Below are positions 1 through 64,000 of a stretch of DNA of 64,000 bases, in pieces (the first letter of the stretch is position 1; every line of letters begins with the position of its first letter). The stretch lies in contig NZ_CP096563.1 in NCBI RefSeq assembly GCF_023221595.1, positions 1,222,501-1,286,500 on the forward strand, in the 5' to 3' direction. The notes under the pieces are model-generated. The model was given only the letters and a program-made list of their open reading frames with translations. It searched no databases and was not told the DNA's origin. A program made the translations under genes and the position numbers. This DNA comes from Rhodococcus qingshengii JCM 15477. Lineage in GTDB: Bacteria > Actinomycetota > Actinomycetes > Mycobacteriales > Mycobacteriaceae.

Positions 1-1
1 G

Positions 2-874
2 GTTCGCGAATTTGTCGTCGAACGTATCGAGGCGCTGAAAGCGCGTGGCAGCGGCGATATCGTCGTCGAGCTCTTCAAACCGTTGCCGTCTATGGTTGTC
101 GCACACTATCTGGGTGTGCCGGAATCGGACCGTGACCAGTTCGACGGCTGGACCGAAGCCATTGTCGCTGCCAATTCGGCAGGTGGTGTGGCCGCGGCAG
201 CGACGACGGCGCAGGCCGCCACCGGTGAGCTGATGATGTACTTCGCTTCGCTGATCGAACGCCGCAAGGTCGAACCGGGTGACGACACGATTTCGCACCT
301 ACTCGCCGCTGGACTCGGTGAAGACGGCGACATGTCCGGCCTGCTGTCGATTCTGGGCTTCGCCTTCACCATGGTGGCCGGGGGAAACGACACCACGACA
401 GGAATGCTGGGTGGTTCGGTGGCGATGCTGACCGAACGCCTCGACCAGCGTCAGATCCTGCTGGACGATCCCGCATTGATCACCGACGCGGTCGACGAGT
501 TGCTTCGACTCACCTCGCCGGTCCAAGGACTGGCACGCACCACGACGCGAGATGTGGCCTTGGGTGGCAAAGTGATTCCGGCAGGACGTAAGGTTCTGCT
601 GATGTACGGTGCGGCCAATCGTGATCCCGAGAAGTACGGACCCGACGCGGCGGAGTTGGACGTCTTGCGTCGACCGCAGAAGATCCTCACCTTCAGCCAT
701 GGCGCCCACCATTGTCTGGGCGCGTCGGCAGCTCGAATGCAGGCGCGAGTTGCTTTGGAAGAGTTGCTTTCCCGGATTCCCGACTTCCATGTCGACATCG
801 ACGCGATGCAATACGCGCCGGGCAACTACGTGCGCCGTCCGCTCTCGGCTCCGATGTCGGTGACTCGGCCATGA
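2..874 (+). CDS. Cytochrome P450, C-terminal 290 residues (5' end outside window)
   Basis: The reading frame is open from base 2, so the N-terminus lies upstream of the window. The visible part has the I-helix oxygen-binding motif AGGNDTTTG, the K-helix ExxR (VDELLRL) and the haem-binding loop FSHGAHHCLG with the cysteine thiolate ligand, so the catalytic core is intact. P450s of this soluble bacterial class hydroxylate small lipophilic substrates using ferredoxin and ferredoxin reductase. No such redox partner is seen nearby. The stop codon overlaps the ATG of the next gene (ATGA), which implies translational coupling with the TetR regulator. The substrate cannot be read from sequence; the alkylsulfatase downstream suggests, weakly, a role in alkyl or steroid-like compound breakdown. 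Confidence 0.95.
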   Translation, partial: VREFVVERIEALKARGSGDIVVELFKPLPSMVVAHYLGVPESDRDQFDGWTEAIVAANSAGGVAAAATTAQAATGELMMYFASLIERRKVEPGDDTISHLLAAGLGEDGDMSGLLSILGFAFTMVAGGNDTTTGMLGGSVAMLTERLDQRQILLDDPALITDAVDELLRLTSPVQGLARTTTRDVALGGKVIPAGRKVLLMYGAANRDPEKYGPDAAELDVLRRPQKILTFSHGAHHCLGASAARMQARVALEELLSRIPDFHVDIDAMQYAPGNYVRRPLSAPMSVTRP

Positions 875-1434
875 GCAACGACTGGCTCGGCGAGGGGCGC
901 GCCTTGGCGGCAGCCGAGAAGATCCTCGACAGCGCGGCACAATTGTTCGTCGCGAAAGGCGTCAACGCGGTCGGTATGGCGGAGATAGCCTCTGCTGCAG
1001 GATGTTCCCGGGCCACCTTGTATCGGTACTTCGAGAATCGGCAGGCTCTTCACATTGCGTTCGTTCACCGCGAAGCTCGCAGGCTGGGAACTGCGATCGC
1101 GGAATCGGTAGCGACCATCGACGATCCGAGTGAGCGTCTGGAGACGGCCATACTCACTGCAGTGTCCGCGGTGCGTAGCACTCCGACGTTGGCTGCATGG
1201 TTCGCCCCGGGCGATGCGAGTCTTGCCGGTGAACTCGCCAATTCGTCCGACGTCATCAACGGACTTGGTGTCGCGATGCTCGGTGAACTCGGAGCAGGCA
1301 CAGCGTCGCGGGCACGCTGGATCGTGCGGGTGATCCTCTCGCTGCTCATGGTGCCGGGGGCGGACGAGAACGACGAGCGGACGTTGGTGCGTGAGTTCGT
1401 CGTTGCGCTGTTGATTGCTGGACGGGCCACCTGA
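871..1434 (+). CDS. TetR/AcrR-family transcriptional regulator
   Basis: A 187-residue protein with an N-terminal helix-turn-helix around residues 14-60; the recognition helix region reads CSRATLYRYFENRQAL, typical of the family. The rest is a helical ligand-binding domain with no recognisable ligand signature. The chosen ATG overlaps the P450 stop codon in an ATGA junction; the frame stays open upstream, but that stretch is inside the P450 gene. It is probably co-transcribed with the P450 and may control it, or the alkylsulfatase that starts 100 bases later. No clear palindrome was found between the genes, so the target is inference. Confidence 0.9.
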   Translation: MSNDWLGEGRALAAAEKILDSAAQLFVAKGVNAVGMAEIASAAGCSRATLYRYFENRQALHIAFVHREARRLGTAIAESVATIDDPSERLETAILTAVSAVRSTPTLAAWFAPGDASLAGELANSSDVINGLGVAMLGELGAGTASRARWIVRVILSLLMVPGADENDERTLVREFVVALLIAGRAT

Positions 1435-1533
1435 TCATCCCTTCCGGGTGATGCGCGAGGGCTGCGTGGGAATCGAGGATGAACCGATATCCCGACACAG
1501 GTCACCGCGAGTTCCCGAGGAGCGTAAGAGAAG

Positions 1534-3447
1534 ATGACTACACCGTCCGAACTCGACCCCAAGCCCGCCACCGAAGCGACTCGCCTGGCAAATGCCCAGG
1601 TTCTCCGTGACCTTCCTTTCGACGACACCTTCGACTTCGAACTGATTTCTCGAGGTCTCGTGGCACCGCTCATCGATGGCGGACTGGTCAAAGGTGACAA
1701 AGGGCAGTTCATCTTCTCGTACGACGCCTACGGGTTCGCCGACGGCGATGCACCGGATACCGTCAACCCGAGTCTGTGGCGCCAAGCCACTTTGATGGGA
1801 AAGGGCGGTGGACTGTTCAAGCTGGCTGATCGTCTGTACCAGGTGATCGGCCAGGACTTGTCGAACACGACGATCATCGAGGGCGACACCGGGTTGATCA
1901 TCGGTGACACTCTGATGTCCGCGGAAACAGCCGCTCTCGCGCTGGAGTTGTACTACCAGCACCGCCCGAAGGTTCCGGTCAAGGCAATCATCTTCACGCA
2001 CTCCCACGGCGATCACTTCGGCGGTGTCAAAGGATTTGTCACCGACGAAGAGATCGAGTCCGGTGCCGTAAAGGTCTACGCACCAGACAGTTTCACGGAG
2101 GAAGCGATTTCCGAGAACGTACTTGCCGGCACGGCGATGACACGTCGCGGAATGTACATGTACGGATCGTTCCTGCGTCCGGGGCCACAAGGGCAGGTAT
2201 CCGGTGGTCTCGGCCTGTCCACTTCGCACGGCACTTCGACGTTTGCCGTGCCTACCGACGTCATCACCGAACCGGTGCACGAAGAGGTCATCGACGGTGT
2301 GCGCGTGACGTTCATGCTCGCGCCGGGAACCGAAGCGCCATCCGAAATGCTCTTCTATTTACCAGATTTCAAGGCGCTCGGGTCAGCTGAGGACGTCACG
2401 CACACGATGCACAATCTGTACACGTTGCGCGGCGCCAAGACTCGCGACGCCAAAGCGTGGTCGCACTACGTGCGTCTGGCAATGGAACTGTTCCCCGACG
2501 TCGAAATCATCTTTGCGCAGCATCATTGGCCCACGTGGGGCAACGACAAGATCTTGAAGCTGATGTCGGATCAGGCAGATCTGTACAAGTATCTGCACGA
2601 TCAGACGTTGCGCCTTGCCAACAAGGGACTGACACCGGTAGAGATTGCCGACCAGATCGAGGTACCCGACGCGATCGGAAAGCAGTGGTACAACCGTGGG
2701 TACTACGGCTCGCTCAGTCACAACGTCAAAGCGATCTACACCTTCTATCTCGGTTGGTTCGACGGCGTTCCCGCTCATCTCAATCCCCATCCGCCGGTGG
2801 AGAACGGCAAGCGCTACGTCGAAGCCGTCGGCGGGCCGGACGCACTTTTGACCAAGGGCAAGCAGGCGTTCGACGACGGCGACTACCGCTGGGCCGCCGA
2901 GTTGGTGAACCATCTGGTGTTCGCCGATCCGAGTAACCAGAAAGCGCGAGAGTTGTTGGCGGACACGTACGAACAACTCGGCTACCAAGCCGAGAACGGT
3001 ACGTGGCGCAACTTCTACCTGGTCGGAGCGATGGAATTGCGGCATCCGCTGGCGCCGATGCCGTCCAACAACCCCACTGGCCCGGCCGTGGTCGCAGTGA
3101 TGCCGCTCGAGCAGATGCTGGACTTCTGGGCAGTTCGCCTCGACGGTCCCAAAGCAGCCGATGTAGACCTGTCGTTGCGATTCGTGTTGTCGGACACCGC
3201 GGACAACGTCCTGGTCACAGTGCGCAACGGCGTGCTGAACTACGACATGGACAAGGCAGATGCTTCGGCCGCCCTGACTCTGACCTTGACCCGTGCCGTG
3301 TTCAACGAGGTGTATCTGGGAACGACCTCGCTCACCGAATCCATCAAGGCCGGAACGGCAAAAGCTGTGGGAGATCAGTCCGAACTGGAGACGTTCATCT
3401 CGCTGCTGGAGGACTTCGATCTGTGGTTCGATATCGTCACGCCGTGA
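1534..3447 (+). CDS. Alkyl sulfatase, type III (metallo-beta-lactamase fold, SdsA1/BDS1-like)
   Basis: A 637-residue protein. Residues about 110-330 form a metallo-beta-lactamase domain with the dinuclear zinc motif HSHGDH at residues 156-161 and a second histidine cluster FAQHHWPTWG. A central helical dimerisation region and a C-terminal SCP2-like domain (about residues 530-637) follow. This order is the hallmark of alkyl sulfatases that hydrolyse sulfate esters such as dodecyl sulfate to alcohol and sulfate. The length matches the family. There is no signal peptide, so it is probably cytoplasmic, unlike secreted SdsA1. GAGGAGCGTAAGAGAAG precedes the ATG as ribosome site. It follows a P450-TetR pair on the same strand. 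Confidence 0.93.
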   Translation: MTTPSELDPKPATEATRLANAQVLRDLPFDDTFDFELISRGLVAPLIDGGLVKGDKGQFIFSYDAYGFADGDAPDTVNPSLWRQATLMGKGGGLFKLADRLYQVIGQDLSNTTIIEGDTGLIIGDTLMSAETAALALELYYQHRPKVPVKAIIFTHSHGDHFGGVKGFVTDEEIESGAVKVYAPDSFTEEAISENVLAGTAMTRRGMYMYGSFLRPGPQGQVSGGLGLSTSHGTSTFAVPTDVITEPVHEEVIDGVRVTFMLAPGTEAPSEMLFYLPDFKALGSAEDVTHTMHNLYTLRGAKTRDAKAWSHYVRLAMELFPDVEIIFAQHHWPTWGNDKILKLMSDQADLYKYLHDQTLRLANKGLTPVEIADQIEVPDAIGKQWYNRGYYGSLSHNVKAIYTFYLGWFDGVPAHLNPHPPVENGKRYVEAVGGPDALLTKGKQAFDDGDYRWAAELVNHLVFADPSNQKARELLADTYEQLGYQAENGTWRNFYLVGAMELRHPLAPMPSNNPTGPAVVAVMPLEQMLDFWAVRLDGPKAADVDLSLRFVLSDTADNVLVTVRNGVLNYDMDKADASAALTLTLTRAVFNEVYLGTTSLTESIKAGTAKAVGDQSELETFISLLEDFDLWFDIVTP

Positions 3448-3481
3448 CTGGTCGACTCCATGATGTGGCCCGGGCGGGGGA

Positions 3482-4102
3482 TCATTCGAAACGAGAAGGA
3501 TCTCCCGCGCCGACCCGCACGATTTCGGGAACACCGGACGAATAGTCGACGACTGTGGTGGGTTCGGTTCCACAGTCACCCGAGTCGATGACGGCGTCGA
3601 GTTGGTGGTCGAGTTCTTCCTTGATCTGCCAGCCGTCCGTCATCGGTTCCTCGGCGCCGGGCAGGAGAAGGGTGCTGGAGAGGATGGGTTCACCCAACTC
3701 TTGCAAGAGTGCCCGCACTACCGGGTGGCTGGGGATACGCACTCCGACGGTCTTCTTCTTGGCGTGTGCCAGCCGACGCGGAACTTCCTTCGTGGCGGGA
3801 AGGATGAACGTGTACTGCCCAGGCGTAGCCGCTTTCACCGCGCGGAACGCCGAGTTGGTGACGTGGACGAAGTGCCCGAGCTGCGCGAAATCGGCACAGA
3901 CCAGCGTGAAGTGATGGTCCGAACGCAGATGACGGATCTCGCGGATCCGATCGGTGCCCGAGTGATTGTCCATTCGGGCGCCCAGGGCGTAGCAGGAGTC
4001 GGTGGGGTAGGCGATGACCGCGTCGTTGCGCAGCATTTCGACGATCTGGCTGATCGCGCGCGGCTGCGGGTTTTCCGGGTGAACGTCGAAGTATCGGGCC
4101 AT
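3482..4102 (-). CDS. L-threonylcarbamoyladenylate synthase-type protein (Sua5/YciO/YrdC family, YciO branch)
   Basis: A 206-residue single YrdC domain. Recognisable parts are the N-terminal substrate-loop region VIAYPTDSCYALGAR, the KKKTVGVRIPSHPV strand and PGQYTFILPATKEV. YrdC/Sua5 proteins make threonylcarbamoyl-AMP for the t6A37 modification of tRNAs reading ANN codons. YciO-branch proteins are close relatives whose role is less certain, and the start MARYFDVHPENPQPR resembles that branch. ATG at 4102 is preferred over a TTG one codon upstream. It runs convergent to the alkylsulfatase with a 34-base gap. Confidence 0.88.
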   Translation of the reverse strand: MARYFDVHPENPQPRAISQIVEMLRNDAVIAYPTDSCYALGARMDNHSGTDRIREIRHLRSDHHFTLVCADFAQLGHFVHVTNSAFRAVKAATPGQYTFILPATKEVPRRLAHAKKKTVGVRIPSHPVVRALLQELGEPILSSTLLLPGAEEPMTDGWQIKEELDHQLDAVIDSGDCGTEPTTVVDYSSGVPEIVRVGAGDPSRFE

Positions 4103-4128
4103 CAACTCAGCTTAGTTCAGCTTGCAGA

Positions 4129-4554
4129 TCACGAATGCCGTTCACCGTTGAGACTGTGGTCGGCGAGCAAACCCGTCAGCTCTTCGGCGTAGGCGAGTTG
4201 CTTACGTAAGTGTGTGCAGCTTTCTTCCGCCCGGGTGTGGCAGTCGGTGACGAATTCGGTTGCAGCGGTGCGCGTTGACGCGTCCGAAGCTTCGTCGCCG
4301 AGCACTGCCAGAGAATCGAGAAGTTGTTTCATTTCTTCGAGACTGAATCCGAGCGGCTTCATTCGTCGGATTACCAGTAGCCGTTGGACATCGGCCTCGG
4401 TATAGAGGCGGAATCCTCCGGCGCTCCGCTCGGACGGAGTAACCAGACCGACCTCGTCGTAATGACGAATCGTCTTGATCGACAGTTCGGTGCGTTCGGC
4501 AACCTGTCCGATCTGCATGTTCGGCCCTTGGCCCGCATGTTCCGGCTCAGACAT
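4129..4554 (-). CDS. MerR-family transcriptional regulator
   Basis: About 141 residues. The N-terminal winged HTH begins MQIGQVAERTELSIKTIRHY and includes GGFRLYTEADVQRL; a dimerisation coiled coil and a short C-terminal effector region follow. Two cysteines lie in TDCHTRAEESCTHL; whether they bind a metal or sense redox state is unknown, because they do not match CueR or ZntR loops. A GTG at 4563 is possible, but the GAGGAA ribosome site is too close to it; ATG 4554 has better spacing. The gene lies 35 bases downstream of the SulP gene on the same strand, so it is probably the last gene of that operon. A perfect MerR-type palindrome sits in the operon promoter. Confidence 0.9.
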   Translation of the reverse strand: MSEPEHAGQGPNMQIGQVAERTELSIKTIRHYDEVGLVTPSERSAGGFRLYTEADVQRLLVIRRMKPLGFSLEEMKQLLDSLAVLGDEASDASTRTAATEFVTDCHTRAEESCTHLRKQLAYAEELTGLLADHSLNGERHS

Positions 4555-4589
4555 CACTCCCACTTTCCTCGCGCTGGGCCTCCATACTC

Positions 4590-6089
4590 TCAGTGACCGT
4601 CACCCAGGCGACCGGACAGGCGCAGGTGGCGCTCGGCCGATGCGTCGTCGAGCCCCACGATCTCGACATTCTTGCCTCTGGCCGCGTACTTGGTGGTGAT
4701 GGCGTCCAGTGTCGCGACGGTCGACGCGTCCCAGACATGAGACTCGGACAGATCGATGACAATGTTCTTCGGGTCGCCGGCGTAGTCGAACTGGTAGATC
4801 AGATCGTTGCTGGATGCGAAGAACAGTTCGCCTCGAACCGCATAGACACGGGTGTCCTCGTCCGGATGCGCGACGTCGATCACTTCGGTGAGATGCGCGA
4901 CGCGGCGGGCGAAGATGACCATCGCGGTGATCACTCCGATGATCACGCCGTAGGCAAGATTGTGGGTGGCGACGGTGACTACCACGGTGACCAACATGAC
5001 CACTGTCTCGCCGATCGGCATGCGGCGCAGGGTCTTCGGATTGATGCTGTGCCAATCGAAAGTGCCGACCGAGACCATGATCATGACGGCCACCAATGCG
5101 GCCATGGGAATCAACGCCACCACATCGCCGAGGCCGACGACGAGTATCAGCAAGAACACGCCCGCCAGGAAAGTCGAGATTCGAGTGCGAGCGCCGGAGA
5201 CCTTGACGTTGATCATGGTCTGGCCGATCATCGCGCACCCTCCCATGCCCCCGAAGAAGCCGGTGACGATGTTCGCGACGCCTTGGCCCCACCCTTCTCG
5301 GGTCTTGTTCGAGTGAGTATCCGTGACGTCGTCGACGAGTTTGGCCGTCATCAACGATTCGAGGAGTCCGACGAGCGCCATGGCCAATGCGTACGGCGCA
5401 ATGATCGACAGTGTGTGCATGCCCGGGGGGACGTCGGGGAACAGTAGCGTCGGTAGGCTCGACGGAAGCTCGCCCTCGTCGCCGACGTTGGGGATATTGA
5501 ACGCGAAAACGACTGTGGCGGTTGTCAGTAGCACGATTGCCACCAGTGGAGCCGGGACGGCGTTCGTCAGTTTCGGCAGGAATACGAGTATCAGAAGTGC
5601 GACTGCAAGGAGTGGGTAGACGAGCCACGGAACATCGATCAGGTGGGGGAGTTGGGCGATGAAGATCAAGATGGCCAGTGCATTGACGAATCCCACCATG
5701 ACGCTACGCGGGATGAAGCGCATCAGCTTGGCGACGCCGAGGAGGCTCAACACGATCTGGAGCAGGCCGGCCAGAAGGACTGTCGCAATCAGGTAGTCGA
5801 TTCCGTACTCGCGCGTCAGTGGAGCGACGACCAGTGCGACGGCGCCGGTAGCTGCGGAGATCATTGCGGGTCGTCCGCCGACGACGGCGATGGTCACTGC
5901 CATCGTGAACGACGCGAACAGTCCTACCCGCGGATCGACGCCGGCGATGATCGAGAACGAGATCGCCTCGGGAATCAGTGCCAACGCCACGACCAGTCCG
6001 GCCAAAACCTCCGTTTTGAGACGGTGAGGTGACCGGAGCGCGGCCCGAACCGAATTGTCGTTGGTGGATGAAGCGATGGTTACTGCCAT
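4590..6089 (-). CDS. SulP-family anion transporter with STAS domain
   Basis: A 499-residue inner-membrane protein. It opens with the SulP signature LAGLVVALALIPEAISFSII and shows about 10-12 hydrophobic segments up to residue 390. A C-terminal cytoplasmic STAS domain follows, with IDLSESHVWDASTVATLDAI. SulP proteins carry sulfate, bicarbonate or related anions by sodium or proton coupling; substrate cannot be assigned here. The start was set at ATG 6089 because AGGACG lies seven bases upstream. An ATG at 6116 is in frame but lies inside the operator palindrome and has no ribosome site. The MerR regulator gene follows. Confidence 0.94.
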   Translation of the reverse strand: MAVTIASSTNDNSVRAALRSPHRLKTEVLAGLVVALALIPEAISFSIIAGVDPRVGLFASFTMAVTIAVVGGRPAMISAATGAVALVVAPLTREYGIDYLIATVLLAGLLQIVLSLLGVAKLMRFIPRSVMVGFVNALAILIFIAQLPHLIDVPWLVYPLLAVALLILVFLPKLTNAVPAPLVAIVLLTTATVVFAFNIPNVGDEGELPSSLPTLLFPDVPPGMHTLSIIAPYALAMALVGLLESLMTAKLVDDVTDTHSNKTREGWGQGVANIVTGFFGGMGGCAMIGQTMINVKVSGARTRISTFLAGVFLLILVVGLGDVVALIPMAALVAVMIMVSVGTFDWHSINPKTLRRMPIGETVVMLVTVVVTVATHNLAYGVIIGVITAMVIFARRVAHLTEVIDVAHPDEDTRVYAVRGELFFASSNDLIYQFDYAGDPKNIVIDLSESHVWDASTVATLDAITTKYAARGKNVEIVGLDDASAERHLRLSGRLGDGH

Positions 6090-6113
6090 GAGATTCCGTC
6101 CTGACGAGGTTCT

Positions 6114-6145
6114 CATACTCTACCCTCCTGTAAGGGTAGAGTATG
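6114..6145 (-). promoter_or_regulatory. Perfect 12-bp inverted repeat, probable MerR operator of the SulP-merR operon
   Basis: CATACTCTACCC (6114-6125) and GGGTAGAGTATG (6134-6145) are exact reverse complements separated by eight bases. Size and layout fit a MerR-family operator, in which the regulator sits in an over-long promoter spacer. On the minus strand the right edge of the palindrome merges into TATGAG, a plausible -10 element 20-25 bases ahead of the SulP start codon. Autoregulation by the MerR protein at 4129-4554 is inference. Confidence 0.8.
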
Positions 6146-6386
6146 ACCGGAGATCTCGCTACGGTGCGAACTTCTGTCGAATTGTGTTTCCCCGCAGTGA
6201 ATCTCGATTCGCGAGATTGATCGAGAGGGGCAAGGCTCGCGGTGGCGATCAGATGTGACGACCAGTAACCCTTACCAAGTATTTACCTACTGTGTGGTTT
6301 TTGTTTATTGAAAACGGGTCAACTCGGGCGCTGGCTCCGTTACAGTTCGGCGGCAAACGTCAATCAGGTTGTTCCGAGAGGACATC
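6146..6386. other. Intergenic region between divergent SulP and secreted-protein genes
   Basis: About 240 bases with no supported gene. It must hold the promoter for the secreted-protein genes to the right. A T-rich patch at 6290-6312 is the most promoter-like part; no repeat or hairpin was convincing apart from the MerR operator at the left edge. Confidence 0.5.
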
Positions 6387-7601
6387 ATGTCAAAACGCCT
6401 ACTGAATGCTGCGCTCCTTACCGGCCTCCTTGCCGGTGGAACCGCTGTGGCCGTGATTCCGGCAACCGCGGCGCCCGTTGCAGAAACCACGTCGACAACG
6501 TTCCAGGTCACGTGCCGCGCAGTTCCGAGTGCGTTCTCCGGTCCTTCGTCAGACGGAAAGCCTGCTACGGTGCGGGTTTCGGCTCCGACGGTAGTCGCGC
6601 CAGGTCAGGTCTTCGACATCGACGTGGATCCGGGTAGCGTCCAGATCCCGAACGATGTGAGCGGCGCAAGCGTCAAGAAGATCTCGCGTCTGAAGATTGA
6701 TCTGCCGATTCCGACCAACGCGGAGTTCGTTTCGGCGACGGTCACCGATCCGGGCAATGTTATTGCCGGGAAACCTGCTTCGGTGATTCGTGTCAACGAA
6801 GACGGCACTCCCGCAGCGGACGGTCCGATACTCCGGTTGTCCGGCGCAAACGAAGCGATCGGCAACAGTCCGTCATCGTCGTCGGGTGCGCACGGCGGGC
6901 TTGCGATCAATGCTCAGTCCGGTGCCGAGACCAACATCGTCTTTCCGAAGATCAGAATCACCGTAAAGGCCGGGCCTTCCGGCGCAGTCGAAACCAATGT
7001 CCGGACTTCGGGTGCTGCAGGTACTTTCGGCGGGCCGGAGTCATTTTTGACCTTCCTCCCTCAGGTCAGTCACTGGCTCGCGGGAACCATCTGGGCGCCC
7101 ACATCCTGCTCGCCGCGCGACGCTGAGACCGGCCCCCTCAATGCCGGTGCCGGCGCCCTGGCATCCACGAAGATCGACGGGGACCTGGGGCCCGTTGATC
7201 CTGAGCCAGGCGCGGACATCGTGACTAAGCTCGAAGGACCGGCTACCGCCGCGACCGGTACCAAGGTGTCTTTTGCTTCTCACGTCGATCCGGAAAACAC
7301 AACGGGAACAGTACAGTTCATGGTCGACGGCAAACCCGTCGGTGACCCGCGGCCGGTGGTTCGCGGTATTGCGCGCCTGGATCTCACCTTCGGTAAGGCG
7401 GGTACCAAGTCCGTGACTGCAGTATTCACCGCTACCGGAGACGAGGCGAAGTACACGTCGGCGGCACACGTACTCACGGTGACCGGTGACACCACAGGTC
7501 CGGTCGATCCCGACCCGACCGATCCGGGCACTCCGGGCGGTCTCGGCAGCCTCGAGTCCGTTCTGCCGCAGCTGCCGACGGGTTCGCTCGGTGGCAAGTG
7601 A
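6387..7601 (+). CDS. Secreted protein with C-terminal Ig-like domain and Gly-Ser-Leu tail
   Basis: A 404-residue exported protein with a Sec signal peptide that ends near ATAAPVAE. The body (about residues 35-270) is an unrecognised beta-rich region with conserved cysteines (VTCRAVPS, PTSCSPRD). It is followed by an Ig-like repeat, about residues 280-370, containing the typical GTVQFMVDGKPVGDP strand pair of Big_5/Ig-like 3 domains. The tail is Pro-Asp-Thr rich and ends LPTGSLGGK. ATG 6387 follows GAGAGGACATC. The next gene encodes a protein of the same architecture, so the pair probably arose by duplication. A role at the cell surface or envelope is inference. Confidence 0.85.
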   Translation: MSKRLLNAALLTGLLAGGTAVAVIPATAAPVAETTSTTFQVTCRAVPSAFSGPSSDGKPATVRVSAPTVVAPGQVFDIDVDPGSVQIPNDVSGASVKKISRLKIDLPIPTNAEFVSATVTDPGNVIAGKPASVIRVNEDGTPAADGPILRLSGANEAIGNSPSSSSGAHGGLAINAQSGAETNIVFPKIRITVKAGPSGAVETNVRTSGAAGTFGGPESFLTFLPQVSHWLAGTIWAPTSCSPRDAETGPLNAGAGALASTKIDGDLGPVDPEPGADIVTKLEGPATAATGTKVSFASHVDPENTTGTVQFMVDGKPVGDPRPVVRGIARLDLTFGKAGTKSVTAVFTATGDEAKYTSAAHVLTVTGDTTGPVDPDPTDPGTPGGLGSLESVLPQLPTGSLGGK

Positions 7602-7656
7602 TCACGGTCCTACCTCACTGAACTTTCAATGGCCGAGTTCTTCTGAAAGGCAACAC

Positions 7657-8775
7657 ATGAACCCCCGCACTCTGGCAGTTTGCGCTGTCGTACCAGCACT
7701 CGCGGCCGGACTCCTCGCTGTGTCCGCGCCGGTGGCAGCGGCTTCCGATACCGTGACGCGGACAGTTTCCTTCGAACACAAGTGCCGGGTCGACGGCGCC
7801 ACCGATTGGGATTCGTCGTTCTCCGACAACATGGAGGTAACGGCACCCACGTCCGTGCGTCCCGGCGAACAGTTCACAGTGAAATTGCATCCAGGCACCA
7901 TGCGTAGTTCGGATTCGGACACCGGTCGAATCAAGTACGACATCGCATTACCGCAAGGGGCAACCCTGGTTTCGTACTCCCTCGTCGGTGATTCGTCGTC
8001 CAACTTGACCGGCGAGACTGCGGTGCTGCTCCGGGTGGGCGCAGACGGAAACGCAAACCCGGCGGGTGAGTACCTGCGAATTACCGGTGCCGGCAACAAG
8101 ACAGTCAACGACGGTCCGAGCGCGAACGACAACAAGCCCAAGGAAGGGCTGCAAGTCAAGGCGAACACGGACTTTCGTTTGCCGGCAGTCGAATTGAAAC
8201 TCGAAGCTCGGTCCGACGAGGGAAATGCGACGACGCACCTGCGCGCCGGGGCGACGAGCCCGAGCATCAAGATCAAAGACACGAGCATGAGTTTCGGTGA
8301 GTCCCGGTGGGTCAATGCCGCTGGGTATTGTGTTGCTGCGGGGGAAGGACGCAACGCCCTCTCGACTACCGAGGTCTTCACGACCAACCAGACCGAGACG
8401 ATGGTCGCTGTCGCACTGGAGGCACTGACGGGCGAAGACGTCAAGATTGCGGCGAGTATCGACCCGAACCCGGGTGAGGGAACGGTCGAGTTCTTCGACG
8501 GCGACACGAAGATCGGCAGCGCCACAGTCGATTCCAATGGCCATGCAGAACTGGTCTGGCCGTTCCGCGACCAGGGCGAGCATCGCATCACCGCAAAGTT
8601 CTTGGGTACCAAGAAGTTCAGTTCTTCGGAATCTGCGGACAAGACCGTGACCGTCACCGTGCCTGGTGTCATCGTCGTCGAGCCGGTGGATCCGACGGAA
8701 CCGGAAACTCCTGGTGGAACCGGAAGCCTCGGGGACATCTTCTCGAAGCTGCCGACGGGCTCACTCGGAGGCTGA
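7657..8775 (+). CDS. Secreted Ig-like-domain protein, paralogue of the preceding gene
   Basis: A 372-residue protein with a signal peptide (MNPRTLAVCAVVPALAAG, cleavage near VAAAS). As in its neighbour, an N-terminal beta-rich region with paired cysteines (EHKCRVDG, AAGYCVAAG) is followed by an Ig-like repeat (GEGTVEFFDGDTKIGSATV), a Pro/Glu/Thr linker, and the tail KLPTGSLGG, nearly the same as the LPTGSLGGK end of the upstream protein. GAAAGG lies upstream of the ATG. The 55-base gap suggests co-transcription. No catalytic motif is seen. Confidence 0.86.
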   Translation: MNPRTLAVCAVVPALAAGLLAVSAPVAAASDTVTRTVSFEHKCRVDGATDWDSSFSDNMEVTAPTSVRPGEQFTVKLHPGTMRSSDSDTGRIKYDIALPQGATLVSYSLVGDSSSNLTGETAVLLRVGADGNANPAGEYLRITGAGNKTVNDGPSANDNKPKEGLQVKANTDFRLPAVELKLEARSDEGNATTHLRAGATSPSIKIKDTSMSFGESRWVNAAGYCVAAGEGRNALSTTEVFTTNQTETMVAVALEALTGEDVKIAASIDPNPGEGTVEFFDGDTKIGSATVDSNGHAELVWPFRDQGEHRITAKFLGTKKFSSSESADKTVTVTVPGVIVVEPVDPTEPETPGGTGSLGDIFSKLPTGSLGG

Positions 8776-9064
8776 GTCACCCAAACGGCAGGGGAGCGTC
8801 GACGTTTCGGCTCGAAGACGGGTGTGTGATCGAATACTGGAATGACAGGTTCGAATCATGCCGAGAGCCGCAACGCCGGCGTTCTCTGATCTTCTCAATG
8901 GGAGTCTCCGTCACGGAAATCGGGCCAGAACCACAAAAAGGTAGCTCACCAAAACTCGTGCCCTTTTACTACCGTTAGTTGAAGAACTGCGCGAACCGCG
9001 GGTTCTTACATCAACAAGCCTTCGAACTCGCCGCTGCGGTTCAGGTATGAACAAGGTAGGGAAA
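8776..9064. other. Intergenic region, no gene seen
   Basis: About 290 bases between two secreted-protein genes. No open frame with a ribosome site and no strong hairpin was found. The stretch near 8960-9000 is less G+C rich and is the likeliest promoter zone for the small secreted protein downstream. Confidence 0.4.
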
Positions 9065-9433
9065 ATGCGCAAGGTTAGTTTGCTCGCGTCCGCTGCAGCA
9101 GTAGCTGTCGGTGTGGCAATGATCGGGACGTCTGCGGCCTCAGCAGCGCCGGGAACGATTCCTGGTCACGGACTGTTCGACGTGCCGTGGGAGGTGTTGC
9201 CGGGAACCTACACGACGTCTGGGCCCGTATCAGCTGACATGCCGTGCATATACGGCCGAGCGAAGGTCGACGGCGATGGTGAATTGAATGTCCTCGAGTT
9301 CGAAAGCACCCTCGAACCGGCGACAGTCACGATTCTCTTGACGGATTCTCGCTTCACCACCGCATATTGCGCTGATTGGAAGCGAGTGTCGTCAGTCGGA
9401 TCGTTGGATCTCGGATCACTTTTCGGGTCATAG
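9065..9433 (+). CDS. Small secreted protein, 122 residues
   Basis: Signal peptide MRKVSLLASAAAVAVGVAMI with a likely AXA cleavage after SAASA, giving a mature protein of about 95 residues with two cysteines (DMPCIYG, AYCADW) that could form a disulfide. The mature part starts PGTIPGHGLFDVPWEVLPG and ends SLDLGSLFGS, a Gly-Ser-Leu tail like those of the two upstream secreted proteins. ATG 9065 is preferred because GGTAGGG lies just upstream; ATG 9047 is in frame but has a poorer ribosome site. No family was recognised. Confidence 0.78.
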   Translation: MRKVSLLASAAAVAVGVAMIGTSAASAAPGTIPGHGLFDVPWEVLPGTYTTSGPVSADMPCIYGRAKVDGDGELNVLEFESTLEPATVTILLTDSRFTTAYCADWKRVSSVGSLDLGSLFGS

Positions 9434-9580
9434 ACGTCTCCGCTCTGATTCCAGATGGGCCTCTGGCCGTGGCCACGGACCTCTGCTATCTCGGCTAACG
9501 CTCGCCTCGCGGATGTGCTCGTTCGTCTCGAGTTTCCGACCACTCGTCGCATGAGTCCATGACCAGGGACTTTAGCCCTC

Positions 9581-9606
9581 GGTAATTACCTACCAATCGG
9601 TATATT
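9581..9606 (+). promoter_or_regulatory. Promoter with overlapping palindromes upstream of the structured leader
   Basis: A perfect 10-base palindrome GGTAATTACC (9581-9590) is followed by TACC-AATC-GGTA (9591-9602). The last bases run into TATATT (9601-9606), a good -10 element. The arrangement resembles a promoter overlapped by a repressor operator of TetR type. It would start a transcript near 9612 that carries the leader at 9640-9786. Regulator identity is unknown. Confidence 0.45.
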
Positions 9607-9639
9607 CTGCGAAGGTACGGACTTCGTGAACCGATGTGA

Positions 9640-9786
9640 GTTGGCTCCGGGGGACGTGCCGGCCTCGCAGGACCGCCCGCAAAGTCAGCCCGGTGAGGCC
9701 ACCGGAGTTCGCGCATTTCGACAGATTGCCGCTGGGTCCGTCCGCTACGAGGGGAGCGGACGGACCAGACGGCACGAGAGAGTGCC
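9640..9786 (+). ncRNA. Structured 5' leader, candidate cis-regulatory RNA
   Basis: Three helices can be drawn. The first is a two-part stem: GGCTCCGG (9643-9650) with CCGGAG (9702-9707), enclosing GGCCTC (9661-9666) with GAGGCC (9695-9700). The second is a long hairpin at 9732-9768, TCCGTCCGCT with AGCGGACGGA extended past a one-base bulge. The third is GGCAC/GTGCC (9771-9786), whose GAGAGA loop is the only ribosome site of the next gene and which ends at its ATG. I could not match it to a riboswitch class from memory; part of it (CCGCAAAGTCAG) weakly recalls c-di-GMP-I RNAs. Confidence 0.5.
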
Positions 9787-9957
9787 ATGCCTGAACGTGG
9801 TCAAAGCAGAGTGGACGCGGGGATCATTGCCGTCGTCGCAGTCATCACCGGTGTGTTCGTCGCACTGACCGGTCACGGTCTGGTTGCAGCGCTCGCCACC
9901 GTAGTGGGCCTCGCGCTCGGAATGGCGATTGTGCGGTATCTGATCAAGGGCCGCTGA
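9787..9957 (+). CDS. Small membrane protein, 56 residues
   Basis: A short frame, MPERGQSRVDAGIIAVVAVI onward, ending RYLIKGR. It contains two closely spaced hydrophobic stretches (AGIIAVVAVITGVFVAL and GLVAALATVVGLALGMAIV) with polar flanks, so a two-helix hairpin membrane protein is likely. Its ATG directly follows a small hairpin whose loop carries the GAGAG ribosome site, and a long structured leader precedes that. Both support the frame being real and regulated at translation. No family recognised. It converges on the HNH-type lipoprotein gene. Confidence 0.7.
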   Translation: MPERGQSRVDAGIIAVVAVITGVFVALTGHGLVAALATVVGLALGMAIVRYLIKGR

Positions 9958-9970
9958 TCACCGCAAGAGT

Positions 9971-10717
9971 TCAGCAGGTCGCGAGAATGTCTGCGATGGT
10001 GTCGTGTTCGGCTTGGGTGACCCACAAACCGTATGCCGCTTTGACTTCCACTTGAGCAGTCACGTACTGGCAGCGGTAGGCCTTGTTGGGTGGCAGCCAC
10101 GACGCCGCGTCGGAATCCGACTTCTTCTGGTTCGTGGGCCCGTCGACAGCGCGCAGGTTTCGAGGGTCGTTGGCCAGATTGGTTCGCGTCTGTGTATCGA
10201 GCTGTTGTGCGCCCTTCTGCCAGGCGTCCGAGAGTGCGACTACATGATCGATCTGGACTGCAGAAGACGTGTCCTGGCCGCGGGTGAACGCGATGGTCTT
10301 GTTCGTGTACGGGTCACGGAGCGTACCGGTTTGGACCGAGCAGCTTTTGGAGCCGTCCTTGAATGTCAGGTCGGTGAGGTCACGCCGCAGGATGTCGTTG
10401 CGAGTATCGCAGCCGTTGTGGCCGAATTCGACGGTGACGTCGTCGGTCCAGGCGGTACCGAACAGCGCGCGGTCGTATCCGGTCTTGGGTGCGCGTCCCT
10501 TGACGGGGATCTGTGCCAGCAGTTCAATTGCGGCGGACGAAGGAGCCGAGGCTTCGGTCACGACCGTCGTGGTGACACCGGATCCGATTCCCGAACCGAG
10601 AGAAGATGTTTCGGGCGCGTCGGCGTTGGAATTGGCGCAACCTCCCAGCACGATCACGGCAGCAATGCCGATGGTGACGCCGGTGATGCCGCGCCTGTGA
10701 TGTGCCGTGCGTGCCAT
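9971..10717 (-). CDS. Exported HNH-type (DUF1524 / GmrSD C-terminal-like) nuclease-family lipoprotein
   Basis: A 248-residue protein with a lipoprotein signal peptide (IVLGGCANS, acylated Cys about residue 27), a short Ser/Thr linker, and a C-terminal DUF1524 domain. That domain holds the HNH-like core IDHVVALSDAWQKGA, then NDPRNLRAVDGPTNQKKSDS. DUF1524 is shared with the C-terminal part of GmrSD type IV restriction enzymes, but exported single-domain forms are common in actinobacteria and probably act on extracellular DNA. The Asp-His pair and the downstream Asn/Lys residues are present, so it may be active. It is not a restriction system: no GmrS-type DUF262 partner is present. Confidence 0.86.
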   Translation of the reverse strand: MARTAHHRRGITGVTIGIAAVIVLGGCANSNADAPETSSLGSGIGSGVTTTVVTEASAPSSAAIELLAQIPVKGRAPKTGYDRALFGTAWTDDVTVEFGHNGCDTRNDILRRDLTDLTFKDGSKSCSVQTGTLRDPYTNKTIAFTRGQDTSSAVQIDHVVALSDAWQKGAQQLDTQTRTNLANDPRNLRAVDGPTNQKKSDSDAASWLPPNKAYRCQYVTAQVEVKAAYGLWVTQAEHDTIADILATC

Positions 10718-10795
10718 GTGTGAGAGTCCATTTCTGCGAGAGATGAACTACAAGTATGTCATTCACGACAATTCGGGCCTAACCGGCACTGTCTG

Positions 10796-11161
10796 TCAGT
10801 CTGGTCGAAGGAACCATCGAGTCACCGGGACCGAGACGAGGACCCGCGGACCGTCACGAGTTTCGTCTGCGGCATCCCAGCCGTCGTACTTCTCGCCGAA
10901 AAGTCTCAGGAGGTCGACGAATTCGCCGATGTCGTGATGAATTGTCGCGAGGCCCTGTGCGACCCACGGGTCGCCAGCGGATCCGTCGACTGCCAACGAG
11001 ACCCGAGGATCGTCCAGCAGGTTCCGAACCTTACGATTCTGCTCAGCGCTCGGTATCCAGAATGTGTTCTGATGCAGTAAGAACCAGACCGGAGTCGTGT
11101 GCGGCGAGCCGTCGCTTCGGAGGGTGGTCAACCACACGCAAGGAGCATCCGCGATAGTCAC
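10796..11161 (-). CDS. PPOX-class (pyridoxamine-oxidase fold), probably F420-dependent, oxidoreductase
   Basis: About 121 residues. The N-terminal CVWLTTLRSDGSPHTTPVWF and the following PSAEQNRKVRNLLDDPRVSL match the split-barrel PPOX/F420-dependent family (Rv3369-like). These proteins bind F420, FMN or haem, and their substrates are mostly unknown. The frame is open far upstream, but a terminator of the upstream gene lies at 11215-11253, so the longer starts are unlikely. GTG at 11161 is the only usual start codon between that hairpin and the conserved region; its ribosome site is weak (GGGACC), so the start is uncertain. Confidence 0.78.
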   Translation of the reverse strand: MTIADAPCVWLTTLRSDGSPHTTPVWFLLHQNTFWIPSAEQNRKVRNLLDDPRVSLAVDGSAGDPWVAQGLATIHHDIGEFVDLLRLFGEKYDGWDAADETRDGPRVLVSVPVTRWFLRPD

Positions 11162-11214
11162 GGTCCCAGTATCGGCGCCGGCGCGAGGTTCACCAATCGA
11201 GTGTTCGGAACGAA

Positions 11215-11253
11215 CAATGCCCGGCCCTCGCCGTTGGCGAGGACCGGGCATTG
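11215..11253 (-). terminator. Rho-independent-type terminator of the Roadblock gene
   Basis: CAATGCCCGG and CCGGGCATTG form the base of a hairpin, with CCTCGCC/GGCGAGG at the tip around a three-base loop. It lies about 20 bases past the stop of the Roadblock gene and is followed on the minus strand by TGTTCGTT. Confidence 0.75.
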
Positions 11254-11273
11254 TCGGGAAGGGAGTGGAAGGG

Positions 11274-12095
11274 TCAGATCTCGATCTTGGGGGTCTGTTC
11301 GCCCAGCTTGTGGCGGGCCAGCGCCAGGTTCGCACGCGCACGGTCCAAAACGAGGTACACGAACAGCGTCGACAGTCCGGGCGTCTCGAGGACGCGAATG
11401 AGGTGGTACTGGTTGCTCAGGGTGATCAGGATGTCTTCCAGGGTGTCGGTAATCCCCAAGTTACTCATGGTGCGGAGCTTTGCTCGCACAACCTCGGAGT
11501 TGCCGGCGCCGGCGTACTCGAGGCTGAATGACGGGTTGCCGCTCATGCCGAGCACCATTCCGCTGTCGGCGTCGACGACGGCTGCACCGCTGGCACCGTC
11601 GATGCGCATCAATTCGCCGAGGATCTTGTCGATGTTGCTCATTGCTTCTCCTTGGTAGGGCCGAGTCGCGCGGGGCGACTCCAGGTGATGCTTCGGTGGT
11701 GAAGTCATCGGTACATTTCGAGGTGGAATCGTTGGTTGCGGCGTCGGGAGTGGGTCGGGCGGCAACTTTTCAGTTTGGGAGATTTGTGGGCTCGTTCCGT
11801 TCGGTGCAGATGGGCGGCCATTCGACGACTCGAATTCGTCGATGCGGTCTGCGGGTAGCCAGCCGTCTCCGGCGGGTGCGTTGAGTGGCCGTCTCGTATC
11901 CGTCTCGTAGTCCGGGGCCGGCGGCTGGAGTTGCGGATACACCGGTGCGGTCAGCGGTCGCTTGTACGGAATCGGCTGACCACCCGCGTCGGCGACGTTC
12001 GCGAACCAGGCGGCGTACCCGGGGTCGCTGCGATCGAGGTTTTGCCCGCGATCGTCGTCTTCCTCGCGGGAACCTCGTCGACGAAAAAGTCCCAC
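11274..12095 (-). CDS. Roadblock/LC7-domain protein with disordered N-terminal extension; strong internal start
   Basis: The full frame is 273 residues. It starts at GTG 12095 (MGLFRRRGSREEDDDRGQNL) and continues through about 150 low-complexity Pro-rich residues into a Roadblock/LC7 domain (MSNIDKILGELMRIDGASGA onward). AAGGAGAAGCA sits right before the internal ATG at 11642, so a separate 122-residue Roadblock protein is very likely made as well. Roadblock proteins dimerise and act on small Ras-like GTPases; in Streptomyces they belong to conservons with a sensor kinase, DUF742 protein and GTPase, none of which is present here. The GTG 12095 start has AAGGGG upstream. Whether one or both forms exist is open. 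Confidence 0.82.
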   Translation of the reverse strand: MGLFRRRGSREEDDDRGQNLDRSDPGYAAWFANVADAGGQPIPYKRPLTAPVYPQLQPPAPDYETDTRRPLNAPAGDGWLPADRIDEFESSNGRPSAPNGTSPQISQTEKLPPDPLPTPQPTIPPRNVPMTSPPKHHLESPRATRPYQGEAMSNIDKILGELMRIDGASGAAVVDADSGMVLGMSGNPSFSLEYAGAGNSEVVRAKLRTMSNLGITDTLEDILITLSNQYHLIRVLETPGLSTLFVYLVLDRARANLALARHKLGEQTPKIEI

Positions 12096-12346
12096 TCGTT
12101 CCAGCCCCTTATAGACGAACTATTTCCGATCGGAGCGTTCCGGATGAACGCGGCAGACCGGACAATCCCACCCGTAGTTATTTTGCAGTTAAGTCACCGT
12201 AGCATGGGTTCGCGAACGGGGCATACAGTCCAATCCCGCAGTCGGGAGGGCGAGGCGCTCGGATTCGGCAGGATGCTCGGGCAATCGGCGCTGACGGGCG
12301 ATGCCGGTCCGTTCGAACGCCAGTGGCCCTCTGGCATCCTTGAGGG

Positions 12347-12817
12347 ATGAAGAAAACGATCACCGGGTTCATCGGTGCCTGCTCGCTGGTGGCGCTGGTT
12401 GCCTGCGGTTCTGACGGAGACAAGCCGACCGAGGTCGGAACACTCACTTCCTCTGCTTCGGCGACCACCACGGCGACGTCGACGACGTCATCCGAGGCTC
12501 CGGCGACGTCGTCGGAAATACCTACCGAGACCCCTTCGGTCGACTCGAGTGCTCCGGCTGAGGTCCCGTCCGACCCGAATGTGAGTTCGGCACTGCCACG
12601 GACCTACGCGCAGGCGTGCTCCGACGTTCTCCGGTACCTCGACGCCTACCAGCCGGCCATCGACGAGTCCGGAGAGGAAATGGGCATGACGCGTGAATCA
12701 TTGGCAAACGACATGCTGACCTCCATCCAGGCTTATCCCGAATGGTCGAGCCTGTCTGCCGACGAGCAGGCCGAGGTCACTCGCGGATTCGCCGCAGCGA
12801 CTGCGGGAAGTTGCTGA
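12347..12817 (+). CDS. Ser/Thr-rich lipoprotein
   Basis: A 156-residue protein with a lipoprotein signal peptide (SLVALVACGS, acylated Cys about residue 20). A long Ser/Thr/Ala/Pro-rich linker follows (about residues 30-85), then a small globular domain LPRTYAQACSDVLRYLDAYQ ending in TAGSC, so the mature domain has two cysteines that may pair. Its role is unknown; many actinobacterial envelope lipoproteins have this layout. It is divergent from the Roadblock gene, sharing a 250-base region. Confidence 0.85.
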   Translation: MKKTITGFIGACSLVALVACGSDGDKPTEVGTLTSSASATTTATSTTSSEAPATSSEIPTETPSVDSSAPAEVPSDPNVSSALPRTYAQACSDVLRYLDAYQPAIDESGEEMGMTRESLANDMLTSIQAYPEWSSLSADEQAEVTRGFAAATAGSC

Positions 12818-12824
12818 CCTACTT

Positions 12825-13748
12825 TCAGAACAACGATTCCTGAATCGCCACGCCAGGGGACTCGAACTCGCCGACGGTGATGGTTCGACCGACCAGTCCG
12901 GACACGTCCGCGACAAAGCGTGGCGATTCAGAGTCGGGGTCGATCCGCAGCGAGGCGATCGAACCGGCAAGGCCCTCCAAATACAAGGAATGTTCGCCGG
13001 ACTCGAAAGTGTGCGGGTACGCGATCAACGGTGCCGCATCGAAGACCATGTCAGCGCACGCCGGCGCCGTCCATTCTTCGGGAGCCTCCAGGATCTCGAT
13101 TCCGTCGATGTCCGATCCGATGTCATTCAGCTCGTCTTTGATCGACGATACGAAGTGGTGCAACGACTTTCGTAGTTTCTCTCGATCCAAGGGCCCTGTC
13201 AACGCTTCGATTTTCCGAGACGTACGTATTGCCTGGCTCAAGTGGAAGTGCTCCGAAACTCGGGCTTCGAGGGCGCGAATGCTGTAACCGTCCGTCGACC
13301 GCGCTACGAACAATGCGCAGACTGCCCCTTGTTCGGCGACTCGCGGATGCTTGCGGAACTCGGACGCCGTCCCCACCTTCATCTGGCCGCCGGCGAATAC
13401 GTCGACGTAGAGCCATTGTGGTTGTGCGAGGTAGGTACGCACATTCGGATGAATGTGCGCGCCGCTGACGTGTGCCTGATGAACCGTGGTGAACCCCTCA
13501 CGATTTCGGCATCGGTCGCATTGGCGTCCTGCGGTGACCGTCGCCCCGCGGTCGCACGGCGAGTGTCCTGGACCTTCGGCGGTGAGATCTCGCCAGCCGA
13601 GGCAGCGGCGGCCCTTCGTCTCGTCGACGGAGAATCGCAGCACCGAGTCGTGAGTGAAGAAGGTCGTAGCGGAAGTGGTGTCGTCGACGCATCGGATCCG
13701 CGGTGCTGTCGGGTTCGACCAATCGATTCCGCGAACAAGCAGGGTCAT
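12825..13748 (-). CDS. DUF2797-family protein
   Basis: A 307-residue cytoplasmic protein beginning MTLLVRGIDWSNPTAPRI. The conserved cysteine-containing segments CLGWRDLT, SPCDRGATVTAGRQCDRCR and HIHPNVRTYLAQPQWLYVDV, with KVGTASEFRKHPRVAEQGAV, are typical of DUF2797, whose function is unknown. The four cysteines suggest a metal site. The frame is open to 14141, but that extension overlaps the DUF305 gene antisense; ATG 13748 matches the family start. It converges with the lipoprotein gene, with seven bases between the stops. Confidence 0.82.
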   Translation of the reverse strand: MTLLVRGIDWSNPTAPRIRCVDDTTSATTFFTHDSVLRFSVDETKGRRCLGWRDLTAEGPGHSPCDRGATVTAGRQCDRCRNREGFTTVHQAHVSGAHIHPNVRTYLAQPQWLYVDVFAGGQMKVGTASEFRKHPRVAEQGAVCALFVARSTDGYSIRALEARVSEHFHLSQAIRTSRKIEALTGPLDREKLRKSLHHFVSSIKDELNDIGSDIDGIEILEAPEEWTAPACADMVFDAAPLIAYPHTFESGEHSLYLEGLAGSIASLRIDPDSESPRFVADVSGLVGRTITVGEFESPGVAIQESLF

Positions 13749-13813
13749 GATGAAGTGTCGATTCCTTCTGTAGTTCGCAGGTCGACACCTATGGTAGTCA
13801 CTGCACATGCGGG

Positions 13814-14470
13814 TCAGTGCAGTGGTTGTGCCCCACGTTGTTCGAGCATCAGCGTCATCAGCCCGGATTCCTGACTCTGGGTGTTGATCATGTCGCGGGC
13901 GGACTGTTTCACCGGCCCGCTCTCGAGTAGGGCGTCGGCGGCCTGCGCCATGGCGATCCCGCCACGGTGGTGGCGTTCCATCAGTTGAAGGAAAAGGACC
14001 TCGGCGTCGAGCCCGCGAGCGCTGCTCAGTTTCTCGAGTTCTTCGGTCGTAGCCATACCAGGCATGGAGTCGGTCTCGGTGTCCAGCGTTGCCGGGTGAT
14101 GACGAGAGTCGCCCGCGCCGCTCGGCGACGCCTCCATCCACGCCATCGGCGTTCTACTGTTCGGCGGGACACCGGCCAACCTCAGCCAACCGAGCATGAC
14201 ACCGATTTCCGTTCGTTGAACATCGTCGATCTGCTGGGCCAGTCTCGTCACCGCCGAGTCCACATCGGGACTCAGACGCGCGAGAATGAAGAGGGCCTGT
14301 TGATGGTGGGCCGCCATGTCGTGCACGAATCCGATTTCGGTTTCGCTCAGAACAGCTCTCTGCGTGTGGTTCTCGGGTGCGAACAGCGGACGTAGTGCTG
14401 CGCCGAGTACGAGCAGCATCAGTGCTGCAGCCACGAGTGCGACGGCTTTGACCGCTCGCGGCGCCGTCAT
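13814..14470 (-). CDS. DUF305-family membrane-anchored protein
   Basis: A 218-residue protein with one N-terminal membrane helix (VALVAAALMLLVLGAAL) and an external helical DUF305 domain. The domain has the repeated His/Met signature: HDMAAHHQQALFI near the start, LMERHHRGGIAMAQ near the end. DUF305 proteins are ferritin-like bundles often linked to copper or silver handling, but their activity is not settled. Its ATG overlaps the stop of the upstream LVIVD gene (ATGA), so the two are translationally coupled and share a promoter near the 16171 palindrome. Confidence 0.9.
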   Translation of the reverse strand: MTAPRAVKAVALVAAALMLLVLGAALRPLFAPENHTQRAVLSETEIGFVHDMAAHHQQALFILARLSPDVDSAVTRLAQQIDDVQRTEIGVMLGWLRLAGVPPNSRTPMAWMEASPSGAGDSRHHPATLDTETDSMPGMATTEELEKLSSARGLDAEVLFLQLMERHHRGGIAMAQAADALLESGPVKQSARDMINTQSQESGLMTLMLEQRGAQPLH

Positions 14471-16032
14471 GATCCCACGGTCGTCTTCTGGTCAGCCGGT
14501 GGTGTGTAGACACCGTTTTCGAGTTGCATGGCAACAAAGCCATTGTCGGCGCACGTCGCCCACAACGTGGTCCCGCGCCATTCGGGCGGGGAGAAGCACC
14601 AATCGGTCGAGATGTCGCCGAGAGCGACCATGCCCGACCGCGAACTCAGTGCTTGGCCGGGGTCGAACTGGCCCTGCGCGATCGACTGCGCGATTGCCGG
14701 GGTGCTGAGAACGGGTACCCCGATGAGCGACGCGAGAGCGTGTGGCGAGTTGGCGAGTTCGAGATTGCCGCCGGTCCGAGCAGGTGGGTTGAAGTACGCA
14801 ATTTCGTGGACGTCGAAGGGATCTCGAACATCGAAGACCCGAATCCCGCTCGAGATCCATCCACATGCCAGCGCCGTCGGGTCGACCGGGCGATCTGCCG
14901 AACAGTAGTGAGATTCGTACGCGAACAGCGATCCACCGGCAGCAGACGCCAGCGCAGCGTCTTGATTCTCCGGCAGATTGATTTCGAGCTTCACCGAATT
15001 GACGACCGACGGTTCGTCGTCATCGGAGACGTCGATCAATTTGACTCCGCCGGAACCACCTTCGTCGACGGTGAACAGGTACGGCGAACCGTCGTAGGTG
15101 ACCGGAATGCTGTGTTGGGTGGCCCACCCGTCGGTCCACGAGAGCTGGGACAGTTGGCGCACCCGAGGATTCGGGACGCGGCGCTGAACCTCACTGATGT
15201 CGAGGACATGTATTCCGCCGAGATTGTTCGACAAGTACATGCGATTTCCGTCGGGACTGATTCCGAAGCCGTGCGTCGACAACCCGATGAGGTCCTGCCA
15301 GACGACGCGTGGGTTGGCGGGATCGGTGAGATCGACGGCGCTCGCCACGCCGGGAGCGGTGCCGGAAGACCAGTAGGTGTTCCCGTCCGGTGAAAATCCT
15401 CCCTCGTGATTGGTGATGGGCAGCAGCATCCCCAGATCGGTTCCTGGTCCGGGGTTGAGTAGTTTCGGGTGCGCGCAATCGGAGATGTCGTAGACCGACA
15501 TCAGGCCGACGCCGGTCAAGAGCGGAACGCCCGTGCCCACCAGCAGCTTTCGCGCGGTGTTGACCTTGAGGCTCTCCCACGTTCCGGCCAGCATCGCGGG
15601 TTCGGTCAGCGTGGCGGTGAGAGCGGGATTGGCAGGATCCGATACGTCGAGAACTTGGACGCCCTGTGCGGGGCCCAGGAGGTTCCCGGGGAAGAAACTG
15701 CCGACGTACGAGCAGTGTTCGAAGTTGGTGGACGTGATCCCGCCGCCGCGACCCGAGTAGCCGCCGATCTGAGACATGTTGCAGCTGTAGCCGTCTCGGC
15801 TGCGTCCGCTGTTTCGGTCCTCGGCCGGAACATCACCCTGCAACCCGGTCTCGGGCATCGATCCCGGGCCGCATTCGGCGCGGCTTGCGGCGGTGGAAGC
15901 GACACCCGGGTTCTCGTGGATCGAGCCCGGGGCAGTGGCGGGCTCAGCCGACGCGACGCACACGGGAAGCACGGTGATCAAGGCGACGAGTGCGATGGCA
16001 GATCTGGTTCTGATGGTCGTGAACGATTTCAT
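14467..16032 (-). CDS. Secreted LVIVD-repeat beta-propeller-like protein
   Basis: A 521-residue protein with a Sec signal peptide (MKSFTTIRTRSAIALVALIT, cleavage near ASAEP). The mature chain is built of repeated blades, each with a xxVxDVSDPANP type turn (VLDVSDPANPALTAT, SVYDISDCAHPKLL, VDLTDPANPRVVW, HVLDISEVQRR, KLIDVSDDDEPSVV, RVFDVRDPFDVHEI). This is the LVIVD repeat pattern of cell-surface propellers, with no known catalytic residues. ATG 16032 is preferred to a TTG at 16041, because GGGAG lies nine bases upstream of the ATG. It is co-translated with the DUF305 gene. Confidence 0.88.
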   Translation of the reverse strand: MKSFTTIRTRSAIALVALITVLPVCVASAEPATAPGSIHENPGVASTAASRAECGPGSMPETGLQGDVPAEDRNSGRSRDGYSCNMSQIGGYSGRGGGITSTNFEHCSYVGSFFPGNLLGPAQGVQVLDVSDPANPALTATLTEPAMLAGTWESLKVNTARKLLVGTGVPLLTGVGLMSVYDISDCAHPKLLNPGPGTDLGMLLPITNHEGGFSPDGNTYWSSGTAPGVASAVDLTDPANPRVVWQDLIGLSTHGFGISPDGNRMYLSNNLGGIHVLDISEVQRRVPNPRVRQLSQLSWTDGWATQHSIPVTYDGSPYLFTVDEGGSGGVKLIDVSDDDEPSVVNSVKLEINLPENQDAALASAAGGSLFAYESHYCSADRPVDPTALACGWISSGIRVFDVRDPFDVHEIAYFNPPARTGGNLELANSPHALASLIGVPVLSTPAIAQSIAQGQFDPGQALSSRSGMVALGDISTDWCFSPPEWRGTTLWATCADNGFVAMQLENGVYTPPADQKTTVGS

Positions 16033-16170
16033 CGAGTCCAACTCCCGGTGCGGGATTGCCTTTCGTATCTCACGGGCAGACGTATCTCACGGACAGGCAG
16101 CACGGAGGGCAGGCGCGTGTTCGAGCGCTCACGACGATCGGGTCGGGGTGTGAACCGGTGTCGGGCCGCA

Positions 16171-16198
16171 ACCAACCGGACAATGCTGTCCGGTTGGT
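16171..16198. promoter_or_regulatory. Perfect 12+4+12 inverted repeat, probable TetR operator
   Basis: ACCAACCGGACA (16171-16182) and TGTCCGGTTGGT (16187-16198) are exact reverse complements around ATGC. The repeat lies in the 172-base region between the divergent LVIVD-DUF305 operon and the tetR gene, seven bases before the GTG of the latter. Repression of both units by the TetR protein is the simplest reading. Confidence 0.8.
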
Positions 16199-16204
16199 AT
16201 CGTA

Positions 16205-16798
16205 GTGTGCGTGACATCGTCTGGCCGCGTCAATAGCGGATCCCTCAACAGAGGGCCGAGAGATGCGGCGCGCAATCGTGCGGCACTCGTCTCAGCAGCT
16301 CGCGAGGTGTTCGCCACTCAGGGTTTTGCTGCTCCGCTCAGCCTGATCGCCCGCACGGCCGGCGTCGGTCAGGGCAGCCTCTACCGGCACTTTCCCACTC
16401 GCGAAAGCCTCGCACTCGCGGTGTTCGACGAGAACATCGTCGAGCTGCAAGATATGGCTGCCGATCCGGATTCGACTCTCGACGATCTTTTTCGATTGTT
16501 GGTAGACCAGATCACCACCTCCATCGTGTTCGTGGAGGTCATCAAGCCCGTCTCCTTCGGCGACTCACGACTGAATTCGGCAGGCACCCGCCTGACCGAT
16601 CTCCTCGAAGGACGCCTCGAGGAGGCGCGTCGAGCTGGGAAGATACGCGAGTCCGTGACTGCTGAGGACGTGATCCTGGCGATCGCGATGTTCGCCGCGA
16701 TCATGGAACGGACTGCCGAGAGCTCGCGAAAAGAAGTCGCGCACTCGGCCTGGAACCTACTTGTGCAGGGACTGGCCGGGCCGGCAGCGGCGGGCTGA
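16205..16798 (+). CDS. TetR-family transcriptional regulator
   Basis: A 197-residue protein. The HTH reads PLSLIARTAGVGQGSLYRHFPTRESLALAVFD near residues 45-75, with the usual TetR spacing, and a helical C-terminal domain follows. The start may be GTG 16205 or GTG 16211; neither has a strong ribosome site, which would suit a leaderless or weakly expressed repressor. A perfect palindrome just upstream is its likely operator, and the divergent LVIVD-DUF305 operon is its likely target. Confidence 0.88.
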   Translation: MCVTSSGRVNSGSLNRGPRDAARNRAALVSAAREVFATQGFAAPLSLIARTAGVGQGSLYRHFPTRESLALAVFDENIVELQDMAADPDSTLDDLFRLLVDQITTSIVFVEVIKPVSFGDSRLNSAGTRLTDLLEGRLEEARRAGKIRESVTAEDVILAIAMFAAIMERTAESSRKEVAHSAWNLLVQGLAGPAAAG

Positions 16799-16843
16799 GT
16801 CGCGTTCGCCTCGCGCCTCGAGGTGATCGCCTAGGCTCGTGGC

Positions 16844-17980
16844 ATGGCTATTGTCTGGACAGTTCCTCGCGCTATCGGCTCCACCTTGCTCGTTGCTCCG
16901 TTGATCAAGGAGTTCCTTGTCGAGGGTGACGGCACCCTCGATGCAAAACTGACTGCGGTCGGTACGGTCTCTGCCTCTCTCGAGAAGCAAGTCGGCCGCA
17001 CGTTCACCTCGATCAGCGCTGCTTCGGCGGCAATCTTTTCCGGTGCTGCCGGTTCCACCAGCGTGCCAGACGCACTACGTCTGGCCGTGATGCGCACTCT
17101 GTCCACCGAGGTCGTCGTCAGGAAGCCCGCTCCGCAGCCGTTCTCCGAGAAGGTCGGGAAGAGGCTGGGGCAGTATGTCTTTGCTTTGCGTGACCCGCGT
17201 AACGACCAGGTGTTCCATGTCGGGCACGGCACGGGAAATCAAGTATTCGCGCCGGTATTCGAAGCGCTCGGTGAACTCGCGAACCTCGAAGGAGCGGACG
17301 CTCCGGCCGAGTCGAATGGTGCTGTGACGGCAGCCAAGATCGCTCGGATCCGCGAGATCTACGACGCAGGTTCGGCGGTGGAGCACTTCGTACTCCTCCG
17401 CTCGGTCTCTGCCGCCACGGATTCGGCCGCCACTACCGACGAGGTCGTCCGCGGCATCGTGGAAGCCTTGCGGATCACCGACGCGGGAGAGGGTCTGACC
17501 AATCTCGCAGGCGATACCTCGGACAAGGACGCCCGAGCGACCCGCGTCGAGGAACTCGCATTGCGCTACTCGGCTGATCCCGCGCCGGAACTCCCGACGC
17601 CGAGCATCGTCCTCCACGTACCGGCCTCCGCCCGTCCGGGAGCAACGCCGGAAGAGATCTACGAACTCGCGCGCGCCGAGTGGTCTGCCGGTGCGGCTGT
17701 TCGTGCCGAGATCGGAATTCCCGTTCTGGTGTTTGCCGACAGCATCATTCGTGGTGCCTTCCGTGCTCAGTCATGGGAGGTGTCCACCCGCAATGCCGAC
17801 GGAAGCCAACTGTGGCGGTTCAACGGAACCGTCGACGACGAGCTTGCTGCCAAGTACGTCGGAACCGAGGTCACCCCACACAACGTCGGACTGAAGAAGT
17901 GGCCCGTCAGTGGTTGGGTCACGAGGTTGACTACCGCCCGTCCAGGTGCGGTCATGCCGGGACCTCGTAAGTCCAAGTAA
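16844..17980 (+). CDS. GIY-YIG-like (LEM-3/Ankle1-type) domain protein with variant motif
   Basis: A 378-residue protein with no signal peptide. Residues about 117-185 (GQYVFALRDPRNDQVFHVGH, then KIARIREIYDAGSAVEHFVL) resemble the LEM-3-type GIY-YIG fold, where the usual core is YVYLLxDP...FYVGKGxG. Here the second motif tyrosine is His (FHVG) and the lysine is His (GHGTG). The C-terminal third (AGAAVRAEIGIPVLVFADSI, SWEVS, WRFNG, AAKYVG) looks like an accessory domain often found after this nuclease-like unit. The N-terminal 110 residues are unassigned. A hairpin terminator follows. Nuclease activity is doubtful because of the substitutions. Confidence 0.6.
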   Translation: MAIVWTVPRAIGSTLLVAPLIKEFLVEGDGTLDAKLTAVGTVSASLEKQVGRTFTSISAASAAIFSGAAGSTSVPDALRLAVMRTLSTEVVVRKPAPQPFSEKVGKRLGQYVFALRDPRNDQVFHVGHGTGNQVFAPVFEALGELANLEGADAPAESNGAVTAAKIARIREIYDAGSAVEHFVLLRSVSAATDSAATTDEVVRGIVEALRITDAGEGLTNLAGDTSDKDARATRVEELALRYSADPAPELPTPSIVLHVPASARPGATPEEIYELARAEWSAGAAVRAEIGIPVLVFADSIIRGAFRAQSWEVSTRNADGSQLWRFNGTVDDELAAKYVGTEVTPHNVGLKKWPVSGWVTRLTTARPGAVMPGPRKSK

Positions 17981-18003
17981 CGCAACAACTTCAGGTAGAA
18001 GGA

Positions 18004-18043
18004 ATTGTGGGGGCGGGATCCGTTCGGATCCAGCCCCCACAAT
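18004..18043. terminator. Bidirectional hairpin terminator
   Basis: ATTGTGGGGGC (18004-18014) pairs with GCCCCCACAAT (18033-18043), and an inner GGATCC/GGATCC stem caps it. It lies between the convergent GIY-YIG-like gene and the DyP operon. Confidence 0.85.
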
Positions 18044-18060
18044 ATCGTTGCCCGGGGTTG

Positions 18061-19278
18061 TCAGCCGAGCAATCCGCTTCCCAGATAGTCGTTCTCGGTG
18101 CATCCCGGCGGAATGAGATACACCGCAGAACCGATCGGCGTCGTCCACTCGTTGAGTGCGTCGAAGTCACTCAATCGCTGTTGGACCGGTAGATATTGCT
18201 CGGCGATGTCCCGTTGGAATGCTGCGAAGATCAATCCCGAATTCGAGGTCTGCCCGCTCTCGGGTGCGTCGTCGTAGTTGTATGCCCGACGGAAGAACTG
18301 CTCCTTCTCATGCGTCTGGTGGGCTCGCGCGATGTGTGATCCTGGCGGGATCACCGGAATCCCGAACTTGTCCGTGAGTGTGAAATCCGCTTCGTCGAAT
18401 TCGTTGGTTCCGTTGAGCGGAGCGCCATTGGACAACGTGCGCCCCATCGTGAGTTCGCGCCCCGAACGGTCGAGTTCGTCCCAGGTATCCATTTCCATGC
18501 GAATGCGTCGCAGTACCAACGAGGTTCCGCCCGCCAGCCACGGTTGACCGGCGCCGTCGTGCCAGATCAGTGAATCGAAATCCACTGTTCCCGGAGCAGG
18601 ATTGACCGTCCCGTCCACTTGGCCCATGAGATTGCGCATCGTGGTTCCCTCGGGCGTGGTGCCGCGAGCGTTGCGGAATCCCTTTTGTGTCCACCGGATT
18701 GTCGTCAGTGATCGGACGTTCTTGGTCAGAACTCGCACAGCATGAGCAATGGTCACCGGATCGTCGCCACAAATCTGCAGCAACAGGTCCGACCCGCCCC
18801 ATCGGTCGTCAAGTCGGTCGATCTCGTAGCTCGGCAACGGCTCGAACCAGTCCGGTTGACGTGCTTGCAATCCCAGCTTGGTGAACAGGCCAGGACCGTA
18901 GCCGACGGTCACCGTCAAGCGTGCCGGATCCACAGCCAGTTCCCGTTCGGTGTCCGCCAACGCCGGGTTGCCCGCGGTGAGCCGTGACGCATCCTCGGAC
19001 CACATCTTCATGATTCCGACGACGACTGTTCGATCGGTTCCAGGCAAGAGGTCGAACCCGATGAAGGTGCCGTGCGCTTGCGGCGTGGTGTCGATGCCGG
19101 CTTGGTGGACTCCGTAGAACGGTTCCACCAGCTTGCCTGCTTGCTGCTCCTGTTGGCTGCGCTCGACCACTGTGGTTGCGCCCCAGGTTATTCCCGCCAC
19201 GCCGAGCGCGGCGGCGCCTCCTCCGAGAAGGCGCCGCCGACTGACTGCTCGGCTGGGCGGGTTCGTGTTCTCAGCCAC
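18061..19278 (-). CDS. Dye-decolourising peroxidase, Tat-exported (EfeB/DyP type)
   Basis: A 405-residue haem peroxidase. The N-terminus has a twin-arginine signal (SRRRLLGGGAAALGVAG), so it is exported folded. The DyP signature GQVDGT (GxxDG) is at residues 219-224, and a distal segment ARAHQTHEKEQFFRR includes the expected proximal histidine. DyP/EfeB enzymes oxidise dyes and phenolics with peroxide and have been tied to haem iron release. Start is GTG 19278, overlapping by eight bases the end of the PCu(A)C gene. Last gene of a four-gene operon with PepSY and copper chaperone proteins. Confidence 0.94.
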   Translation of the reverse strand: MAENTNPPSRAVSRRRLLGGGAAALGVAGITWGATTVVERSQQEQQAGKLVEPFYGVHQAGIDTTPQAHGTFIGFDLLPGTDRTVVVGIMKMWSEDASRLTAGNPALADTERELAVDPARLTVTVGYGPGLFTKLGLQARQPDWFEPLPSYEIDRLDDRWGGSDLLLQICGDDPVTIAHAVRVLTKNVRSLTTIRWTQKGFRNARGTTPEGTTMRNLMGQVDGTVNPAPGTVDFDSLIWHDGAGQPWLAGGTSLVLRRIRMEMDTWDELDRSGRELTMGRTLSNGAPLNGTNEFDEADFTLTDKFGIPVIPPGSHIARAHQTHEKEQFFRRAYNYDDAPESGQTSNSGLIFAAFQRDIAEQYLPVQQRLSDFDALNEWTTPIGSAVYLIPPGCTENDYLGSGLLG

Positions 19279-19771
19279 CGTGATTCGGGTCGTAGTTCTC
19301 CTGATTACCGGAGAAGTCGCGAATCTGGGCTGTGAACGTGGTGCTGGAACCGTCGTCGTAGATCAAGGTGAGGTCGGTTTCTGCGCCTGGGAGCAGCGGC
19401 GCGGACAGGTCCATGAACATGAGGTGGTCACCGCCCGGGGTGAGGGAGGCGGACCCGTTGGCAGGGACCAGGAAACCGCCGTCCTTGGGACGCATCGTCA
19501 TCGTTCCGCCGTCGCCGGTCACGACTTCGTGCAGTTCGAGTCGAGACGACGCGGGGCTGGTGGCCGAGACCACGCGTACGTCCTTGTCACTGGAGTTGAC
19601 GAGTTCGGCGAACGCCGCGCTCATTCCTTCCGGCGCGGCCTTGACCCATTGATCCTGAACTGTGATGGATTGTGCAGCTTCGGTTTCCTTGTCGGAGTTG
19701 GAAGAACAGCCGGTCAGGGCGAGAGCTGCGGACAGTGCAACAGCTGCGAATATCTTTGTGCGAACAGTCAT
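19271..19771 (-). CDS. PCu(A)C-type periplasmic copper chaperone lipoprotein
   Basis: A 166-residue protein with a lipobox (ALALTGCSS, Cys22). The mature domain carries the copper-binding pattern: His81 (LELHEVV), Met91/Met93 (TMTMRP) and His116-x-Met118 (DHLMFM). Members bind Cu(I) and hand it to cytochrome oxidase or other targets outside the membrane. ATG 19771 is 26 bases after the PepSY gene stop; the frame extends to 19828, but that part overlaps the upstream gene. The DyP gene overlaps its 3' end. Confidence 0.93.
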   Translation of the reverse strand: MTVRTKIFAAVALSAALALTGCSSNSDKETEAAQSITVQDQWVKAAPEGMSAAFAELVNSSDKDVRVVSATSPASSRLELHEVVTGDGGTMTMRPKDGGFLVPANGSASLTPGGDHLMFMDLSAPLLPGAETDLTLIYDDGSSTTFTAQIRDFSGNQENYDPNHGG

Positions 19772-19796
19772 GTGTGTCTCCGTAATTCGTGAAGTG

Positions 19797-21227
19797 TCAG
19801 GTGGTGGCACGGCGTTTGAACGCCGCAATGCACAGGTCGATCAGCAGGAATGCGAGAAGGCTGATGCCGAGTAGCGGAACGAACCAGCCGACCAACGCCG
19901 TGATCGCGACGAGAGCAACGAGGCCGACCGGGGAGAGGTTGCGGATTCCGCCGCGGGCAGGAACCCGGCCGACTGCCCAGTCGGAGCCACGAGTGGGGCG
20001 TCGGCGCCACCACATGATGTAGCCCCGAATGACCACGCTGACCAGTGCGAGTGCCAGTGCGGCGAGTGCGATCTGGTTGGCAAGGCCGAACAGCAGACCC
20101 ATGTGGAGTTGGATTCCCCAGGCCGAAAGTTTGGCCGCGAGTGGCCAATCCGAGAACCACAACTCGTCGGTGACCTTTTGCGTCGCTCCGTCGATTGCGA
20201 TGGTGTTGTTGCTGTACACCCAGGGCTGACGTGTCTGGGCGACGGTGAACGCCGTCTCGGTGTTCGCGGGTATCGATACTTCGACAGGACCGGTGATCCC
20301 GTTGTACCTGGCGATACCGAGGACGGTGTCGACGCGTCCGACGTTGGTGTCCGTCAGCGTGCCGGTGGCGGCAGGGGCCATGTCGTGACCCTCGTGCCCG
20401 CCTGTCGCCGGAGGGGGAGCGTCGCCGAGAGTTTTCACAACTGAGGGCGTCGTCCAACTCAACGCGGTTCTCAGATTGCTGACGTTCTCTCCGGCGTAGG
20501 TCGACCACGTGAGGCCGGTCGCCGAGAGGAAGACCAATGCAACTGCTATCCAGATGCCGACGACACCGTGCCAGTTCAGGGTCCGGCTTCGTCCGGTGGA
20601 TGCTCGGTCGATCGTGAGCAGTCGAGCGTTCCGGGCGGTGCGGTATCGACGGAACCAGAGGTAGACACCGCCGAGTGCGACCACCCACATCCACGACGCG
20701 GCCAATTCGCTGTAGAGGCGGCCGGGTTCGCCCAGATGAAGGTGGCGATGCAGTTGGGAGATCCAGGTTCGCAGTGGCAGCGAACCACTGCTTCCGTAGA
20801 CCGCCAACTCGCCGACCGGCTGTGCGAGCACCGGATCGACGAAGACGGCGAGCCTCTCCGATTCGCCCAGTGACGGATCGGTGAACAGGACTCGGGTGGT
20901 TTCGCCGGCAGCAGGGGACGGACGTACTGCCGAGACCGTCAAGTCGGGGCGGTACTGCTGAGCGGAACGGATCTGGTCGTTCAGTGACGCGATCTGTCCG
21001 GTGGTGTCGGTCTGGAGGTAGTCGCTGTAAACGAACTTCTCGATGGTGGGTGCCATCGCGTAGAGGCCACCGCTCAAAGCGGCGATGAGGATGAACGGTC
21101 CGATCAGGACGCCGGCGTAGAAGTGCAGACGCAGGATCAGTGGTCTGGCGCCGCCAACCTGCTTCTTCGGCGGAGAACTGTCGTTGGACGCGCGCGTCTG
21201 TGCGCGCTCCAATTCGGGTGCGGACAT
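19797..21227 (-). CDS. PepSY-associated membrane protein
   Basis: A 476-residue protein with four clear membrane spans: residues about 34-56 (LHFYAGVLIGPFILIAALSG), 185-205 (WMWVVALGGVYLWF), about 235-255 (GVVGIWIAVALVFLSATG) and a group at 380-465. The large extracytoplasmic loop carries PepSY-type segments. Histidines in LHFYAG, QLHRHLHLG and NWHGVVG match the haem-ligand positions of PepSY-TM iron reductase-like proteins. Its operon partners (copper chaperone, DyP) suggest a role in metal reduction or haem transfer at the membrane; this is inference. ATG at 21227. Confidence 0.9.
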   Translation of the reverse strand: MSAPELERAQTRASNDSSPPKKQVGGARPLILRLHFYAGVLIGPFILIAALSGGLYAMAPTIEKFVYSDYLQTDTTGQIASLNDQIRSAQQYRPDLTVSAVRPSPAAGETTRVLFTDPSLGESERLAVFVDPVLAQPVGELAVYGSSGSLPLRTWISQLHRHLHLGEPGRLYSELAASWMWVVALGGVYLWFRRYRTARNARLLTIDRASTGRSRTLNWHGVVGIWIAVALVFLSATGLTWSTYAGENVSNLRTALSWTTPSVVKTLGDAPPPATGGHEGHDMAPAATGTLTDTNVGRVDTVLGIARYNGITGPVEVSIPANTETAFTVAQTRQPWVYSNNTIAIDGATQKVTDELWFSDWPLAAKLSAWGIQLHMGLLFGLANQIALAALALALVSVVIRGYIMWWRRRPTRGSDWAVGRVPARGGIRNLSPVGLVALVAITALVGWFVPLLGISLLAFLLIDLCIAAFKRRATT

Positions 21228-21243
21228 GCGTGTACTCGATCCC

Positions 21244-21289
21244 GCTGTGCGCCTTTGTTAACCGCGGGCGGTTAATAAAGGCGCACAGC
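21244..21289. repeat. 46-bp near-perfect palindrome between operon genes
   Basis: GCTGTGCGCCTTTGTTAACC at 21244-21263 continues GC and is matched in reverse complement at 21268-21289 with one mismatch in 22 positions and a two-base centre. No T-run follows on either strand. It lies 17 bases upstream of the PepSY start codon and 47 bases past the stop of the preceding membrane gene. It could stabilise the downstream mRNA, attenuate transcription or bind a regulator. Confidence 0.75.
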
Positions 21290-21335
21290 AAAGTGGCGCA
21301 CGTAATCACGTGCGTGAAAGGAAAGGGGAGGTGAG

Positions 21336-21866
21336 TTACACGAATGCCGGTGGGCCGCGAGTGCCCAGGCCTGAGGTGAGAAGTTGACGTAGAACAACTT
21401 TGGCGCGGTATCGAGTACGTGCAGCGAACGGTGACGGTTCAGCTGCCCACGGGCGCAATAGAACGGCGACGATTGCCGCTACCGTCGATGCGGCCACGAC
21501 GTATCCGCGTTCTGCGCCGCGGATCAGCACTGCGCACACTCCGACGGCAGCGATGTGTGCCGCGAGCATCGGAAGGGACAGGAGCAGGCCGTGTTGATGA
21601 TCCGAAGCGATGGTCAACGTCGCGTGACCGATGGCCTGACCCGCAGCGAGCATGAGGGCGAGCAAGAGCGCGGGGGAGCGACGGGTGTCGATGGACGTGA
21701 CCACCGCGCCGACGCTCGCGCAGGCGAGGATCAGCAACACGACAGCGCTTTCGGACGGGGCCATGCCGCCACCACCGAGCGCGTGGGCTGCGACGGAAAC
21801 CGCGCCGGAGGTGCCGCCCACGAAAGCGCCGCGCAGCTGCGCGACATCTTTCGGACCCGGCGTCAT
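21336..21866 (-). CDS. Hypothetical membrane protein, first gene of the PepSY-PCu(A)C-DyP operon
   Basis: A 176-residue protein with about four hydrophobic helices (AVVLLILACASVGAVVTSI, ALLLALMLAAGQAIGHATL, GLLLSLPMLAAHIAAVGVCA, VVAASTVAAIVAVLL) and a basic C-terminus ending GLGTRGPPAFV. Histidines in SDHQHGLLL and AAHIAAV might bind metal; no family was recognised. It is followed by the PepSY gene on the same strand, so a metal-related role is inferred from context. A CCTACTA/TAGTAGG palindrome lies 20 bases upstream of its ATG. Confidence 0.78.
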   Translation of the reverse strand: MTPGPKDVAQLRGAFVGGTSGAVSVAAHALGGGGMAPSESAVVLLILACASVGAVVTSIDTRRSPALLLALMLAAGQAIGHATLTIASDHQHGLLLSLPMLAAHIAAVGVCAVLIRGAERGYVVAASTVAAIVAVLLRPWAAEPSPFAARTRYRAKVVLRQLLTSGLGTRGPPAFV

Positions 21867-21885
21867 ACGCGAAAGGATACAGGCG

Positions 21886-21906
21886 CCTACTACCGGGCTT
21901 AGTAGG
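21886..21906. promoter_or_regulatory. Palindrome upstream of the PepSY/DyP operon
   Basis: CCTACTA (21886-21892) and TAGTAGG (21900-21906) are exact reverse complements separated by seven bases, 20 bases upstream of the first start codon of the operon. Position suits a repressor operator. No regulator gene is adjacent, so the controlling protein may be encoded elsewhere. Confidence 0.6.
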
Positions 21907-22086
21907 TGATCGGTCGAGATCGTTTCGGTGGCCGACCGACGAACGCGTTAGGTGGGGGATTTGTCCGATTCGCCAAACTTTGCCGAGGACCGGGTGAAAC
22001 AAACGTGACGGTCATTTTCCGGTGCCAGACTTGGCTCTGGTCGCCGGCAACGGGTCGACGGCAGGGCAAACACATAGGAGAGTTTC

Positions 22087-22794
22087 ATGAGGCGTCGATT
22101 CTTTGCGATATTCGCCCTGATGGGTGCGTTCGGTCTCTTCCTGTCTTCGGTGGCCTCGGCGGACCCGGTCACACGCTCCGTGTCGGGCACCCTTGTCAAC
22201 TCGTGTAGCGATACTGGCGATCCGGTCGGGATATGGATGGTCGTATGGGATGGCTCGACGCAGATATCCTCGGCCACTGTCGGGGTGGGTGGCGCATACA
22301 CGATCACGAACGTTCCTCCGGGCAATTACACGGTCAGTCCATACTCGCCGGCTGGATGCGGATCCGTACCCGACAGGACGGCGGTAGATCTGACGACGTC
22401 CGACGCGACCGGGATCGACTTCGAGTTGGTGAAGGTGTTCAGCATCGTCGGAACTGTCACTGGGTGTCCGGGTGCTGACGGGGTCGGGGCGTCTGACGTG
22501 ACGTTGAATCTCCTCGATGCCGGCACGCAAATCGCGACGACAACGACGGATGATTCCGGTGACTACTTCTTTCAGTACAAGCCGGCCAAGGACGGCTATT
22601 CCGTAGAAGTGGTTCCCGGCAGCGGATGCGGTGCCGATCCAGCAGTAATTCCGGTGAATCTGAGCACGAATGACGTCACCGGTGTCGACTTCGCGCTCAC
22701 TGCCGACGGCTGCGATACGGGCAGTTCGTTCGGAAGTGTGGATCTGTCGACGATTTTCGGAAGTCTCGGTAGTTCGGAATTCTGCAGCAGCTGA
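22087..22794 (+). CDS. Secreted protein with two carboxypeptidase-regulatory-like/SdrD-type repeats
   Basis: A 235-residue protein with a signal peptide (MRRRFFAIFALMGAFGLFLS, cleavage near ASADP). Two related repeats of about 85 residues follow. Each has a GTLVNSCSDTGDP or GTVTGCPGADGVG start, a GAYTITNVPPGNYTV or GDYFFQYKPAKDGYSVEV core, and a GCG...TAVDLTTSDATGIDFEL type end, as in Cna-B/transthyretin-like folds. Each repeat has a cysteine pair. The tail SSFGSVDLSTIFGSLGSSEF again is rich in Gly, Ser and Leu, like the 6.4-9.4 kb secreted proteins. AGGAGAGTTTC precedes the ATG. A strong terminator follows. Confidence 0.86.
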   Translation: MRRRFFAIFALMGAFGLFLSSVASADPVTRSVSGTLVNSCSDTGDPVGIWMVVWDGSTQISSATVGVGGAYTITNVPPGNYTVSPYSPAGCGSVPDRTAVDLTTSDATGIDFELVKVFSIVGTVTGCPGADGVGASDVTLNLLDAGTQIATTTTDDSGDYFFQYKPAKDGYSVEVVPGSGCGADPAVIPVNLSTNDVTGVDFALTADGCDTGSSFGSVDLSTIFGSLGSSEFCSS

Positions 22795-22807
22795 ACACTT
22801 GTCCATG

Positions 22808-22845
22808 AAGGGAGGGTGATCGCCGAGGCGATCGCCCTCCCTTTT
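22808..22845 (+). terminator. Rho-independent terminator
   Basis: A 17-bp stem: AAGGGAGGGTGATCGCC with GGCGATCGCCCTCCCTT, one G-U pair, GAG loop, followed by TTT. It lies 14 bases past the stop of the secreted repeat protein. Confidence 0.92.
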
Positions 22846-23103
22846 CTCGTTTGTTACCAAGGGATTTGCCCTGACATTGCGGAAGGCTGTTTCTAGCGGC
22901 AGATGAAGATATCTGTGCCGCATATCGTTACGACGTTCGTATTTGCTGAGATCGGCACAAGCTTGGGGACCAAAGTCATCGAAGTGCGGGTGTAACGGTC
23001 TGTTGTGCCACGACGGTATTGAGCAGAGAACGGCAAGCCCGCCAGAGTGATAGCGTCCGAGAGGCTATGTCCGAAATGATTCCGAACTCGACCTAGGAAA
23101 ACG
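22846..23103. other. Intergenic region, no gene seen
   Basis: About 260 bases between a terminator and the MinD/ParA-like gene. No open frame with a ribosome site was seen. TAGGAAAACG at the right end is the ribosome site of the next gene. Confidence 0.4.
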
Positions 23104-24270
23104 GTGCGCAGCGATAACAACGGTTCGAATAACGGAGTCCTGGGGAACAACTCCGGAACGACTCAGGGCGACGGCCATTTCGACGCGTCCGACGACGGCT
23201 ATGCAACGTCGATTCGAACCGTCACCTTCACACCACAATTCGACGAGCCTGCAGCAAAACCGTTGCCCAGTCAGCGGATGCGCCAGCAACGTCGTGAAGA
23301 GCCGACCGATTTCCGGACCTCGACGCCCAGGCCTATGACCTCCGTCGACGACCTGGACATCATCAAGCGGGCGAAGCGTCCACCCGAACGCGGTTTGGGC
23401 AGTGTGTTGTTCAAACTCACCGGGGGCCGGATCAACACTGGGCAGTCGGCTGCCGAACTCGAACACCAGGCTCTCGTGCGCCGTGCCAACCGAACGGTGC
23501 GCGGCGTGTACAAGATTGCTTTCATCTCACTCAAGGGTGGAGTGGGGAAAACCACGGCGGCCAAAACTGTCGGTTCGACGTTCGCATCGATCCGTGGGGA
23601 TCGAATCGTAGCCATCGACGCCAATCCCGACCTGGGGACCCTGGCTGATCGCGAACGACGTGAACATCACCTGACCGTTCGTGATCTGTTGGCCGACGGT
23701 GACATTCGTACGTACAGCGATGTTCGTTACTACACCTCGCAAGGCGATAGCCGACTCGAAATCCTTGCGAGTGAGGCAGATCCGGAAACTTCGGAGTCGT
23801 TCAACGAGCAGGACTACCTCGATACTCTCCGAATTCTCGAGGTGCACTACAACATCGTCATCACCGACTGTGGCACCGGAATCATGCACTCGGCCATGTA
23901 CGGAATTCTCGACGAAGCAGATGCTTTGGTTGTCGTCAGCCCGACAGCTCAGGATGGTGCCCGTAGTGCTGCAGCAACGCTCAGTTGGCTGACCAAGCAC
24001 GGATACGCAGATCTGGTGAGCAGGTCGGTCGTGGCGATCAATTCGACGCGGCCGGGTTCGTCTTCGCTCGACCTCGATCAACTCGAGGACGTTTTCGCTC
24101 AGCGTGGAGTGCGAGCGGTCAAGACGTTGCCCTACGACGATCACCTGGGCGAAGGCGGTCCGATCGACTTGAAGTTGTTGAACAAGCGCACGGCACGGGC
24201 ATATCTGGAACTCGTCGCAGCAATTGCCGATGGGTTCCCGGACTCGGTGGGCAAGCACGCTTCTCGATAG
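23104..24270 (+). CDS. MinD/ParA-like ATPase with disordered N-terminus (EspI/Rv3876-like layout)
   Basis: A 388-residue protein. The first 135 residues are polar and low complexity, with many Asn, Gly and Arg. The ATPase domain begins at YKIAFISLKGGVGKTTAAKT (deviant Walker A KGGVGKTT at about 144-151) and continues with DANPDLGTLADRERR and the switch region VITDCGTGI. This order resembles actinobacterial MinD/ParA proteins such as EspI of ESX secretion loci, but no ESX gene is near. Start is GTG 23104 with TAGGAAA upstream. Role in polar localisation or secretion is inference. Confidence 0.86.
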   Translation: MRSDNNGSNNGVLGNNSGTTQGDGHFDASDDGYATSIRTVTFTPQFDEPAAKPLPSQRMRQQRREEPTDFRTSTPRPMTSVDDLDIIKRAKRPPERGLGSVLFKLTGGRINTGQSAAELEHQALVRRANRTVRGVYKIAFISLKGGVGKTTAAKTVGSTFASIRGDRIVAIDANPDLGTLADRERREHHLTVRDLLADGDIRTYSDVRYYTSQGDSRLEILASEADPETSESFNEQDYLDTLRILEVHYNIVITDCGTGIMHSAMYGILDEADALVVVSPTAQDGARSAAATLSWLTKHGYADLVSRSVVAINSTRPGSSSLDLDQLEDVFAQRGVRAVKTLPYDDHLGEGGPIDLKLLNKRTARAYLELVAAIADGFPDSVGKHASR

Positions 24271-24310
24271 AACGTGCTCGCCACCGAATCTGATCAGCAG
24301 GCTCCGGCGT

Positions 24311-25345
24311 TCAAGGGTGTCGAAGTATCGCGCCGTATCCGTCGGCGAGAACGAGGCGTTCGTCGATCTGTACCAACTCGGTGCCGGTCCCGATTGCGAT
24401 GTAGGGGAGTACGCGATCGGCGGGCCCGATCAACTCTCCACTGGTGACTTCCTTGTCGTCAGGATCGGTGAGCAGCAGCGTCTCGACCTTGCCCTGTTCG
24501 AGGGCGTCGAGGACGCGTGCGGTCCCGTCGATGGAGAGGCCGGAGTCCCGGCCCTGCTCGGCGACGTAGCGTTCGGTTTCCACATCCATTCTGCGCAGTC
24601 GCTGCGTGTCGATCAGTTCACGAATCGACTTGGACACCTCGGCGGGTGTCGAACCGACTGAACGCGAACCCTTTTCGACGTCCACCACCCGTAGCGTCGA
24701 CGGCAAAAGCTGTGCAAAAGCTTTGCGGGATTGTACTTCTCCGATGACAACTACCAGCGCGACCTTGTGTTCACGGGCGAGCGCCGCCGCGCGCTCCACA
24801 GCCTGAGTCAGGTTCTTCCGGATATTCTCCTCCACGAGGCTTTGGCTGTCGGTGTATCGCTCCTGACCGCCCACGTGTGCCTTGTGGACCGGGAAGCCGT
24901 CTCCGTCTACCGTTTCGCCGTACACGTCACGCCCGCGAGCATCGCGCACGCACAGGTCCGCGCCAGTGTGGTCGACCTTGGCGATGAGGAACGGTTCGGT
25001 GTCGTATCCGTGTGCGATCAGTGGAATCAGGTAGGGCAGTTCGCCCAAGGTCGCGATAGTGGAGCCGGCAGGTTCGAGCAGAATATCGTCGATCAGCACT
25101 GCCTCGGAAGTGGCGACGATCGCGCGTCCGGCGCGACCTGAGATGCCGTGATGGTTGTCCTTCACCTCGTCCAGTCGTGCGATCAGCGATTCCGATGCTC
25201 CCTGTTTCGTGAGTTGATTGCGCATCGAGCGCCATTCGAGTTCGAAGCGCTCGCGCGCATCTTCCCGGTTACGGACGTCTTCGAAGTACACGGAGGCAAA
25301 CGGGCCGTCACTCGAACCGACCTTCTTCAGTCGCCCAGCATGCAT
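24311..25345 (-). CDS. Rv2629-like protein (bacterial archaeo-eukaryotic release-factor-like family)
   Basis: A 344-residue cytoplasmic protein. Key segments are GPFASVYFEDVRNREDARER, GRAGRAIVATSEAVLIDDIL, and a C-terminal half with VVIGEVQSRKAFAQLLPSTL and ARVLDALEQGKVETLLLTDP, which matches the eRF1 domain-3-like part. Such proteins (Rv2629, BaeRF group, Vms1-like) are linked to release or rescue at ribosomes and to hypoxia or stress; the reaction is not settled. It converges with the MinD-like gene. Confidence 0.82.
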   Translation of the reverse strand: MHAGRLKKVGSSDGPFASVYFEDVRNREDARERFELEWRSMRNQLTKQGASESLIARLDEVKDNHHGISGRAGRAIVATSEAVLIDDILLEPAGSTIATLGELPYLIPLIAHGYDTEPFLIAKVDHTGADLCVRDARGRDVYGETVDGDGFPVHKAHVGGQERYTDSQSLVEENIRKNLTQAVERAAALAREHKVALVVVIGEVQSRKAFAQLLPSTLRVVDVEKGSRSVGSTPAEVSKSIRELIDTQRLRRMDVETERYVAEQGRDSGLSIDGTARVLDALEQGKVETLLLTDPDDKEVTSGELIGPADRVLPYIAIGTGTELVQIDERLVLADGYGAILRHP

Positions 25346-25500
25346 GTCGGCTCCCTTCTGTAGTGGTCCTATGCCGCGTACCCGACAACCGGTGATTCGA
25401 CACGACCGCTTTCAGTTCGCACGTTTGTTCGACTGCTGGTACTGTCTGTGAACGTGAGGGTGGTGCAGAGGGAAGCCTGCATCACCTTCACGCCAAGAGC

Positions 25501-25541
25501 CCGGGACCTGCCGCCGACTGCCTTCGGCGGCAGGTCCCGAT
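25501..25541. terminator. Hairpin terminator after the M48 protease gene
   Basis: CGGGACCTGCCGCC pairs with GGCGGCAGGTCCCG around a loop of about ten bases. It lies just past the stop of the M48 gene, which is on the minus strand. There is no clear T-run on that strand, so it may act as an mRNA end stabiliser as well. Confidence 0.8.
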
Positions 25542-25546
25542 TCTGC

Positions 25547-26629
25547 TTACTCGGCGTCGTCAGTGCCCTTCGACCTGTCGGAACTCTTGCGCCAGTGGGT
25601 GAATCGTTCCTTGATGTCCGACGCTACATCGCCGACGCCATTCCCCACGGCGCCCACCGCACCGCCCAATCCGCTACCGATGTCGCGCACCATGCGGATC
25701 AAAGGGTCCTCCGACTCGTCGAAGTTCTGCTTGTAGGTCTTGGCTGCATTCTTGAACTCGTCGCTGATCTTCGCTCCGTCGTCATCGCCGCGACGGGGGT
25801 AGTTTCCGCGCAGAATCGCGGCGTAGTCTCCGCTGTCCACCCACTTCTTGAGCTCGGCGGCGCGAAGCACCGAGAACGGGTGAGAGAGCAGTTCGATGTT
25901 GAGGAGCTTGAGTACACCGTCGCGGAGGTCGCCGCTGGCGTCGTACTCGGCGGCCTGGGCAAGAAACGCGTCGATGTCGATTTCACTGACTCGGGATCCG
26001 CCCGCCAATTTCATCTGGACGCGAATCGCGGTGTGTACGTCCTGCCCGCACAACAGTCCGGCACGATCACCGGACAGTTCTGACTTGCGCTGCCATTCCA
26101 TGAGGGCGGCGATGATCGCGCGCAATGCCCACCCGCCGACGGGCAGCCATCCGATGGTTCCGGCCAGTCGCATCAAATGCATCAGGATTGTCCGATACAC
26201 AGCATGACCGGACAGCGCGTGGCCAAGTTCGTGGCCGATGATGAACCGCTGTTCCTCGTAGTTCATCACGTCCAATAGGCCGGTAGTGACCACCATGAAC
26301 GGCTTGTCCATGCCGATGGTGAAGGCGTTGACCATCGGGGTCTGGAGTACGAACAGCTCGGGTGTCTCGTCGGCCTGCAGGATGTCGACGCAGTCACGGC
26401 GCAGGTCGTTCAGGTCGCTGAACTGCCGTTCGTCGACTCGCACCGACGTGGCGAGGTACATGAGGCGGTGCTGACGTTCTTGGAGCAGTCCGGACAGCGT
26501 CCGCAGGACAGTGTCGAACCCCCGAAGCGTCCGGAGCGTCACCAATGCAGCCCGATCGGCTGGGTGTTCCCACGCACGCGAGCTGATGTCCGGGAACTCG
26601 ATTCGGGTGCGATCTGGTGCAGTGGTCAT
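25547..26629 (-). CDS. M48-family zinc metalloprotease (HtpX/Ste24-like), membrane-bound
   Basis: A 360-residue protein. Zinc-site motif HELGH at residues 133-137 is preceded by NYEEQRFIIG, and the third ligand is the Glu in WQRKSELSGDRAG. A membrane segment (LMRLAGTIGWLPVGGWALRAIIAAL) directly follows the HExxH helix, the usual M48 arrangement. The C-terminal 60 residues are glycine-rich (SGLGGAVGAVGNGVGDVASD) and end in a charged tail. It probably takes part in quality control of membrane proteins. ATG 26629. Confidence 0.92.
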   Translation of the reverse strand: MTTAPDRTRIEFPDISSRAWEHPADRAALVTLRTLRGFDTVLRTLSGLLQERQHRLMYLATSVRVDERQFSDLNDLRRDCVDILQADETPELFVLQTPMVNAFTIGMDKPFMVVTTGLLDVMNYEEQRFIIGHELGHALSGHAVYRTILMHLMRLAGTIGWLPVGGWALRAIIAALMEWQRKSELSGDRAGLLCGQDVHTAIRVQMKLAGGSRVSEIDIDAFLAQAAEYDASGDLRDGVLKLLNIELLSHPFSVLRAAELKKWVDSGDYAAILRGNYPRRGDDDGAKISDEFKNAAKTYKQNFDESEDPLIRMVRDIGSGLGGAVGAVGNGVGDVASDIKERFTHWRKSSDRSKGTDDAE

Positions 26630-26706
26630 GGTGGCCCCTCACTTCGATGTGTGTCGACTCACCTCCAGGGTAACGACTAGTCGGTTTAGCGTGGATTTCC
26701 GGCAGC

Positions 26707-26910
26707 TCACTCGGTGGGCTGGGGGAGCGTGCAATCGGTGACTTTGGGGTTGACGCCGAAGTAGTTCAGCGGACCCGCGATGACCGTGAGCGCGATGGTC
26801 CCGACGCCGGCGCAGTTGGTCGGCGAACTGCTGTAGTAGCCGCGTTGGCCGGCCGCGACGGCCCCGACTATCAGCCAGATCAGAACGATCAGAGTCACAA
26901 TTCTCATCAT
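26707..26910 (-). CDS. Small membrane protein, 67 residues
   Basis: It starts MMRIVTLIVLIWLIVGAVAA, a single N-terminal hydrophobic helix, followed by a short external part with two cysteines (PTNCAGVG, TDCTLPQP) that could form a disulfide. A second weak hydrophobic stretch (VGTIALTVIAG) lies between them. This resembles small actinobacterial membrane proteins of unknown role. The ribosome site is weak; ATG 26910 or 26907 are both possible. Confidence 0.7.
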   Translation of the reverse strand: MMRIVTLIVLIWLIVGAVAAGQRGYYSSSPTNCAGVGTIALTVIAGPLNYFGVNPKVTDCTLPQPTE

Positions 26911-26966
26911 GGCGGGCTCGATTCTTCAAATATTATGGTGCCCAGCGAAATACCCGGTCAGAGTGG

Positions 26967-26992
26967 GTATGAAACGCTCTGCCGACGGGTAT
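26967..26992 (+). promoter_or_regulatory. Possible SigF/SigB-type promoter
   Basis: GTAT (26967-26970), a 16-base spacer and GGGTAT (26987-26992) partly match the GTTT-N16-GGGTAT stress-sigma consensus. It lies upstream of the 51-residue membrane protein gene, whose paralogue at 60.3 kb has a full match. Confidence 0.4.
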
Positions 26993-27055
26993 CCGCGGTG
27001 TATGCGGCTCGAGGCGGGCGTATCCGCCCGAGTGAACGCACTGAAGGAGCTTGTG

Positions 27056-27211
27056 ATGATCATCCTCGGCGTGATCCTGCTGATAATCGGTTTCGTGGTG
27101 AACATTCCGATCCTGTGGACGATTGGTGTCGTCTTGCTGGTGATCGGAATCATCCTGTACGCGCTGGGCGCGGCCGGGCACGCCATCGGTGGTCGGCGGC
27201 ATTACTACTGA
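27056..27211 (+). CDS. Small membrane protein, 51 residues (DUF6131-like), paralogue of 60334-60489
   Basis: It reads MIILGVILLIIGFVVNIPIL through to GAAGHAIGGRRHYY: two membrane helices with a short turn and a basic tail. AAGGAGCTTGTG precedes the ATG. A protein of equal length and matching layout is encoded at 60334-60489. These tiny hydrophobic proteins are widespread in actinobacteria and often stress induced; their role is unknown. The 3' end overlaps the convergent YbdK gene by seven bases. Confidence 0.85.
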   Translation: MIILGVILLIIGFVVNIPILWTIGVVLLVIGIILYALGAAGHAIGGRRHYY

Positions 27212-28383
27212 TCCGTTGTCGGCTCGTCGTGCGTATCCGTGCCAGTCGGCGCGGTCGGTACGGTGCGCTGAACGGCACGCGCAATCAGTTCCCGAAGGCA
27301 GACCTGGCGCAGCGTTCGCTGTTGCCAGTCGCTGCCGTTGCCTGTGACTGACTTGAGCTGCAGCGCCGACTCCACGCTCGAGTACTCGCCTCCCTCGTCG
27401 AGGGAGTCACGGACATGGATCAGGAGCCGGTGCAACAGTTCCGTGGCTGAAATTCTTTGTGAGGTAATCGGATCGATCGACGCTCCCAGGACGCCTTCCT
27501 TCGCGGACACCCAGGTTGCGAGGCGGAGGCTCTCGAGGGAAATGTTCGGAGCCTCGATGCCCCGGTCTATCGCGCGTAACGCAGTTGCCACCAGAGCCCG
27601 TCCAAGGGTTGCAAGTAACGCTGCATCCTCTGCTGTCGGCTGAACGTCGCAGACTCGGATCTCGACGGTCGGTAGGTGGCAGGAAGGTCGGATATCCCAG
27701 TAGGCCATCCGCTTGTCGAGCATCACGCCGCAATCCACCATCTTCGCAACCGCGGTGTCGAAGTCCCCGGTGGTCTCGAAGTACGGCGGCGGCCCGGCGA
27801 CTGGCCACCTGGACCATTGGATCGCCCGCCAACTCGCGAAGTCGGTGTCGACTCCTTGGTGGACACGGGAATTGGCGCTCAGTGCCAACAAGGCGGGCAA
27901 CCAGATGCGCACGTGATTGCAGACCTGCACGGCCTGTACTTGATCAGCGACGCCCACATGGATGTGGCAACCGCAGATGCTTTGTTCGGCAGCGAGGGCG
28001 CCGAAGCGTTCGCCCATCCGGCGGTAACGAGGCGAGTCGCTGATCTCGAAACGCGAAGGCCCCGAAAGAGGTGCGCCGACGGCCAACAGCCTGCAGCCGT
28101 TCAACTCGGCAGCTTTTGCCGCGAGCCGACGCATGTCGGTCAAGTGGGTTCGGAGTTCGTCGATGCCATGGCACACGGGAGAGTTGGTCTCGACTTGGCA
28201 GCGGGACAACTCGAGCTGAAGATCCAAACCCAGTGTCGACGCGGTTTCCGCAACCGCAGCATTGTCGGTGGACGGCAACCAGGAGGTCGGGTCGACGAGG
28301 ATGAATTCTTCTTCGACGCCGACGGTCGGGGTCGTCGATTCGTGGCGGCCAGCGGTGGATTCGGTCGAGCAGGTGGCGCCCAT
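27205..28383 (-). CDS. YbdK-type carboxylate-amine ligase (glutamate-cysteine ligase family 2)
   Basis: A 392-residue protein of the GCS2 family. VGVEEEFILVDP near residue 22 is the nucleotide/metal motif, and CGCHIHVGVAD and PTVEIRVCDVQPTAEDAALL are also conserved. Family members ligate glutamate with cysteine or related amines using ATP; in mycothiol-producing actinobacteria YbdK proteins form a weak gamma-glutamylcysteine ligase whose need is unclear. ATG 28383. A hairpin at 28430-28456 lies 47 bases upstream. Confidence 0.92.
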   Translation of the reverse strand: MGATCSTESTAGRHESTTPTVGVEEEFILVDPTSWLPSTDNAAVAETASTLGLDLQLELSRCQVETNSPVCHGIDELRTHLTDMRRLAAKAAELNGCRLLAVGAPLSGPSRFEISDSPRYRRMGERFGALAAEQSICGCHIHVGVADQVQAVQVCNHVRIWLPALLALSANSRVHQGVDTDFASWRAIQWSRWPVAGPPPYFETTGDFDTAVAKMVDCGVMLDKRMAYWDIRPSCHLPTVEIRVCDVQPTAEDAALLATLGRALVATALRAIDRGIEAPNISLESLRLATWVSAKEGVLGASIDPITSQRISATELLHRLLIHVRDSLDEGGEYSSVESALQLKSVTGNGSDWQQRTLRQVCLRELIARAVQRTVPTAPTGTDTHDEPTTDQ

Positions 28384-29325
28384 GCTCGCGTCTACCCGGT
28401 CGGTCGAAGGCGGAAACCGACCCGAGGAAGCCCCGTTCTCGTCGGGAGAACGGGGCCTGTGGTCGGCCTTGCCAACATCTCGGAAGCGTCAACGAGTCCT
28501 TGCACACCGTATGAATCTGGGGACTGGCGTGCCTCGGAAAACGTACTGTGTCGGACTCGGTAAAACGAGACCCCAAGGCATGTCTCACCCCCTATTTCAC
28601 CCTCGTGTGGACTTGTCCGCACACCCTTCGCCGAGTCGCGGATCATGACCTGGCGGCCTGCGGTGGTGCAGTCTCGGTTTTATCCGTGGGGCCGCCGTTA
28701 TCGAGCAGATTCCGAGAATTACGAACCCATCTAAACTAACGTCCAGCATTCGGATGTGACGTTCTGGCGGAGTGTGGGGGGTCGGTGAGTCAGCAGATAT
28801 TTGATCAGTTAATCGCGTGCACAGCATCCGGAGAAGTTATGGAACTTTCGAACTGGTATTGCGTTTCACCAGCGAACATCTTCAGTGGTCATGTGTAAAA
28901 GTCAGAAGATGGGAGAAAGTGCCTGGGATTGTGTTGCTACCGGTTCGTTATTGCAGACGAATGTCCACTATGTGCGTGGATGGCGACTCTTGAATGCGGG
29001 CAAAACTGCGTGTCAGCTGTGTCGGCGCTCCTTCTGCCTGGTGCTCTTGGATTGAGAGTTCCACCAGGAATATCGTTCGTGATCGACGCGCCCGGAAATT
29101 TTTCTCAAGATTTACCCACTTGCGAGTTGGGGAAATAAGCGGGTTGCGGAAGACCGAAATATTGCGGGTGGGAGCTGTTATTTCCGGTGATTTGCCCATA
29201 TCTTGCTGAGTGACGTATTTGCAACCGAAGTGTCGCGCGGTCGAGAAATAATGCTTTTCATGCTTTACATTGGAAATTGCAAGATGCACGTTTCATCCTC
29301 AGTGTTAAACGAAAGGACGAACGCA
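28384..29325. other. Long region without a confident gene; AT-richer to the right
   Basis: About 940 bases between the YbdK gene and the 33-residue peptide gene. Open frames here have no usable ribosome site or family features. A 19-codon frame (28839-28898, MELSNWYCVSPANIFSGHV) has a good GGAGAAGTT ribosome site, but I do not call it. From about 28740 onward base composition is clearly poorer in G+C than the rest of the window, which suits a strong or complex promoter region or acquired DNA. No tRNA or insertion-sequence ends seen. Confidence 0.5.
28430..28456 (-). promoter_or_regulatory. Hairpin in the YbdK 5' region
   Basis: GCCCCGTTCTC (28430-28440) and GAGAACGGGGC (28446-28456) form a perfect 11-bp stem with a five-base loop, 47 bases upstream of the YbdK start. 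Without a T-run it could be a leader structure or the end of an unseen transcript. Confidence 0.55.
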
Positions 29326-29427
29326 ATGGGTAGCTTGGAAGATTTCGACATCGCGGCACTTCTTCAGAAGGTCATCGCATTCTTCGACGGATTCTCGTCG
29401 GACGAGACCGAGACCCCCACGGGCTAA
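29326..29427 (+). CDS. 33-residue acidic amphipathic peptide, PorH-like candidate
   Basis: MGSLEDFDIAALLQKVIAFF then DGFSSDETETPTG. AAAGGACGAACGCA precedes the ATG and a strong terminator begins eight bases after the stop, so this is a compact one-gene transcript. The middle is an amphipathic helix (IAALLQKVIAFFDGF) with no signal peptide. From memory it resembles the C-terminal half of corynebacterial PorH (LLDSILNFFDNFGD), a small cell-wall channel protein that is O-mycoloylated and needs no signal peptide. The similarity is short, so the family assignment is a hypothesis; that it is a gene is well supported. Confidence 0.68.
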   Translation: MGSLEDFDIAALLQKVIAFFDGFSSDETETPTG

Positions 29428-29434
29428 GACTTAG

Positions 29435-29480
29435 CGAAGCCGCTGTGCATCCGGATGACACTGGATGTGCAGCGGCTTCT
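29435..29480 (+). terminator. Rho-independent terminator of the 33-residue peptide gene
   Basis: GAAGCCGCTGTGCATCC pairs with GGATGTGCAGCGGCTTC (two wobble positions) around a ten-base loop, followed by TCTCTGT. The stem is long and ends the peptide transcript. Confidence 0.9.
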
Positions 29481-29548
29481 CTGTATCCGGCGCCTTCATC
29501 GGCGAAGGCAATGAATCGGCGTGCGTGGTTTCGGCCCGCCACTGGGCA

Positions 29549-30955
29549 CTAACTGGTTGCATCCGTCTGGATCAAGAGCATCGCGTCGTCGACCGGATCG
29601 AAGTACAGAGCCGGGTCGGCAACCAGTGCAGCGTCGTCACCATGAGTTTGCATGGTGACAACCCAGGCACGATCGTCGTGTTCCACGTAATAGGCACCCG
29701 CGAGGACCCCGATGGAACTGCCGCCCTTGAATCCGCCGTAAGTGAACCATTTCGCGGACTCGTCGCTGAGCGCCGGATCCTCGGCGAGAATGTCTCGAAC
29801 CGGTGCGCCGCTCTCGGTCTTCGCCTTCTCTTGCAACGTGACCAACGCGGCACGCAGGTCGGCGGGCGAGGCGAACCAATCGATGTCGAAAGGCCATGCG
29901 GGGGTGGTGAATGCAGACGCCGGGATGTCCACCAGGCCGTCAGGTAGTGCCGCGAGTATCGCTCGACGCTCGTCCGGAGTTCCGTCGCGCCAAGCGATAC
30001 GTTGTGCGCCTTGGTCACCCCAGCCGAGTTGGAACAGTGCGCGGGTCGGCTTGAGCGGGATGTTGAGCGAAGGATTTGCCATGCCCATCGGGGCGAATTC
30101 GGCTTCTACCTGCTCGCGCCCGACAGCAGCGATCAGCATGTCGGTGGCGGTGTTGTCGCTGATCGAGATCATCTTGCCGGCGGCATCTCGGACCGTGACT
30201 TCAGTTCCCGATGGCAGGTCCTGCATGGTCCCGCCGGGCATCGATTTGAGGTCGTCGGTGATGGTGAGCTTCTGATCCCAGGAGAGTGTCCCGTTTTGGA
30301 CGGCCGTCGCGACCGCGCCGAGAACGTACAGCTTGATCGTTGACCCTGTGGGCTGTGGTGAGGTGTCGCCGACACTGAAGACTTCGGCGTTCTTTCCCTC
30401 GGTGACCTCGGTGACGGTCAGATTGGTCGGCGCGGGAAGCGCTTTGACGGCTGCCTCGAGTTCTTGCCAAGATGCGGCCGGCACATGAACGTCCTTGGTC
30501 GGTGTGATCGCCATTCCGAGGATCAGCCCGTTGCCGTCGACGACGACGTTGACGTCGAACGCACCGCCGGTGGTGCTGGTGATGGAAACTGTGCCGTCGG
30601 AGTCGCCTCCCTTGTACTTCACTGTTGTCCAAGGCTGTCCGGCTCGGATGGAGTCGAAGTCCGGAGGTGTCAGGACGACGGATGCAGTGGGCCCGAAGTG
30701 TTCGGCGATTTCTTCCTGGGTCAACGGCGTGCTCGTGTTGAACGCATTGAGAAGCCAGGTGATCTGCTTGCCGACGGAGCTGTCAGGGATCGTGACCGTA
30801 GCGGGTGCCGCGGTGGGAGAGGTCTTTGTGCTGTTTTCAGAGGTTTGTGCGGAATCAGTCCCGGAGGTACATGCGGCGAGGGCGAATACCGCTGCGGACG
30901 CAAGTGCTACCAGCGCGAGCGGGCGGCCTTTCCTGCGTGGGTGTTCGAGTTTCAT
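29549..30955 (-). CDS. LpqF-like lipoprotein, class A beta-lactamase-type serine hydrolase
   Basis: A 468-residue protein. Lipobox ALAACTS (Cys29). Residues about 60-150 form an N-terminal DUF3887/Cpe-like domain (TPLTQEEIAEHFGPT, GAFDVNVVVDG). The rest is a class A serine-hydrolase domain with Ser205-x-x-Lys208 (STIK), Ser266-Asp267-Asn268 (SDN) and a KGGSS motif (GGFKGGSS). All catalytic residues for a serine acylation enzyme are present, yet similar actinobacterial LpqF proteins are not proven beta-lactamases. It is anchored outside the membrane and may act on the cell wall or esters. Confidence 0.9.
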   Translation of the reverse strand: MKLEHPRRKGRPLALVALASAAVFALAACTSGTDSAQTSENSTKTSPTAAPATVTIPDSSVGKQITWLLNAFNTSTPLTQEEIAEHFGPTASVVLTPPDFDSIRAGQPWTTVKYKGGDSDGTVSITSTTGGAFDVNVVVDGNGLILGMAITPTKDVHVPAASWQELEAAVKALPAPTNLTVTEVTEGKNAEVFSVGDTSPQPTGSTIKLYVLGAVATAVQNGTLSWDQKLTITDDLKSMPGGTMQDLPSGTEVTVRDAAGKMISISDNTATDMLIAAVGREQVEAEFAPMGMANPSLNIPLKPTRALFQLGWGDQGAQRIAWRDGTPDERRAILAALPDGLVDIPASAFTTPAWPFDIDWFASPADLRAALVTLQEKAKTESGAPVRDILAEDPALSDESAKWFTYGGFKGGSSIGVLAGAYYVEHDDRAWVVTMQTHGDDAALVADPALYFDPVDDAMLLIQTDATS

Positions 30956-31139
30956 GGACTTATTTCATCAGCATCTTCTTCGGCGCGCGTCCGTCTGAGG
31001 TGTAGACATACTCAGCCTGAGGTACTGAATCGGTTCATCCTCGAGTACCGTCAACTGCTTGTAGTGGTGACACGCACCTTGCAGCTGGACAAATGGGAGA
31101 AAGGCTGCACTCGAAGAACTTTCGTGATGACTGCGAGAG

Positions 31140-32027
31140 CTAGTTCTTGGTCGCGGCCAAAAAGGAGGGTTGCGTTGACAGCGCTGCGATTTCTTCGGGG
31201 AGTTCGGGGATCCGGCGATCGTACAGTTCTGCCAACTCGACCGAGCTGAAGCGTCGGACAGTCCAATTGTGTTCAGCCAACCACTGGCCCGGATCGGATC
31301 GCTTGTCGCTGTAGAACAGTTGCGAAATGTCCAGGTCTCCGAATGGGTTCTCGGCGAAGTACTTGGATCTGATGGCCGCCAGCTTGCTCGGGTCGGTTCC
31401 GGCCGGAAAGTCGTTCACCGCCAAGCGACTACCGGTGGCCGAGAGTTCGTCGATCCGCTCGAACAGGGCGTCGTGGGCCGGGCCGGGGAGATAGGCGAGC
31501 AGGCCTTCCGCCGGCCAGGCCGTGGGTTCGTTCGGGTCGAAACCAGCCTCCTCGAGTGCGGCCGGCCAGTCGTTTCGCAGATCAGTAGGCACAGTGCGTC
31601 TATCGGTCTTCGGCTGGGCGTCGTGCGCCGCGAGCACTTCGGCTTTGAAGTCCAGCACCTTTGGCTGATCCACTTCGAATACCGTCGATCCTGAGCTCCA
31701 ATCCAGCCGGTACGCACGCGAATCCAACCCTGCTGCAACGATTACCGCCTGCCTTACTCCGGATTCGGTTGACGACGAGAAGAATTCGTCGAAGAACCTG
31801 GTTCGCAACCCCATGAAACCGCCGAAGGGGGTGTCCTCGAGGAGTGTGGGATCTTTCAGAAGAGCTGTGAAATGCGGCTCGGCTGCAGCTTCTACGAACC
31901 ACGATGCGAACTTGTCTTCGATGATCGCGTCCGGACGGGTGCTCTCCAGTGCTCGGAACGTTGCCACTGCCAGCGCGGTAAGTCCGACGCTACTGACGAT
32001 GTCCCACGTATCTCCATCGCTCCGCAT
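31140..32027 (-). CDS. Class I SAM-dependent methyltransferase, mycobacterial TIGR00027/LCMT-like family
   Basis: A 295-residue protein beginning MRSDGDTWDIVSSVGLTALA. The SAM site is QAVIVAAGLDSRAYRLDW, followed by the acidic loop FEVDQPKVLDFKAEVL, and WPAEGLLAYLPGPA. This is the leucine-carboxymethyltransferase-like group that is expanded in mycobacteria and rhodococci; substrates are unknown. ATG 32027 is preferred; AAGGACACC precedes it. The frame stays open to 32375, but that part has no family match. Confidence 0.87.
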   Translation of the reverse strand: MRSDGDTWDIVSSVGLTALAVATFRALESTRPDAIIEDKFASWFVEAAAEPHFTALLKDPTLLEDTPFGGFMGLRTRFFDEFFSSSTESGVRQAVIVAAGLDSRAYRLDWSSGSTVFEVDQPKVLDFKAEVLAAHDAQPKTDRRTVPTDLRNDWPAALEEAGFDPNEPTAWPAEGLLAYLPGPAHDALFERIDELSATGSRLAVNDFPAGTDPSKLAAIRSKYFAENPFGDLDISQLFYSDKRSDPGQWLAEHNWTVRRFSSVELAELYDRRIPELPEEIAALSTQPSFLAATKN

Positions 32028-32411
32028 TGTCTGGGTGTCCTTCCGCTCTTGACGACTGAGCCGAACTCTCTCGACCCTACGCCCGTGTGACCCCTCGTCG
32101 CCTGGAACGGAACGGTCGGACCTGGAGCAGCAAATACACGCTGACCGGATCGAAAAATTCTGCAGTGCAAGGCGTTCGGTTTGAATCAGCATCCTGCCAG
32201 GAATTTGCCAGGTCAGTGCCAGTGAGCGGCAAGGATGCAGGACTTCACTGGGGTGTGCCTCAGGGCTGAGAGAGAGCCTCGAGAATCCTTCGGGCAGGGG
32301 ATTGATCGTGGCATGACCATCCGCCGGAACCACTTCGTGGGACCGTTCGGTTCCAGTTGATCTCTCGGACCGCACAACGAATGTCCCGTCGAGAAAGAGA
32401 GATGTGAGCCC
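32028..32411. other. Intergenic region between divergent methyltransferase and sigma-like genes
   Basis: About 380 bases, no supported gene. It should hold both promoters. A stretch with GGGGTG...GGGCTGAGA looks superficially like a thiamine-box RNA but lacks its conserved second half. Confidence 0.45.
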
Positions 32412-32897
32412 ATGTTGCAGGAAGGCTCGCTGGATGTATTGGCCGCCGCGGCGCGGAGCGGTAGCCGTGAGTCCATGGCCAGTTTGTATGCGGCGTTTCG
32501 TCCGATGGTTGTGCTGCGGTGCCGCGCCGAGCTTGATCAGGCCGTTTCCGATTCCGCCGCGGATGCCGCGTGCGTCGCCGTTCTCACGGCAGTGTGCGAC
32601 GGATCGGAGACGTATCAGCCTTTTCTACGCGTGCTGTACGCGAGTACAAGCATCGCGATTGCTCGGGCGGCATCCGACGGGTTCAGCGGTGGATCGCTCC
32701 CGCCTCCGACAACGCTCCCGATTGTCGAACGCGATGTCCTGGTGTTGCGGCTGATCGTCGGGCTCGATACAAAGGCGACCGCAACGTCGCTTGCCCGTAC
32801 GACAGACGAGGTGTCACTCGACCTGCATCGGGCGCTGCGGCGACTGCGAAAGTTGTCTTCTCCGAATGCAATCAGGGAGAGCTTGGTATTCACCTGA
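32412..32897 (+). CDS. Putative sigma-70-like (ECF-type) protein, 161 residues
   Basis: Helical protein without a signal peptide. The N-terminal half (VLAAAARSGSRESMASLYAA onward) resembles sigma region 2, and the last third (LPIVERDVLVLRLIVGLDTK followed by ATATSLARTTDEVSLDLHRA) resembles sigma region 4 with an HTH. It is short for a complete ECF sigma factor, and the -10-binding region is poorly conserved, so it may be a divergent sigma or a regulator derived from one. ATG 32412; GAGAGATGTGAGCCC lies upstream. Confidence 0.5.
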   Translation: MLQEGSLDVLAAAARSGSRESMASLYAAFRPMVVLRCRAELDQAVSDSAADAACVAVLTAVCDGSETYQPFLRVLYASTSIAIARAASDGFSGGSLPPPTTLPIVERDVLVLRLIVGLDTKATATSLARTTDEVSLDLHRALRRLRKLSSPNAIRESLVFT

Positions 32898-32941
32898 GGG
32901 CGTTCGGAATGCGCAGATTCGGGCGGGAACGGATCCCTCCC

Positions 32942-34296
<1,355 letters not shown>

Positions 34297-34314
34297 ATCC
34301 GCACTGTACCAAAA

Positions 34315-34331
34315 GTGGCAGAAACTGCCAC
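34315..34331. promoter_or_regulatory. Inverted repeat, probable operator of the TetR-SDR operon
   Basis: GTGGCAG (34315-34321) and CTGCCAC (34325-34331) are exact reverse complements around AAA, located in the promoter region of the TetR-SDR operon. Confidence 0.7.
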
Positions 34332-34347
34332 AAATGGTGTCGGCCGG

Positions 34348-34875
34348 TCAGCCGACGTTACCTTCGATTCCGGAAACCTCCTGCTCAACTGCGTTCTTGA
34401 GGTTCAGGAGCGTCTTGCGGATGTTGCCGCGCTGAAAGTCGGCGAAGGTCTTTCCTCCGGTGGCAATTTTGTCGAACATGTCGGCGGCGAAGTCCGGCCA
34501 GCCGCGCCTGTCGTCGGTCCACGTTTCGGTAACTCGGGTTCCGTCGGGCACCGGCGAGAATCGGTACTGCCAGGTTGCGATAGAGGCGGGGATCCGGGGA
34601 GTACCGAGGCCGATCTTGTGAACACGGAATTCGAAGAGCTTCCCGGCCTCGGCAGCGGTGACTGTGCATCGCGTGGTCCACTGCGCGCGCCCACGCTTGT
34701 TGTGCCCGTCGAACTCCATGCCCAGGAAAGCGCTTTCGCGGTCTCCCCGCAAGGTTGCGCCTATGTTTTCGGGACTCCAGGCACCCATACGAGTGGGATC
34801 GCTGATGACCTCGTAGAGGGAAAGCGCGTGGGAGCTGACGACGATGCTGTCGGAGACGGTAAGTTCGCGAGCCAT
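34348..34875 (-). CDS. SRPBCC (START/Bet v1-like) family protein
   Basis: A 175-residue cytoplasmic protein. The helix-grip fold pattern is visible: VSDSIVVSSHALSLYEVISD at the start, GTRVTETWTDDRRGWPDF in the middle and a long C-terminal helix (FADFQRGNIRKTLLNLKNAV). SRPBCC proteins bind hydrophobic ligands or act as polyketide-cyclase-like enzymes; ligand unknown. A single gene between the alcohol dehydrogenase and the TetR-SDR operon, all on the minus strand. Confidence 0.85.
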   Translation of the reverse strand: MARELTVSDSIVVSSHALSLYEVISDPTRMGAWSPENIGATLRGDRESAFLGMEFDGHNKRGRAQWTTRCTVTAAEAGKLFEFRVHKIGLGTPRIPASIATWQYRFSPVPDGTRVTETWTDDRRGWPDFAADMFDKIATGGKTFADFQRGNIRKTLLNLKNAVEQEVSGIEGNVG

Positions 34876-34987
34876 TTCGGTTTCAGGTTCTTTCTGTCGA
34901 GCGTGTGTGAGGTGAGTATGACGATCGGTGGTTTCGCGAACAAGATGCGGACGTGGCGGATGAACCGTCGACCTGATCGGCGTTGAA

Positions 34988-36175
34988 CTACAGGTGCGGT
35001 TTCAGTTGGATCTTGACCGCGCCTTCCTGCTTCTTCTGGAAGATCTCGTAGGCGTGTGGCGCCTGATCGAGCGGCAGCTGATGGGTGGAAAAGGTGTCGA
35101 CACCGAGTGGGTCGTCGTCAGTGAGCAGGGGCATGATGTCCTCTACCCACTTCTTGACGTTCGCCTGGCCCATCCTGAGCTGAATCTGCTTGTCGAACAT
35201 GGTCATCAGCGGCAGCGGATCGACCATTCCGCCGTAGACACCGATCAAAGAAATGGTTCCGCCGCGCCGAACGATGTCGATGGCCGAATAGACAGCGCCA
35301 AGGCGATCGATTCCTGCGTTACGCATCGCAGGCGCGGCAAGAGCATCGGGAAGGAGTCCGACGAACTGCTGCGCGAGCTTTCCGATCGGAGATCCGTGCG
35401 CTTCCATACCGACAGCGTCGATCACCGAATCGGTTCCGCGGCCGTTTGTCGCGTCTCTGATGGCATCGCCGATCTTGCTGCCGTAGTCGTCCAGGTTGAG
35501 GGTCTCGATACCGCGTTCGGCAAGGCGCGCAAGACGTTCGGGTACACGGTCCACACCGATTACTCGAAACCCCTTGTGGTGGGCGATACGAGCCGCCATG
35601 TCACCGATCGGTCCGAGGCCGAGGATTGTCACGGACCCACCCGGCGGAATGTCGGCGTATTCGACCGACTGCCAAGCGGTGGGGAGCACGTCGGAGAGGT
35701 AGACGAATCGCGAATCCGCGGGACCTTCGGGAACTTTGATGTGTGTGAAATGTGCTTGCGGTACTCGGAGGTACTCAGCCTGCCCGCCGGGCACCGAGCC
35801 GTAGAGCTCGGAGAAGCCGAACAATGCTGCGCCCGTTCCCTGATCGCGGACCTGCGTCGTCTCGCACTGTGTGTAGAGGCTCGAATCGCACATGAAACAG
35901 TTGCCACACGAGATCTGGAACGGAATCACGACGCGGTCACCTATCTCGAGATTCGTGACTTCCGAACCGACTTCTTCGACGATTCCCATCGGTTCATGGC
36001 CGAGAATGTCGCCGGCATTCATGAACGCACCCAGAGTCTCGTACAGGTGCAGATCGGATCCGCAGATATTCGTCGTGGTGACCTTGATGATTGCGTCGGT
36101 GGGTTCGACGATCTTCGGGTCCGGAACCGTATCGACGCTTACTTTCCGTTTGCCTTGCCAAGTCACTGCGCGCAC
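34988..36175 (-). CDS. Zinc-dependent alcohol dehydrogenase (formaldehyde-dehydrogenase-like, MDR family)
   Basis: A 395-residue medium-chain dehydrogenase. The catalytic zinc is bound by CGSDLH and GHEPMG. The structural zinc loop CGNCFMCDSSLYTQC has its cysteines. The Rossmann motif is GLGPIGDMAAR. The 395-residue length, with an insertion around GMEAHGSPIGKLAQQFVGLL, fits the glutathione-independent formaldehyde dehydrogenase branch. The start was set to GTG 36175, with GAGAGG nine bases upstream; the frame extends to 36244 without family support. Confidence 0.92.
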   Translation of the reverse strand: MRAVTWQGKRKVSVDTVPDPKIVEPTDAIIKVTTTNICGSDLHLYETLGAFMNAGDILGHEPMGIVEEVGSEVTNLEIGDRVVIPFQISCGNCFMCDSSLYTQCETTQVRDQGTGAALFGFSELYGSVPGGQAEYLRVPQAHFTHIKVPEGPADSRFVYLSDVLPTAWQSVEYADIPPGGSVTILGLGPIGDMAARIAHHKGFRVIGVDRVPERLARLAERGIETLNLDDYGSKIGDAIRDATNGRGTDSVIDAVGMEAHGSPIGKLAQQFVGLLPDALAAPAMRNAGIDRLGAVYSAIDIVRRGGTISLIGVYGGMVDPLPLMTMFDKQIQLRMGQANVKKWVEDIMPLLTDDDPLGVDTFSTHQLPLDQAPHAYEIFQKKQEGAVKIQLKPHL

Positions 36176-36356
36176 TGGGATCGACCTCTCATCGTGGAAA
36201 TGCTGTTCGCAGTCACCTGCCCGAAAGCACTGAAATGCAAACAAAATCGGTGAGGGTTGCGAGAAGTCCTGAGCGCGTTAGATTGAGATGGAGCTGGGTC
36301 CCGGTCTCTTTGCGCCGGCTCCAGGACCGAGACGACGAGATGATGAGGACGATCGC

Positions 36357-36503
36357 ATGACCGACAAAGACGACAACGACCAGTCGCCCAAGGGCGGGCA
36401 CCCAGGACCCGTGGACAAGGGCGGCGACGGGGGAATGGCAACGCGAGAACAGGCGCCTGAACTGGTCGAGGAGACCTCCGACGAGAAGTCTGACGACGAG
36501 TAG
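36357..36503 (+). CDS. Small acidic disordered protein, 48 residues
   Basis: MTDKDDNDQSPKGGHPGPVD then KGGDGGMATREQAPELVEET and SDEKSDDE. Nearly all residues are charged, Gly or Pro; it is predicted to be disordered. A GAGGA ribosome site is eight bases upstream. No known family. The coding frame uses typical G/C-ending codons, which supports it. Confidence 0.65.
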   Translation: MTDKDDNDQSPKGGHPGPVDKGGDGGMATREQAPELVEETSDEKSDDE

Positions 36504-36642
36504 TTTCCTTTTACTCCGCGTTGGGTAACAACGGGGATAGGCCGCATCGGACCGTCCCGGAATCAATGCGGGCGAGGTTCCTCGAGGTTGAGCAGCCAGC
36601 CACGGGAACCGCCTTAAGCAGATCCCTCAACCCTGTTGTCAT

Positions 36643-37281
36643 TCAACCCTGTAACAGCACGTGATCGAATCGGGTCCGCAGTAGTGTCGGGACCCGGAAG
36701 TCGTCAAGCGTTCGAACTATCAACTGTTCGGCAACATCCCGGAGTTTCACGTTGGTCTCTTGAGAACGCCACACGAGGATGTCGAAGGCGCGATCGGCCG
36801 AAATGCCGTAGATCACCATGAGCATGCCTTTGGCTTGCTCGATTACTCCGCGAGAAGCGGTGATTTCGTTGACCAGCACGTCGACAGACGCTTTCACCGT
36901 ACTGTCGAGGGTTTCGGTGACGTCGATGTAGAAGCCTGAGCTGCCGACCACGGCACCCGACTCGTCCACGACGCTGTCGCCGACGACGATTACCGAGTGA
37001 GTGTCCCCTGCAGTGTCGATGATGCGGTGGCGGCTGCTGAACGGTCCGCCTGAAGTGCGGATGGCGTGCAGTGTTTGAGCAACGTGTCTTCGGTCGTCGG
37101 GATGCTTGTGCGAGAGCATCAATTCTGTCGTCGGAGCTACTTGGTCGGGTTCGTATCCGTGAATCCGTGCAACTTCGTCCGACCACTCCCACCGATCGCC
37201 GTTGCGGTGATAGAGAAAGCCGCCCACCCGGTGTGGAGCCCCCGATCCTGACGTTCGCCCCAACCCGTCCTCGTTCACCAC
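36643..37281 (-). CDS. PAS-ANTAR RNA-binding antiterminator-type regulator
   Basis: A 212-residue protein. A PAS domain covers about residues 20-125 (WSDEVARIHGYEPDQVAPTT, SVIVVGDSVVDESGAVVGSS). An ANTAR domain follows (residues about 138-195: ITASRGVIEQAKGMLMVIYG, then QETNVKLRDVAEQLI). ANTAR domains bind two-hairpin RNA motifs and prevent termination; the PAS part may sense redox or a ligand. The gene stands alone. Start is GTG 37281. Confidence 0.9.
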   Translation of the reverse strand: MVNEDGLGRTSGSGAPHRVGGFLYHRNGDRWEWSDEVARIHGYEPDQVAPTTELMLSHKHPDDRRHVAQTLHAIRTSGGPFSSRHRIIDTAGDTHSVIVVGDSVVDESGAVVGSSGFYIDVTETLDSTVKASVDVLVNEITASRGVIEQAKGMLMVIYGISADRAFDILVWRSQETNVKLRDVAEQLIVRTLDDFRVPTLLRTRFDHVLLQG

Positions 37282-37449
37282 ACACGCCCCCTCGTTCTCG
37301 ACCTCGTCCCAACCGGCGTACTCGCCAGTTAGTTATATCGGACAAATCCGGCGGAGGTGGTGTCGGTCCCATATTTCGGAGCATCGTCTGGATCGCTACC
37401 GCATGGGTCGGGGAAACCGGCCCTCAGAGTACTTGGCGACGGTCCCACG

Positions 37450-38325
37450 TCACTCGCGGTTGAAACAGTGTTGCCGCTGTGTCCATTCGGTGATCGCCGC
37501 CGCGATGGCCGCAGGCTGATCCTCGGGGGCGAGATGTCCTGCGGGACCGCACTGTTCCACCTCGAGATTTGCGATATTCGATCGGCTCCACGTGACTTCG
37601 TCAGGTCCGATCATGAGAAGTTCTGCGGGGCCGCTGAAGGTGAGAAGAAGTTTGGGTACGTCGGTGCTTTCTGCGAGCCAATCGCTGTACGCCGCCACAC
37701 GTGCATTCACGTCACCGGGAGTTCCTTCGATGGGGAAGGATCGTGGCCACTCGAGAAGCGGTCGGCGACTCTCTCGTGACGGATAAGGGGAGCGATAGGC
37801 CTCGGCATCGGTTTCGGTCATTTCACCGAGAACCGTTCTGTGAAGCGCTATTTCGAGAAAGAAGTTCTCGTCGAGTACCTTCGTCTCTCCTGTGTCGGAG
37901 TCCCTCAGAGCTTCCACCCGTGCCCGTGCCTCTCCCGGGAAGTGTTCGTCCCAGGTCATCGGACGAAGGATCGTTTCGAAGAAGGCCACACCTCGGACGC
38001 GATCGGGGTGGCGGGCAGCCCAGTCCAGTGCAAGCGCCCCGCCCCAGTCGTGTCCGACGAGTACGACGTCGTCGAGTTCCATCTGGTCGAACCAGGCGTC
38101 GAGGTAGCGGGCGGTGTCGAGGAAGCCATAGTTGATTGGCGGTTTGCCTGACCGCCCCATTCCGATGAGGTCAGGGGCAAGTGCGTGGCCCAGATTTCCT
38201 ATCTGCGGCAGGATGTTTCGCCACAAGTGCGAGGATGTGGGGTTTCCGTGGATGAGTACGAAGGGTGGTCCTTCACCGCGCGAGCGGTAGGCCATGGTCG
38301 AGTCGAGCACGGGAATTGTGGGCAT
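37450..38325 (-). CDS. Haloalkane dehalogenase (HLD-II type)
   Basis: A 291-residue alpha/beta hydrolase. The nucleophile is Asp93 in GHDWGG, halide-binding residues are Asn28 (HGNPTSSHLWR) and Trp94, the acid is Glu117 (FFETI) and the base is the His of GPAGHLAPED. These positions match LinB/DhaA-type HLD-II enzymes, which hydrolyse haloalkanes to alcohols and halide without cofactors. It is transcribed divergently from a MarR gene, with two direct repeats between them. Substrate range cannot be read from sequence. Confidence 0.93.
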   Translation of the reverse strand: MPTIPVLDSTMAYRSRGEGPPFVLIHGNPTSSHLWRNILPQIGNLGHALAPDLIGMGRSGKPPINYGFLDTARYLDAWFDQMELDDVVLVGHDWGGALALDWAARHPDRVRGVAFFETILRPMTWDEHFPGEARARVEALRDSDTGETKVLDENFFLEIALHRTVLGEMTETDAEAYRSPYPSRESRRPLLEWPRSFPIEGTPGDVNARVAAYSDWLAESTDVPKLLLTFSGPAELLMIGPDEVTWSRSNIANLEVEQCGPAGHLAPEDQPAAIAAAITEWTQRQHCFNRE

Positions 38326-38338
38326 TGCGACTCCTCAA

Positions 38339-38382
38339 ATAGTTTCCATATACTCTAATTGAGATAGTAGCCATGTATTCTA
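38339..38382. promoter_or_regulatory. Two direct 19-bp repeats in the dehalogenase-marR divergent promoter
   Basis: ATAGTTTCCATATACTCTA (38339-38357) and ATAGTAGCCATGTATTCTA (38364-38382) match at 15 of 19 positions with a 25-base period. They cover the space between the two start codons, as expected for sites of the MarR regulator. The second repeat covers ATG 38373, favouring the later marR start. Confidence 0.65.
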
Positions 38383-38387
38383 TTTGT

Positions 38388-38846
38388 ATGCAAGATCGAG
38401 AAACATGGACGACAGGGTCGCTGGTGTGGCACCTTGGCTTGCGCTGGCGGGCGGGGGTTGACCGAGCGATCGCGCACCTGGGGTTGACTCACGCCCAGTA
38501 TTCAGTGCTCGCGTCTCTGCATGGTCTGGTGAGTGCGGGGGAGAGGCCGAGTCAGCGAGAACTCTCAGTGCACACAGGATTGCAGCGAATCTACATATCC
38601 AAGCTCGTGCGAGCGTTGGAGAAGAGCGGGTTTGTTGTCAGTGAACGCGATAGTCGCGATGCGCGAGCCGTTCGCCTCGATCTCAGTGACGAGGGCAAAC
38701 GAGTCATAGAGCTCGCTAAAGACATTGTCCGCCAATTGGATGCAAAGAATACGGAAGTGCTGACGAAAACCGGAGGGCGGGAACTCGCCGAGCTCCACCG
38801 CGCCCTTGGCGCGTTACTCGACGCCACCGAAGCAGGAGATGGATAA
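38388..38846 (+). CDS. MarR-family transcriptional regulator
   Basis: About 152 residues. The winged HTH shows PSQRELSVHTGLQRIYISKL (recognition helix) and a wing SERDSRDARAVRLDLSDEGK. Likely controls the divergent haloalkane dehalogenase gene and itself by binding the direct repeats at 38339-38382. ATG 38388 is preferred over ATG 38373. Confidence 0.9.
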   Translation: MQDRETWTTGSLVWHLGLRWRAGVDRAIAHLGLTHAQYSVLASLHGLVSAGERPSQRELSVHTGLQRIYISKLVRALEKSGFVVSERDSRDARAVRLDLSDEGKRVIELAKDIVRQLDAKNTEVLTKTGGRELAELHRALGALLDATEAGDG

Positions 38847-38970
38847 CGCGCCGGTCCGCTTCGTGGCGTAACCGAAGGCGATCGTGTGCGGACCCGGTCC
38901 ACAGGACGTTCGTTGGGGGAGCGACGGAAGCGTCGATCCCCCAACGAGCCTATTGTCTAGCTGTCGATCG

Positions 38971-39585
38971 TTACGGCGTCACGTTGATCGGCGAGGCCGA
39001 CGCGAACTGCAGTGTGCCGGACATGGTTGCCGTGCCAGTGGCTGCGGCGGGGCAGACGGGCCCGGTGCCGGTACGCGTGTAGTTCACAGTGCCGGTGTTG
39101 CTGGCCACGACGCGCTGGTTGGGAATATCGAATGGCAGCGGTCCGACAGTGCTGGCCCCGACGGTGACTGTGCACGTGGATCCGGGCATCGTCACGACTG
39201 CGCCTCCTGCAGGAATGACCAGGGATCCCTGAGCCGATCCGGTGTCTGCCGAGACGTTCAATAGCCACGAGCCGGAGGTGGTGACCACAGCGGGTAGGCC
39301 GTTAGCCTTGCACCCGGTCAGGCTGGGGGTGCCGATATTGACGTTGACTCCGCCGGTGCCGGTGTTGGAATTACCCGGCGCGGATGGGATGGTCCCGGAG
39401 CCCGTCGTACTGGAGCAGGTAAGTGTGATCGTTCCTGTCTTGATACTGAGATTGCTGCTCGAAGCAGTCACGGTTTGACCCGCTGGAGTGACGACGGTCG
39501 AAGCCAGAGCGGTGCCGGCTGCGACTGCAATCGCGGCTGCGGCGGCAGCTGTGACGATGGTGGTGCGGCGAACTGCATGGGACAT
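38971..39585 (-). CDS. Secreted Thr/Ser/Gly-rich protein, 204 residues
   Basis: Signal peptide (MSHAVRRTTIVTAAAAAAIA, cleavage after ALAS). The mature chain is beta-rich and rich in Thr, Ser, Gly and Val, with cysteines in LTCSST, TGCKANG, STCTVT and PVCPAAA. AAGGAGATATCG precedes the ATG. It has no clear relation to the two paralogues upstream, but the three genes lie in one direction with short gaps and are all exported. No family recognised. Confidence 0.78.
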   Translation of the reverse strand: MSHAVRRTTIVTAAAAAAIAVAAGTALASTVVTPAGQTVTASSSNLSIKTGTITLTCSSTTGSGTIPSAPGNSNTGTGGVNVNIGTPSLTGCKANGLPAVVTTSGSWLLNVSADTGSAQGSLVIPAGGAVVTMPGSTCTVTVGASTVGPLPFDIPNQRVVASNTGTVNYTRTGTGPVCPAAATGTATMSGTLQFASASPINVTP

Positions 39586-39634
39586 CGATATCTCCTTGTT
39601 GTCGGTGATACTTCGTGAGTCGCCGGTGCTTGCT

Positions 39635-40423
39635 CTACTGCGTCCGCAGGCTGTCGGCGCCGATGTTGAACACATCGCTTGTGGTGGTCAACGAGTTGTG
39701 ACCACTCGAAGACGGAACGTTGGCGCGAAGATTGACTGCCCAATTCAATGCGCCGAACAGTCCACATCCAGATGCGCCCGGTACCGCGAACGTCTGGTCG
39801 GCGTGCGTCACGTTTCTGACGGCGGCGGTATCCGGAAATCCTGGAACTTCTTCCAGGACACCATTCTCGGACACTCCGAGTTTGAACATGATCGGGTTGC
39901 TCGCAGAACCCAGATAGCAGTTGCCGCCCAGCAAGGGGTTGGAGATCTTCAATCTTGCCGGAAGTGTGACACCGAGTTGGAATGCGTCGACTGTTGGCAA
40001 CGCGACCGGTTCGACTGTTGCCTTGATGGTGGTCAAGCCGCCGGGGAACGGTATACCGAGCCCGAAGATTCCTCCTGGTACCTCGATGGGGCTGGAATAG
40101 ACGCCTTTGGTGCCGTCAGTGGGAGGAATGAAGATCTGGTCGAACCCGAATTCTGCGTCGGGGTTCTCGCGATAGGCGACACCGCCGGCGATATTCAACG
40201 AGCCGGAAGGAATCGGTACTTTGAGCCCGTTGATGTTCATTTCGCCGCCTTTGACGACGACGTCGACACAGGTGCTTGTCTCCGGATTGGCTATCGGGCA
40301 TTTTCCCCAGCCCCCGAACGGCGCATTGGGCAGCGGGGCCGCCGTCGCGGTTGACACCGCCCCGAGAGTGAGGACTCCCGCTGCGACGACAGCGAGCGCG
40401 GCTCTGAATCGTATTGTGCGCAT
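39635..40423 (-). CDS. Exported protein, tandem paralogue A
   Basis: A 262-residue protein with a signal peptide (MRTIRFRAALAVVAAGVLTL, cleavage near ATAAP). The mature protein begins LPNAPFGGWGKCPIANPETS and shows GGVAYRENPDAEFGFDQIFI, PTVDAFQLGVTLPARLKISN, and a C-terminus SDVFNIGADSLRTQ. The next gene encodes a close relative with the same order of motifs. Two cysteine pairs are conserved. The family is not known to me; it may be a mycolate-envelope protein. Confidence 0.83.
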   Translation of the reverse strand: MRTIRFRAALAVVAAGVLTLGAVSTATAAPLPNAPFGGWGKCPIANPETSTCVDVVVKGGEMNINGLKVPIPSGSLNIAGGVAYRENPDAEFGFDQIFIPPTDGTKGVYSSPIEVPGGIFGLGIPFPGGLTTIKATVEPVALPTVDAFQLGVTLPARLKISNPLLGGNCYLGSASNPIMFKLGVSENGVLEEVPGFPDTAAVRNVTHADQTFAVPGASGCGLFGALNWAVNLRANVPSSSGHNSLTTTSDVFNIGADSLRTQ

Positions 40424-40493
40424 GGACAAGTGAACTCCGTTTCGAGGTGGCAATCTGTCGTCGATGACGGTTCTGTGGCAGTGGGTTGGATTG

Positions 40494-41366
40494 CTAGTTG
40501 GCACTACGTTCGGCAACGACGGCAGCGGGTTCGGGTGAGCCGGCCGGCTGGGGCCTGAGGCTGTCGGCACCGATGTTGTAGACGTCACTCGTCGTGGCGA
40601 GGGAGTTGGACGTGGTGGACGAGGGAAGCCCGGCGCGCCAGTTGACGATTGGATTCAGAACGCCGAACGGGCCACACCCGGAAGCTGTCGGGACCGCGAA
40701 GGGCTGTCCGGTGTGCCCGGTGTTTCGAACGACGGCAGTATCCGGGAAACCTGGAACCTCTTCGAGGACACCGTATTCGGTCACATCCAAGTTGAGTTGG
40801 ACGGGGTTGTTGTCCGAGCCCAGGTAGCATTTGCCGCCGAGGAGAGGGTTCGCGATCTTCAATTTGACGGGTAGCTTCACACCAAGCTGAAATGCATCCA
40901 CGGTGGGGAGTGCAGACGTCGACTCTACGGTGGCCGAAGCCTTGTTCAGTCCGAAGAGATTGTTGAATGGCAGGTCGATTCCGAGTGCGCCCCCGGGGAT
41001 GTCGATGGGTTTGGCGTAGATCCCCCGACTGTTGTCGTTCGGCGGGATGAATACTTGGTCGAATCCGAATTCAGCCTCTGGATTCTCCCGGTATGCAACT
41101 CCGCCTGCGATGCGCATCGCCCCGGCGGGAATGCTGACGGAAAGCTTGCCGATCTTCATGTTTCCGCCGGTGACCGTGACGTCCATACAGGTGCTGGTCT
41201 CGGGATTGTCGATCGGACATGAATCCCAACCGCCGAAGGGGATCTCCGCTGCCGGGGCGGCTCCTGCAATGCTTGCTGACAAGCTTCCCACCGCAGCGGC
41301 GGTGGCGAACACAGTTGCGGTGGCGAGTGCGCCGAAAAGCCCACGCGACGTCGAACGTCGGGACAT
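40494..41366 (-). CDS. Exported protein, tandem paralogue B
   Basis: A 290-residue paralogue of 39635-40423. Signal peptide (SRRSTSRGLFGALATATVFA, cleavage near IAGAAP). Same core motifs: FGGWDSCPIDNPETSTCMDV, GGVAYRENPEAEFGFDQVFI and PTVDAFQLGVKLPVKLKIAN. The C-terminus has SDVYNIGADSLRPQ followed by an extra Pro/Ala tail absent from paralogue A. AAAGGAG lies upstream of the ATG. It is first of the three exported genes in this direction. Confidence 0.83.
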   Translation of the reverse strand: MSRRSTSRGLFGALATATVFATAAAVGSLSASIAGAAPAAEIPFGGWDSCPIDNPETSTCMDVTVTGGNMKIGKLSVSIPAGAMRIAGGVAYRENPEAEFGFDQVFIPPNDNSRGIYAKPIDIPGGALGIDLPFNNLFGLNKASATVESTSALPTVDAFQLGVKLPVKLKIANPLLGGKCYLGSDNNPVQLNLDVTEYGVLEEVPGFPDTAVVRNTGHTGQPFAVPTASGCGPFGVLNPIVNWRAGLPSSTTSNSLATTSDVYNIGADSLRPQPAGSPEPAAVVAERSAN

Positions 41367-41735
41367 GTATTTCTCCTTTGGGTACAACCGACCAGTCGGG
41401 ATTGTGATGATGAGTGACGGTAGTCACGTGTGACTTGGATGTACAGACAATTTGAAACAATTCCGACAAAAGTATTACTGCGATCGCCTCCGCTACTACT
41501 TGTGGCTGTGAGGATTGAAATTTGTTGCAGTGCTCTGTGTCTCGTCATTCACCCACGAATCGCTGTGAGGTGCTTCGACCCGAAAAGGCGTTCGTCGACG
41601 GGAATATCGGACTCCTGTCGAAATCGAGGGGGCAATGTTTTGTCGGAGTCGCCAATGAGGGAAGTCAGGGCGAGTAACTTTGTCGAACAGCGGCTGATCG
41701 GTACTCCGGGCAGCTGCCCGAGAGAACGGATCGCC
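41367..41735. other. Divergent intergenic region, no confident gene
   Basis: About 370 bases between paralogue B and the WS/DGAT gene. No ribosome-site-bearing frame was seen except an alternative start for WS/DGAT at 41655. It should contain two divergent promoters. Confidence 0.4.
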
Positions 41736-43112
41736 ATGACGCTGATGCTGCCGCTCGACTCGATGTTCCTTCTGATGGAGTCACGGGAGCATCCCATGCA
41801 CGTCGGTGGCCTGTCGCTTTTCGTTCCGCCGGAAGGGGACGACGGCGAATTCGCCAGGTCGCTCTACCGTTCGCTGACCGACGTCGACTCGATTCGGCCC
41901 CTCTTCCGTCGCAAGCCGGTGCAGTTCTTGTCGAACTTCGCGCCGGTGCGTTGGACGGAGGACGAGGACGTCGATCTCGAATATCACGTCCGGTTGCTCG
42001 CGCTGCCCAAGCCGGGGCGAGTCCGCGAGTTGCTCGAGCTGACCTCCATGCTCCACGGCACGCTGCTCGATCGGCATCGGCCGCTGTGGGAGGCGTACGT
42101 GATCGAAGGTCTCGCCGACGGCCGAGTTGCCGTGTACATGAAGACGCACCACGCGCTCATGGATGGTGTGTCTGCTGTTCAGGCGTGGTACCGCAGCCTC
42201 TCGTCGGACCCGCTCGATCGAGAATCGATGCCTCCGTGGGCGCAGCGACCTTCTTCGGGGCGGGTTCGTGCCGGTCGCGGGCTGGACCTGCAGAGGCGGG
42301 TGGGCTCCGTGATCGAGACTGTGCAAGATGTGGTCGGGGTCGGCCCTGCGATAGTGAACGCCGCTGCCTCGGCAGTGAAGGACCACGTCGCACCGTTGCC
42401 GTTTGCTGCCCCGAAATCGATCTTCAACGTCCCGATCACCGGAGCGAGGCGTGTCGCCGCGCAGTCGTGGCCGATCGAGCGCCTGCGCAAGGTCAGCTGC
42501 GTTGCAGACGTGACGCTCAACGATGCGGTGTTGGCAATGTGCGCGGGTGCGCTACGGCGATACCTGATCGAACTGGACGAGTTGCCGGACAAACCGTTGA
42601 TCGCGATGGTGCCGGTATCCCTTCGCAAAGGCGAAGAGGGTGAGGCTTCCGGCAATGCCGTGGGTGCGGTGTTGTGTGATCTGGCAACCGAATTGGTAGA
42701 TCCGGCGGCCCGACTTCAGAGAGTTCACGACTCGATGAGTAGCGCCAAGTCCCTGATGTCGGGCCTGACGCCCCTGCAGATCACGGCGCTCAGTGCATTG
42801 AACGTCGCGGGTCTCGGGCTGCCGCTGATCCCTGGTTCATCCCGACTGATCACTGGGCGTCCAGTCTTCAATCTGGTGATTTCCAACGTCCCCGGCCCGA
42901 CAACGACGCGCTATTGGAATGGCGCGAAACTCGAGAGCTGTTACCCGGCATCGATTCCGTTGGACGGGCAGGCGATGAACATCACCGTCATCGGCTACGC
43001 GGACACCATGCAGTTCGGGCTCGTCGGCTGCCGCCGCAATGTTCCGCACTTGCAGCGGCTCCTCGGCCATCTCGAGGAATCCTTGAGTGAGCTCGAAGCC
43101 GCCGCAATTTGA
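41736..43112 (+). CDS. Wax ester synthase/acyl-CoA:diacylglycerol acyltransferase (WS/DGAT)
   Basis: A 458-residue enzyme. The catalytic motif HHALMDG is at residues 138-144, and PLDSMFLLMESREHPMHVGG is the family start, with the conserved C-terminal NVPGPTT and PLDGQAMNITVIGY segments. WS/DGATs join acyl-CoA to alcohols or diacylglycerol, making wax ester or triacylglycerol storage lipid. Start at ATG 41736 matches the family N-terminus; ATG 41655 with GGAG upstream would add 27 residues. Convergent with the NylB-like hydrolase. Confidence 0.95.
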   Translation: MTLMLPLDSMFLLMESREHPMHVGGLSLFVPPEGDDGEFARSLYRSLTDVDSIRPLFRRKPVQFLSNFAPVRWTEDEDVDLEYHVRLLALPKPGRVRELLELTSMLHGTLLDRHRPLWEAYVIEGLADGRVAVYMKTHHALMDGVSAVQAWYRSLSSDPLDRESMPPWAQRPSSGRVRAGRGLDLQRRVGSVIETVQDVVGVGPAIVNAAASAVKDHVAPLPFAAPKSIFNVPITGARRVAAQSWPIERLRKVSCVADVTLNDAVLAMCAGALRRYLIELDELPDKPLIAMVPVSLRKGEEGEASGNAVGAVLCDLATELVDPAARLQRVHDSMSSAKSLMSGLTPLQITALSALNVAGLGLPLIPGSSRLITGRPVFNLVISNVPGPTTTRYWNGAKLESCYPASIPLDGQAMNITVIGYADTMQFGLVGCRRNVPHLQRLLGHLEESLSELEAAAI

Positions 43113-43127
43113 ATGCGTGAGGAAACC

Positions 43128-44339
43128 TCAGCTGACGGGGACCGCTCCGCGAGCGTTCGATACCAAGTGAGTGCCGATCTGAAGGAACGCGGGTACGAAG
43201 TTCGGGGTGTCGATTGCAGGCGAAAGGATGTGGGCTCCGAAATGCGCGACCACAAACTCCAGGTCGCGTGAGATCAAGAGCCTCTGGCCATGGATTCCGC
43301 TTGCCATGAACGATCCGAACGGATCATTGAGGATCCACCAGTAGTCGTGGTAGCTCATCGTCGCGGGGGAATCGACAGGGGCACGCGGGCTTCTGACCTC
43401 CGAAGGATAGCCTGCGGGCACCCCCCCGGTCATCGATCGCGCGATGTGCGGTGGGATCACCTGACGATCCTCGACGGCACCGTCACAACGAATCATCTCA
43501 CCCACTCTGGCCACGTCTCGAAGGGTCGCACTGAATCCGCCCGCCGCCATTTCCGTTCCAGCGGAGTCGACTATGTAGAACGCATCTTCTTCGGCTCCGA
43601 TTCTTGACCAGACCAGCTCACTGAGTAGTTCGGCGAGTGAAGTTCCGGTCACGCGGCGCAGTATTTCTCCGACAGTCTCGACATTGCCGTTCTCGTAGCG
43701 GAATTCGACGCCGGTCGGGCCCGCAGTGCGTGCCGTGGCGAGGTGCTCGAGAATGGTCTCCGGGCCGCGGTAATTCATGGGGCGCAGCTTCGGGGCGACT
43801 ACGGCCCAGAAACGGCTGGCTTCGATGGTGCGATGGAACGGCCGACCGCCGTACGTTACATCAGTGCCCATGTGAAGAAGGTCCTGAATCCGATTGTCTC
43901 CGAACGCAGTTCCTGCCAACTCGGGAATGAATTTCGACGCCCGATCGTCGCGGTCGAACAATCCTTGTGCTTCGACCAGTGCAGCCATCAAACCGACGTA
44001 GGATTTCGCCATCGATGCATTGAGGTGCGGTTCGTGCGGTTCGCAACCGTGCAAGTAACTCTCGTACACGATGCGTCCCCGATGTAGCACTGCGATACCG
44101 TCACTGTGCGCACCCGCGAGGAACTCGGACACCGTCTGCTTCGGCTGATCCGGAAGGTTCAATGTGACACCGGACAGATCCGTGTAGTCGGTCGGGAGGG
44201 TCCATTTGGGTCCGTCGCCGCGCCACACACGGCGAGTCGCAACCATCTCTCGTATGGTTGTGGCTTGTTGGCGCACGTCGGCCGGGTCGGTGAATCCGCG
44301 CGCCCAGGGGATGTCATCCGTTGCGATGTTTCGTGCCAT
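43128..44339 (-). CDS. Beta-lactamase-fold serine hydrolase (6-aminohexanoate-dimer hydrolase/esterase-like)
   Basis: A 403-residue cytoplasmic enzyme of class C beta-lactamase fold. Ser109-x-x-Lys112 (NASMAKSYVG) and the Tyr motif RYENGN are present, as in NylB-type amide hydrolases and EstB-type esterases. No signal peptide, so it acts inside the cell. It follows the MFS transporter on the same strand, 74 bases downstream, probably as an operon; it may release the acid that the CoA ligase then activates. That link is inference. Confidence 0.88.
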   Translation of the reverse strand: MARNIATDDIPWARGFTDPADVRQQATTIREMVATRRVWRGDGPKWTLPTDYTDLSGVTLNLPDQPKQTVSEFLAGAHSDGIAVLHRGRIVYESYLHGCEPHEPHLNASMAKSYVGLMAALVEAQGLFDRDDRASKFIPELAGTAFGDNRIQDLLHMGTDVTYGGRPFHRTIEASRFWAVVAPKLRPMNYRGPETILEHLATARTAGPTGVEFRYENGNVETVGEILRRVTGTSLAELLSELVWSRIGAEEDAFYIVDSAGTEMAAGGFSATLRDVARVGEMIRCDGAVEDRQVIPPHIARSMTGGVPAGYPSEVRSPRAPVDSPATMSYHDYWWILNDPFGSFMASGIHGQRLLISRDLEFVVAHFGAHILSPAIDTPNFVPAFLQIGTHLVSNARGAVPVS

Positions 44340-44413
44340 CTGAGGTCTGCTTCCGTCTTGATTGCCGAGTTGGAGTGTTGATTGCCGCGTTCGTAGTTGA
44401 TGAACTGAATTGC

Positions 44414-45739
44414 CTAGTGCCGAAGCGCATTCTGTTCATGTAGGGGGTTGGCGGATGGCCCGGAGAGTAGGGCCGCACTGTCGCGGGCGTAGGGGCGATA
44501 CAGTGCGCCTGAAGCGACCCCGTTGACGGTGGTCAGCACTACGGTGACGATGAAGAGCGCGCCTTGCAATCCGATTCTGTCGCCGAGGGTTCCGACCAAG
44601 ACAGCGTATCCGGCGTAGGCCAGCGCTTCGACTGTCGAGACGGAGACGGCAAAGGCCAGGGCTCGCAGTTCCGGACGAACTACGGCCATGATAATCGGCC
44701 GATTGACCACTGGGACCTGACCTTGAAGGACGCCGACGATCCCGAACAAGACCGCGTAGACGCCGATGCTGTTCCAGGAAATCTGCGTAGCGATCAGTGC
44801 TGCGGCCGCGAATCCGAGTTGGCTGGCCTGAAGCATGATGATGCGGCCGTTTCGGGGTCGTTTGACGTGTACGGCGTCGTTGACTCGTCCGCCGACGAAC
44901 GTGCCGAGCAGGTACCCGATTGCGAAGGGCGGTGCGATGATCGAAGCAGTTGCGGTCGTGAATCCGTGCTCCTCGACGAGAAATACGATGCTGAAGCTCA
45001 TGATGACGTTCTGGCCCGAGAATGCGCGTTGTACGAGTAAGTATCGGAATGTCTTGATAGCGAGTAGCTCTCGTATCCCTTCGCGCCAGAATCTTGCTTT
45101 GGAGCCGAGATCGTCGGTGGTCGTCTGTGCGGGCGCATCGGCGGATTCAGGATCGTCGAGGAAAAGCATGATAAGCACACCGATGGCGATGCAGATTGCA
45201 CCGGTGATGATGTATCCGTAGCGCCATCCATCTTCGAAGCGAGACAAAAGCCCGAATATCGGGGCGGTCGCGCCGGTGATGACGGCGACGCCGCCGTATA
45301 CCAATCCCGTTGCGCGGCCCCTCCGGGCGTCCTCGTACAGATCTCCGAGGATGGACAATGCAATCGAGCCGGCGCCGGCGAAACCTGCGGCGCCGATCGC
45401 ATAGAGGACGAGAAACTGAGTGAAACTGCCGGACAATCCGGCCAGGATTACCCAGACACCCCAGAACCCTGAACAGATGGCAAGTACCGACTTACGAGAA
45501 TATCGTCGGGCAAGGAACGCCCAGGGGATTGCCGTGAAGACCCCGACGGCCTTGGCCACTGCAACGATCGTGCCGAGCGCCGCCGATGACAATCCCATGG
45601 CCTCGCGCATGAGCGGGAAGAGCACGGACGTCACGCTGCTTTCGGCGTTGTCCATTGCCGTGGAGCCGGTCAGGAGTGCGAGGTTCTTACCTCGCCGACT
45701 GCGTGGAAACTGAGTAGGTGCCGCAAGTTCTGTGGTCAT
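44414..45739 (-). CDS. MFS transporter
   Basis: A 441-residue protein with 12 predicted helices and the loop 2-3 motif (FLARRYSRKSVLAICSGFWG). Start at ATG 45739; the frame extends to 45844 but without family match. It is likely the importer, or exporter, of the substrate handled by the acyl-CoA ligase cluster. A TAGACATACTGTCTA palindrome lies 109 bases upstream, which links it to the TetR at 49.5 kb. Confidence 0.92.
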   Translation of the reverse strand: MTTELAAPTQFPRSRRGKNLALLTGSTAMDNAESSVTSVLFPLMREAMGLSSAALGTIVAVAKAVGVFTAIPWAFLARRYSRKSVLAICSGFWGVWVILAGLSGSFTQFLVLYAIGAAGFAGAGSIALSILGDLYEDARRGRATGLVYGGVAVITGATAPIFGLLSRFEDGWRYGYIITGAICIAIGVLIMLFLDDPESADAPAQTTTDDLGSKARFWREGIRELLAIKTFRYLLVQRAFSGQNVIMSFSIVFLVEEHGFTTATASIIAPPFAIGYLLGTFVGGRVNDAVHVKRPRNGRIIMLQASQLGFAAAALIATQISWNSIGVYAVLFGIVGVLQGQVPVVNRPIIMAVVRPELRALAFAVSVSTVEALAYAGYAVLVGTLGDRIGLQGALFIVTVVLTTVNGVASGALYRPYARDSAALLSGPSANPLHEQNALRH

Positions 45740-45847
45740 TGTTCCCTCTCGAAAAATGCCGATGATTGCTTGGGCGCGGTGGGCAGCGCTCGGCGGTCGA
45801 CTGTGCACTGAGTCACAGTGAGCATTAATGGAGACAATATACATAAA

Positions 45848-45862
45848 TAGACATACTGTCTA
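45848..45862. promoter_or_regulatory. Palindrome A, putative TetR operator upstream of MFS gene
   Basis: TAGACATACTGTCTA is a perfect 6+3+6 inverted repeat. Similar sites lie at 49405-49419 and 51378-51392, each before another transcription unit of the same cluster. Confidence 0.7.
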
Positions 45863-45871
45863 TCTCTTTGT

Positions 45872-46186
45872 TCAAAGTTGGATGACAGTGCAGGTGCCGA
45901 GTCCCGCAACCGTGACGCCTACGGCCAAAGTCGCCATGACAATGAACGGTATTTCTCGAGAATCCTTGTCGTCCAGACTGAGTCGACGATGACGGATTGT
46001 CGTGCCCACGATGACTCCGGCAGTCGTAATGATGAGCGTGGCGAACACTGCGATTCGTAGAACGGACGGATGCAAAGCGATTTCGCGACCGGTGATCACT
46101 GACACAGTCACAGAGGAGAGGGCAGTTCGTCGCCAGGCGAGCACGGTTCGCTCGGGTTGCAGTCCGGGCGGCTCGTTTTTCGTCAC
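45872..46186 (-). CDS. DUF202 membrane protein (YidH-like), gene 2 of pair
   Basis: A 104-residue protein with the DUF202 signature PERTVLAWRRTALSSVTVSV and three membrane helices. Its GTG start (46186) overlaps the TGA of the preceding gene, so translation is coupled. YidH-type proteins are of unknown function; pairs of adjacent DUF202 genes are common in actinobacteria. Confidence 0.85.
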   Translation of the reverse strand: MTKNEPPGLQPERTVLAWRRTALSSVTVSVITGREIALHPSVLRIAVFATLIITTAGVIVGTTIRHRRLSLDDKDSREIPFIVMATLAVGVTVAGLGTCTVIQL

Positions 46187-46512
46187 AACACGGTCATCCC
46201 TACGCCGAGACCCGCAACGACACACACCCCACCGACGAGAAGCGCGATCATCGGTGACGTGGGTAAGGGAAGATCACGCCTCATCGCGGTTTGGACGGCC
46301 TTCCAGTGTCTGAGCGCGCCGAGCGCTACAGCCGACGCCACGACGGTGCACACGACTCCGAGCATTTTGTACATATTGTTGTCGTTTTCGGATACGTAGA
46401 ACTGACCGACTGCGACGCCGCCTGCCAACAACCCCAACGCAGTTCGTATCCAAGCCAGAAATGTTCGTTCGTTCGCAAGACTGAATCTGTAGTCCGGTTC
46501 GTGATCGATCAC
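46183..46512 (-). CDS. DUF202 membrane protein (YidH-like), gene 1 of pair
   Basis: A 109-residue protein with YRFSLANERTFLAWIRTALG, the DUF202 signature, followed by three helices. Start is GTG 46512, eight bases after a strong GGAGG ribosome site; the open frame extends to 46803, but that part overlaps the acyl-CoA dehydrogenase gene and lacks support. It overlaps the second DUF202 gene by four bases. Confidence 0.85.
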   Translation of the reverse strand: MIDHEPDYRFSLANERTFLAWIRTALGLLAGGVAVGQFYVSENDNNMYKMLGVVCTVVASAVALGALRHWKAVQTAMRRDLPLPTSPMIALLVGGVCVVAGLGVGMTVL

Positions 46513-46613
46513 GGTGATTGCCTCCGAAATGTCGAGTGCCCGCCAGGCCGTCACGTCGAGCGTATGACGACCTGGCGGGCGCGAAATTGGATACGACTGT
46601 CCTTGAATGATCT

Positions 46614-47798
46614 TCAGGTGGTGAGTAATTGACGCGCGATTCCGTTCTTCTGAATCTCGGAGGAGCCGGTCAGGATTCGGAACATCCTCAACCGCTGGAA
46701 CAGTGATTCGACCTCCGAACCACGGATGACCCCGGCTTTTCCGTGAATCTGAACTGCGTGGTCGGCGATGGTGAAGGCCTTCTCGGCAACGAACAGCTTG
46801 CACATAAATGCTTCGGTACGCGGACTCCCACCGGCATCGAGTGTGGCGAGTGCGTCGTAGGTCATCGAGCGCGCAGCGTAGTAGTCGGTCGCCATGTCGG
46901 CGAGTTTGTGTTGGATGGACTGCAACATCGCAAGAGGAGCGCCCTGCACCTGGCGAGTCTTGCTGTACTCCAACGACAATTCCAGTGCTCGGCGGGCTCC
47001 GCCGAGGACGGTGGGGCAGTGCAACAACCGGTTGACTGTGACTCGACCGAGTCCGATTCTCAAGCCTTCGCCCACATTTCCGAGAAGCTGTTCCGGCCCC
47101 ACGTAGCAGCCGTCGAGGATGATGTCCGCTTCGATGTGCTGACCGGACATCGGGACGTCACCGTCCGCCACTGTGCAGCCAGGAGAATCCAAGTCGACCA
47201 GGAAGGCCGAGTACGAATCCGGTCCGTCGCCGTCGGATGCCATCTTTGCGATCAGGACCGAAAAGTCGGCGAAGGGGCCCGCGGACGAGAACACCTTGTG
47301 GCCGTTCAGGCGCCATCCGGCACCGTCCGGGGTAGCTGTGGTGAGCATGCCGCGAACATCGGAACCTGCGTCGTTCTCGGTGAGAGAAAAGCAGCATGCC
47401 TTCTCTCCTCGCAGCACCGGAATCAAGTACTTTTCCAACTGGTGCTCGGTGGCGTATTGAAAGATCGATCCCGCGCGGAGTGGGCCACCCATGTCTCCGA
47501 GCACGGACGTCGCGAGGACCCGCGGCGATGCACCGACCTCTTCTTTGAGTGCGGCGAGTTCGGTATAGGTGAGGTTCTGGCCGCCGAGTTCAGTGGGGAG
47601 GTGTATTCCGTAGAAGCCGAGTTCGCGGCTGCGTCTCCACACTGGCTCGAGTGTCTCACGGATGTAGTGGGATTCTTGAGTGAGACCCAATTCGGCTTCG
47701 TACTCGGCTAGTTCGCCGTCGAGATAGTCGCGTAGACGCTCGACGAGCGATTGAAGTCTTGGATTGTCTTCGTAGGTAGGGGTGAGAGCGAATGACAT
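46614..47798 (-). CDS. Acyl-CoA dehydrogenase family protein with unusual catalytic-base position
   Basis: A 394-residue ACAD fold. CFSLTENDAGSDVRGMLTTA is the FAD/substrate motif and GWRLNGHKVFSSAG the second. The C-terminal motif reads FRILTGSSEIQKN, where most enzymes have IYEGTSEIQR; the catalytic Glu position is Thr. The IVD-type alternative Glu (LERL) reads VNRL here. The base is therefore not where expected; ACAD10/11-like relatives use other residues. It lies 12 bases after the CoA ligase gene, clearly in one operon. Confidence 0.9.
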   Translation of the reverse strand: MSFALTPTYEDNPRLQSLVERLRDYLDGELAEYEAELGLTQESHYIRETLEPVWRRSRELGFYGIHLPTELGGQNLTYTELAALKEEVGASPRVLATSVLGDMGGPLRAGSIFQYATEHQLEKYLIPVLRGEKACCFSLTENDAGSDVRGMLTTATPDGAGWRLNGHKVFSSAGPFADFSVLIAKMASDGDGPDSYSAFLVDLDSPGCTVADGDVPMSGQHIEADIILDGCYVGPEQLLGNVGEGLRIGLGRVTVNRLLHCPTVLGGARRALELSLEYSKTRQVQGAPLAMLQSIQHKLADMATDYYAARSMTYDALATLDAGGSPRTEAFMCKLFVAEKAFTIADHAVQIHGKAGVIRGSEVESLFQRLRMFRILTGSSEIQKNGIARQLLTT

Positions 47799-47810
47799 GT
47801 CTATTTCCTG

Positions 47811-49367
47811 TCAGTTGACGTGACGGTCAGCGGTGGTCCAGTAGGTCGCGCGAATCGCGCGGCGATCGATCTTGCCGTTTCGGTTGACAGGCAACGAATC
47901 TGCGAAGTCGACCGAACGTGGCTTCTTCATGCTTGCCAGACGCGTCGAGCAGTGCGCGATCAATTCCATTGCGGTGGTGTCAGTTCCATCTCTGGTCACG
48001 ACAACAGCCTTGACTGCTTCGCCCCACTTCGGATCGGGAACTCCCACTACGCAGACTTCGGAAACGGCGGGATGTTCGTACAAAGCGGCCTCCACCTCGC
48101 TGCAGTAGATGTTGAATCCGCCCGAGATGATCATGTCCTTCTTGCGGTCGACGATGAACAGGTAGCCGTCTTCGCGGAAATAGCCGACATCGCCCGTGTG
48201 GACCCAGCCGTTCCTGAACGTCTCAGCCGACAGCTCGGGTTCGTGGAAGTATTCGCGGACACAGTCCGGACCACTGGCTACGATCTCGCCGATCGTGCCG
48301 GCCGGGACCTGTACGCCGTTGTCGTCGACCACGCGAACATCGGTGTCGTATGCCGGCCGGCCGCACGAGAGAAGAAGCTCAGGGTCGGATTCGATACCGC
48401 GCACCACGTCTTCAGCGGTCAAGACAGTGACGACGCTGGTCGTTTCGCCGAGCCCGTATCCCTGAATGACGATGGGACCGAACACCTTTACCGCGTCGCG
48501 CAACCGTTGTGGAGAAACCGGCGCTGCGCCTACGCCGATGCAGCGCAGAGAGCTCAGGTCGACGTCGGTAACCGACGGATGGTCCATCAGCAAGTTGAGC
48601 ATCGTCGGGACCACCATGGTGGTGGTGATCCGCTCACGTTCGATGGTCTGCAGGAACGTCCTCGTGTCCCATGCCGGCAGGATCACCACTGCGGCGCCCC
48701 TGGCGAACATTCCGAGCATCACCATGCCGGAAGCGTGTGTGATCGGGCCGGGGGCGAGGTAGCGATCACCAACAGTCGGCGCGCCTTCGGGGCTCATCAG
48801 TCGCTTGCGCATGTTCGCCAAGCGGTTGCCGTGACTCTGGACCGCAGCCTTGAGCTTGCCGGTGGACCCGGATGTGTAGTTGAGGACAGCCGGGGCGTCA
48901 ATGTCGACGTCCACCTCGACGTTGTCTTCGCTGCCCCTTGTCGTCAGTTCGTGATAACTGTCCGCGCCGGGAGTCGAAGTGCTGTAGTCGATCACCCTGC
49001 AGTTCAGCCCTGCGTCGGCGACGACCTTCAGCGCCATCTCGGCATGGGCGGGGTCGACGAAGAGGACACGCACATCGGCGTCGGCGAGGATATGCCCGAG
49101 TTCGTCGGCGCCCAGTCGTGCGTTGATCGGCACCCTGACGAATCCTCCCTTGTACAAGGCCATTTCGGTCACTACGAGTTCCCCGCAGTTTCCGGCAAAG
49201 GTTCCGATCATGTGTCCGGGCCGTGTCCCGGTCACTGCGAGAGCGGACGCGAGACGGTTTGCGGCCGTATCGAGCTCGCTGTAGGTCCACCGGCCTTCGC
49301 CGCAGACAAGGGCTTCGAGATCGGGGTAGTAGCTGGCGCTTCGGGCGAGATAAGTACCGAGGTTCAT
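47811..49367 (-). CDS. AMP-dependent acyl-CoA synthetase/ligase
   Basis: A 518-residue adenylating enzyme. The P-loop is LNYTSGSTGKLK, A5-type GYGLGET, A8-type GWVHTGDVGYFREDGYLFIV and the A10 lysine NGKIDRRAIR. Such enzymes activate a carboxylic acid to its CoA thioester via acyl-AMP. The ribosome site GGAG fits ATG 49367 (six-base gap) better than ATG 49373, which directly abuts it. Substrate is not deducible. It shares an operon with the acyl-CoA dehydrogenase and a promoter region with the divergent TetR. Confidence 0.93.
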   Translation of the reverse strand: MNLGTYLARSASYYPDLEALVCGEGRWTYSELDTAANRLASALAVTGTRPGHMIGTFAGNCGELVVTEMALYKGGFVRVPINARLGADELGHILADADVRVLFVDPAHAEMALKVVADAGLNCRVIDYSTSTPGADSYHELTTRGSEDNVEVDVDIDAPAVLNYTSGSTGKLKAAVQSHGNRLANMRKRLMSPEGAPTVGDRYLAPGPITHASGMVMLGMFARGAAVVILPAWDTRTFLQTIERERITTTMVVPTMLNLLMDHPSVTDVDLSSLRCIGVGAAPVSPQRLRDAVKVFGPIVIQGYGLGETTSVVTVLTAEDVVRGIESDPELLLSCGRPAYDTDVRVVDDNGVQVPAGTIGEIVASGPDCVREYFHEPELSAETFRNGWVHTGDVGYFREDGYLFIVDRKKDMIISGGFNIYCSEVEAALYEHPAVSEVCVVGVPDPKWGEAVKAVVVTRDGTDTTAMELIAHCSTRLASMKKPRSVDFADSLPVNRNGKIDRRAIRATYWTTADRHVN

Positions 49368-49404
49368 GGACATCTCCAGAGAAAATCGACATCACGAATG
49401 TTAA

Positions 49405-49419
49405 TGGACAGTCTGTCTA
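49405..49419. promoter_or_regulatory. Palindrome B, putative TetR operator between CoA ligase and tetR
   Basis: TGGACAGTCTGTCTA, the same 6+3+6 repeat as site A with one mismatch between arms. It lies in the divergent promoter region of the CoA-ligase operon and the tetR gene. Confidence 0.75.
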
Positions 49420-49482
49420 TATTCGATCGTCCTGTCAATGTTGAACTATGCTTCGTACAACAGTGCGAAGGAAGGGAACCCA

Positions 49483-50091
49483 ATGCCTCCAGAAGACAGA
49501 CGTGTCCGGCGTACCCGACGATTGCTGCGGGATGCCTTGGTCTCGCTCGTTCTGGAACGGGGATATGCCGGGATCACCGTCGAAGACATCACGGACCGTG
49601 CAGATTTGGGTCGGGCGACGTTCTACAGTCACTACACCGACAAAGACGATTTGCTCGGTCAAGTCGTGTCCGATCTGGCCGATGACCTGCAAGAGCGGCT
49701 CGGTCCACTCATTCCCGCCTCTTCGATCGGATTCACCGGCAAGCCTGTGCTCGAGATGTTCAGGCATGCCGCTGAGGAACGTGACGTCTACCGTGTGATC
49801 CTGCGTGGTGAGGGGGATGGCAAGGCGCTGCGAAAGTTCGTCGAAGACCGCAGCGTCGCCGCTGTGCGGATATTTTCCGCACGGGCAGAAGCGCTCGGGG
49901 TTACTCCGCGAATCGACATCGAAGTACTCTCGCGGGCATGGGTGGGTGAACAGATCGCGGTCATGCAGTGGTGGCTCGAGTCCGACCCGCCACCGCTGAC
50001 GCCGGAAGAAGTCACCGAGATGCTGCTCGAACTTTCGTTGCGGGGACGTTACTGGTCTTCGGGTTTCGACGGCGAATTGAAATCCGGATAG
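49483..50091 (+). CDS. TetR-family regulator of the acyl-CoA cluster
   Basis: A 202-residue protein: RRVRRTRRLLRDALVSLVLE starts the HTH domain and LGRATFYSHYTDKDDLLGQV is the recognition region. Start at ATG 49483 has AAGGGA seven bases upstream; the frame extends to 49438. Probably represses its own gene, the CoA-ligase operon, the MFS operon and the CaiB gene through the TAGACAnnnTGTCTA-like sites. The 3' end overlaps the convergent CaiB gene by 43 bases. Confidence 0.9.
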   Translation: MPPEDRRVRRTRRLLRDALVSLVLERGYAGITVEDITDRADLGRATFYSHYTDKDDLLGQVVSDLADDLQERLGPLIPASSIGFTGKPVLEMFRHAAEERDVYRVILRGEGDGKALRKFVEDRSVAAVRIFSARAEALGVTPRIDIEVLSRAWVGEQIAVMQWWLESDPPPLTPEEVTEMLLELSLRGRYWSSGFDGELKSG

Positions 50092-51257
50092 CCGCTGTCA
50101 CGTCTCGCCGTTGCCGCGGCGGCTTCGTCGAGAACCGACTCGGTGTGCTCGCCCACGTACGGAGTCGGAAGTCGAAAACTGTTCAGTCCCAAGCTGAACT
50201 GCGCCGGGAATCTCATCTGGGGCCAGCTTTCTCCGTTTTCGGTCGCGACCTCGCTGAACAGGTTTCGAGCGACGACATGGGGATCGCTCATCAGTTGTCC
50301 GGCGTCGGTGAACACCGGCGCCCACGGGGCATTGATCGCAGTCAACGATTTTTCCCACCACCCGTATGTGTGCGTACCGAAGGTGGTGACCAGGAGTTCC
50401 CGCAACTCTGCCTTGTGCTGTGTTCGGGTCCATCGATCGTCGTAGCGCAGTGTGTTCAGTGCCGGAAACTCAGCGCTGAATGCTGTTCGGAACTCGATCC
50501 AGAACTTGTCTTCGAAAGTGGCAAGTGAAAGCAAGCAACCGTCGGACGTCTCGAAAATGTCGTTGTCTCCCTGGACGGTCGGTGAATCGGTAGGGTTCTC
50601 GATATCGCGGATCATGAGCGCGAAAGGCGCGCACCAGGCGGTTGCAGCCTCGGCGAGGGAAATGTCTATGTGTTGTCCGCGTCCGTGCTTGTCCACGCTG
50701 GCGAGAGCAACCGAGATGGACAGTGCTGCGTACATCGAACCCACCAGATCACCGGCCCGGATACCAGGGCGGGTGACGACTCCGTCGGTGCACCCGGGAA
50801 CTGCGAAAAAGCCGGAAAGGCCGAGGAAGTTCAATTCGTGCCCCGGCTTGTCGGCATAGGGTCCGGACTGCCCGTAACCGGTGATCGAACATAATACGAT
50901 GCGTGGGTTGGCTTTTCGAAGTACGTCGTAGCCGAGTCCCATGCCTGCCAGTACCTGTGGCCGGAACCCCTCGACCACTGCATCTGCAGTCTCGACTAGT
51001 CGAAGGAACGTCTCGCGATCGGATTCGAGACGGAGATCGAGCGCGATCGATCGCTTGTTCCTGTTCAACGAAGCCATCCGTTCACCAGCTGCCCGCGTGG
51101 GATCAGGTCGCTTCGGGTTCTCGACCTTGACCACGTCGGCGCCCAGATCTGCGAGCAGCGTCGTCGCAAACGGGCCGGGCAGAAGGCGAGAGAGGTCGAG
51201 AACGCGCTTGCCGTGTAAGAAACTCCATTCCGACGTGTTGTCGCTGTCCATGTTCAC
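50049..51257 (-). CDS. CaiB/BaiF-type CoA-transferase (or alpha-methylacyl-CoA racemase-like)
   Basis: A 402-residue class III CoA-transferase. Catalytic Asp170 (GIRAGDLVG) aligns with Asp169 of formyl-CoA transferase. GHELNFLGLSG holds His140, which is also a catalytic residue in racemases of the same fold, followed by Glu where AMACR has Asp. The sequence thus fits a transferase or a racemase. LSRLLPGPFATTLLADLGAD is the N-terminal signature. It overlaps the TetR gene convergently and has site C upstream. Confidence 0.92.
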   Translation of the reverse strand: MNMDSDNTSEWSFLHGKRVLDLSRLLPGPFATTLLADLGADVVKVENPKRPDPTRAAGERMASLNRNKRSIALDLRLESDRETFLRLVETADAVVEGFRPQVLAGMGLGYDVLRKANPRIVLCSITGYGQSGPYADKPGHELNFLGLSGFFAVPGCTDGVVTRPGIRAGDLVGSMYAALSISVALASVDKHGRGQHIDISLAEAATAWCAPFALMIRDIENPTDSPTVQGDNDIFETSDGCLLSLATFEDKFWIEFRTAFSAEFPALNTLRYDDRWTRTQHKAELRELLVTTFGTHTYGWWEKSLTAINAPWAPVFTDAGQLMSDPHVVARNLFSEVATENGESWPQMRFPAQFSLGLNSFRLPTPYVGEHTESVLDEAAAATARRDSGYPDFNSPSKPEDQ

Positions 51258-51377
51258 ACTCCGAAGACTGTCGAGGCAGTAGCCGATAACGCCAAACCCT
51301 CATCGGCACGGCATTGTTCGTAACTGCTGGATCCCAGGATGATCAACCTGATCGATAATTGGCAGACTATCGATTAA

Positions 51378-51392
51378 TGAACAGGATGTCTA
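51378..51392. promoter_or_regulatory. Palindrome C, weaker putative TetR operator upstream of the CoA-transferase gene
   Basis: TGAACAGGATGTCTA resembles TAGACAnnnTGTCTA with two changes in the left arm; the right arm is intact. It overlaps the stop codon of the gene at 51390 and lies 121 bases upstream of the CaiB start. Confidence 0.5.
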
Positions 51393-52250
51393 CGAATTGA
51401 TTGCGGCGAGGTTTTGTTCTGCTTTGTCGACGCGACGCTCAGCAACACGGAGTTCCTTCTCGGATTCTCGAACCGCAGCGTCACTGGTCTTCTCGGCGTT
51501 CCGTGCGAACTGCCGTTGCTGCTCAGCGTGCTCGAGTTCGGTGCGCAGTTCTTCAACGCGCCGTTCGACGTCGGAGAGCGTCGTTCTGGCTTCCTGGAGT
51601 TCGGCGGTCTCGGACTTCACCCGGCGGCGGATCTCGTCGGCCTGCGCCGTGGCTTCCTTCAATTCTGCTTTTGCTCTGGCTTGTTCGGCCTTCGGTTCCG
51701 GAGTTTTCGACTTCGGAGTCGTCGGCTCTTCAATCGCGGCGTGCTGCGGTGATTTCTCATTCACCACGGCGAGCCCGGCGGGTCCGAAACCGCTGTAACT
51801 CGCCGCGGTCACGACCCGTCCGAGTCGAACCTGCGCGGCAGTCTCCTCATCGGCCAGAGCGGCATTGAGGGTCTGCGCGACATCACGTAAAGCATCCTCG
51901 CTGACGCTTTTTCCCCGTGAAGCCGCGATCTCACCGGATTTGTGGGCGAGACTCCGCACCACCTGCTGCCTCTGTGTCGTCAGCCGTCGCAAGTCCGGGC
52001 CCGAGAGATGGCGTTGAGCGTCGCGTAGCGATTCGCCAAGCGCGAGAAGTGCATCCAGATCCTCTGGTGCATCGCGCGAGATGAGATTGACCAACCACCC
52101 CACGGTGGTCGGCTTCCGAAGTTTGCCGATTTCCGCGGCCAATGTGCGGTCGTTGTCCTCCCGGGCGGCCTTCACATGATGTGTACGCGCCTCGACGAAC
52201 TCGCCGGGGTCGAGCCCGTACAGTTCGTTGGCGACATCATCGAGGGTCAC
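51390..52250 (-). CDS. Hypothetical coiled-coil protein
   Basis: A 286-residue cytoplasmic protein. The N-terminal half is globular (LYGLDPGEFVEARTHHVKAA, KPTTVGWLVNLISR), a pattern found in many actinobacterial hypothetical proteins. The C-terminal half, from about 175, is an Ala/Glu/Arg coiled coil. No catalytic motif. GTG start 52250. It is on the same strand as, and upstream of, the CaiB gene but separated by 130 bases and site C. Confidence 0.78.
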   Translation of the reverse strand: MTLDDVANELYGLDPGEFVEARTHHVKAAREDNDRTLAAEIGKLRKPTTVGWLVNLISRDAPEDLDALLALGESLRDAQRHLSGPDLRRLTTQRQQVVRSLAHKSGEIAASRGKSVSEDALRDVAQTLNAALADEETAAQVRLGRVVTAASYSGFGPAGLAVVNEKSPQHAAIEEPTTPKSKTPEPKAEQARAKAELKEATAQADEIRRRVKSETAELQEARTTLSDVERRVEELRTELEHAEQQRQFARNAEKTSDAAVRESEKELRVAERRVDKAEQNLAAINS

Positions 52251-52275
52251 GTATCCATATTGGCACTCGGAACGG

Positions 52276-53049
52276 TTACATGTGGCAAGGCGGAAGGTAT
52301 CGCACGGTAGGTACTCCGCCGGGACCGTCCAGGCGAACCTCGGCGTCGACCTGGTAGACCTCGGCTATCAGGTCAGCGGTGAGGACCTCGGTCGGGCTTC
52401 CGTGGGCAACGATGGATCCCCGGTTCAGCATCACTATCGAATCGCAGAACATGGCGGCCAGATTCAGATCGTGCAATGCCATGATCGTGGTGGTGGGGAG
52501 GCGTCGCACGAGCGCGAGCAATTCGAGTTGATGGTTGATGTCCAGGTGATTGGTCGGCTCGTCGAGTAGCAACTCGTGAGGTTCCTGAGCGAGGGCGCGC
52601 GCGATCTGGACGCGTTGGCGCTCCCCGCCGGACAGGGTGTGCCACGACCGGTCCAGCATGCCGGCGAGGTCGGTGTGTTCGATCGCTGCCCGAACGGCGT
52701 CGCGATCGGAATCCGACTGCCCACCCCACAGTCCGCGGTGAGGTGTGCGTCCGAGTTCGACTACCTCCGCGACCGTCAGATCGATCTCGGTGTTGCTGTG
52801 CTGATCAACGGTCGCGATCCGACGCGCGATGTCGCGGCGTTTCCAGTCGGACAACGGGGTTCGGTCCAGGGTCACGACACCGGATGTCGGACGATTGTGC
52901 CCGGCAAGCAGTTTCAGCAGCGTCGATTTCCCCGAACCGTTGGGGCCGAGAAGCCCCACCGTACTTCCGGTTGTAGGCGAGACGTCGAGGTCGTCGACTA
53001 TGAGCGCCCCGCCGACCCGCCAACTGACGCCGGTAGCTTCGAGTGTCAT
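52276..53049 (-). CDS. btuD: ABC transporter ATPase, vitamin B12/iron-siderophore type (BtuD-like)
   Basis: A 257-residue ATPase: Walker A GPNGSGKST, Q-loop VDQHSN, ABC signature LSGGERQRV, Walker B LLLDEPTNHLD, H-loop ALHDLN. ATG 53049 overlaps the stop of the permease gene. The operon starts with a cobalamin riboswitch, so cobalamin or a cobinamide is the likely cargo, although the sequence alone would also fit siderophores. Confidence 0.9.
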   Translation of the reverse strand: MTLEATGVSWRVGGALIVDDLDVSPTTGSTVGLLGPNGSGKSTLLKLLAGHNRPTSGVVTLDRTPLSDWKRRDIARRIATVDQHSNTEIDLTVAEVVELGRTPHRGLWGGQSDSDRDAVRAAIEHTDLAGMLDRSWHTLSGGERQRVQIARALAQEPHELLLDEPTNHLDINHQLELLALVRRLPTTTIMALHDLNLAAMFCDSIVMLNRGSIVAHGSPTEVLTADLIAEVYQVDAEVRLDGPGGVPTVRYLPPCHM

Positions 53050-54086
53050 GGCCTGGCCTTCCGTCTCCAGAGGATGACGGCAAACGCAGGCACACCGACC
53101 AGCGCGGTCACCACACCGGCCGGGAGTTCCTGCGGCGCAATGGCTGTGCGTGCCACAGCGTCGACCCAGACAAGGAAGATGGAGCCGATCAGTGCGGACG
53201 CGGGCAGGAGTCGGCGGTGGTTCGAACCGACGAGAGCCCGCGCCGCGTGCGGGAGGACCAGGCCCACGAAGCCGATGGCGCCTGCGACGCTCACGATCAC
53301 TGCGGTCATCAAGGCTGTTGCCAACAACAGGGTCACACGCACCCGCCACACGTTCACCCCCAGCGACGACGCCGCGTCCTCGCCGAAGGCAAAGGCGTCG
53401 AGTGCGCGGGAGTGAGTCAGACAGACCACGAGGCCGACTGCGACCACCGCAGCGCAGAGTGCGACGTCGAGCCAGTCGGCGCCGCCGAGTGAGCCCAGGA
53501 GCCAGAACATCACGCCGCGGGTCTGCTCGGGATCGGCCGAGGTGATGACGATGAACGAGGTGAGCGCGGAGAACAGTTGGGTCGCGGCGACACCGGCCAG
53601 GATCACCCGATCCGGCGTGCCGCCGGCCGCATGGGCGAGCAGCAACACAAGGGCGAAGGAGATCACCGCGCCGATGAAGGCGCCGCTCGACAAGCCGATC
53701 ACTCCCGACCCGACTCCGAGGATCACGATCAGTACGGCACCGGTCGAGGCGCCGGACGAGATACCGAGGACAAACGGATCGGCCAGCGGATTGCGAAGCA
53801 GCGACTGCATGATCGCACCGCACAACCCGAGACCGGCACCGCAGAGCGCGGCGAGCAGGGTACGCGGCAGACGGAGGTCCCAGACGATGCCGTCACGGAT
53901 AGGGGTGACGTCCGCCGCGGTACCGCGGAGATGGCCGACGACGATCGAAGCCACCTCACCGACCGACAGACCGGCCGGCCCCAACGTGATCGCCACGGCA
54001 GCCGATCCGGCCAGCGTGACAACACCGATCATCCACAGCAGGGTGACGGTCGTCGGGTTGTCACGCAGCCGAACTCTTGTCGTCAT
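53046..54086 (-). CDS. btuC: FecCD-family permease, cobalamin-type (BtuC-like)
   Basis: A 346-residue protein with about ten helices and the FecCD signature segments (RLPRTLLAALCGAGLGLCGA, NPLADPFVLGISSGA, GFVGLVLPHAARALVGSNHR). Its ATG overlaps the stop of the methyltransferase gene. Assigned to cobalamin by the riboswitch and operon context rather than by the protein itself. Confidence 0.9.
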   Translation of the reverse strand: MTTRVRLRDNPTTVTLLWMIGVVTLAGSAAVAITLGPAGLSVGEVASIVVGHLRGTAADVTPIRDGIVWDLRLPRTLLAALCGAGLGLCGAIMQSLLRNPLADPFVLGISSGASTGAVLIVILGVGSGVIGLSSGAFIGAVISFALVLLLAHAAGGTPDRVILAGVAATQLFSALTSFIVITSADPEQTRGVMFWLLGSLGGADWLDVALCAAVVAVGLVVCLTHSRALDAFAFGEDAASSLGVNVWRVRVTLLLATALMTAVIVSVAGAIGFVGLVLPHAARALVGSNHRRLLPASALIGSIFLVWVDAVARTAIAPQELPAGVVTALVGVPAFAVILWRRKARP

Positions 54087-54835
54087 CTCACGCCGTAGAC
54101 CACGTAGTCGTCGAACAGCTGCCAGACCGTCCCTGACTCCCGAAAACCTGCTTGCGCGAGCGCCGCCAACTGGAAGTCGACGGCCGTGGGCGCAGTGGCG
54201 TCACGTCCGGCGAATCTGCGCTCTCGCTCGTCGGTCATTGGTCCGATGCCGGGAGTTGCCCGCAACTCCTCCCACCAGCTCTCCCACTCGGGAGCACCGG
54301 CAGCAAAGGCGGAGCGTTGCGTCTGCTCGTCGTGAGCCTTCGCCCATCGCCCGATGACAGGGAAGCGGCTGTCGAAACGAAAGTGATCACCGTTGAGCAG
54401 GACTCCGTCCGGACTCAGCAGTTCGCGGCACTGCCGGTACACCTCGACGAGCTGCTGCGGTTGCAACCAGTGCAGCGCGGTTGTCGACACTATCGCCTGA
54501 ACCGGCGCAGCCACCGAATTCGGCCAATCGGCTCCCGCCAGATCTGCGTCGATCAGCTGCAGTCGGTCACCGAAACGCGTCGACGACTGGCGGGCGAGCT
54601 CCAGCAGCATCGGGTCGTAGTCGATCCCCACAACGCTCGCATGCTCGAACTTCTCGAGAATTCGGGCGCTCAGTGAACCCGGCCCGCAGGCCAGGTCGAC
54701 AACCGTGAACGGGGTGTGCGCGTGCTGCAATTCGAGAACGTCGAGAATCACGTCGAAGCGCTTCTCACGGTCGGCGATGTATGCCGCCTGCTGGTCGTCC
54801 CACTGGCGCACCAGTTCACAGATCTCCGCGGACAT
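54083..54835 (-). CDS. Class I SAM-dependent methyltransferase inside the B12 transport operon
   Basis: A 250-residue methyltransferase: SAM motif VVDLACGPGSLSARILEKFE, IDYDPMLLELARQ, and a post-motif VSTTALHWLQPQQLVEVYRQ. Its ATG follows the BtuF stop TAG directly, and its stop overlaps the BtuC ATG, so it is fully embedded in the operon. Its substrate is unknown; context suggests use of corrinoid or another B12-linked compound. That placement is unusual for BtuFCD. Confidence 0.88.
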   Translation of the reverse strand: MSAEICELVRQWDDQQAAYIADREKRFDVILDVLELQHAHTPFTVVDLACGPGSLSARILEKFEHASVVGIDYDPMLLELARQSSTRFGDRLQLIDADLAGADWPNSVAAPVQAIVSTTALHWLQPQQLVEVYRQCRELLSPDGVLLNGDHFRFDSRFPVIGRWAKAHDEQTQRSAFAAGAPEWESWWEELRATPGIGPMTDERERRFAGRDATAPTAVDFQLAALAQAGFRESGTVWQLFDDYVVYGVR

Positions 54836-55849
54836 CTAGACCACACCCAACTGGCGCAGCCCGTCGGAGAGCTGTTCGATGCCACCGACATTGCGGATCG
54901 AGGGATCCATCGTCGTTCCTTCGAGGATGATGTAACGCTTGTTCTTCACTGCGGTGAGCTTGCTGGCGACCGGGTCCGATTCGAGGAACGCGATCTTGTC
55001 TGCGGCACTGTCGCCGTCTCCACCGCGGTCGAGATCTGCGAGCACCAGCACGGTCGGGTCTCGATCGAGGACACTCTCCCAACCGATTTCGGGCCAGTAC
55101 TGCTTGTTGTCGTCGAAGGCGTTCTTCGCACCCACCGCGTCGGTCATGATTCCCGGTGCACCGCAGCACCCGGCGAAGTACGGAGTCTTCGTGGCTGCGT
55201 ACCACCACGCCAGCGTCACGTTCTCAGCTCCCAGTGCCGCCGTGGCGGTGGCCGCGCGATCCTTCAAATTCTCGGTGAGCTCGACACCTTTGTTCTTGAC
55301 ATCGAACAGTGTTGCCACGTCGTCGATTTCGTCGTACAAGTCGTCGAGCGTGAGGGCCTTGCTCTGCTCGGCATCCTGACCGGTGCACTCGCTGGGTGAC
55401 TGATATGTCGCGACACCGAGGTCGGTGAACTTGATCCGGTCGGCGATGCCCTCCGAGGTGAACGTGTAGTTGAACGTCGTGTAGACCATGTCCGGTTCGC
55501 GTTCGAGGACACTTTCGAATGACGGGAACTCGGTGTCGAACGCCTGGACCTGACCACGCGCCTCGCGCAGTTCTGGGAGGACATCGTCATCGCTCATGGC
55601 GTACCCGGCCATCCGGTCCTGCACTCCCAGCGCGAACAGCATCTCTGCTGCAGGTTGATTTACCGCGATTGCCCGTTCGATCGGTCGCTCCACCGTGACG
55701 TCTCGGCCACAGTTCTGGACTGTCACGCGCGATTGTTCGGAAGAGTTGGATAGTCGGGCAGCACTGTCGTCGGAGGAGCAGGCAACCAACGACGCGCTCA
55801 ACAGGGCAGCGACGGCGGCGGCGGGTAGGCGAAGTCTGGACAGACGCAT
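54836..55849 (-). CDS. btuF: Periplasmic-binding lipoprotein, cobalamin ABC transporter (BtuF-like)
   Basis: A 337-residue lipoprotein: lipobox SLVACSS (Cys24), then an N-terminal PBP2 lobe with VQNCGRDVTVERPIERAIAV, a linker helix and the C-terminal lobe. The fold is the helical-hinge type of BtuF/FhuD. ATG 55849 is the family start. A cobalamin riboswitch lies directly upstream and controls the operon. Confidence 0.9.
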   Translation of the reverse strand: MRLSRLRLPAAAVAALLSASLVACSSDDSAARLSNSSEQSRVTVQNCGRDVTVERPIERAIAVNQPAAEMLFALGVQDRMAGYAMSDDDVLPELREARGQVQAFDTEFPSFESVLEREPDMVYTTFNYTFTSEGIADRIKFTDLGVATYQSPSECTGQDAEQSKALTLDDLYDEIDDVATLFDVKNKGVELTENLKDRAATATAALGAENVTLAWWYAATKTPYFAGCCGAPGIMTDAVGAKNAFDDNKQYWPEIGWESVLDRDPTVLVLADLDRGGDGDSAADKIAFLESDPVASKLTAVKNKRYIILEGTTMDPSIRNVGGIEQLSDGLRQLGVV

Positions 55850-55904
55850 GGAATCTCGTTCTCGCAGGGGCTCGTTCGCGGAGCCCGTTACCGTGTGAAC
55901 AGGC

Positions 55905-56083
55905 GCCTGTTGACCCCTGCTGCCAGCCGGTATTCGGACTCGAGATCGCCCCACCCGAGCGCCTTCCCAGATTCTCATCCAGTGGCGTAAGCCCGGGCGG
56001 TCACCCTCACCGCTGCGCGTCAGTTCCGGATTCACACCGGATTCCCTGACCCCCTGTGTGGAGGTCCGCTGGCACAGAGGAAC
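55905..56083 (-). promoter_or_regulatory. Cobalamin (B12) riboswitch
   Basis: Read on the minus strand, the leader has a GGGAATCCGGTGTGAATCC segment, AACTGACGCGCAGCGGTGA (B12-box region), TTACGCCACTGG and AGTCCGAATACCGGC. The order and spacing are those of Cbl-class riboswitches. It lies about 55-235 bases upstream of the BtuF gene and should turn the operon off when adenosylcobalamin is abundant. Confidence 0.93.
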
Positions 56084-56129
56084 TTATCACCGCAGTGCAC
56101 CGCCGGTCAGGTCGGCTGGTGTGAGGCAA

Positions 56130-56987
56130 TCAGATCTCGATGGCCAGGTCGTCGATGTCGGTGAGGGTTCCGCCGTCGGCGAGGATGCGCTCGTAGTTCT
56201 CGCGTCGACGGAGGTCGATTTCGGTGTTGCTGACGCCCTCCTTCCAATATCCGAATATCGCGACGTCGTTTTTGTCGAGTCCGACGGTCGATCGAAAGTG
56301 CTTCCGGATTGCGCGCATCTCGTTGCGTTCACCGGCGCCCCACACGACGTAGCTCGCGGGATTGGCGAGCTCGCGTGCTCGTACCGCCAGTGGGCCGTCG
56401 GGCTCGGTCGGATCTGCGCTCACGCGGTGAAGCTCCAGGCCGGGGAGGGCGGGCAGTTCGGCGAAGGCGACCTCGTCATCTGTTGTGACCCAGCCGATTC
56501 CGACGACGTCGGTAGGTAACTGCTCGATGATCGAGTGCAATGCGGGTATTGCGGTGCCGTCCAGAAAAAGTGCGATACGTCGACCAGGAACATCAGGGAT
56601 CAAGAAGTGTGGCCGCGGACCGGTGAGGCCGAAGGTGTCACCGACGGCCAACGCTGCTGCCCACCTCATCATCGGACTGGTCTGTCCGTGCAGGACCACA
56701 TCGACGACGATCGATCCGCTCGCTGAATCGTAGGAACGCACCGTGTACACGCGCGAAGCGTCGTCGAAGGCCGGCCCGAGATTCATGCGTACGGTCACAT
56801 TCGGGCGTGACCAGGTCGGATCGTCGGTCGACTCCGTCAAACGAGCTGTGATCCGCAGCAGGTGATCGCTCGGTCGCTCCATCGCTTCGACGATCGCGAG
56901 AACGTCGTTGAGTCCGCGATTGTGGTCAGCGGTCCGTAGGACGGTCGTCGGGGGAGTTGTTGTGCGCGAGGCGTCTGCATGTGTCAT
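56130..56987 (-). CDS. Siderophore-interacting protein (FAD-dependent ferric-siderophore reductase)
   Basis: A 285-residue protein of the SIP family: FAD site RVYTVRSYDSASGSIVVDVV, middle motif SYVVWGAGERNEMRAIRKHF, and C-terminal GYWKEGVSN. SIPs reduce Fe(III) in siderophores using NAD(P)H through FAD. AGGAGCACAGTCG precedes ATG 56987. An IdeR-like box lies about 40 bases upstream. The frame extends to 57689 but without support. Confidence 0.92.
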   Translation of the reverse strand: MTHADASRTTTPPTTVLRTADHNRGLNDVLAIVEAMERPSDHLLRITARLTESTDDPTWSRPNVTVRMNLGPAFDDASRVYTVRSYDSASGSIVVDVVLHGQTSPMMRWAAALAVGDTFGLTGPRPHFLIPDVPGRRIALFLDGTAIPALHSIIEQLPTDVVGIGWVTTDDEVAFAELPALPGLELHRVSADPTEPDGPLAVRARELANPASYVVWGAGERNEMRAIRKHFRSTVGLDKNDVAIFGYWKEGVSNTEIDLRRRENYERILADGGTLTDIDDLAIEI

Positions 56988-57468
56988 CGACTGTGCTCCT
57001 GGATCGGGTTTTCGGGATGCCGCCAGGTTAGTGCTGCCTAAGTCGAGCGAGTTGTCCAGAAGTGACATCTGATTACCTGAATGATTCGGGTCTCGAAACG
57101 ACGCGGTTGAGCGAGTGGTGCCGGCGCTGCTACCGTGCCTGTGATGTCCATACGCCGCTGTTCTCTCGCTTCCGGCCGTGCACTGCGCACGGCCCGATTC
57201 GGCGTAGCGACTTTCCGACGTGGGCGTAAGGCGATCGACCGCCGCCCGTCCGGTCTTGTCTGGATCGAAAGAGCCTTGGCCGCACCGGCCGGATCCGTCT
57301 GACATTCGCCACTTCGGCGAGCATTGCCTCGCCGAGATTTCGCAGTGCCACACCTGTTGCAGTGCTGCGCATTTCCCGTACCTGAAGTTGCTCGCGGGTG
57401 AGTTGTGAGTGTCGGCGCCACCGAGCCTGGAATGCCAGCCAACTCGTTTTCGTGAAAGGTACACAGCA
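56988..57468. other. Divergent intergenic region between SIP and SDR genes
   Basis: About 480 bases. Apart from an IdeR-like box at 57023-57041 and the ribosome site of the SDR gene, nothing is certain. A 52-codon frame from 57143 (MSIRRCSLASGRALRTARFG) lacks a ribosome site and is not called. Confidence 0.5.
57023..57041. promoter_or_regulatory. IdeR/DtxR-like iron box upstream of the SIP gene
   Basis: On the minus strand TTAGGCAGCACTAACCTGG matches 12 of 19 positions of the consensus TTAGGTTAGGCTAACCTAA, including TTAGG on the left and CTAACCT on the right. It lies 36 bases upstream of the SIP ATG, a normal place for an iron-dependent repressor site. Confidence 0.65.
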
Positions 57469-58260
57469 ATGAATCGTTTCGAAGGTCGTCGTATTCTCGT
57501 CACCGGCGCAGGATCTGGAATCGGGCAGGCCACCGCGCTGCGGTTGCTCGCCGAAGGTGGCCGCGTGGTCGCTGCCGACATCTCCGAGCAGGGTTTGGCG
57601 AACACCCGGAAATCGGCAGAACATGCTTCGACGGAGGATCGCCTCGACACCGTCGTCGTCGATATCGGTGACGAGGGTTCCGTCATCAAGGTTGTGGGTC
57701 AGGCGATTTCGTCTCTCGGGGAATTGGACGTACTGGTCAACGCCGCCGGGATACTGCGTGGTGGGCACACCCACGAGACCTCGCTGGACCTGTGGAATCA
57801 GGTGCTCTCCGTGAATTTGACGGGCACTTTCCTCGTCACGCGCCAGGCACTGCCGGCTCTCCTTGCCACCGGCAACGCAGTCGTGGTGAATTTCAGTTCC
57901 ACCTCCGCTGCCTTCGCGCACCCGTACATGGCCGCGTATGCCGCAAGTAAGGGAGGAATCCAGTCCTTCACTCACGCACTGGCTCTCGAATACGGCAAGC
58001 AGGGTCTGCGTGCCGTCGCGGTGGCTCCGGGCAGTGTGAAGAGCGGGATCACCGATACTACGGCGTCGTACTTGCCGGAAGACACCGACTGGTCACTCTT
58101 CGGCAAGTTGTCACCGATTCTGAGCACTGATCTGGAGTCCGGTGGTGCCCCCATGGCCGGGCCGGAAAGTGTTGCGGGAGTTATCGCGATGTTGGCATCC
58201 GACGATGGTGCCTTCATCACGGGCACGGAGATCCGGATCGACGGCGGCACGCACGCCTGA
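57469..58260 (+). CDS. SDR-family oxidoreductase
   Basis: A 263-residue classical SDR: TGAGSGIG nucleotide motif, LVNAAG, catalytic Ser (FSSTSAAFAHPYM), Tyr-x-x-x-Lys (YAASKGG) and the C-terminal TGTEIRIDGGTHA. ATG 57469 follows GAAAGGTACACAGCA. The upstream in-frame GTG at 57409 has no ribosome site. Substrate unknown. Single gene, ended by a bidirectional hairpin. Confidence 0.9.
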   Translation: MNRFEGRRILVTGAGSGIGQATALRLLAEGGRVVAADISEQGLANTRKSAEHASTEDRLDTVVVDIGDEGSVIKVVGQAISSLGELDVLVNAAGILRGGHTHETSLDLWNQVLSVNLTGTFLVTRQALPALLATGNAVVVNFSSTSAAFAHPYMAAYAASKGGIQSFTHALALEYGKQGLRAVAVAPGSVKSGITDTTASYLPEDTDWSLFGKLSPILSTDLESGGAPMAGPESVAGVIAMLASDDGAFITGTEIRIDGGTHA

Positions 58261-58269
58261 TTCTGCGTC

Positions 58270-58303
58270 CGTCTGACGGCCCGCACAGGCAGGCCGTCAG
58301 ACG
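58270..58303. terminator. Bidirectional hairpin terminator
   Basis: CGTCTGACGGCC (58270-58281) pairs with GGCCGTCAGACG (58292-58303). It lies between the convergent SDR and DUF1254 genes. Confidence 0.85.
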
Positions 58304-58310
58304 CGAGCCG

Positions 58311-59666
58311 TCATTCTTGCGAGCGAGTGATGGCGGGGACGACGTAGGACTGATCGAGCACGGCGGGCGAAGGTTCGTACATTCTCAGTACCGGTCGGAA
58401 ATCCCCGCGCGGTGCGGGCAGCCAGTTTGCCTTCGCCGTGGGATCTTTCGGCTCCTCGTGGCTGATCGTGATCGTCAACGCACCGTCGGCGTCGTGGACG
58501 ATTCCTGGAGTGCGGTCGCCGATCGAGTATCGGTCGACGGGGTTCGCCACGAGGAAGAAGTCCGGCACCGAGTACATCGTCAGCGACCAGAAGGCGCTCA
58601 CCGGCGGAGTGGGGTCGAGTCTTATTGTGTAGGTCTGGTTTCCGTTCAACTGCTCGCCCTGATCGTCGACGTAGGTCATGATGTACGCCGCTTCGTAAGG
58701 GTGGTTGCCCCACAGCCCGCCCTTGGCAGCCGCGGCGCGTTCGACGATGCGCAACTTGGGATCGGCGATCTTGAATTGTGGATCGTCGATTGTGCCGACC
58801 TCGAAGTAGTCGAGGTTGTAGTCGAAGGCGTGGAATGTGAGCTTCCATCCGTTGACTTCGGGGCTGGAGCCTTTGGTGAGGGCCTCGAGCAGGTTCTTCT
58901 CACCGATCGTCAATCCGTCAGCCAACGCGGCTGCCTCGTCGGCAGAGAGTGAAGCGGCAGAGTGTGAGCTATAGGGAGAGGCCCCGGGCTCGTCGATTCC
59001 GATCGGGGAGAAGGAATCCTGGAGTTCTCGATCGCGTGGGGCCGGCGGAAACGCCTGTGACCAGATGCGGAGTTTCTCGAGGAACAGGAGGTCCTGGCTT
59101 ACCCCGGGTTCGGGCACTGGGAGACCCGCCGAGTTTCCGGTGGAGTCGACGACGGTCAGTGTGGTGGCGTCCTGCAAGGCGTGCACCGCAGGGAGGTCGT
59201 CGTCGCCACCGCATGCCCACCGGCCCACGATCGACGCAATGTTCGTGGGAAATCTGATCACCGTGGTCTGGTCCGCCGGGGTTCCCGTCCAGGTGGGTGG
59301 GACGAGAAGGAAGTCTCCGCTCTTCGTGCCGGTGGCCCGATGCCCGACGTAAGCGAAATTATTTGTCCAGGCGTCCACGAACTGGAGGACGTAGTAACGG
59401 CCATCGGTATCGGGGACGTGCAGCGAAACGGGGCCGACAGAGAGATCGATCTGCGCCATGGAATACACGGTGTCGTTGTTGATCGTGACGAAAGTGTCTG
59501 CCGGCCCGGCCAGTGTGCGGGCGTGGCTGAAGGTGTTGAAAGGTGCGGCGGGGTTCGCTCCGACACCGTTGTGAACATACCGATGGACCTGGTCGAGATT
59601 GAAAACGAGGGGAAATCCGTAGATATACGCCTGAGCTGCAAGCTCGGTGCGACTGGTGTCTGTCAT
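58311..59666 (-). CDS. DUF1254/DUF1214-family protein
   Basis: A 451-residue protein: N-terminal DUF1254 (AQAYIYGFPLVFNLDQVHRY, NNDTVYSMAQIDLSVGPVSL), then a linker and C-terminal DUF1214 (FWSLTMYSVPDFFLVANPVD). No signal peptide is visible, unlike many relatives. The function is unknown. AGAGGGCAGAG precedes ATG 59666. It is divergent from the NTF2-like gene. Confidence 0.9.
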   Translation of the reverse strand: MTDTSRTELAAQAYIYGFPLVFNLDQVHRYVHNGVGANPAAPFNTFSHARTLAGPADTFVTINNDTVYSMAQIDLSVGPVSLHVPDTDGRYYVLQFVDAWTNNFAYVGHRATGTKSGDFLLVPPTWTGTPADQTTVIRFPTNIASIVGRWACGGDDDLPAVHALQDATTLTVVDSTGNSAGLPVPEPGVSQDLLFLEKLRIWSQAFPPAPRDRELQDSFSPIGIDEPGASPYSSHSAASLSADEAAALADGLTIGEKNLLEALTKGSSPEVNGWKLTFHAFDYNLDYFEVGTIDDPQFKIADPKLRIVERAAAAKGGLWGNHPYEAAYIMTYVDDQGEQLNGNQTYTIRLDPTPPVSAFWSLTMYSVPDFFLVANPVDRYSIGDRTPGIVHDADGALTITISHEEPKDPTAKANWLPAPRGDFRPVLRMYEPSPAVLDQSYVVPAITRSQE

Positions 59667-59767
59667 CTCTGCCCTCTCGTCGTGCACGTCGGTTCGAAGT
59701 CCACCCTGCGGGAACCCTGCCGTCGGGGCATCACCCGCCGAGGGTGACGACGGTAGAGGGAGAAGAC

Positions 59768-60169
59768 ATGTCGGATCAGGAGAGTGCGGCATTGGTCGCT
59801 GTCGCAGACGAGTGGAACGTCGCGATGTGCTCGAACGACGCCGAACGGATCGGCGATTTCATGGCAGACGACTGGGTGATCGTCTCGGAATCCGGAGTGT
59901 CGACCAAAGCGGAGTTCCTGGGCTTCGTGGCCTCGGGCGACTTGACTCATTCGGCGATGGACCGCGTCGGGAGCGCTCGCGTGCGTTTCTTCGGTGACGT
60001 CGCACTGTTCACTACGCGGATCGTCAATACCGCGCACTACGGCGGCAGACAATACGACGCCGACGAGTGGACCACCGACGTGTTCGCGCGGCGAGACGGT
60101 CGTTGGTGCTGCGTGTTGAGCCACATCACGCCGGCGGTCGAGGCGAAGATCGAGGACGTGGAACTGTGA
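59768..60169 (+). CDS. NTF2-like/SnoaL-type (DUF4440) protein
   Basis: A 133-residue protein with a cone-like NTF2 fold: LVAVADEWNVAMCSNDAERI, FMADDWVIVSESGV and WTTDVFARRDGRWCCVLSHI. It may be an enzyme or a ligand-binding protein; no catalytic signature is certain. ATG 59768 has AGGGAGAAGAC upstream; an ATG at 59744 is in frame but less likely. Confidence 0.82.
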   Translation: MSDQESAALVAVADEWNVAMCSNDAERIGDFMADDWVIVSESGVSTKAEFLGFVASGDLTHSAMDRVGSARVRFFGDVALFTTRIVNTAHYGGRQYDADEWTTDVFARRDGRWCCVLSHITPAVEAKIEDVEL

Positions 60170-60193
60170 CGTAGAGATAAGAGAAAGGCTGAT

Positions 60194-60218
60194 GTTTTAA
60201 CGGTGACACTATTGGGTA
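60194..60218 (+). promoter_or_regulatory. SigF/SigB-type stress promoter
   Basis: GTTT (60194-60197), a 16-base spacer and GGGTA (60214-60218) exactly match the GTTT-N16-GGGTA core recognised by SigF/SigB-type sigma factors. The 51-residue membrane protein gene lies 115 bases downstream. Confidence 0.7.
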
Positions 60219-60333
60219 GTAATACGAGTTTCGCATTTATGAATGTATTTATCGGATTTATCGATTGTGAAGTTTCTGTAGTAGCGTCAGTTGAGTAGAT
60301 CATTTTGATACGCATACCGGATGAGGTTCTCAC

Positions 60334-60489
60334 ATGATTGTTCTCGGCATTATTCTGGCGTTGATCGGCTTTTTCACGGGGTTGAGCATTCTGACCACCG
60401 TCGGCATCATCTTGGTCGTCGTAGGTGCAGTTTTGTCCATCCTCGGTGCTACCGGGCGCGCAGTGGGCGGACGAAAAGTCTGGTATTGA
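60334..60489 (+). CDS. Small membrane protein, 51 residues (DUF6131-like), paralogue of 27056-27211
   Basis: MIVLGIILALIGFFTGLSIL onward to GATGRAVGGRKVWY: two membrane helices and a basic tail; same length and architecture as the copy at 27.1 kb. A terminator follows. Stress-sigma control is suggested by the upstream promoter. Function unknown; widespread in actinobacteria. Confidence 0.88.
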   Translation: MIVLGIILALIGFFTGLSILTTVGIILVVVGAVLSILGATGRAVGGRKVWY

Positions 60490-60512
60490 TCAATACTGCG
60501 CGAGTAGCTGAG

Positions 60513-60556
60513 AAGGCGGTACTCGATCTCTTCGGAGATCGGGTACCGCTTTTTGT
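60513..60556 (+). terminator. Rho-independent terminator
   Basis: GCGGTACTCGATCTC, loop TTCG, GAGATCGGGTACCGC followed by TTTTTG. A strong stem with one G-U pair, 24 bases past the stop of the small membrane protein. Confidence 0.92.
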
Positions 60557-60624
60557 GCTCCAACTGGTTTTCGGTCTCTCTACCCCAAATTATCGATCTG
60601 AGCGGCATCGGGTAAACATGAAGG

Positions 60625-61101
60625 ATGCTTTCTCGAGACCATGACGAAGAGAAATCTGCCGAGCGATTCAGATTCCCTCGCAGATGGAATCAGGTTGACG
60701 AATCGCGCCGCGGTTTGGTGTTGGCGTGGGTGGCCTTCACGTTGACGTTCGGCGGAGCACGTCTGGTGACGTGGTTGATCCAGATCGACACCAGAGACGT
60801 CGGCGACATCAGCGCCGGTGGCACTCATCTGCATCACTATTTATGGGGAATTCTGCTGTTGGCCGGGGTGGCGATCTTCGGACTCGTAGACCGAAGCCCT
60901 CGCGCAAGAACATGGATGGGCATCGCGTTGGGCATCGCACTCGGGCTCATCGTCGACGAGGCTGCGTTACTGATCACTCTCGACGACGTCTACTGGCAGA
61001 GCGACGGTTGGCCCAGCATCGCCATCGCTGTGTCGATCATCGGAGTGGTAGGAACCGGTCTCGCGCTGACCCGAAGCGGAGCGGAGAAGCCTCGAGGTTG
61101 A
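60625..61101 (+). CDS. Integral membrane protein with conserved His-rich segment
   Basis: A 158-residue protein with about four helices, including GLVLAWVAFTLTFGGARLV and MGIALGIALGLIVDEAALLI. The polar segment GGTHLHHYLWGI contains clustered histidines and the short Asp/Glu-rich loop DDVYWQSDGWPS is conserved-looking, which hints at a metal or substrate site inside the membrane. No family named. The AI-2E family gene follows after a hairpin. Confidence 0.8.
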   Translation: MLSRDHDEEKSAERFRFPRRWNQVDESRRGLVLAWVAFTLTFGGARLVTWLIQIDTRDVGDISAGGTHLHHYLWGILLLAGVAIFGLVDRSPRARTWMGIALGIALGLIVDEAALLITLDDVYWQSDGWPSIAIAVSIIGVVGTGLALTRSGAEKPRG

Positions 61102-61110
61102 TCCGGCCAC

Positions 61111-61134
61111 GGCACGGGTACTCACTCCCGTGCC
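61111..61134 (+). promoter_or_regulatory. Intergenic hairpin
   Basis: GGCACGGG (61111-61118) pairs with CCCGTGCC (61127-61134). It lies between two genes in one direction and could partly terminate transcription. Confidence 0.5.
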
Positions 61135-61165
61135 GGGAAGTCGCGCGGATCGTGAGGTGGCTTGA

Positions 61166-62323
61166 ATGGATCCCAGTTCCGCGGACACCTCACCGGACTC
61201 CGACAGTGAAGTCAAAGCGGCAGATCCGATGGCGGAAGCCGAACGTGAAGCCGCAGCATTGGCGACTCCCGTCCGGCCGCTGGGCGAACCGGGGCCGAGA
61301 TTCGATCGTCGTTCACCGTTCTTCATCGGTCTGAGCGCGGCGGCCGGTGTTGCCGTGACGTACGCGGTGATCGAAGTGCTCCTGGCGGCGCGAGGCATGC
61401 TGATCCTGATCGTGGTCGCGCTGTTTCTCGCGGTGGGCATCGAACCGATGATCGTCTGGCTGGAGCGGAGACATTTCCGACGCTGGATCGCAGTCACTGT
61501 GGTACTCCTCGGAATTGCAGTGATGTTGGCGCTGTTTCTGGTTGCTGCGATCACCCCGCTGGTCGAGCAGGGACGTCAGTTCGCATCACACGCTCCCGAA
61601 CTTCTGACACACATTCGTGACCGGTATCCGATCGTCAGCGACCTCGACGAGAAGTATCACCTCGAGGAGCACCTCACCACCCAACTGGACGGTTCGGGGT
61701 CTGCGCTCGCGACGGGTTTGCTCGGAGCGGGGCGGGCGGTGTTCAGCGCAGTCGCCGACGCTGGAATCGTTGCTGTACTGACGACGTACTTCTTGATCGA
61801 CTACCCACGAATCCGCACGAATCTGTATCGGCTGGTGCCACATTCGCGGCGGCCACGAGCAATCGCCATCGGTGATCAGATACTGGCAGGTGTGGGTGGG
61901 TACGTCCTCGGCAATGTTCTGATCTCCGTGATCACCGCAGTGTGCACCTTCGCGTGGTTGTTGATCTTCGACGTGCCGTATCCGTTGATCCTGGCGCTGC
62001 TGGTCGCTCTGCTCGATCTGATCCCGATAGTCGGTTCCACGATCGCAGGGGTTGTCGTCGCCCTGGTCTCCCTGACAGTCTCTGTCCCAACGGCATTGGC
62101 GACAGTTGCGTTCTTCATTGCGTTACGTCTGCTCGAGGACTACCTGCTCGTTCCGAAGATCATCGGGAAGACGGTGGCGGTCCCGGCACTGGTGACCGTT
62201 GTCGCGGTTCTGTTGGGTGGAGCGTTGCTCGGTATTGTCGGTGCGTTGCTGGCGATTCCGGTCGCTGCGGCCTTGCTGCTGCTTGCAAGGGAGACGCTCT
62301 TTCCGCGCCTCGACGCTTCTTGA
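61166..62323 (+). CDS. AI-2E family (PerM-like) transporter
   Basis: A 385-residue membrane protein. A polar N-terminus of about 50 residues is followed by TM helices, and conserved family segments GGYVLGNVLISVITAVCTFA, DLIPIVGSTIAGVVVALVSL and LEDYLLVPKIIGKTVAVPAL. The family exports autoinducers or ions; function is not predictable here. GAGGTGGC precedes the ATG. Confidence 0.92.
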   Translation: MDPSSADTSPDSDSEVKAADPMAEAEREAAALATPVRPLGEPGPRFDRRSPFFIGLSAAAGVAVTYAVIEVLLAARGMLILIVVALFLAVGIEPMIVWLERRHFRRWIAVTVVLLGIAVMLALFLVAAITPLVEQGRQFASHAPELLTHIRDRYPIVSDLDEKYHLEEHLTTQLDGSGSALATGLLGAGRAVFSAVADAGIVAVLTTYFLIDYPRIRTNLYRLVPHSRRPRAIAIGDQILAGVGGYVLGNVLISVITAVCTFAWLLIFDVPYPLILALLVALLDLIPIVGSTIAGVVVALVSLTVSVPTALATVAFFIALRLLEDYLLVPKIIGKTVAVPALVTVVAVLLGGALLGIVGALLAIPVAAALLLLARETLFPRLDAS

Positions 62324-62330
62324 CCGGCTT

Positions 62331-62546
62331 CTATCGGACGCTTCGCGCGCGACGCCGAGAACCAGGATTCGGTTTGGGGCACATCCGAGTCGGGATGGTT
62401 TCTCCCTCGGCGGTGATACGGAATACCGAGACTTTCTCGCTACAACCGTGATTCAGATCGACCGCGTATGCGATTGCGGCGCGATCCGAGACGAAATCTT
62501 CCATCACCGTTGTACCGTCCGGTAGTTCGATTCTGTAGTTTTCCAT
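62331..62546 (-). CDS. Hypothetical protein, 71 residues
   Basis: It reads MENYRIELPDGTTVMEDFVS then DRAAIAYAVDLNHGCSEKVS. A compact beta-alpha-like small protein. AAGG lies about 13 bases upstream of the ATG. The C-terminus is basic (PNPGSRRRARSVR). No family recognised. It ends seven bases from the convergent AI-2E gene. Real coding looks likely but not certain. Confidence 0.6.
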   Translation of the reverse strand: MENYRIELPDGTTVMEDFVSDRAAIAYAVDLNHGCSEKVSVFRITAEGETIPTRMCPKPNPGSRRRARSVR

Positions 62547-62733
62547 GACTTACACAACCTTCTTTCGCTAAGACGATCCTACCCGGCTCGAGAAGTGGCA
62601 AACCCGTGGAACACAACGTGCGACAGTCGTCTTCGTGCCTTGCCGGTGCAATGTTTCGACACCTCGCCTGCTGGGTAGTGAGAGTCGGTCAGCCGCTCAG
62701 GCGGTACGTATCGAACCACGGAGGATCCGCGCA

Positions 62734-63003
62734 ATGAGCGCAGTATCGAAAGCGATGTACAAGCCACTCTCACTGGCGACCAGCGTTCTGGGCGGCATCT
62801 TGGCCGGCGCTGTCTTCCAGCAGGTGTGGAAGCGCATCGGTGACGACAAGAATGCGCCCGAGCCCAAAGACTTGAGCAGGTCGAGCAAGGAAGTCCTGAT
62901 CGCCGCAGCCCTGCAGGGAGCCATCTTCGCTGTTGTGCGAGCCGCAGTGGATCGCGCGGGGGCAAAGGGCTACCGGGCCCTTGCTCATGAAGATCCTCGG
63001 TAG
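62734..63003 (+). CDS. DUF4235-family small membrane protein
   Basis: An 89-residue protein starting MSAVSKAMYKPLSLATSVLG with two hydrophobic helices (LSLATSVLGGILAGAVF, EVLIAAALQGAIFAVVRAAV), matching DUF4235. GGAGGA ribosome site upstream. The function is unknown. Ends just before the convergent RidA gene. Confidence 0.88.
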   Translation: MSAVSKAMYKPLSLATSVLGGILAGAVFQQVWKRIGDDKNAPEPKDLSRSSKEVLIAAALQGAIFAVVRAAVDRAGAKGYRALAHEDPR

Positions 63004-63025
63004 GAACGCCCGGTTCGGTTCGAGT

Positions 63026-63433
63026 TCAGTCGACGACGGCCGCGATTGCCTCGATCTCGACCAGTTGATCGTCGTAACCGAGAACGGTCACACCCATCAG
63101 AGTGCTCGGGGCGTCGTGATCACCGAACGCGTCGCGGACTACCTCCCACGCCGCAACCAGGTCGGCTTGCTTGCTCGACGCCACCAGAACGCGGGTGTTG
63201 ATCACGTCGGTGATGGACGCGCCCGCGTCCGAGAGAGCTGTTCTCAAGTTGTCGACGGCCTTGGCTGCCTGTCCTGCGTAGTCACCGATGGCGGCAGTGG
63301 AGCCGTCCTCGTTCAACGGGCAGGATCCGGCCAGGAAGATCAGCCGTGCATCGGCGGGAGCCGTTGCTGCATAGGCATATTCAGCCACCGAAGAGAGTGA
63401 CGTGGAACGGATCAGAGTTACCGACTTCGACAT
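63026..63433 (-). CDS. RidA-family (YjgF/YER057c/UK114) protein
   Basis: A 135-residue RidA domain: IFLAGSCPLNEDGST, QAAKAVDNLRTALSDAGASI, VINTRVLVASSKQADLVAAW and PSTLMGVTVLGYDDQLVEIE. The usual substrate-binding Arg is seen in INTRVLV, so deaminase of reactive enamine/imine intermediates is likely. Confidence 0.92.
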   Translation of the reverse strand: MSKSVTLIRSTSLSSVAEYAYAATAPADARLIFLAGSCPLNEDGSTAAIGDYAGQAAKAVDNLRTALSDAGASITDVINTRVLVASSKQADLVAAWEVVRDAFGDHDAPSTLMGVTVLGYDDQLVEIEAIAAVVD

Positions 63434-63544
63434 TATTTCCCCAAGGAATAGTAAAGTTTTGCAGCGAGTCTTTCACAGCACGCCAGGGGTTGCCAATTCA
63501 TCGTCGGACCCATCCCTTCGGTCGGCAGCTACGAATGACTGCCA

Positions 63545-63760
63545 ATGAGCCGAGAAGAAGAGCACACAGCACCTGTCGACGAGTGGCTGACGACCAAACA
63601 GGTTGCAGCACTGTTCCACGTCGACAGGACCACGGTGTCCAGATGGGCGAGGGAGGGCAAAGTCGGCACTCTGAGAACGCTTGGCGGGCATCGGAGGTAC
63701 CGGCGATCGGAGATCGAGACGTTGCTGCGTAACCGCTCGACGACGCTCGATCACCAATAA
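63545..63760 (+). CDS. Excisionase/MerR-type helix-turn-helix protein (BldC-like)
   Basis: A 71-residue DNA-binding protein: EWLTTKQVAALFHVDRTTVS then RWAREGKVGTLRTLGGHRRY. The layout is identical to BldC, a small developmental regulator that binds DNA by cooperative head-to-tail assembly. In Rhodococcus it may regulate other genes. No integrase is near, so it is not a phage excisionase. Confidence 0.88.
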   Translation: MSREEEHTAPVDEWLTTKQVAALFHVDRTTVSRWAREGKVGTLRTLGGHRRYRRSEIETLLRNRSTTLDHQ

Positions 63761-63775
63761 CCTCCGGCACGAAAC

Positions 63776-63816
63776 AGACAGGTCGCCGAGCATGATGAGG
63801 GCTCGGCGACCTGTCT
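63776..63816. terminator. Bidirectional hairpin terminator
   Basis: AGACAGGTCGCCGAGC (63776-63791) and GCTCGGCGACCTGTCT (63801-63816) form a perfect 16-bp stem with a nine-base loop. It separates the BldC-like gene from the convergent thiolase gene. Confidence 0.92.
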
Positions 63817-63832
63817 GGTGAGCAGGAAGTAA

Positions 63833-64000
63833 TTACGCCTTGGGGACGCGGACGATGAGTGCGTCGCCTTGTCCGCCGCCGCCGCAGAGTGCGGCTGCGC
63901 CGATGCCGCCGCCGCGGCGTTGCAGTTCGAGGGCGAGGTGCAGGGCGATGCGGGCGCCGGACATGCCGAGGGGGTGGCCGACGGCGATGGCGCCGCCGTT
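63833..64000 (-). CDS. Acetyl-CoA acetyltransferase (thiolase), C-terminal part; rest outside window
   Basis: The final 55 residues are [20 protein letters not shown] then [20 protein letters not shown] and [15 protein letters not shown]. The [17 protein letters not shown] motif (with the catalytic His) and [11 protein letters not shown] (with the catalytic Cys) are thiolase hallmarks. Codons end almost only in C or G, stronger bias than the neighbours, as in highly expressed genes. Confidence 0.96.

What the first reader, a model, noticed from the sequence alone, without database searches (positions are those of the whole stretch)
45848..51392. One TetR with three matching operators may control a whole acid/ester-degradation regulon
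TAGACATACTGTCTA (45848-45862), TGGACAGTCTGTCTA (49405-49419) and TGAACAGGATGTCTA (51378-51392) share a 6+3+6 layout and lie upstream of the MFS-hydrolase operon, between CoA-ligase and tetR, and upstream of the CaiB gene. Seen: the repeats and positions. Inferred: that the TetR at 49483 binds them, and that hydrolase, transporter, CoA ligase, acyl-CoA dehydrogenase and CoA-transferase process one substrate. The substrate is unknown.
Basis: partly seen in the sequence, partly recalled or inferred. Interest (0 to 1): 0.7.

Follow-up and report, generated by a model that had tools for sequence, protein, structure and literature searches.

The report
TetR switch for ester-degradation genes
A Rhodococcus carries a gene-switch protein whose matching DNA landing pads sit before a small cluster of genes that look made for importing and breaking down an unknown ester-like compound; many relatives keep the arrangement, so the switch is very probably real, but it is an ordinary type of switch and its chemical trigger is unknown.

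Summary
A 27-bp model built only from 16 orthologous loci of other genomes ranks the three sites and two weaker neighbours as the top five positions in the 64 kb window. The motif lies between tetR and the CoA-ligase gene in 17 of 17 first-set loci and, at 15 bits or more, upstream of tetR in 11 of 15 held-out loci (200 shuffled sets: 0). It also recurs before MFS, hydrolase or DUF202 units elsewhere. The window's sites sit on predicted promoters: on the -10 of the ligase operon, on the -35 of MFS-hydrolase and CaiB. The best reading is a local TetR repressor of ligase-dehydrogenase-DUF202, MFS-hydrolase and CaiB. Among the loci examined CaiB is linked only here and in one close relative. The substrate is unknown; orthologous loci often carry alkyl sulfatases or FGE-dependent sulfatases, a hint at (sulfate) esters. 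Nothing was tested at the bench. New member of a known kind.

The parts
45848..45862 (.). operator 1, upstream of the MFS-hydrolase operon
   Evidence: 23.6 bits with the model trained on other loci; a site also lies upstream of the MFS orthologue in L014, L015, L016 (12.2 bits) and L017
45829..45843 (.). weaker operator-like copy 19 bp from operator 1; overlaps the predicted -10
   Evidence: 21.1 bits; 4 of 6 dyad pairs
45834..45862 (-). predicted MFS promoter: TAGACA (45862-45857), 17 nt, TATTGT (45839-45834)
   Evidence: 1 found, 0.2 expected; geometry kept in L014-L017
49405..49419 (.). operator 2 in the tetR / CoA-ligase gap (extended footprint about 49399-49425)
   Evidence: 34.1 bits; present in 17 of 17 first-set loci
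49410..49438 (-). predicted CoA-ligase promoter: TTGACA (49438-49433), 17 nt, CAGACT (49415-49410); the -10 lies inside operator 2
   Evidence: TTGACA or TTGACG at this exact distance in 22 of 28 loci with the ligase; not flagged by the consensus scan
49447..49452 (+). possible tetR -10 (TATGCT)
   Evidence: inference from sequence
51378..51392 (.). operator 3, upstream of the CaiB-type gene; overlaps the stop codon of 51390-52250 (-)
   Evidence: 19.7 bits; orthologous site in L014 at 9892
51359..51373 (.). weak operator-like copy 19 bp from operator 3; overlaps the predicted -10
   Evidence: 12.4 bits; 3 of 6 dyad pairs
51364..51392 (-). predicted CaiB promoter: TAGACA (51392-51387), 17 nt, TAGTCT (51369-51364)
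   Evidence: not flagged by the consensus scan
49483..50091 (+). TetR-family regulator, 202 aa
   Evidence: TetR_N 39.7 bits, cut-off 24; TetR fold by AlphaFold2 and Foldseek
47811..49367 (-). AMP-binding acyl-CoA ligase
   Evidence: PF00501 and PF13193
46614..47798 (-). acyl-CoA dehydrogenase
   Evidence: PF00441, PF02770, PF02771
46183..46512 (-). DUF202 membrane protein b (start approximate)
   Evidence: PF02656; linked to tetR in many loci
45872..46186 (-). DUF202 membrane protein a
   Evidence: PF02656
44414..45739 (-). MFS transporter
   Evidence: PF07690
43128..44339 (-). class C beta-lactamase-fold serine hydrolase (NylB / family VIII esterase type)
   Evidence: PF00144; 18 of its 19 PDB matches are named 6-aminohexanoate-dimer hydrolase; SMAK at 109 and YEN at 215
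50049..51251 (-). CaiB-type class III CoA-transferase; overlaps the 3' end of tetR
   Evidence: PF02515

Best explanation
The TetR protein at 49483-50091 is a local repressor. A dimer binds the dyad TRGACA-NNN-TGTCYA, with AT-rich outer arms (about GTTA on the left and TAAC on the right). Bound at operator 2 it covers the predicted -10 of the ligase-dehydrogenase-DUF202 operon; at operators 1 and 3 it covers the predicted -35 of the MFS-hydrolase operon and of the CaiB gene, in part with a weaker neighbouring copy 19 bp away that covers the -10. Repression is by blocking RNA polymerase. A small inducer, most likely the imported acid or its CoA thioester, releases it. The proteins would then import an ester-like compound, hydrolyse it, activate the acid with CoA, dehydrogenate it and, in this strain, move CoA between acids. 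Shown by computation: the sites, their conservation, their fit to promoter-like sequences, and gene linkage. Inferred: binding by this TetR, repression rather than activation, inducer, pathway and substrate. Confidence is for the regulatory part; I give the pathway order about 0.4.
For: Only three exact matches in 7.5 Mb, all within 5.5 kb around tetR. A matrix trained on 16 other loci puts the three sites and two 19-bp neighbours on top of the 64 kb window. Site in the tetR-ligase gap of 17 of 17 loci (window plus 16 with a TetR of 70-93% identity): 14 with 0, 2 with 1 and 1 with 2 mismatches to TRRACANNNTGTYYA. Held-out: 11 of 15 tetR upstream regions score at least 15 bits and 9 of 15 at least 20; no region reached either in 200 sets of shuffles. 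Elsewhere in those 15 loci, 15 of 1039 windows score at least 10, and by my reading each precedes a ligase (2), MFS (6), hydrolase (2), DUF202 (4) or exported-protein (1) gene; the MFS label for L086 rests only on length and position against L085. The site travels with the transporter: MFS has its own site where it is separated from the ligase operon (window, L014-L017, L023, L027), and no other position scores above 6.3 in L020, L029 or L074, where it closely follows the hydrolase in the ligase operon. TTGACA or TTGACG exactly 13 bp upstream of the operator in 22 of 28 loci with the ligase, and TRGACA-17-TANNNT at 7 of 7 MFS and CaiB promoters of the window and L014-L017. Full-length TetR and ligase occur in the same five of 28 Rhodococcus genomes. 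Divergent TetR regulators under 200 bp from the neighbour mostly repress it (PMC3511530, passages read); here the gap is 115 bp.
Against: No binding, expression or induction data. The 12-base core alone is not specific: 13 of 23 Rhodococcus genomes without a full-length TetR orthologue have 1-2 exact TRGACANNNTGTCYA hits, 14 sites; with flanks they score -4.1 to 21.3, and 2 of 14 reach 19, overlapping the weakest true sites; 12 of 14 lie in at least one open frame. L080 and L081 have no site upstream of tetR, L089 only 9.6 and L086 12.1 bits. The ligase -35 is missing in 6 of 28 loci, all distant (L085-L088, L090, L091). The TRGACA-17-TANNNT geometry is absent at the other 18 of 25 secondary sites examined, all outside the window and L014-L017, so the exact blocking geometry is not general. 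Site 3 is weak and CaiB is linked in only 1 of 16 first-set loci. The consensus scan found a promoter only at MFS. The predicted tetR -10 lies 28 bp beyond operator 2, so self-regulation is uncertain.
Confidence: 0.82

Rival explanations
1. TetR controls only the divergent ligase-dehydrogenase-DUF202 operon and MFS-hydrolase; the CaiB site is a chance or decaying match and CaiB serves another pathway.
For: Site 3 is the weakest of the three (19.7 bits, 4 of 6 dyad pairs) and sits on a stop codon; CaiB is in 1 of 16 other first-set loci.
Against: The site upstream of CaiB is kept, and better, in Rhodococcus sp. P-2 (TGGACAGTATGTCTA, 25.9 bits), and both have TAGACA-17-TANNNT promoter geometry like MFS. 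These are close relatives, so conservation by descent weighs less.
Confidence: 0.15
2. The conserved elements are promoter parts (TTGACA-like and TANNNT hexamers at fixed spacing), not operators, and the dyads are incidental.
For: In the window the sites coincide with predicted -35 or -10 hexamers, and the 19-bp spacing of second copies equals promoter geometry.
Against: Both arms of the dyad are kept (T1, A4, C5, A6 and T10, G11, T12 invariant in 17 of 17; outer arms also conserved), which a promoter does not need; most distant secondary sites keep the dyad without the promoter hexamers; exact sites are confined to the tetR locus in 5 of 5 genomes that have this TetR.
Confidence: 0.05
3. The TetR acts as an activator or dual regulator at MFS and CaiB, where the operator lies on the -35.
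For: Operator position differs between units: on the -10 at the ligase, on the -35 at MFS and CaiB; some TetR-family proteins activate (AtrA, with a 425-bp gap, in PMC3511530, passages read).
Against: A site covering the -35 hexamer itself would be expected to block polymerase (general knowledge); in that paper five of five tested TetR regulators under 200 bp repressed their divergent neighbours.
Confidence: 0.08

Closest known systems
Divergent local TetR-family repressors (the '200 bp rule', PMC3511530; passages read)
   Same: regulator divergent to its target with a 115-bp gap; palindromic operator on the predicted target promoter
   Different: three separate transcription units under one operator type; substrate unknown
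KstR2, FadR, FasR: TetR-family regulators of acyl-CoA metabolism (named; functions recalled)
   Same: TetR fold; targets include an acyl-CoA ligase and dehydrogenase; FasR, FadR and EthR2 are among the Foldseek hits
   Different: sequence similarity only weak (KstR2 E 8e-5; FasR model 25 bits against a cut-off of 330); operators of those regulators were not compared here; ligand untested
DarR (PMC10636190; passages read)
   Same: TetR-family protein of Rhodococcus and mycobacteria that binds overlapping palindromes as two dimers; possible parallel for the 19-bp double sites
   Different: sequence match only over residues 15-85; spacing not shown to match
sdsA/sdsB alkylsulfatase system of strain ATCC19151 (one passage in PMC3696852)
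   Same: hydrolysis of an ester whose alcohol product goes to beta-oxidation; alkyl sulfatases of this family occur in many orthologous loci
   Different: regulator there is a putative LysR type; the window's own alkyl sulfatase (1534-3447) carries no operator

Membership tests
TetR family of transcriptional regulators | N-terminal TetR helix-turn-helix domain | tested here: met
   PF00440 39.7 bits, cut-off 24
TetR family of transcriptional regulators | all-helical fold of the family | tested here: met
   nine helices, mean pLDDT 81.5; the 50 listed Foldseek hits are TetR-family regulators by title or, where the title gives only a name such as EthR2 or DesT, by recall
TetR family of transcriptional regulators | palindromic operator at its own locus, conserved among orthologues | tested here: met
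   17 of 17 first-set loci; 11 of 15 held-out at 15 bits or more
TetR family of transcriptional regulators | binds DNA and is released by a ligand | not testable with these tools
   needs purified protein
FasR / KstR2-type acyl-CoA-responsive regulators | membership by curated model | tested here: not met
   FasR model 25 bits against 330; none of the 10 NCBIfam matches of this TetR reached its cut-off
FasR / KstR2-type acyl-CoA-responsive regulators | acyl-CoA as ligand | not testable with these tools
   fold resemblance only
NylB / family VIII esterase-type serine hydrolase (gene 43128-44339) | class C beta-lactamase fold family with SxxK and YxN | tested here: met
   PF00144 86.7 bits; SMAK at 109, YEN at 215; that these are the catalytic motifs is recalled
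NylB / family VIII esterase-type serine hydrolase (gene 43128-44339) | hydrolysis of 6-aminohexanoate dimers | not testable with these tools
   substrate assay needed
Sulfate-ester degradation regulon | a sulfatase under the operator | tested here: not met
   in the window no operator lies near the alkyl sulfatase at 1534-3447 (top six positions); in some orthologous loci the operator does precede such genes, e.g. DUF202, FGE and sulfatase in L079, L080, L089

The most novel reading that the evidence does not exclude
This TetR subfamily governs a modular actinobacterial regulon for uptake and breakdown of surfactant-like esters. Under one conserved operator, unrelated hydrolases are swapped between lineages (serine esterase, metallo-type alkyl sulfatase, FGE plus type I sulfatase), along with DUF202 membrane proteins and an undescribed glycine-rich exported protein, mostly around a ligase-dehydrogenase core. 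It would be a TetR-controlled route for sulfate or carboxylate esters, with double operators in a 19-bp frame that matches promoter spacing.
Probability: 0.3. Interest if true: 0.55.

Novelty: new member of a known kind. Interest (0 to 1): 0.4.

Why it matters
It gives a TetR subfamily a well-defined operator and a short target list that can be tested in a laboratory Rhodococcus. The swapping of unrelated ester and sulfate-ester hydrolases next to the same operator points to a substrate class and gives context for DUF202 proteins, a Pfam domain of unknown function. As a type of control it is ordinary.

Tried and rejected
Further sites in the genome: TRRACANNNTGTCTA with one mismatch gives 11 forward and 13 reverse hits against 33 and 31 for the reversed control, so there is no genome-wide excess and I claim no other targets.

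A separate 'tandem operator' discovery: offset 19 ranked first to third of 46 offsets around 33 of 33 group A and B sites (27 first, 5 second, 1 third), but first at none of the 11 group C sites (second at L087). I first read this as cooperative arrays. One search shows that much of it follows from promoter spacing: TTGACA of the ligase promoter, or the -10 of MFS and CaiB, falls at that offset. Clear double operators remain, to my eye, only in L023, L027, L079, L081 and L089. Group B was chosen because such neighbours had been seen, so its ranks are not independent evidence.

Promoter geometry as a general rule for secondary sites: TRGACA-17-TANNNT fits 7 of 25, only in the window and L014-L017. 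Not general.

Naming the substrate from the enzymes: ligase and dehydrogenase hits are spread over many families. Rejected.

Alkyl sulfatase at 1534-3447 as part of the window's regulon: no operator there. Not included.

Literature: ten searches. Searches returned no paper; none of the titles listed by the others is about this regulator or motif, but searches listed only 15 of 193, 15 of 108 and 10 of 69 papers. I read passages of three papers, and otherwise only listings. The library lacks most subscription papers, so this is no proof of absence.
Full report
WHAT IS THERE. The three 15-mers are at the stated coordinates. The order is hydrolase (43128-44339, -), MFS (44414-45739, -), operator 1, DUF202a and DUF202b (45872-46512, -), acyl-CoA dehydrogenase (46614-47798, -), CoA ligase (47811-49367, -), operator 2, tetR (49483-50091, +), CaiB (50049-51251, -), operator 3, and a coiled-coil gene (51390-52250, -) whose stop codon lies in operator 3. 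The tetR start at 49483 is preferred over 49438 because GGAAGGG lies just upstream and several orthologues align from residue 1 there.

MORE THAN CHANCE. In the window, 5 strand-matches to TRRACANNNTGTCTA at up to one mismatch fall on the three places; shuffles average 0.32 and 0 of 100 reach 5. In the 7.5 Mb genome the exact pattern is found nowhere else. Because that pattern was read off the sites, I built a 27-bp matrix from tetR-ligase gap sites and scanned each locus with its own site left out. For the window, trained on 16 other loci, the top five of all positions are 49405 (34.1), 45848 (23.6), 45829 (21.1), 51378 (19.7) and 51359 (12.4); the next is 8.2.

CONSERVATION. A scan of named genomes gave 40 loci, 16 of them with a TetR of 70-93% identity (L014-L029); the other 24 (24-42% over the best segment) were not used for sites. 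All 16 have ligase and dehydrogenase divergent from tetR; hydrolase orthologues are in 9 of 16, MFS orthologues in 9, DUF202b in 9, and CaiB in 1 (L016 ends at its DUF202 gene). The motif is in the gap in 17 of 17, window included: 14 with no mismatch to TRRACANNNTGTYYA, 2 with one and 1 with two, starting 31-63 bp from the ligase start. Positions T1, A4, C5, A6, T10, G11 and T12 are invariant, and the outer arms (roughly GTTA and TAAC) are conserved.

HELD-OUT TEST. Whole-genome searches found the TetR in 6 of 28 Rhodococcus genomes at E 1e-20 (one, G018, only a 64-residue match), 13 of 401 genomes drawn from the family at 1e-50 and 8 of 394 drawn from the class at 1e-40, the own genome counted each time. 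From these and three plasmid records I took 15 loci not used for the matrix, after dropping three duplicates; L085 and L086 are near relatives and not independent. 11 of 15 tetR upstream regions score at least 15 bits and 9 at least 20; none did in 200 shuffled sets. Failing: L080 and L081 (no site), L089 (9.6) and L086 (12.1). Of 1039 other windows in these loci 15 score 10 or more; by my reading they precede ligase (2), MFS (6), hydrolase (2), DUF202 (4) or an exported-protein gene (1). In L026 and L078 further sites (18.2 and 23.9 bits) precede such an exported-protein gene.

THE SITE MOVES WITH THE GENES. Where MFS is set apart from the ligase operon it has its own site (window, L014, L015, L016, L017, L023, L027; L016 only 12.2 bits). 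Where it closely follows the hydrolase in the ligase operon (L020, L029, L074) no other position exceeds 6.3 bits. In L088, L090 and L091 the hydrolase is a separate unit and has a site (20.4, 11.0 and 22.8 bits).

LIMITS OF SPECIFICITY. In the five Rhodococcus genomes with the full TetR, every exact TRGACANNNTGTCYA lies at this locus, 7 sites. Of 23 genomes without it, 13 still have 1-2 hits (14 sites). With flanks these score -4.1 to 21.3, 2 of 14 at 19 or more, and 12 of 14 lie in at least one open frame. So the core alone is not diagnostic. The ligase (E 1e-170) occurs in the same five genomes as the full TetR.

PROMOTER FIT. On the ligase strand TTGACA (20) or TTGACG (2) stands exactly 13 bp before the operator in 22 of 28 loci that have the ligase, which puts a CANNNT -10 inside the dyad; absent in L085-L088, L090 and L091. 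For the window the -35 is 49438-49433 and the -10 49415-49410. At MFS and CaiB of the window and L014-L017 the operator's outer half is the -35: TRGACA, 17 nt, TANNNT in 7 of 7; at the other 18 secondary sites examined this geometry is absent. The consensus scan flags the MFS promoter (1 found, 0.2 expected) but not the other two. Operators on -10 and -35 suggest repression by exclusion in these close relatives. The likely tetR -10, TATGCT at 49447-49452, is outside the operator, so self-control is open.

NINETEEN BASE PAIRS. Second, weaker dyads lie 19 bp from operators 1 and 3 and in many relatives. Dyad pairing at that offset averages 3.42 of 6 against at most 2.42 at other offsets 15-45. 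This set was chosen after seeing the neighbours, and in the window the second copies overlap the -10, so promoter spacing explains much of it. L023, L027, L079, L081 and L089 have convincing double dyads. Two TetR dimers side by side is therefore possible, not shown; DarR binds overlapping palindromes as two dimers (PMC10636190, passages).

THE PROTEIN. The AlphaFold2 model (15 sequences) has mean pLDDT 81.5 and pTM 0.79. Foldseek hits include EthR2, FasR with C20-CoA, FadR and DesT with palmitoyl-CoA. This makes an acyl-CoA or lipophilic ligand reasonable but does not show it. The arginine-rich N-terminus (DRRVRRTRR) could contact the AT-rich outer arms; inference.

PATHWAY. The hydrolase keeps SMAK and YEN and is closest to proteins named 6-aminohexanoate-dimer hydrolase. 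Ligase and dehydrogenase are not specific to one substrate. A tblastn with the L023 alkyl sulfatase finds relatives in L018, L020, L023, L027 and L029 (5 of 16; in L020 and L029 on the opposite strand) and in L082-L087 (6 of 15), directly behind the dehydrogenase in L018, L082, L083, L084 and L087; L026 has a more distant one by Pfam. Nine of twelve copies, the window's included, were checked and keep HxHxDH. L079, L080 and L089 have FGE plus a type I sulfatase after DUF202; for L081 only the sulfatase was scanned. L019, L021, L022, L024, L025 and L028 show neither the serine hydrolase nor the alkyl sulfatase; type I sulfatases were not sought there. So a shared ester or sulfate-ester theme is a lead, not a result.

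VERDICT. CaiB is linked only here and in Rhodococcus sp. P-2 among the loci seen, so it is probably a recent addition (inference), and the substrate remains unknown. This is a well-supported new example of local TetR control.

Noticed in passing
window 1534-3447 (+) and 4590-6116 (-): Full-length alkyl sulfatase of the SdsA/YjcS/sec-alkylsulfatase type (4nur E 1e-214) near a SulP sulfate permease gene; no operator nearby.
   Followed up: partly
L078 8805-9575, L026 8867-9571, L079 6834-7556 and 6061-6807 (coordinates with tetR on the + strand), L080 7014-7868, L081 6994-7695, L089 9610-10359 and 10379-11155: A family of about 230-285 aa proteins with a signal-like N-terminus and a glycine-rich hydrophobic C-terminal half, near this tetR in six loci; no Pfam match for the four members scanned.
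   Followed up: partly
window 45872-46512: A pair of DUF202 membrane-protein genes behind the ligase and dehydrogenase; DUF202 accompanies this tetR even in loci where no ligase was found (L079, L080, L081, L089).
   Followed up: partly
window 6369-7601 and 7486-8775 (+): Two overlapping open frames, each with a Big_3_5 Ig-like domain.
   Followed up: no
window 41430-43112 (+): Wax ester synthase/diacylglycerol acyltransferase gene beside the hydrolase; kept in Rhodococcus sp. P-2 at 98.7% identity over 453 residues.
   Followed up: no
L014 11941-14301 (+): In Rhodococcus sp. P-2 a HAD-type gene and a type I sulfatase gene (PF00884) lie between the coiled-coil gene and the ABC gene; in the window these two are adjacent.
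   Followed up: no
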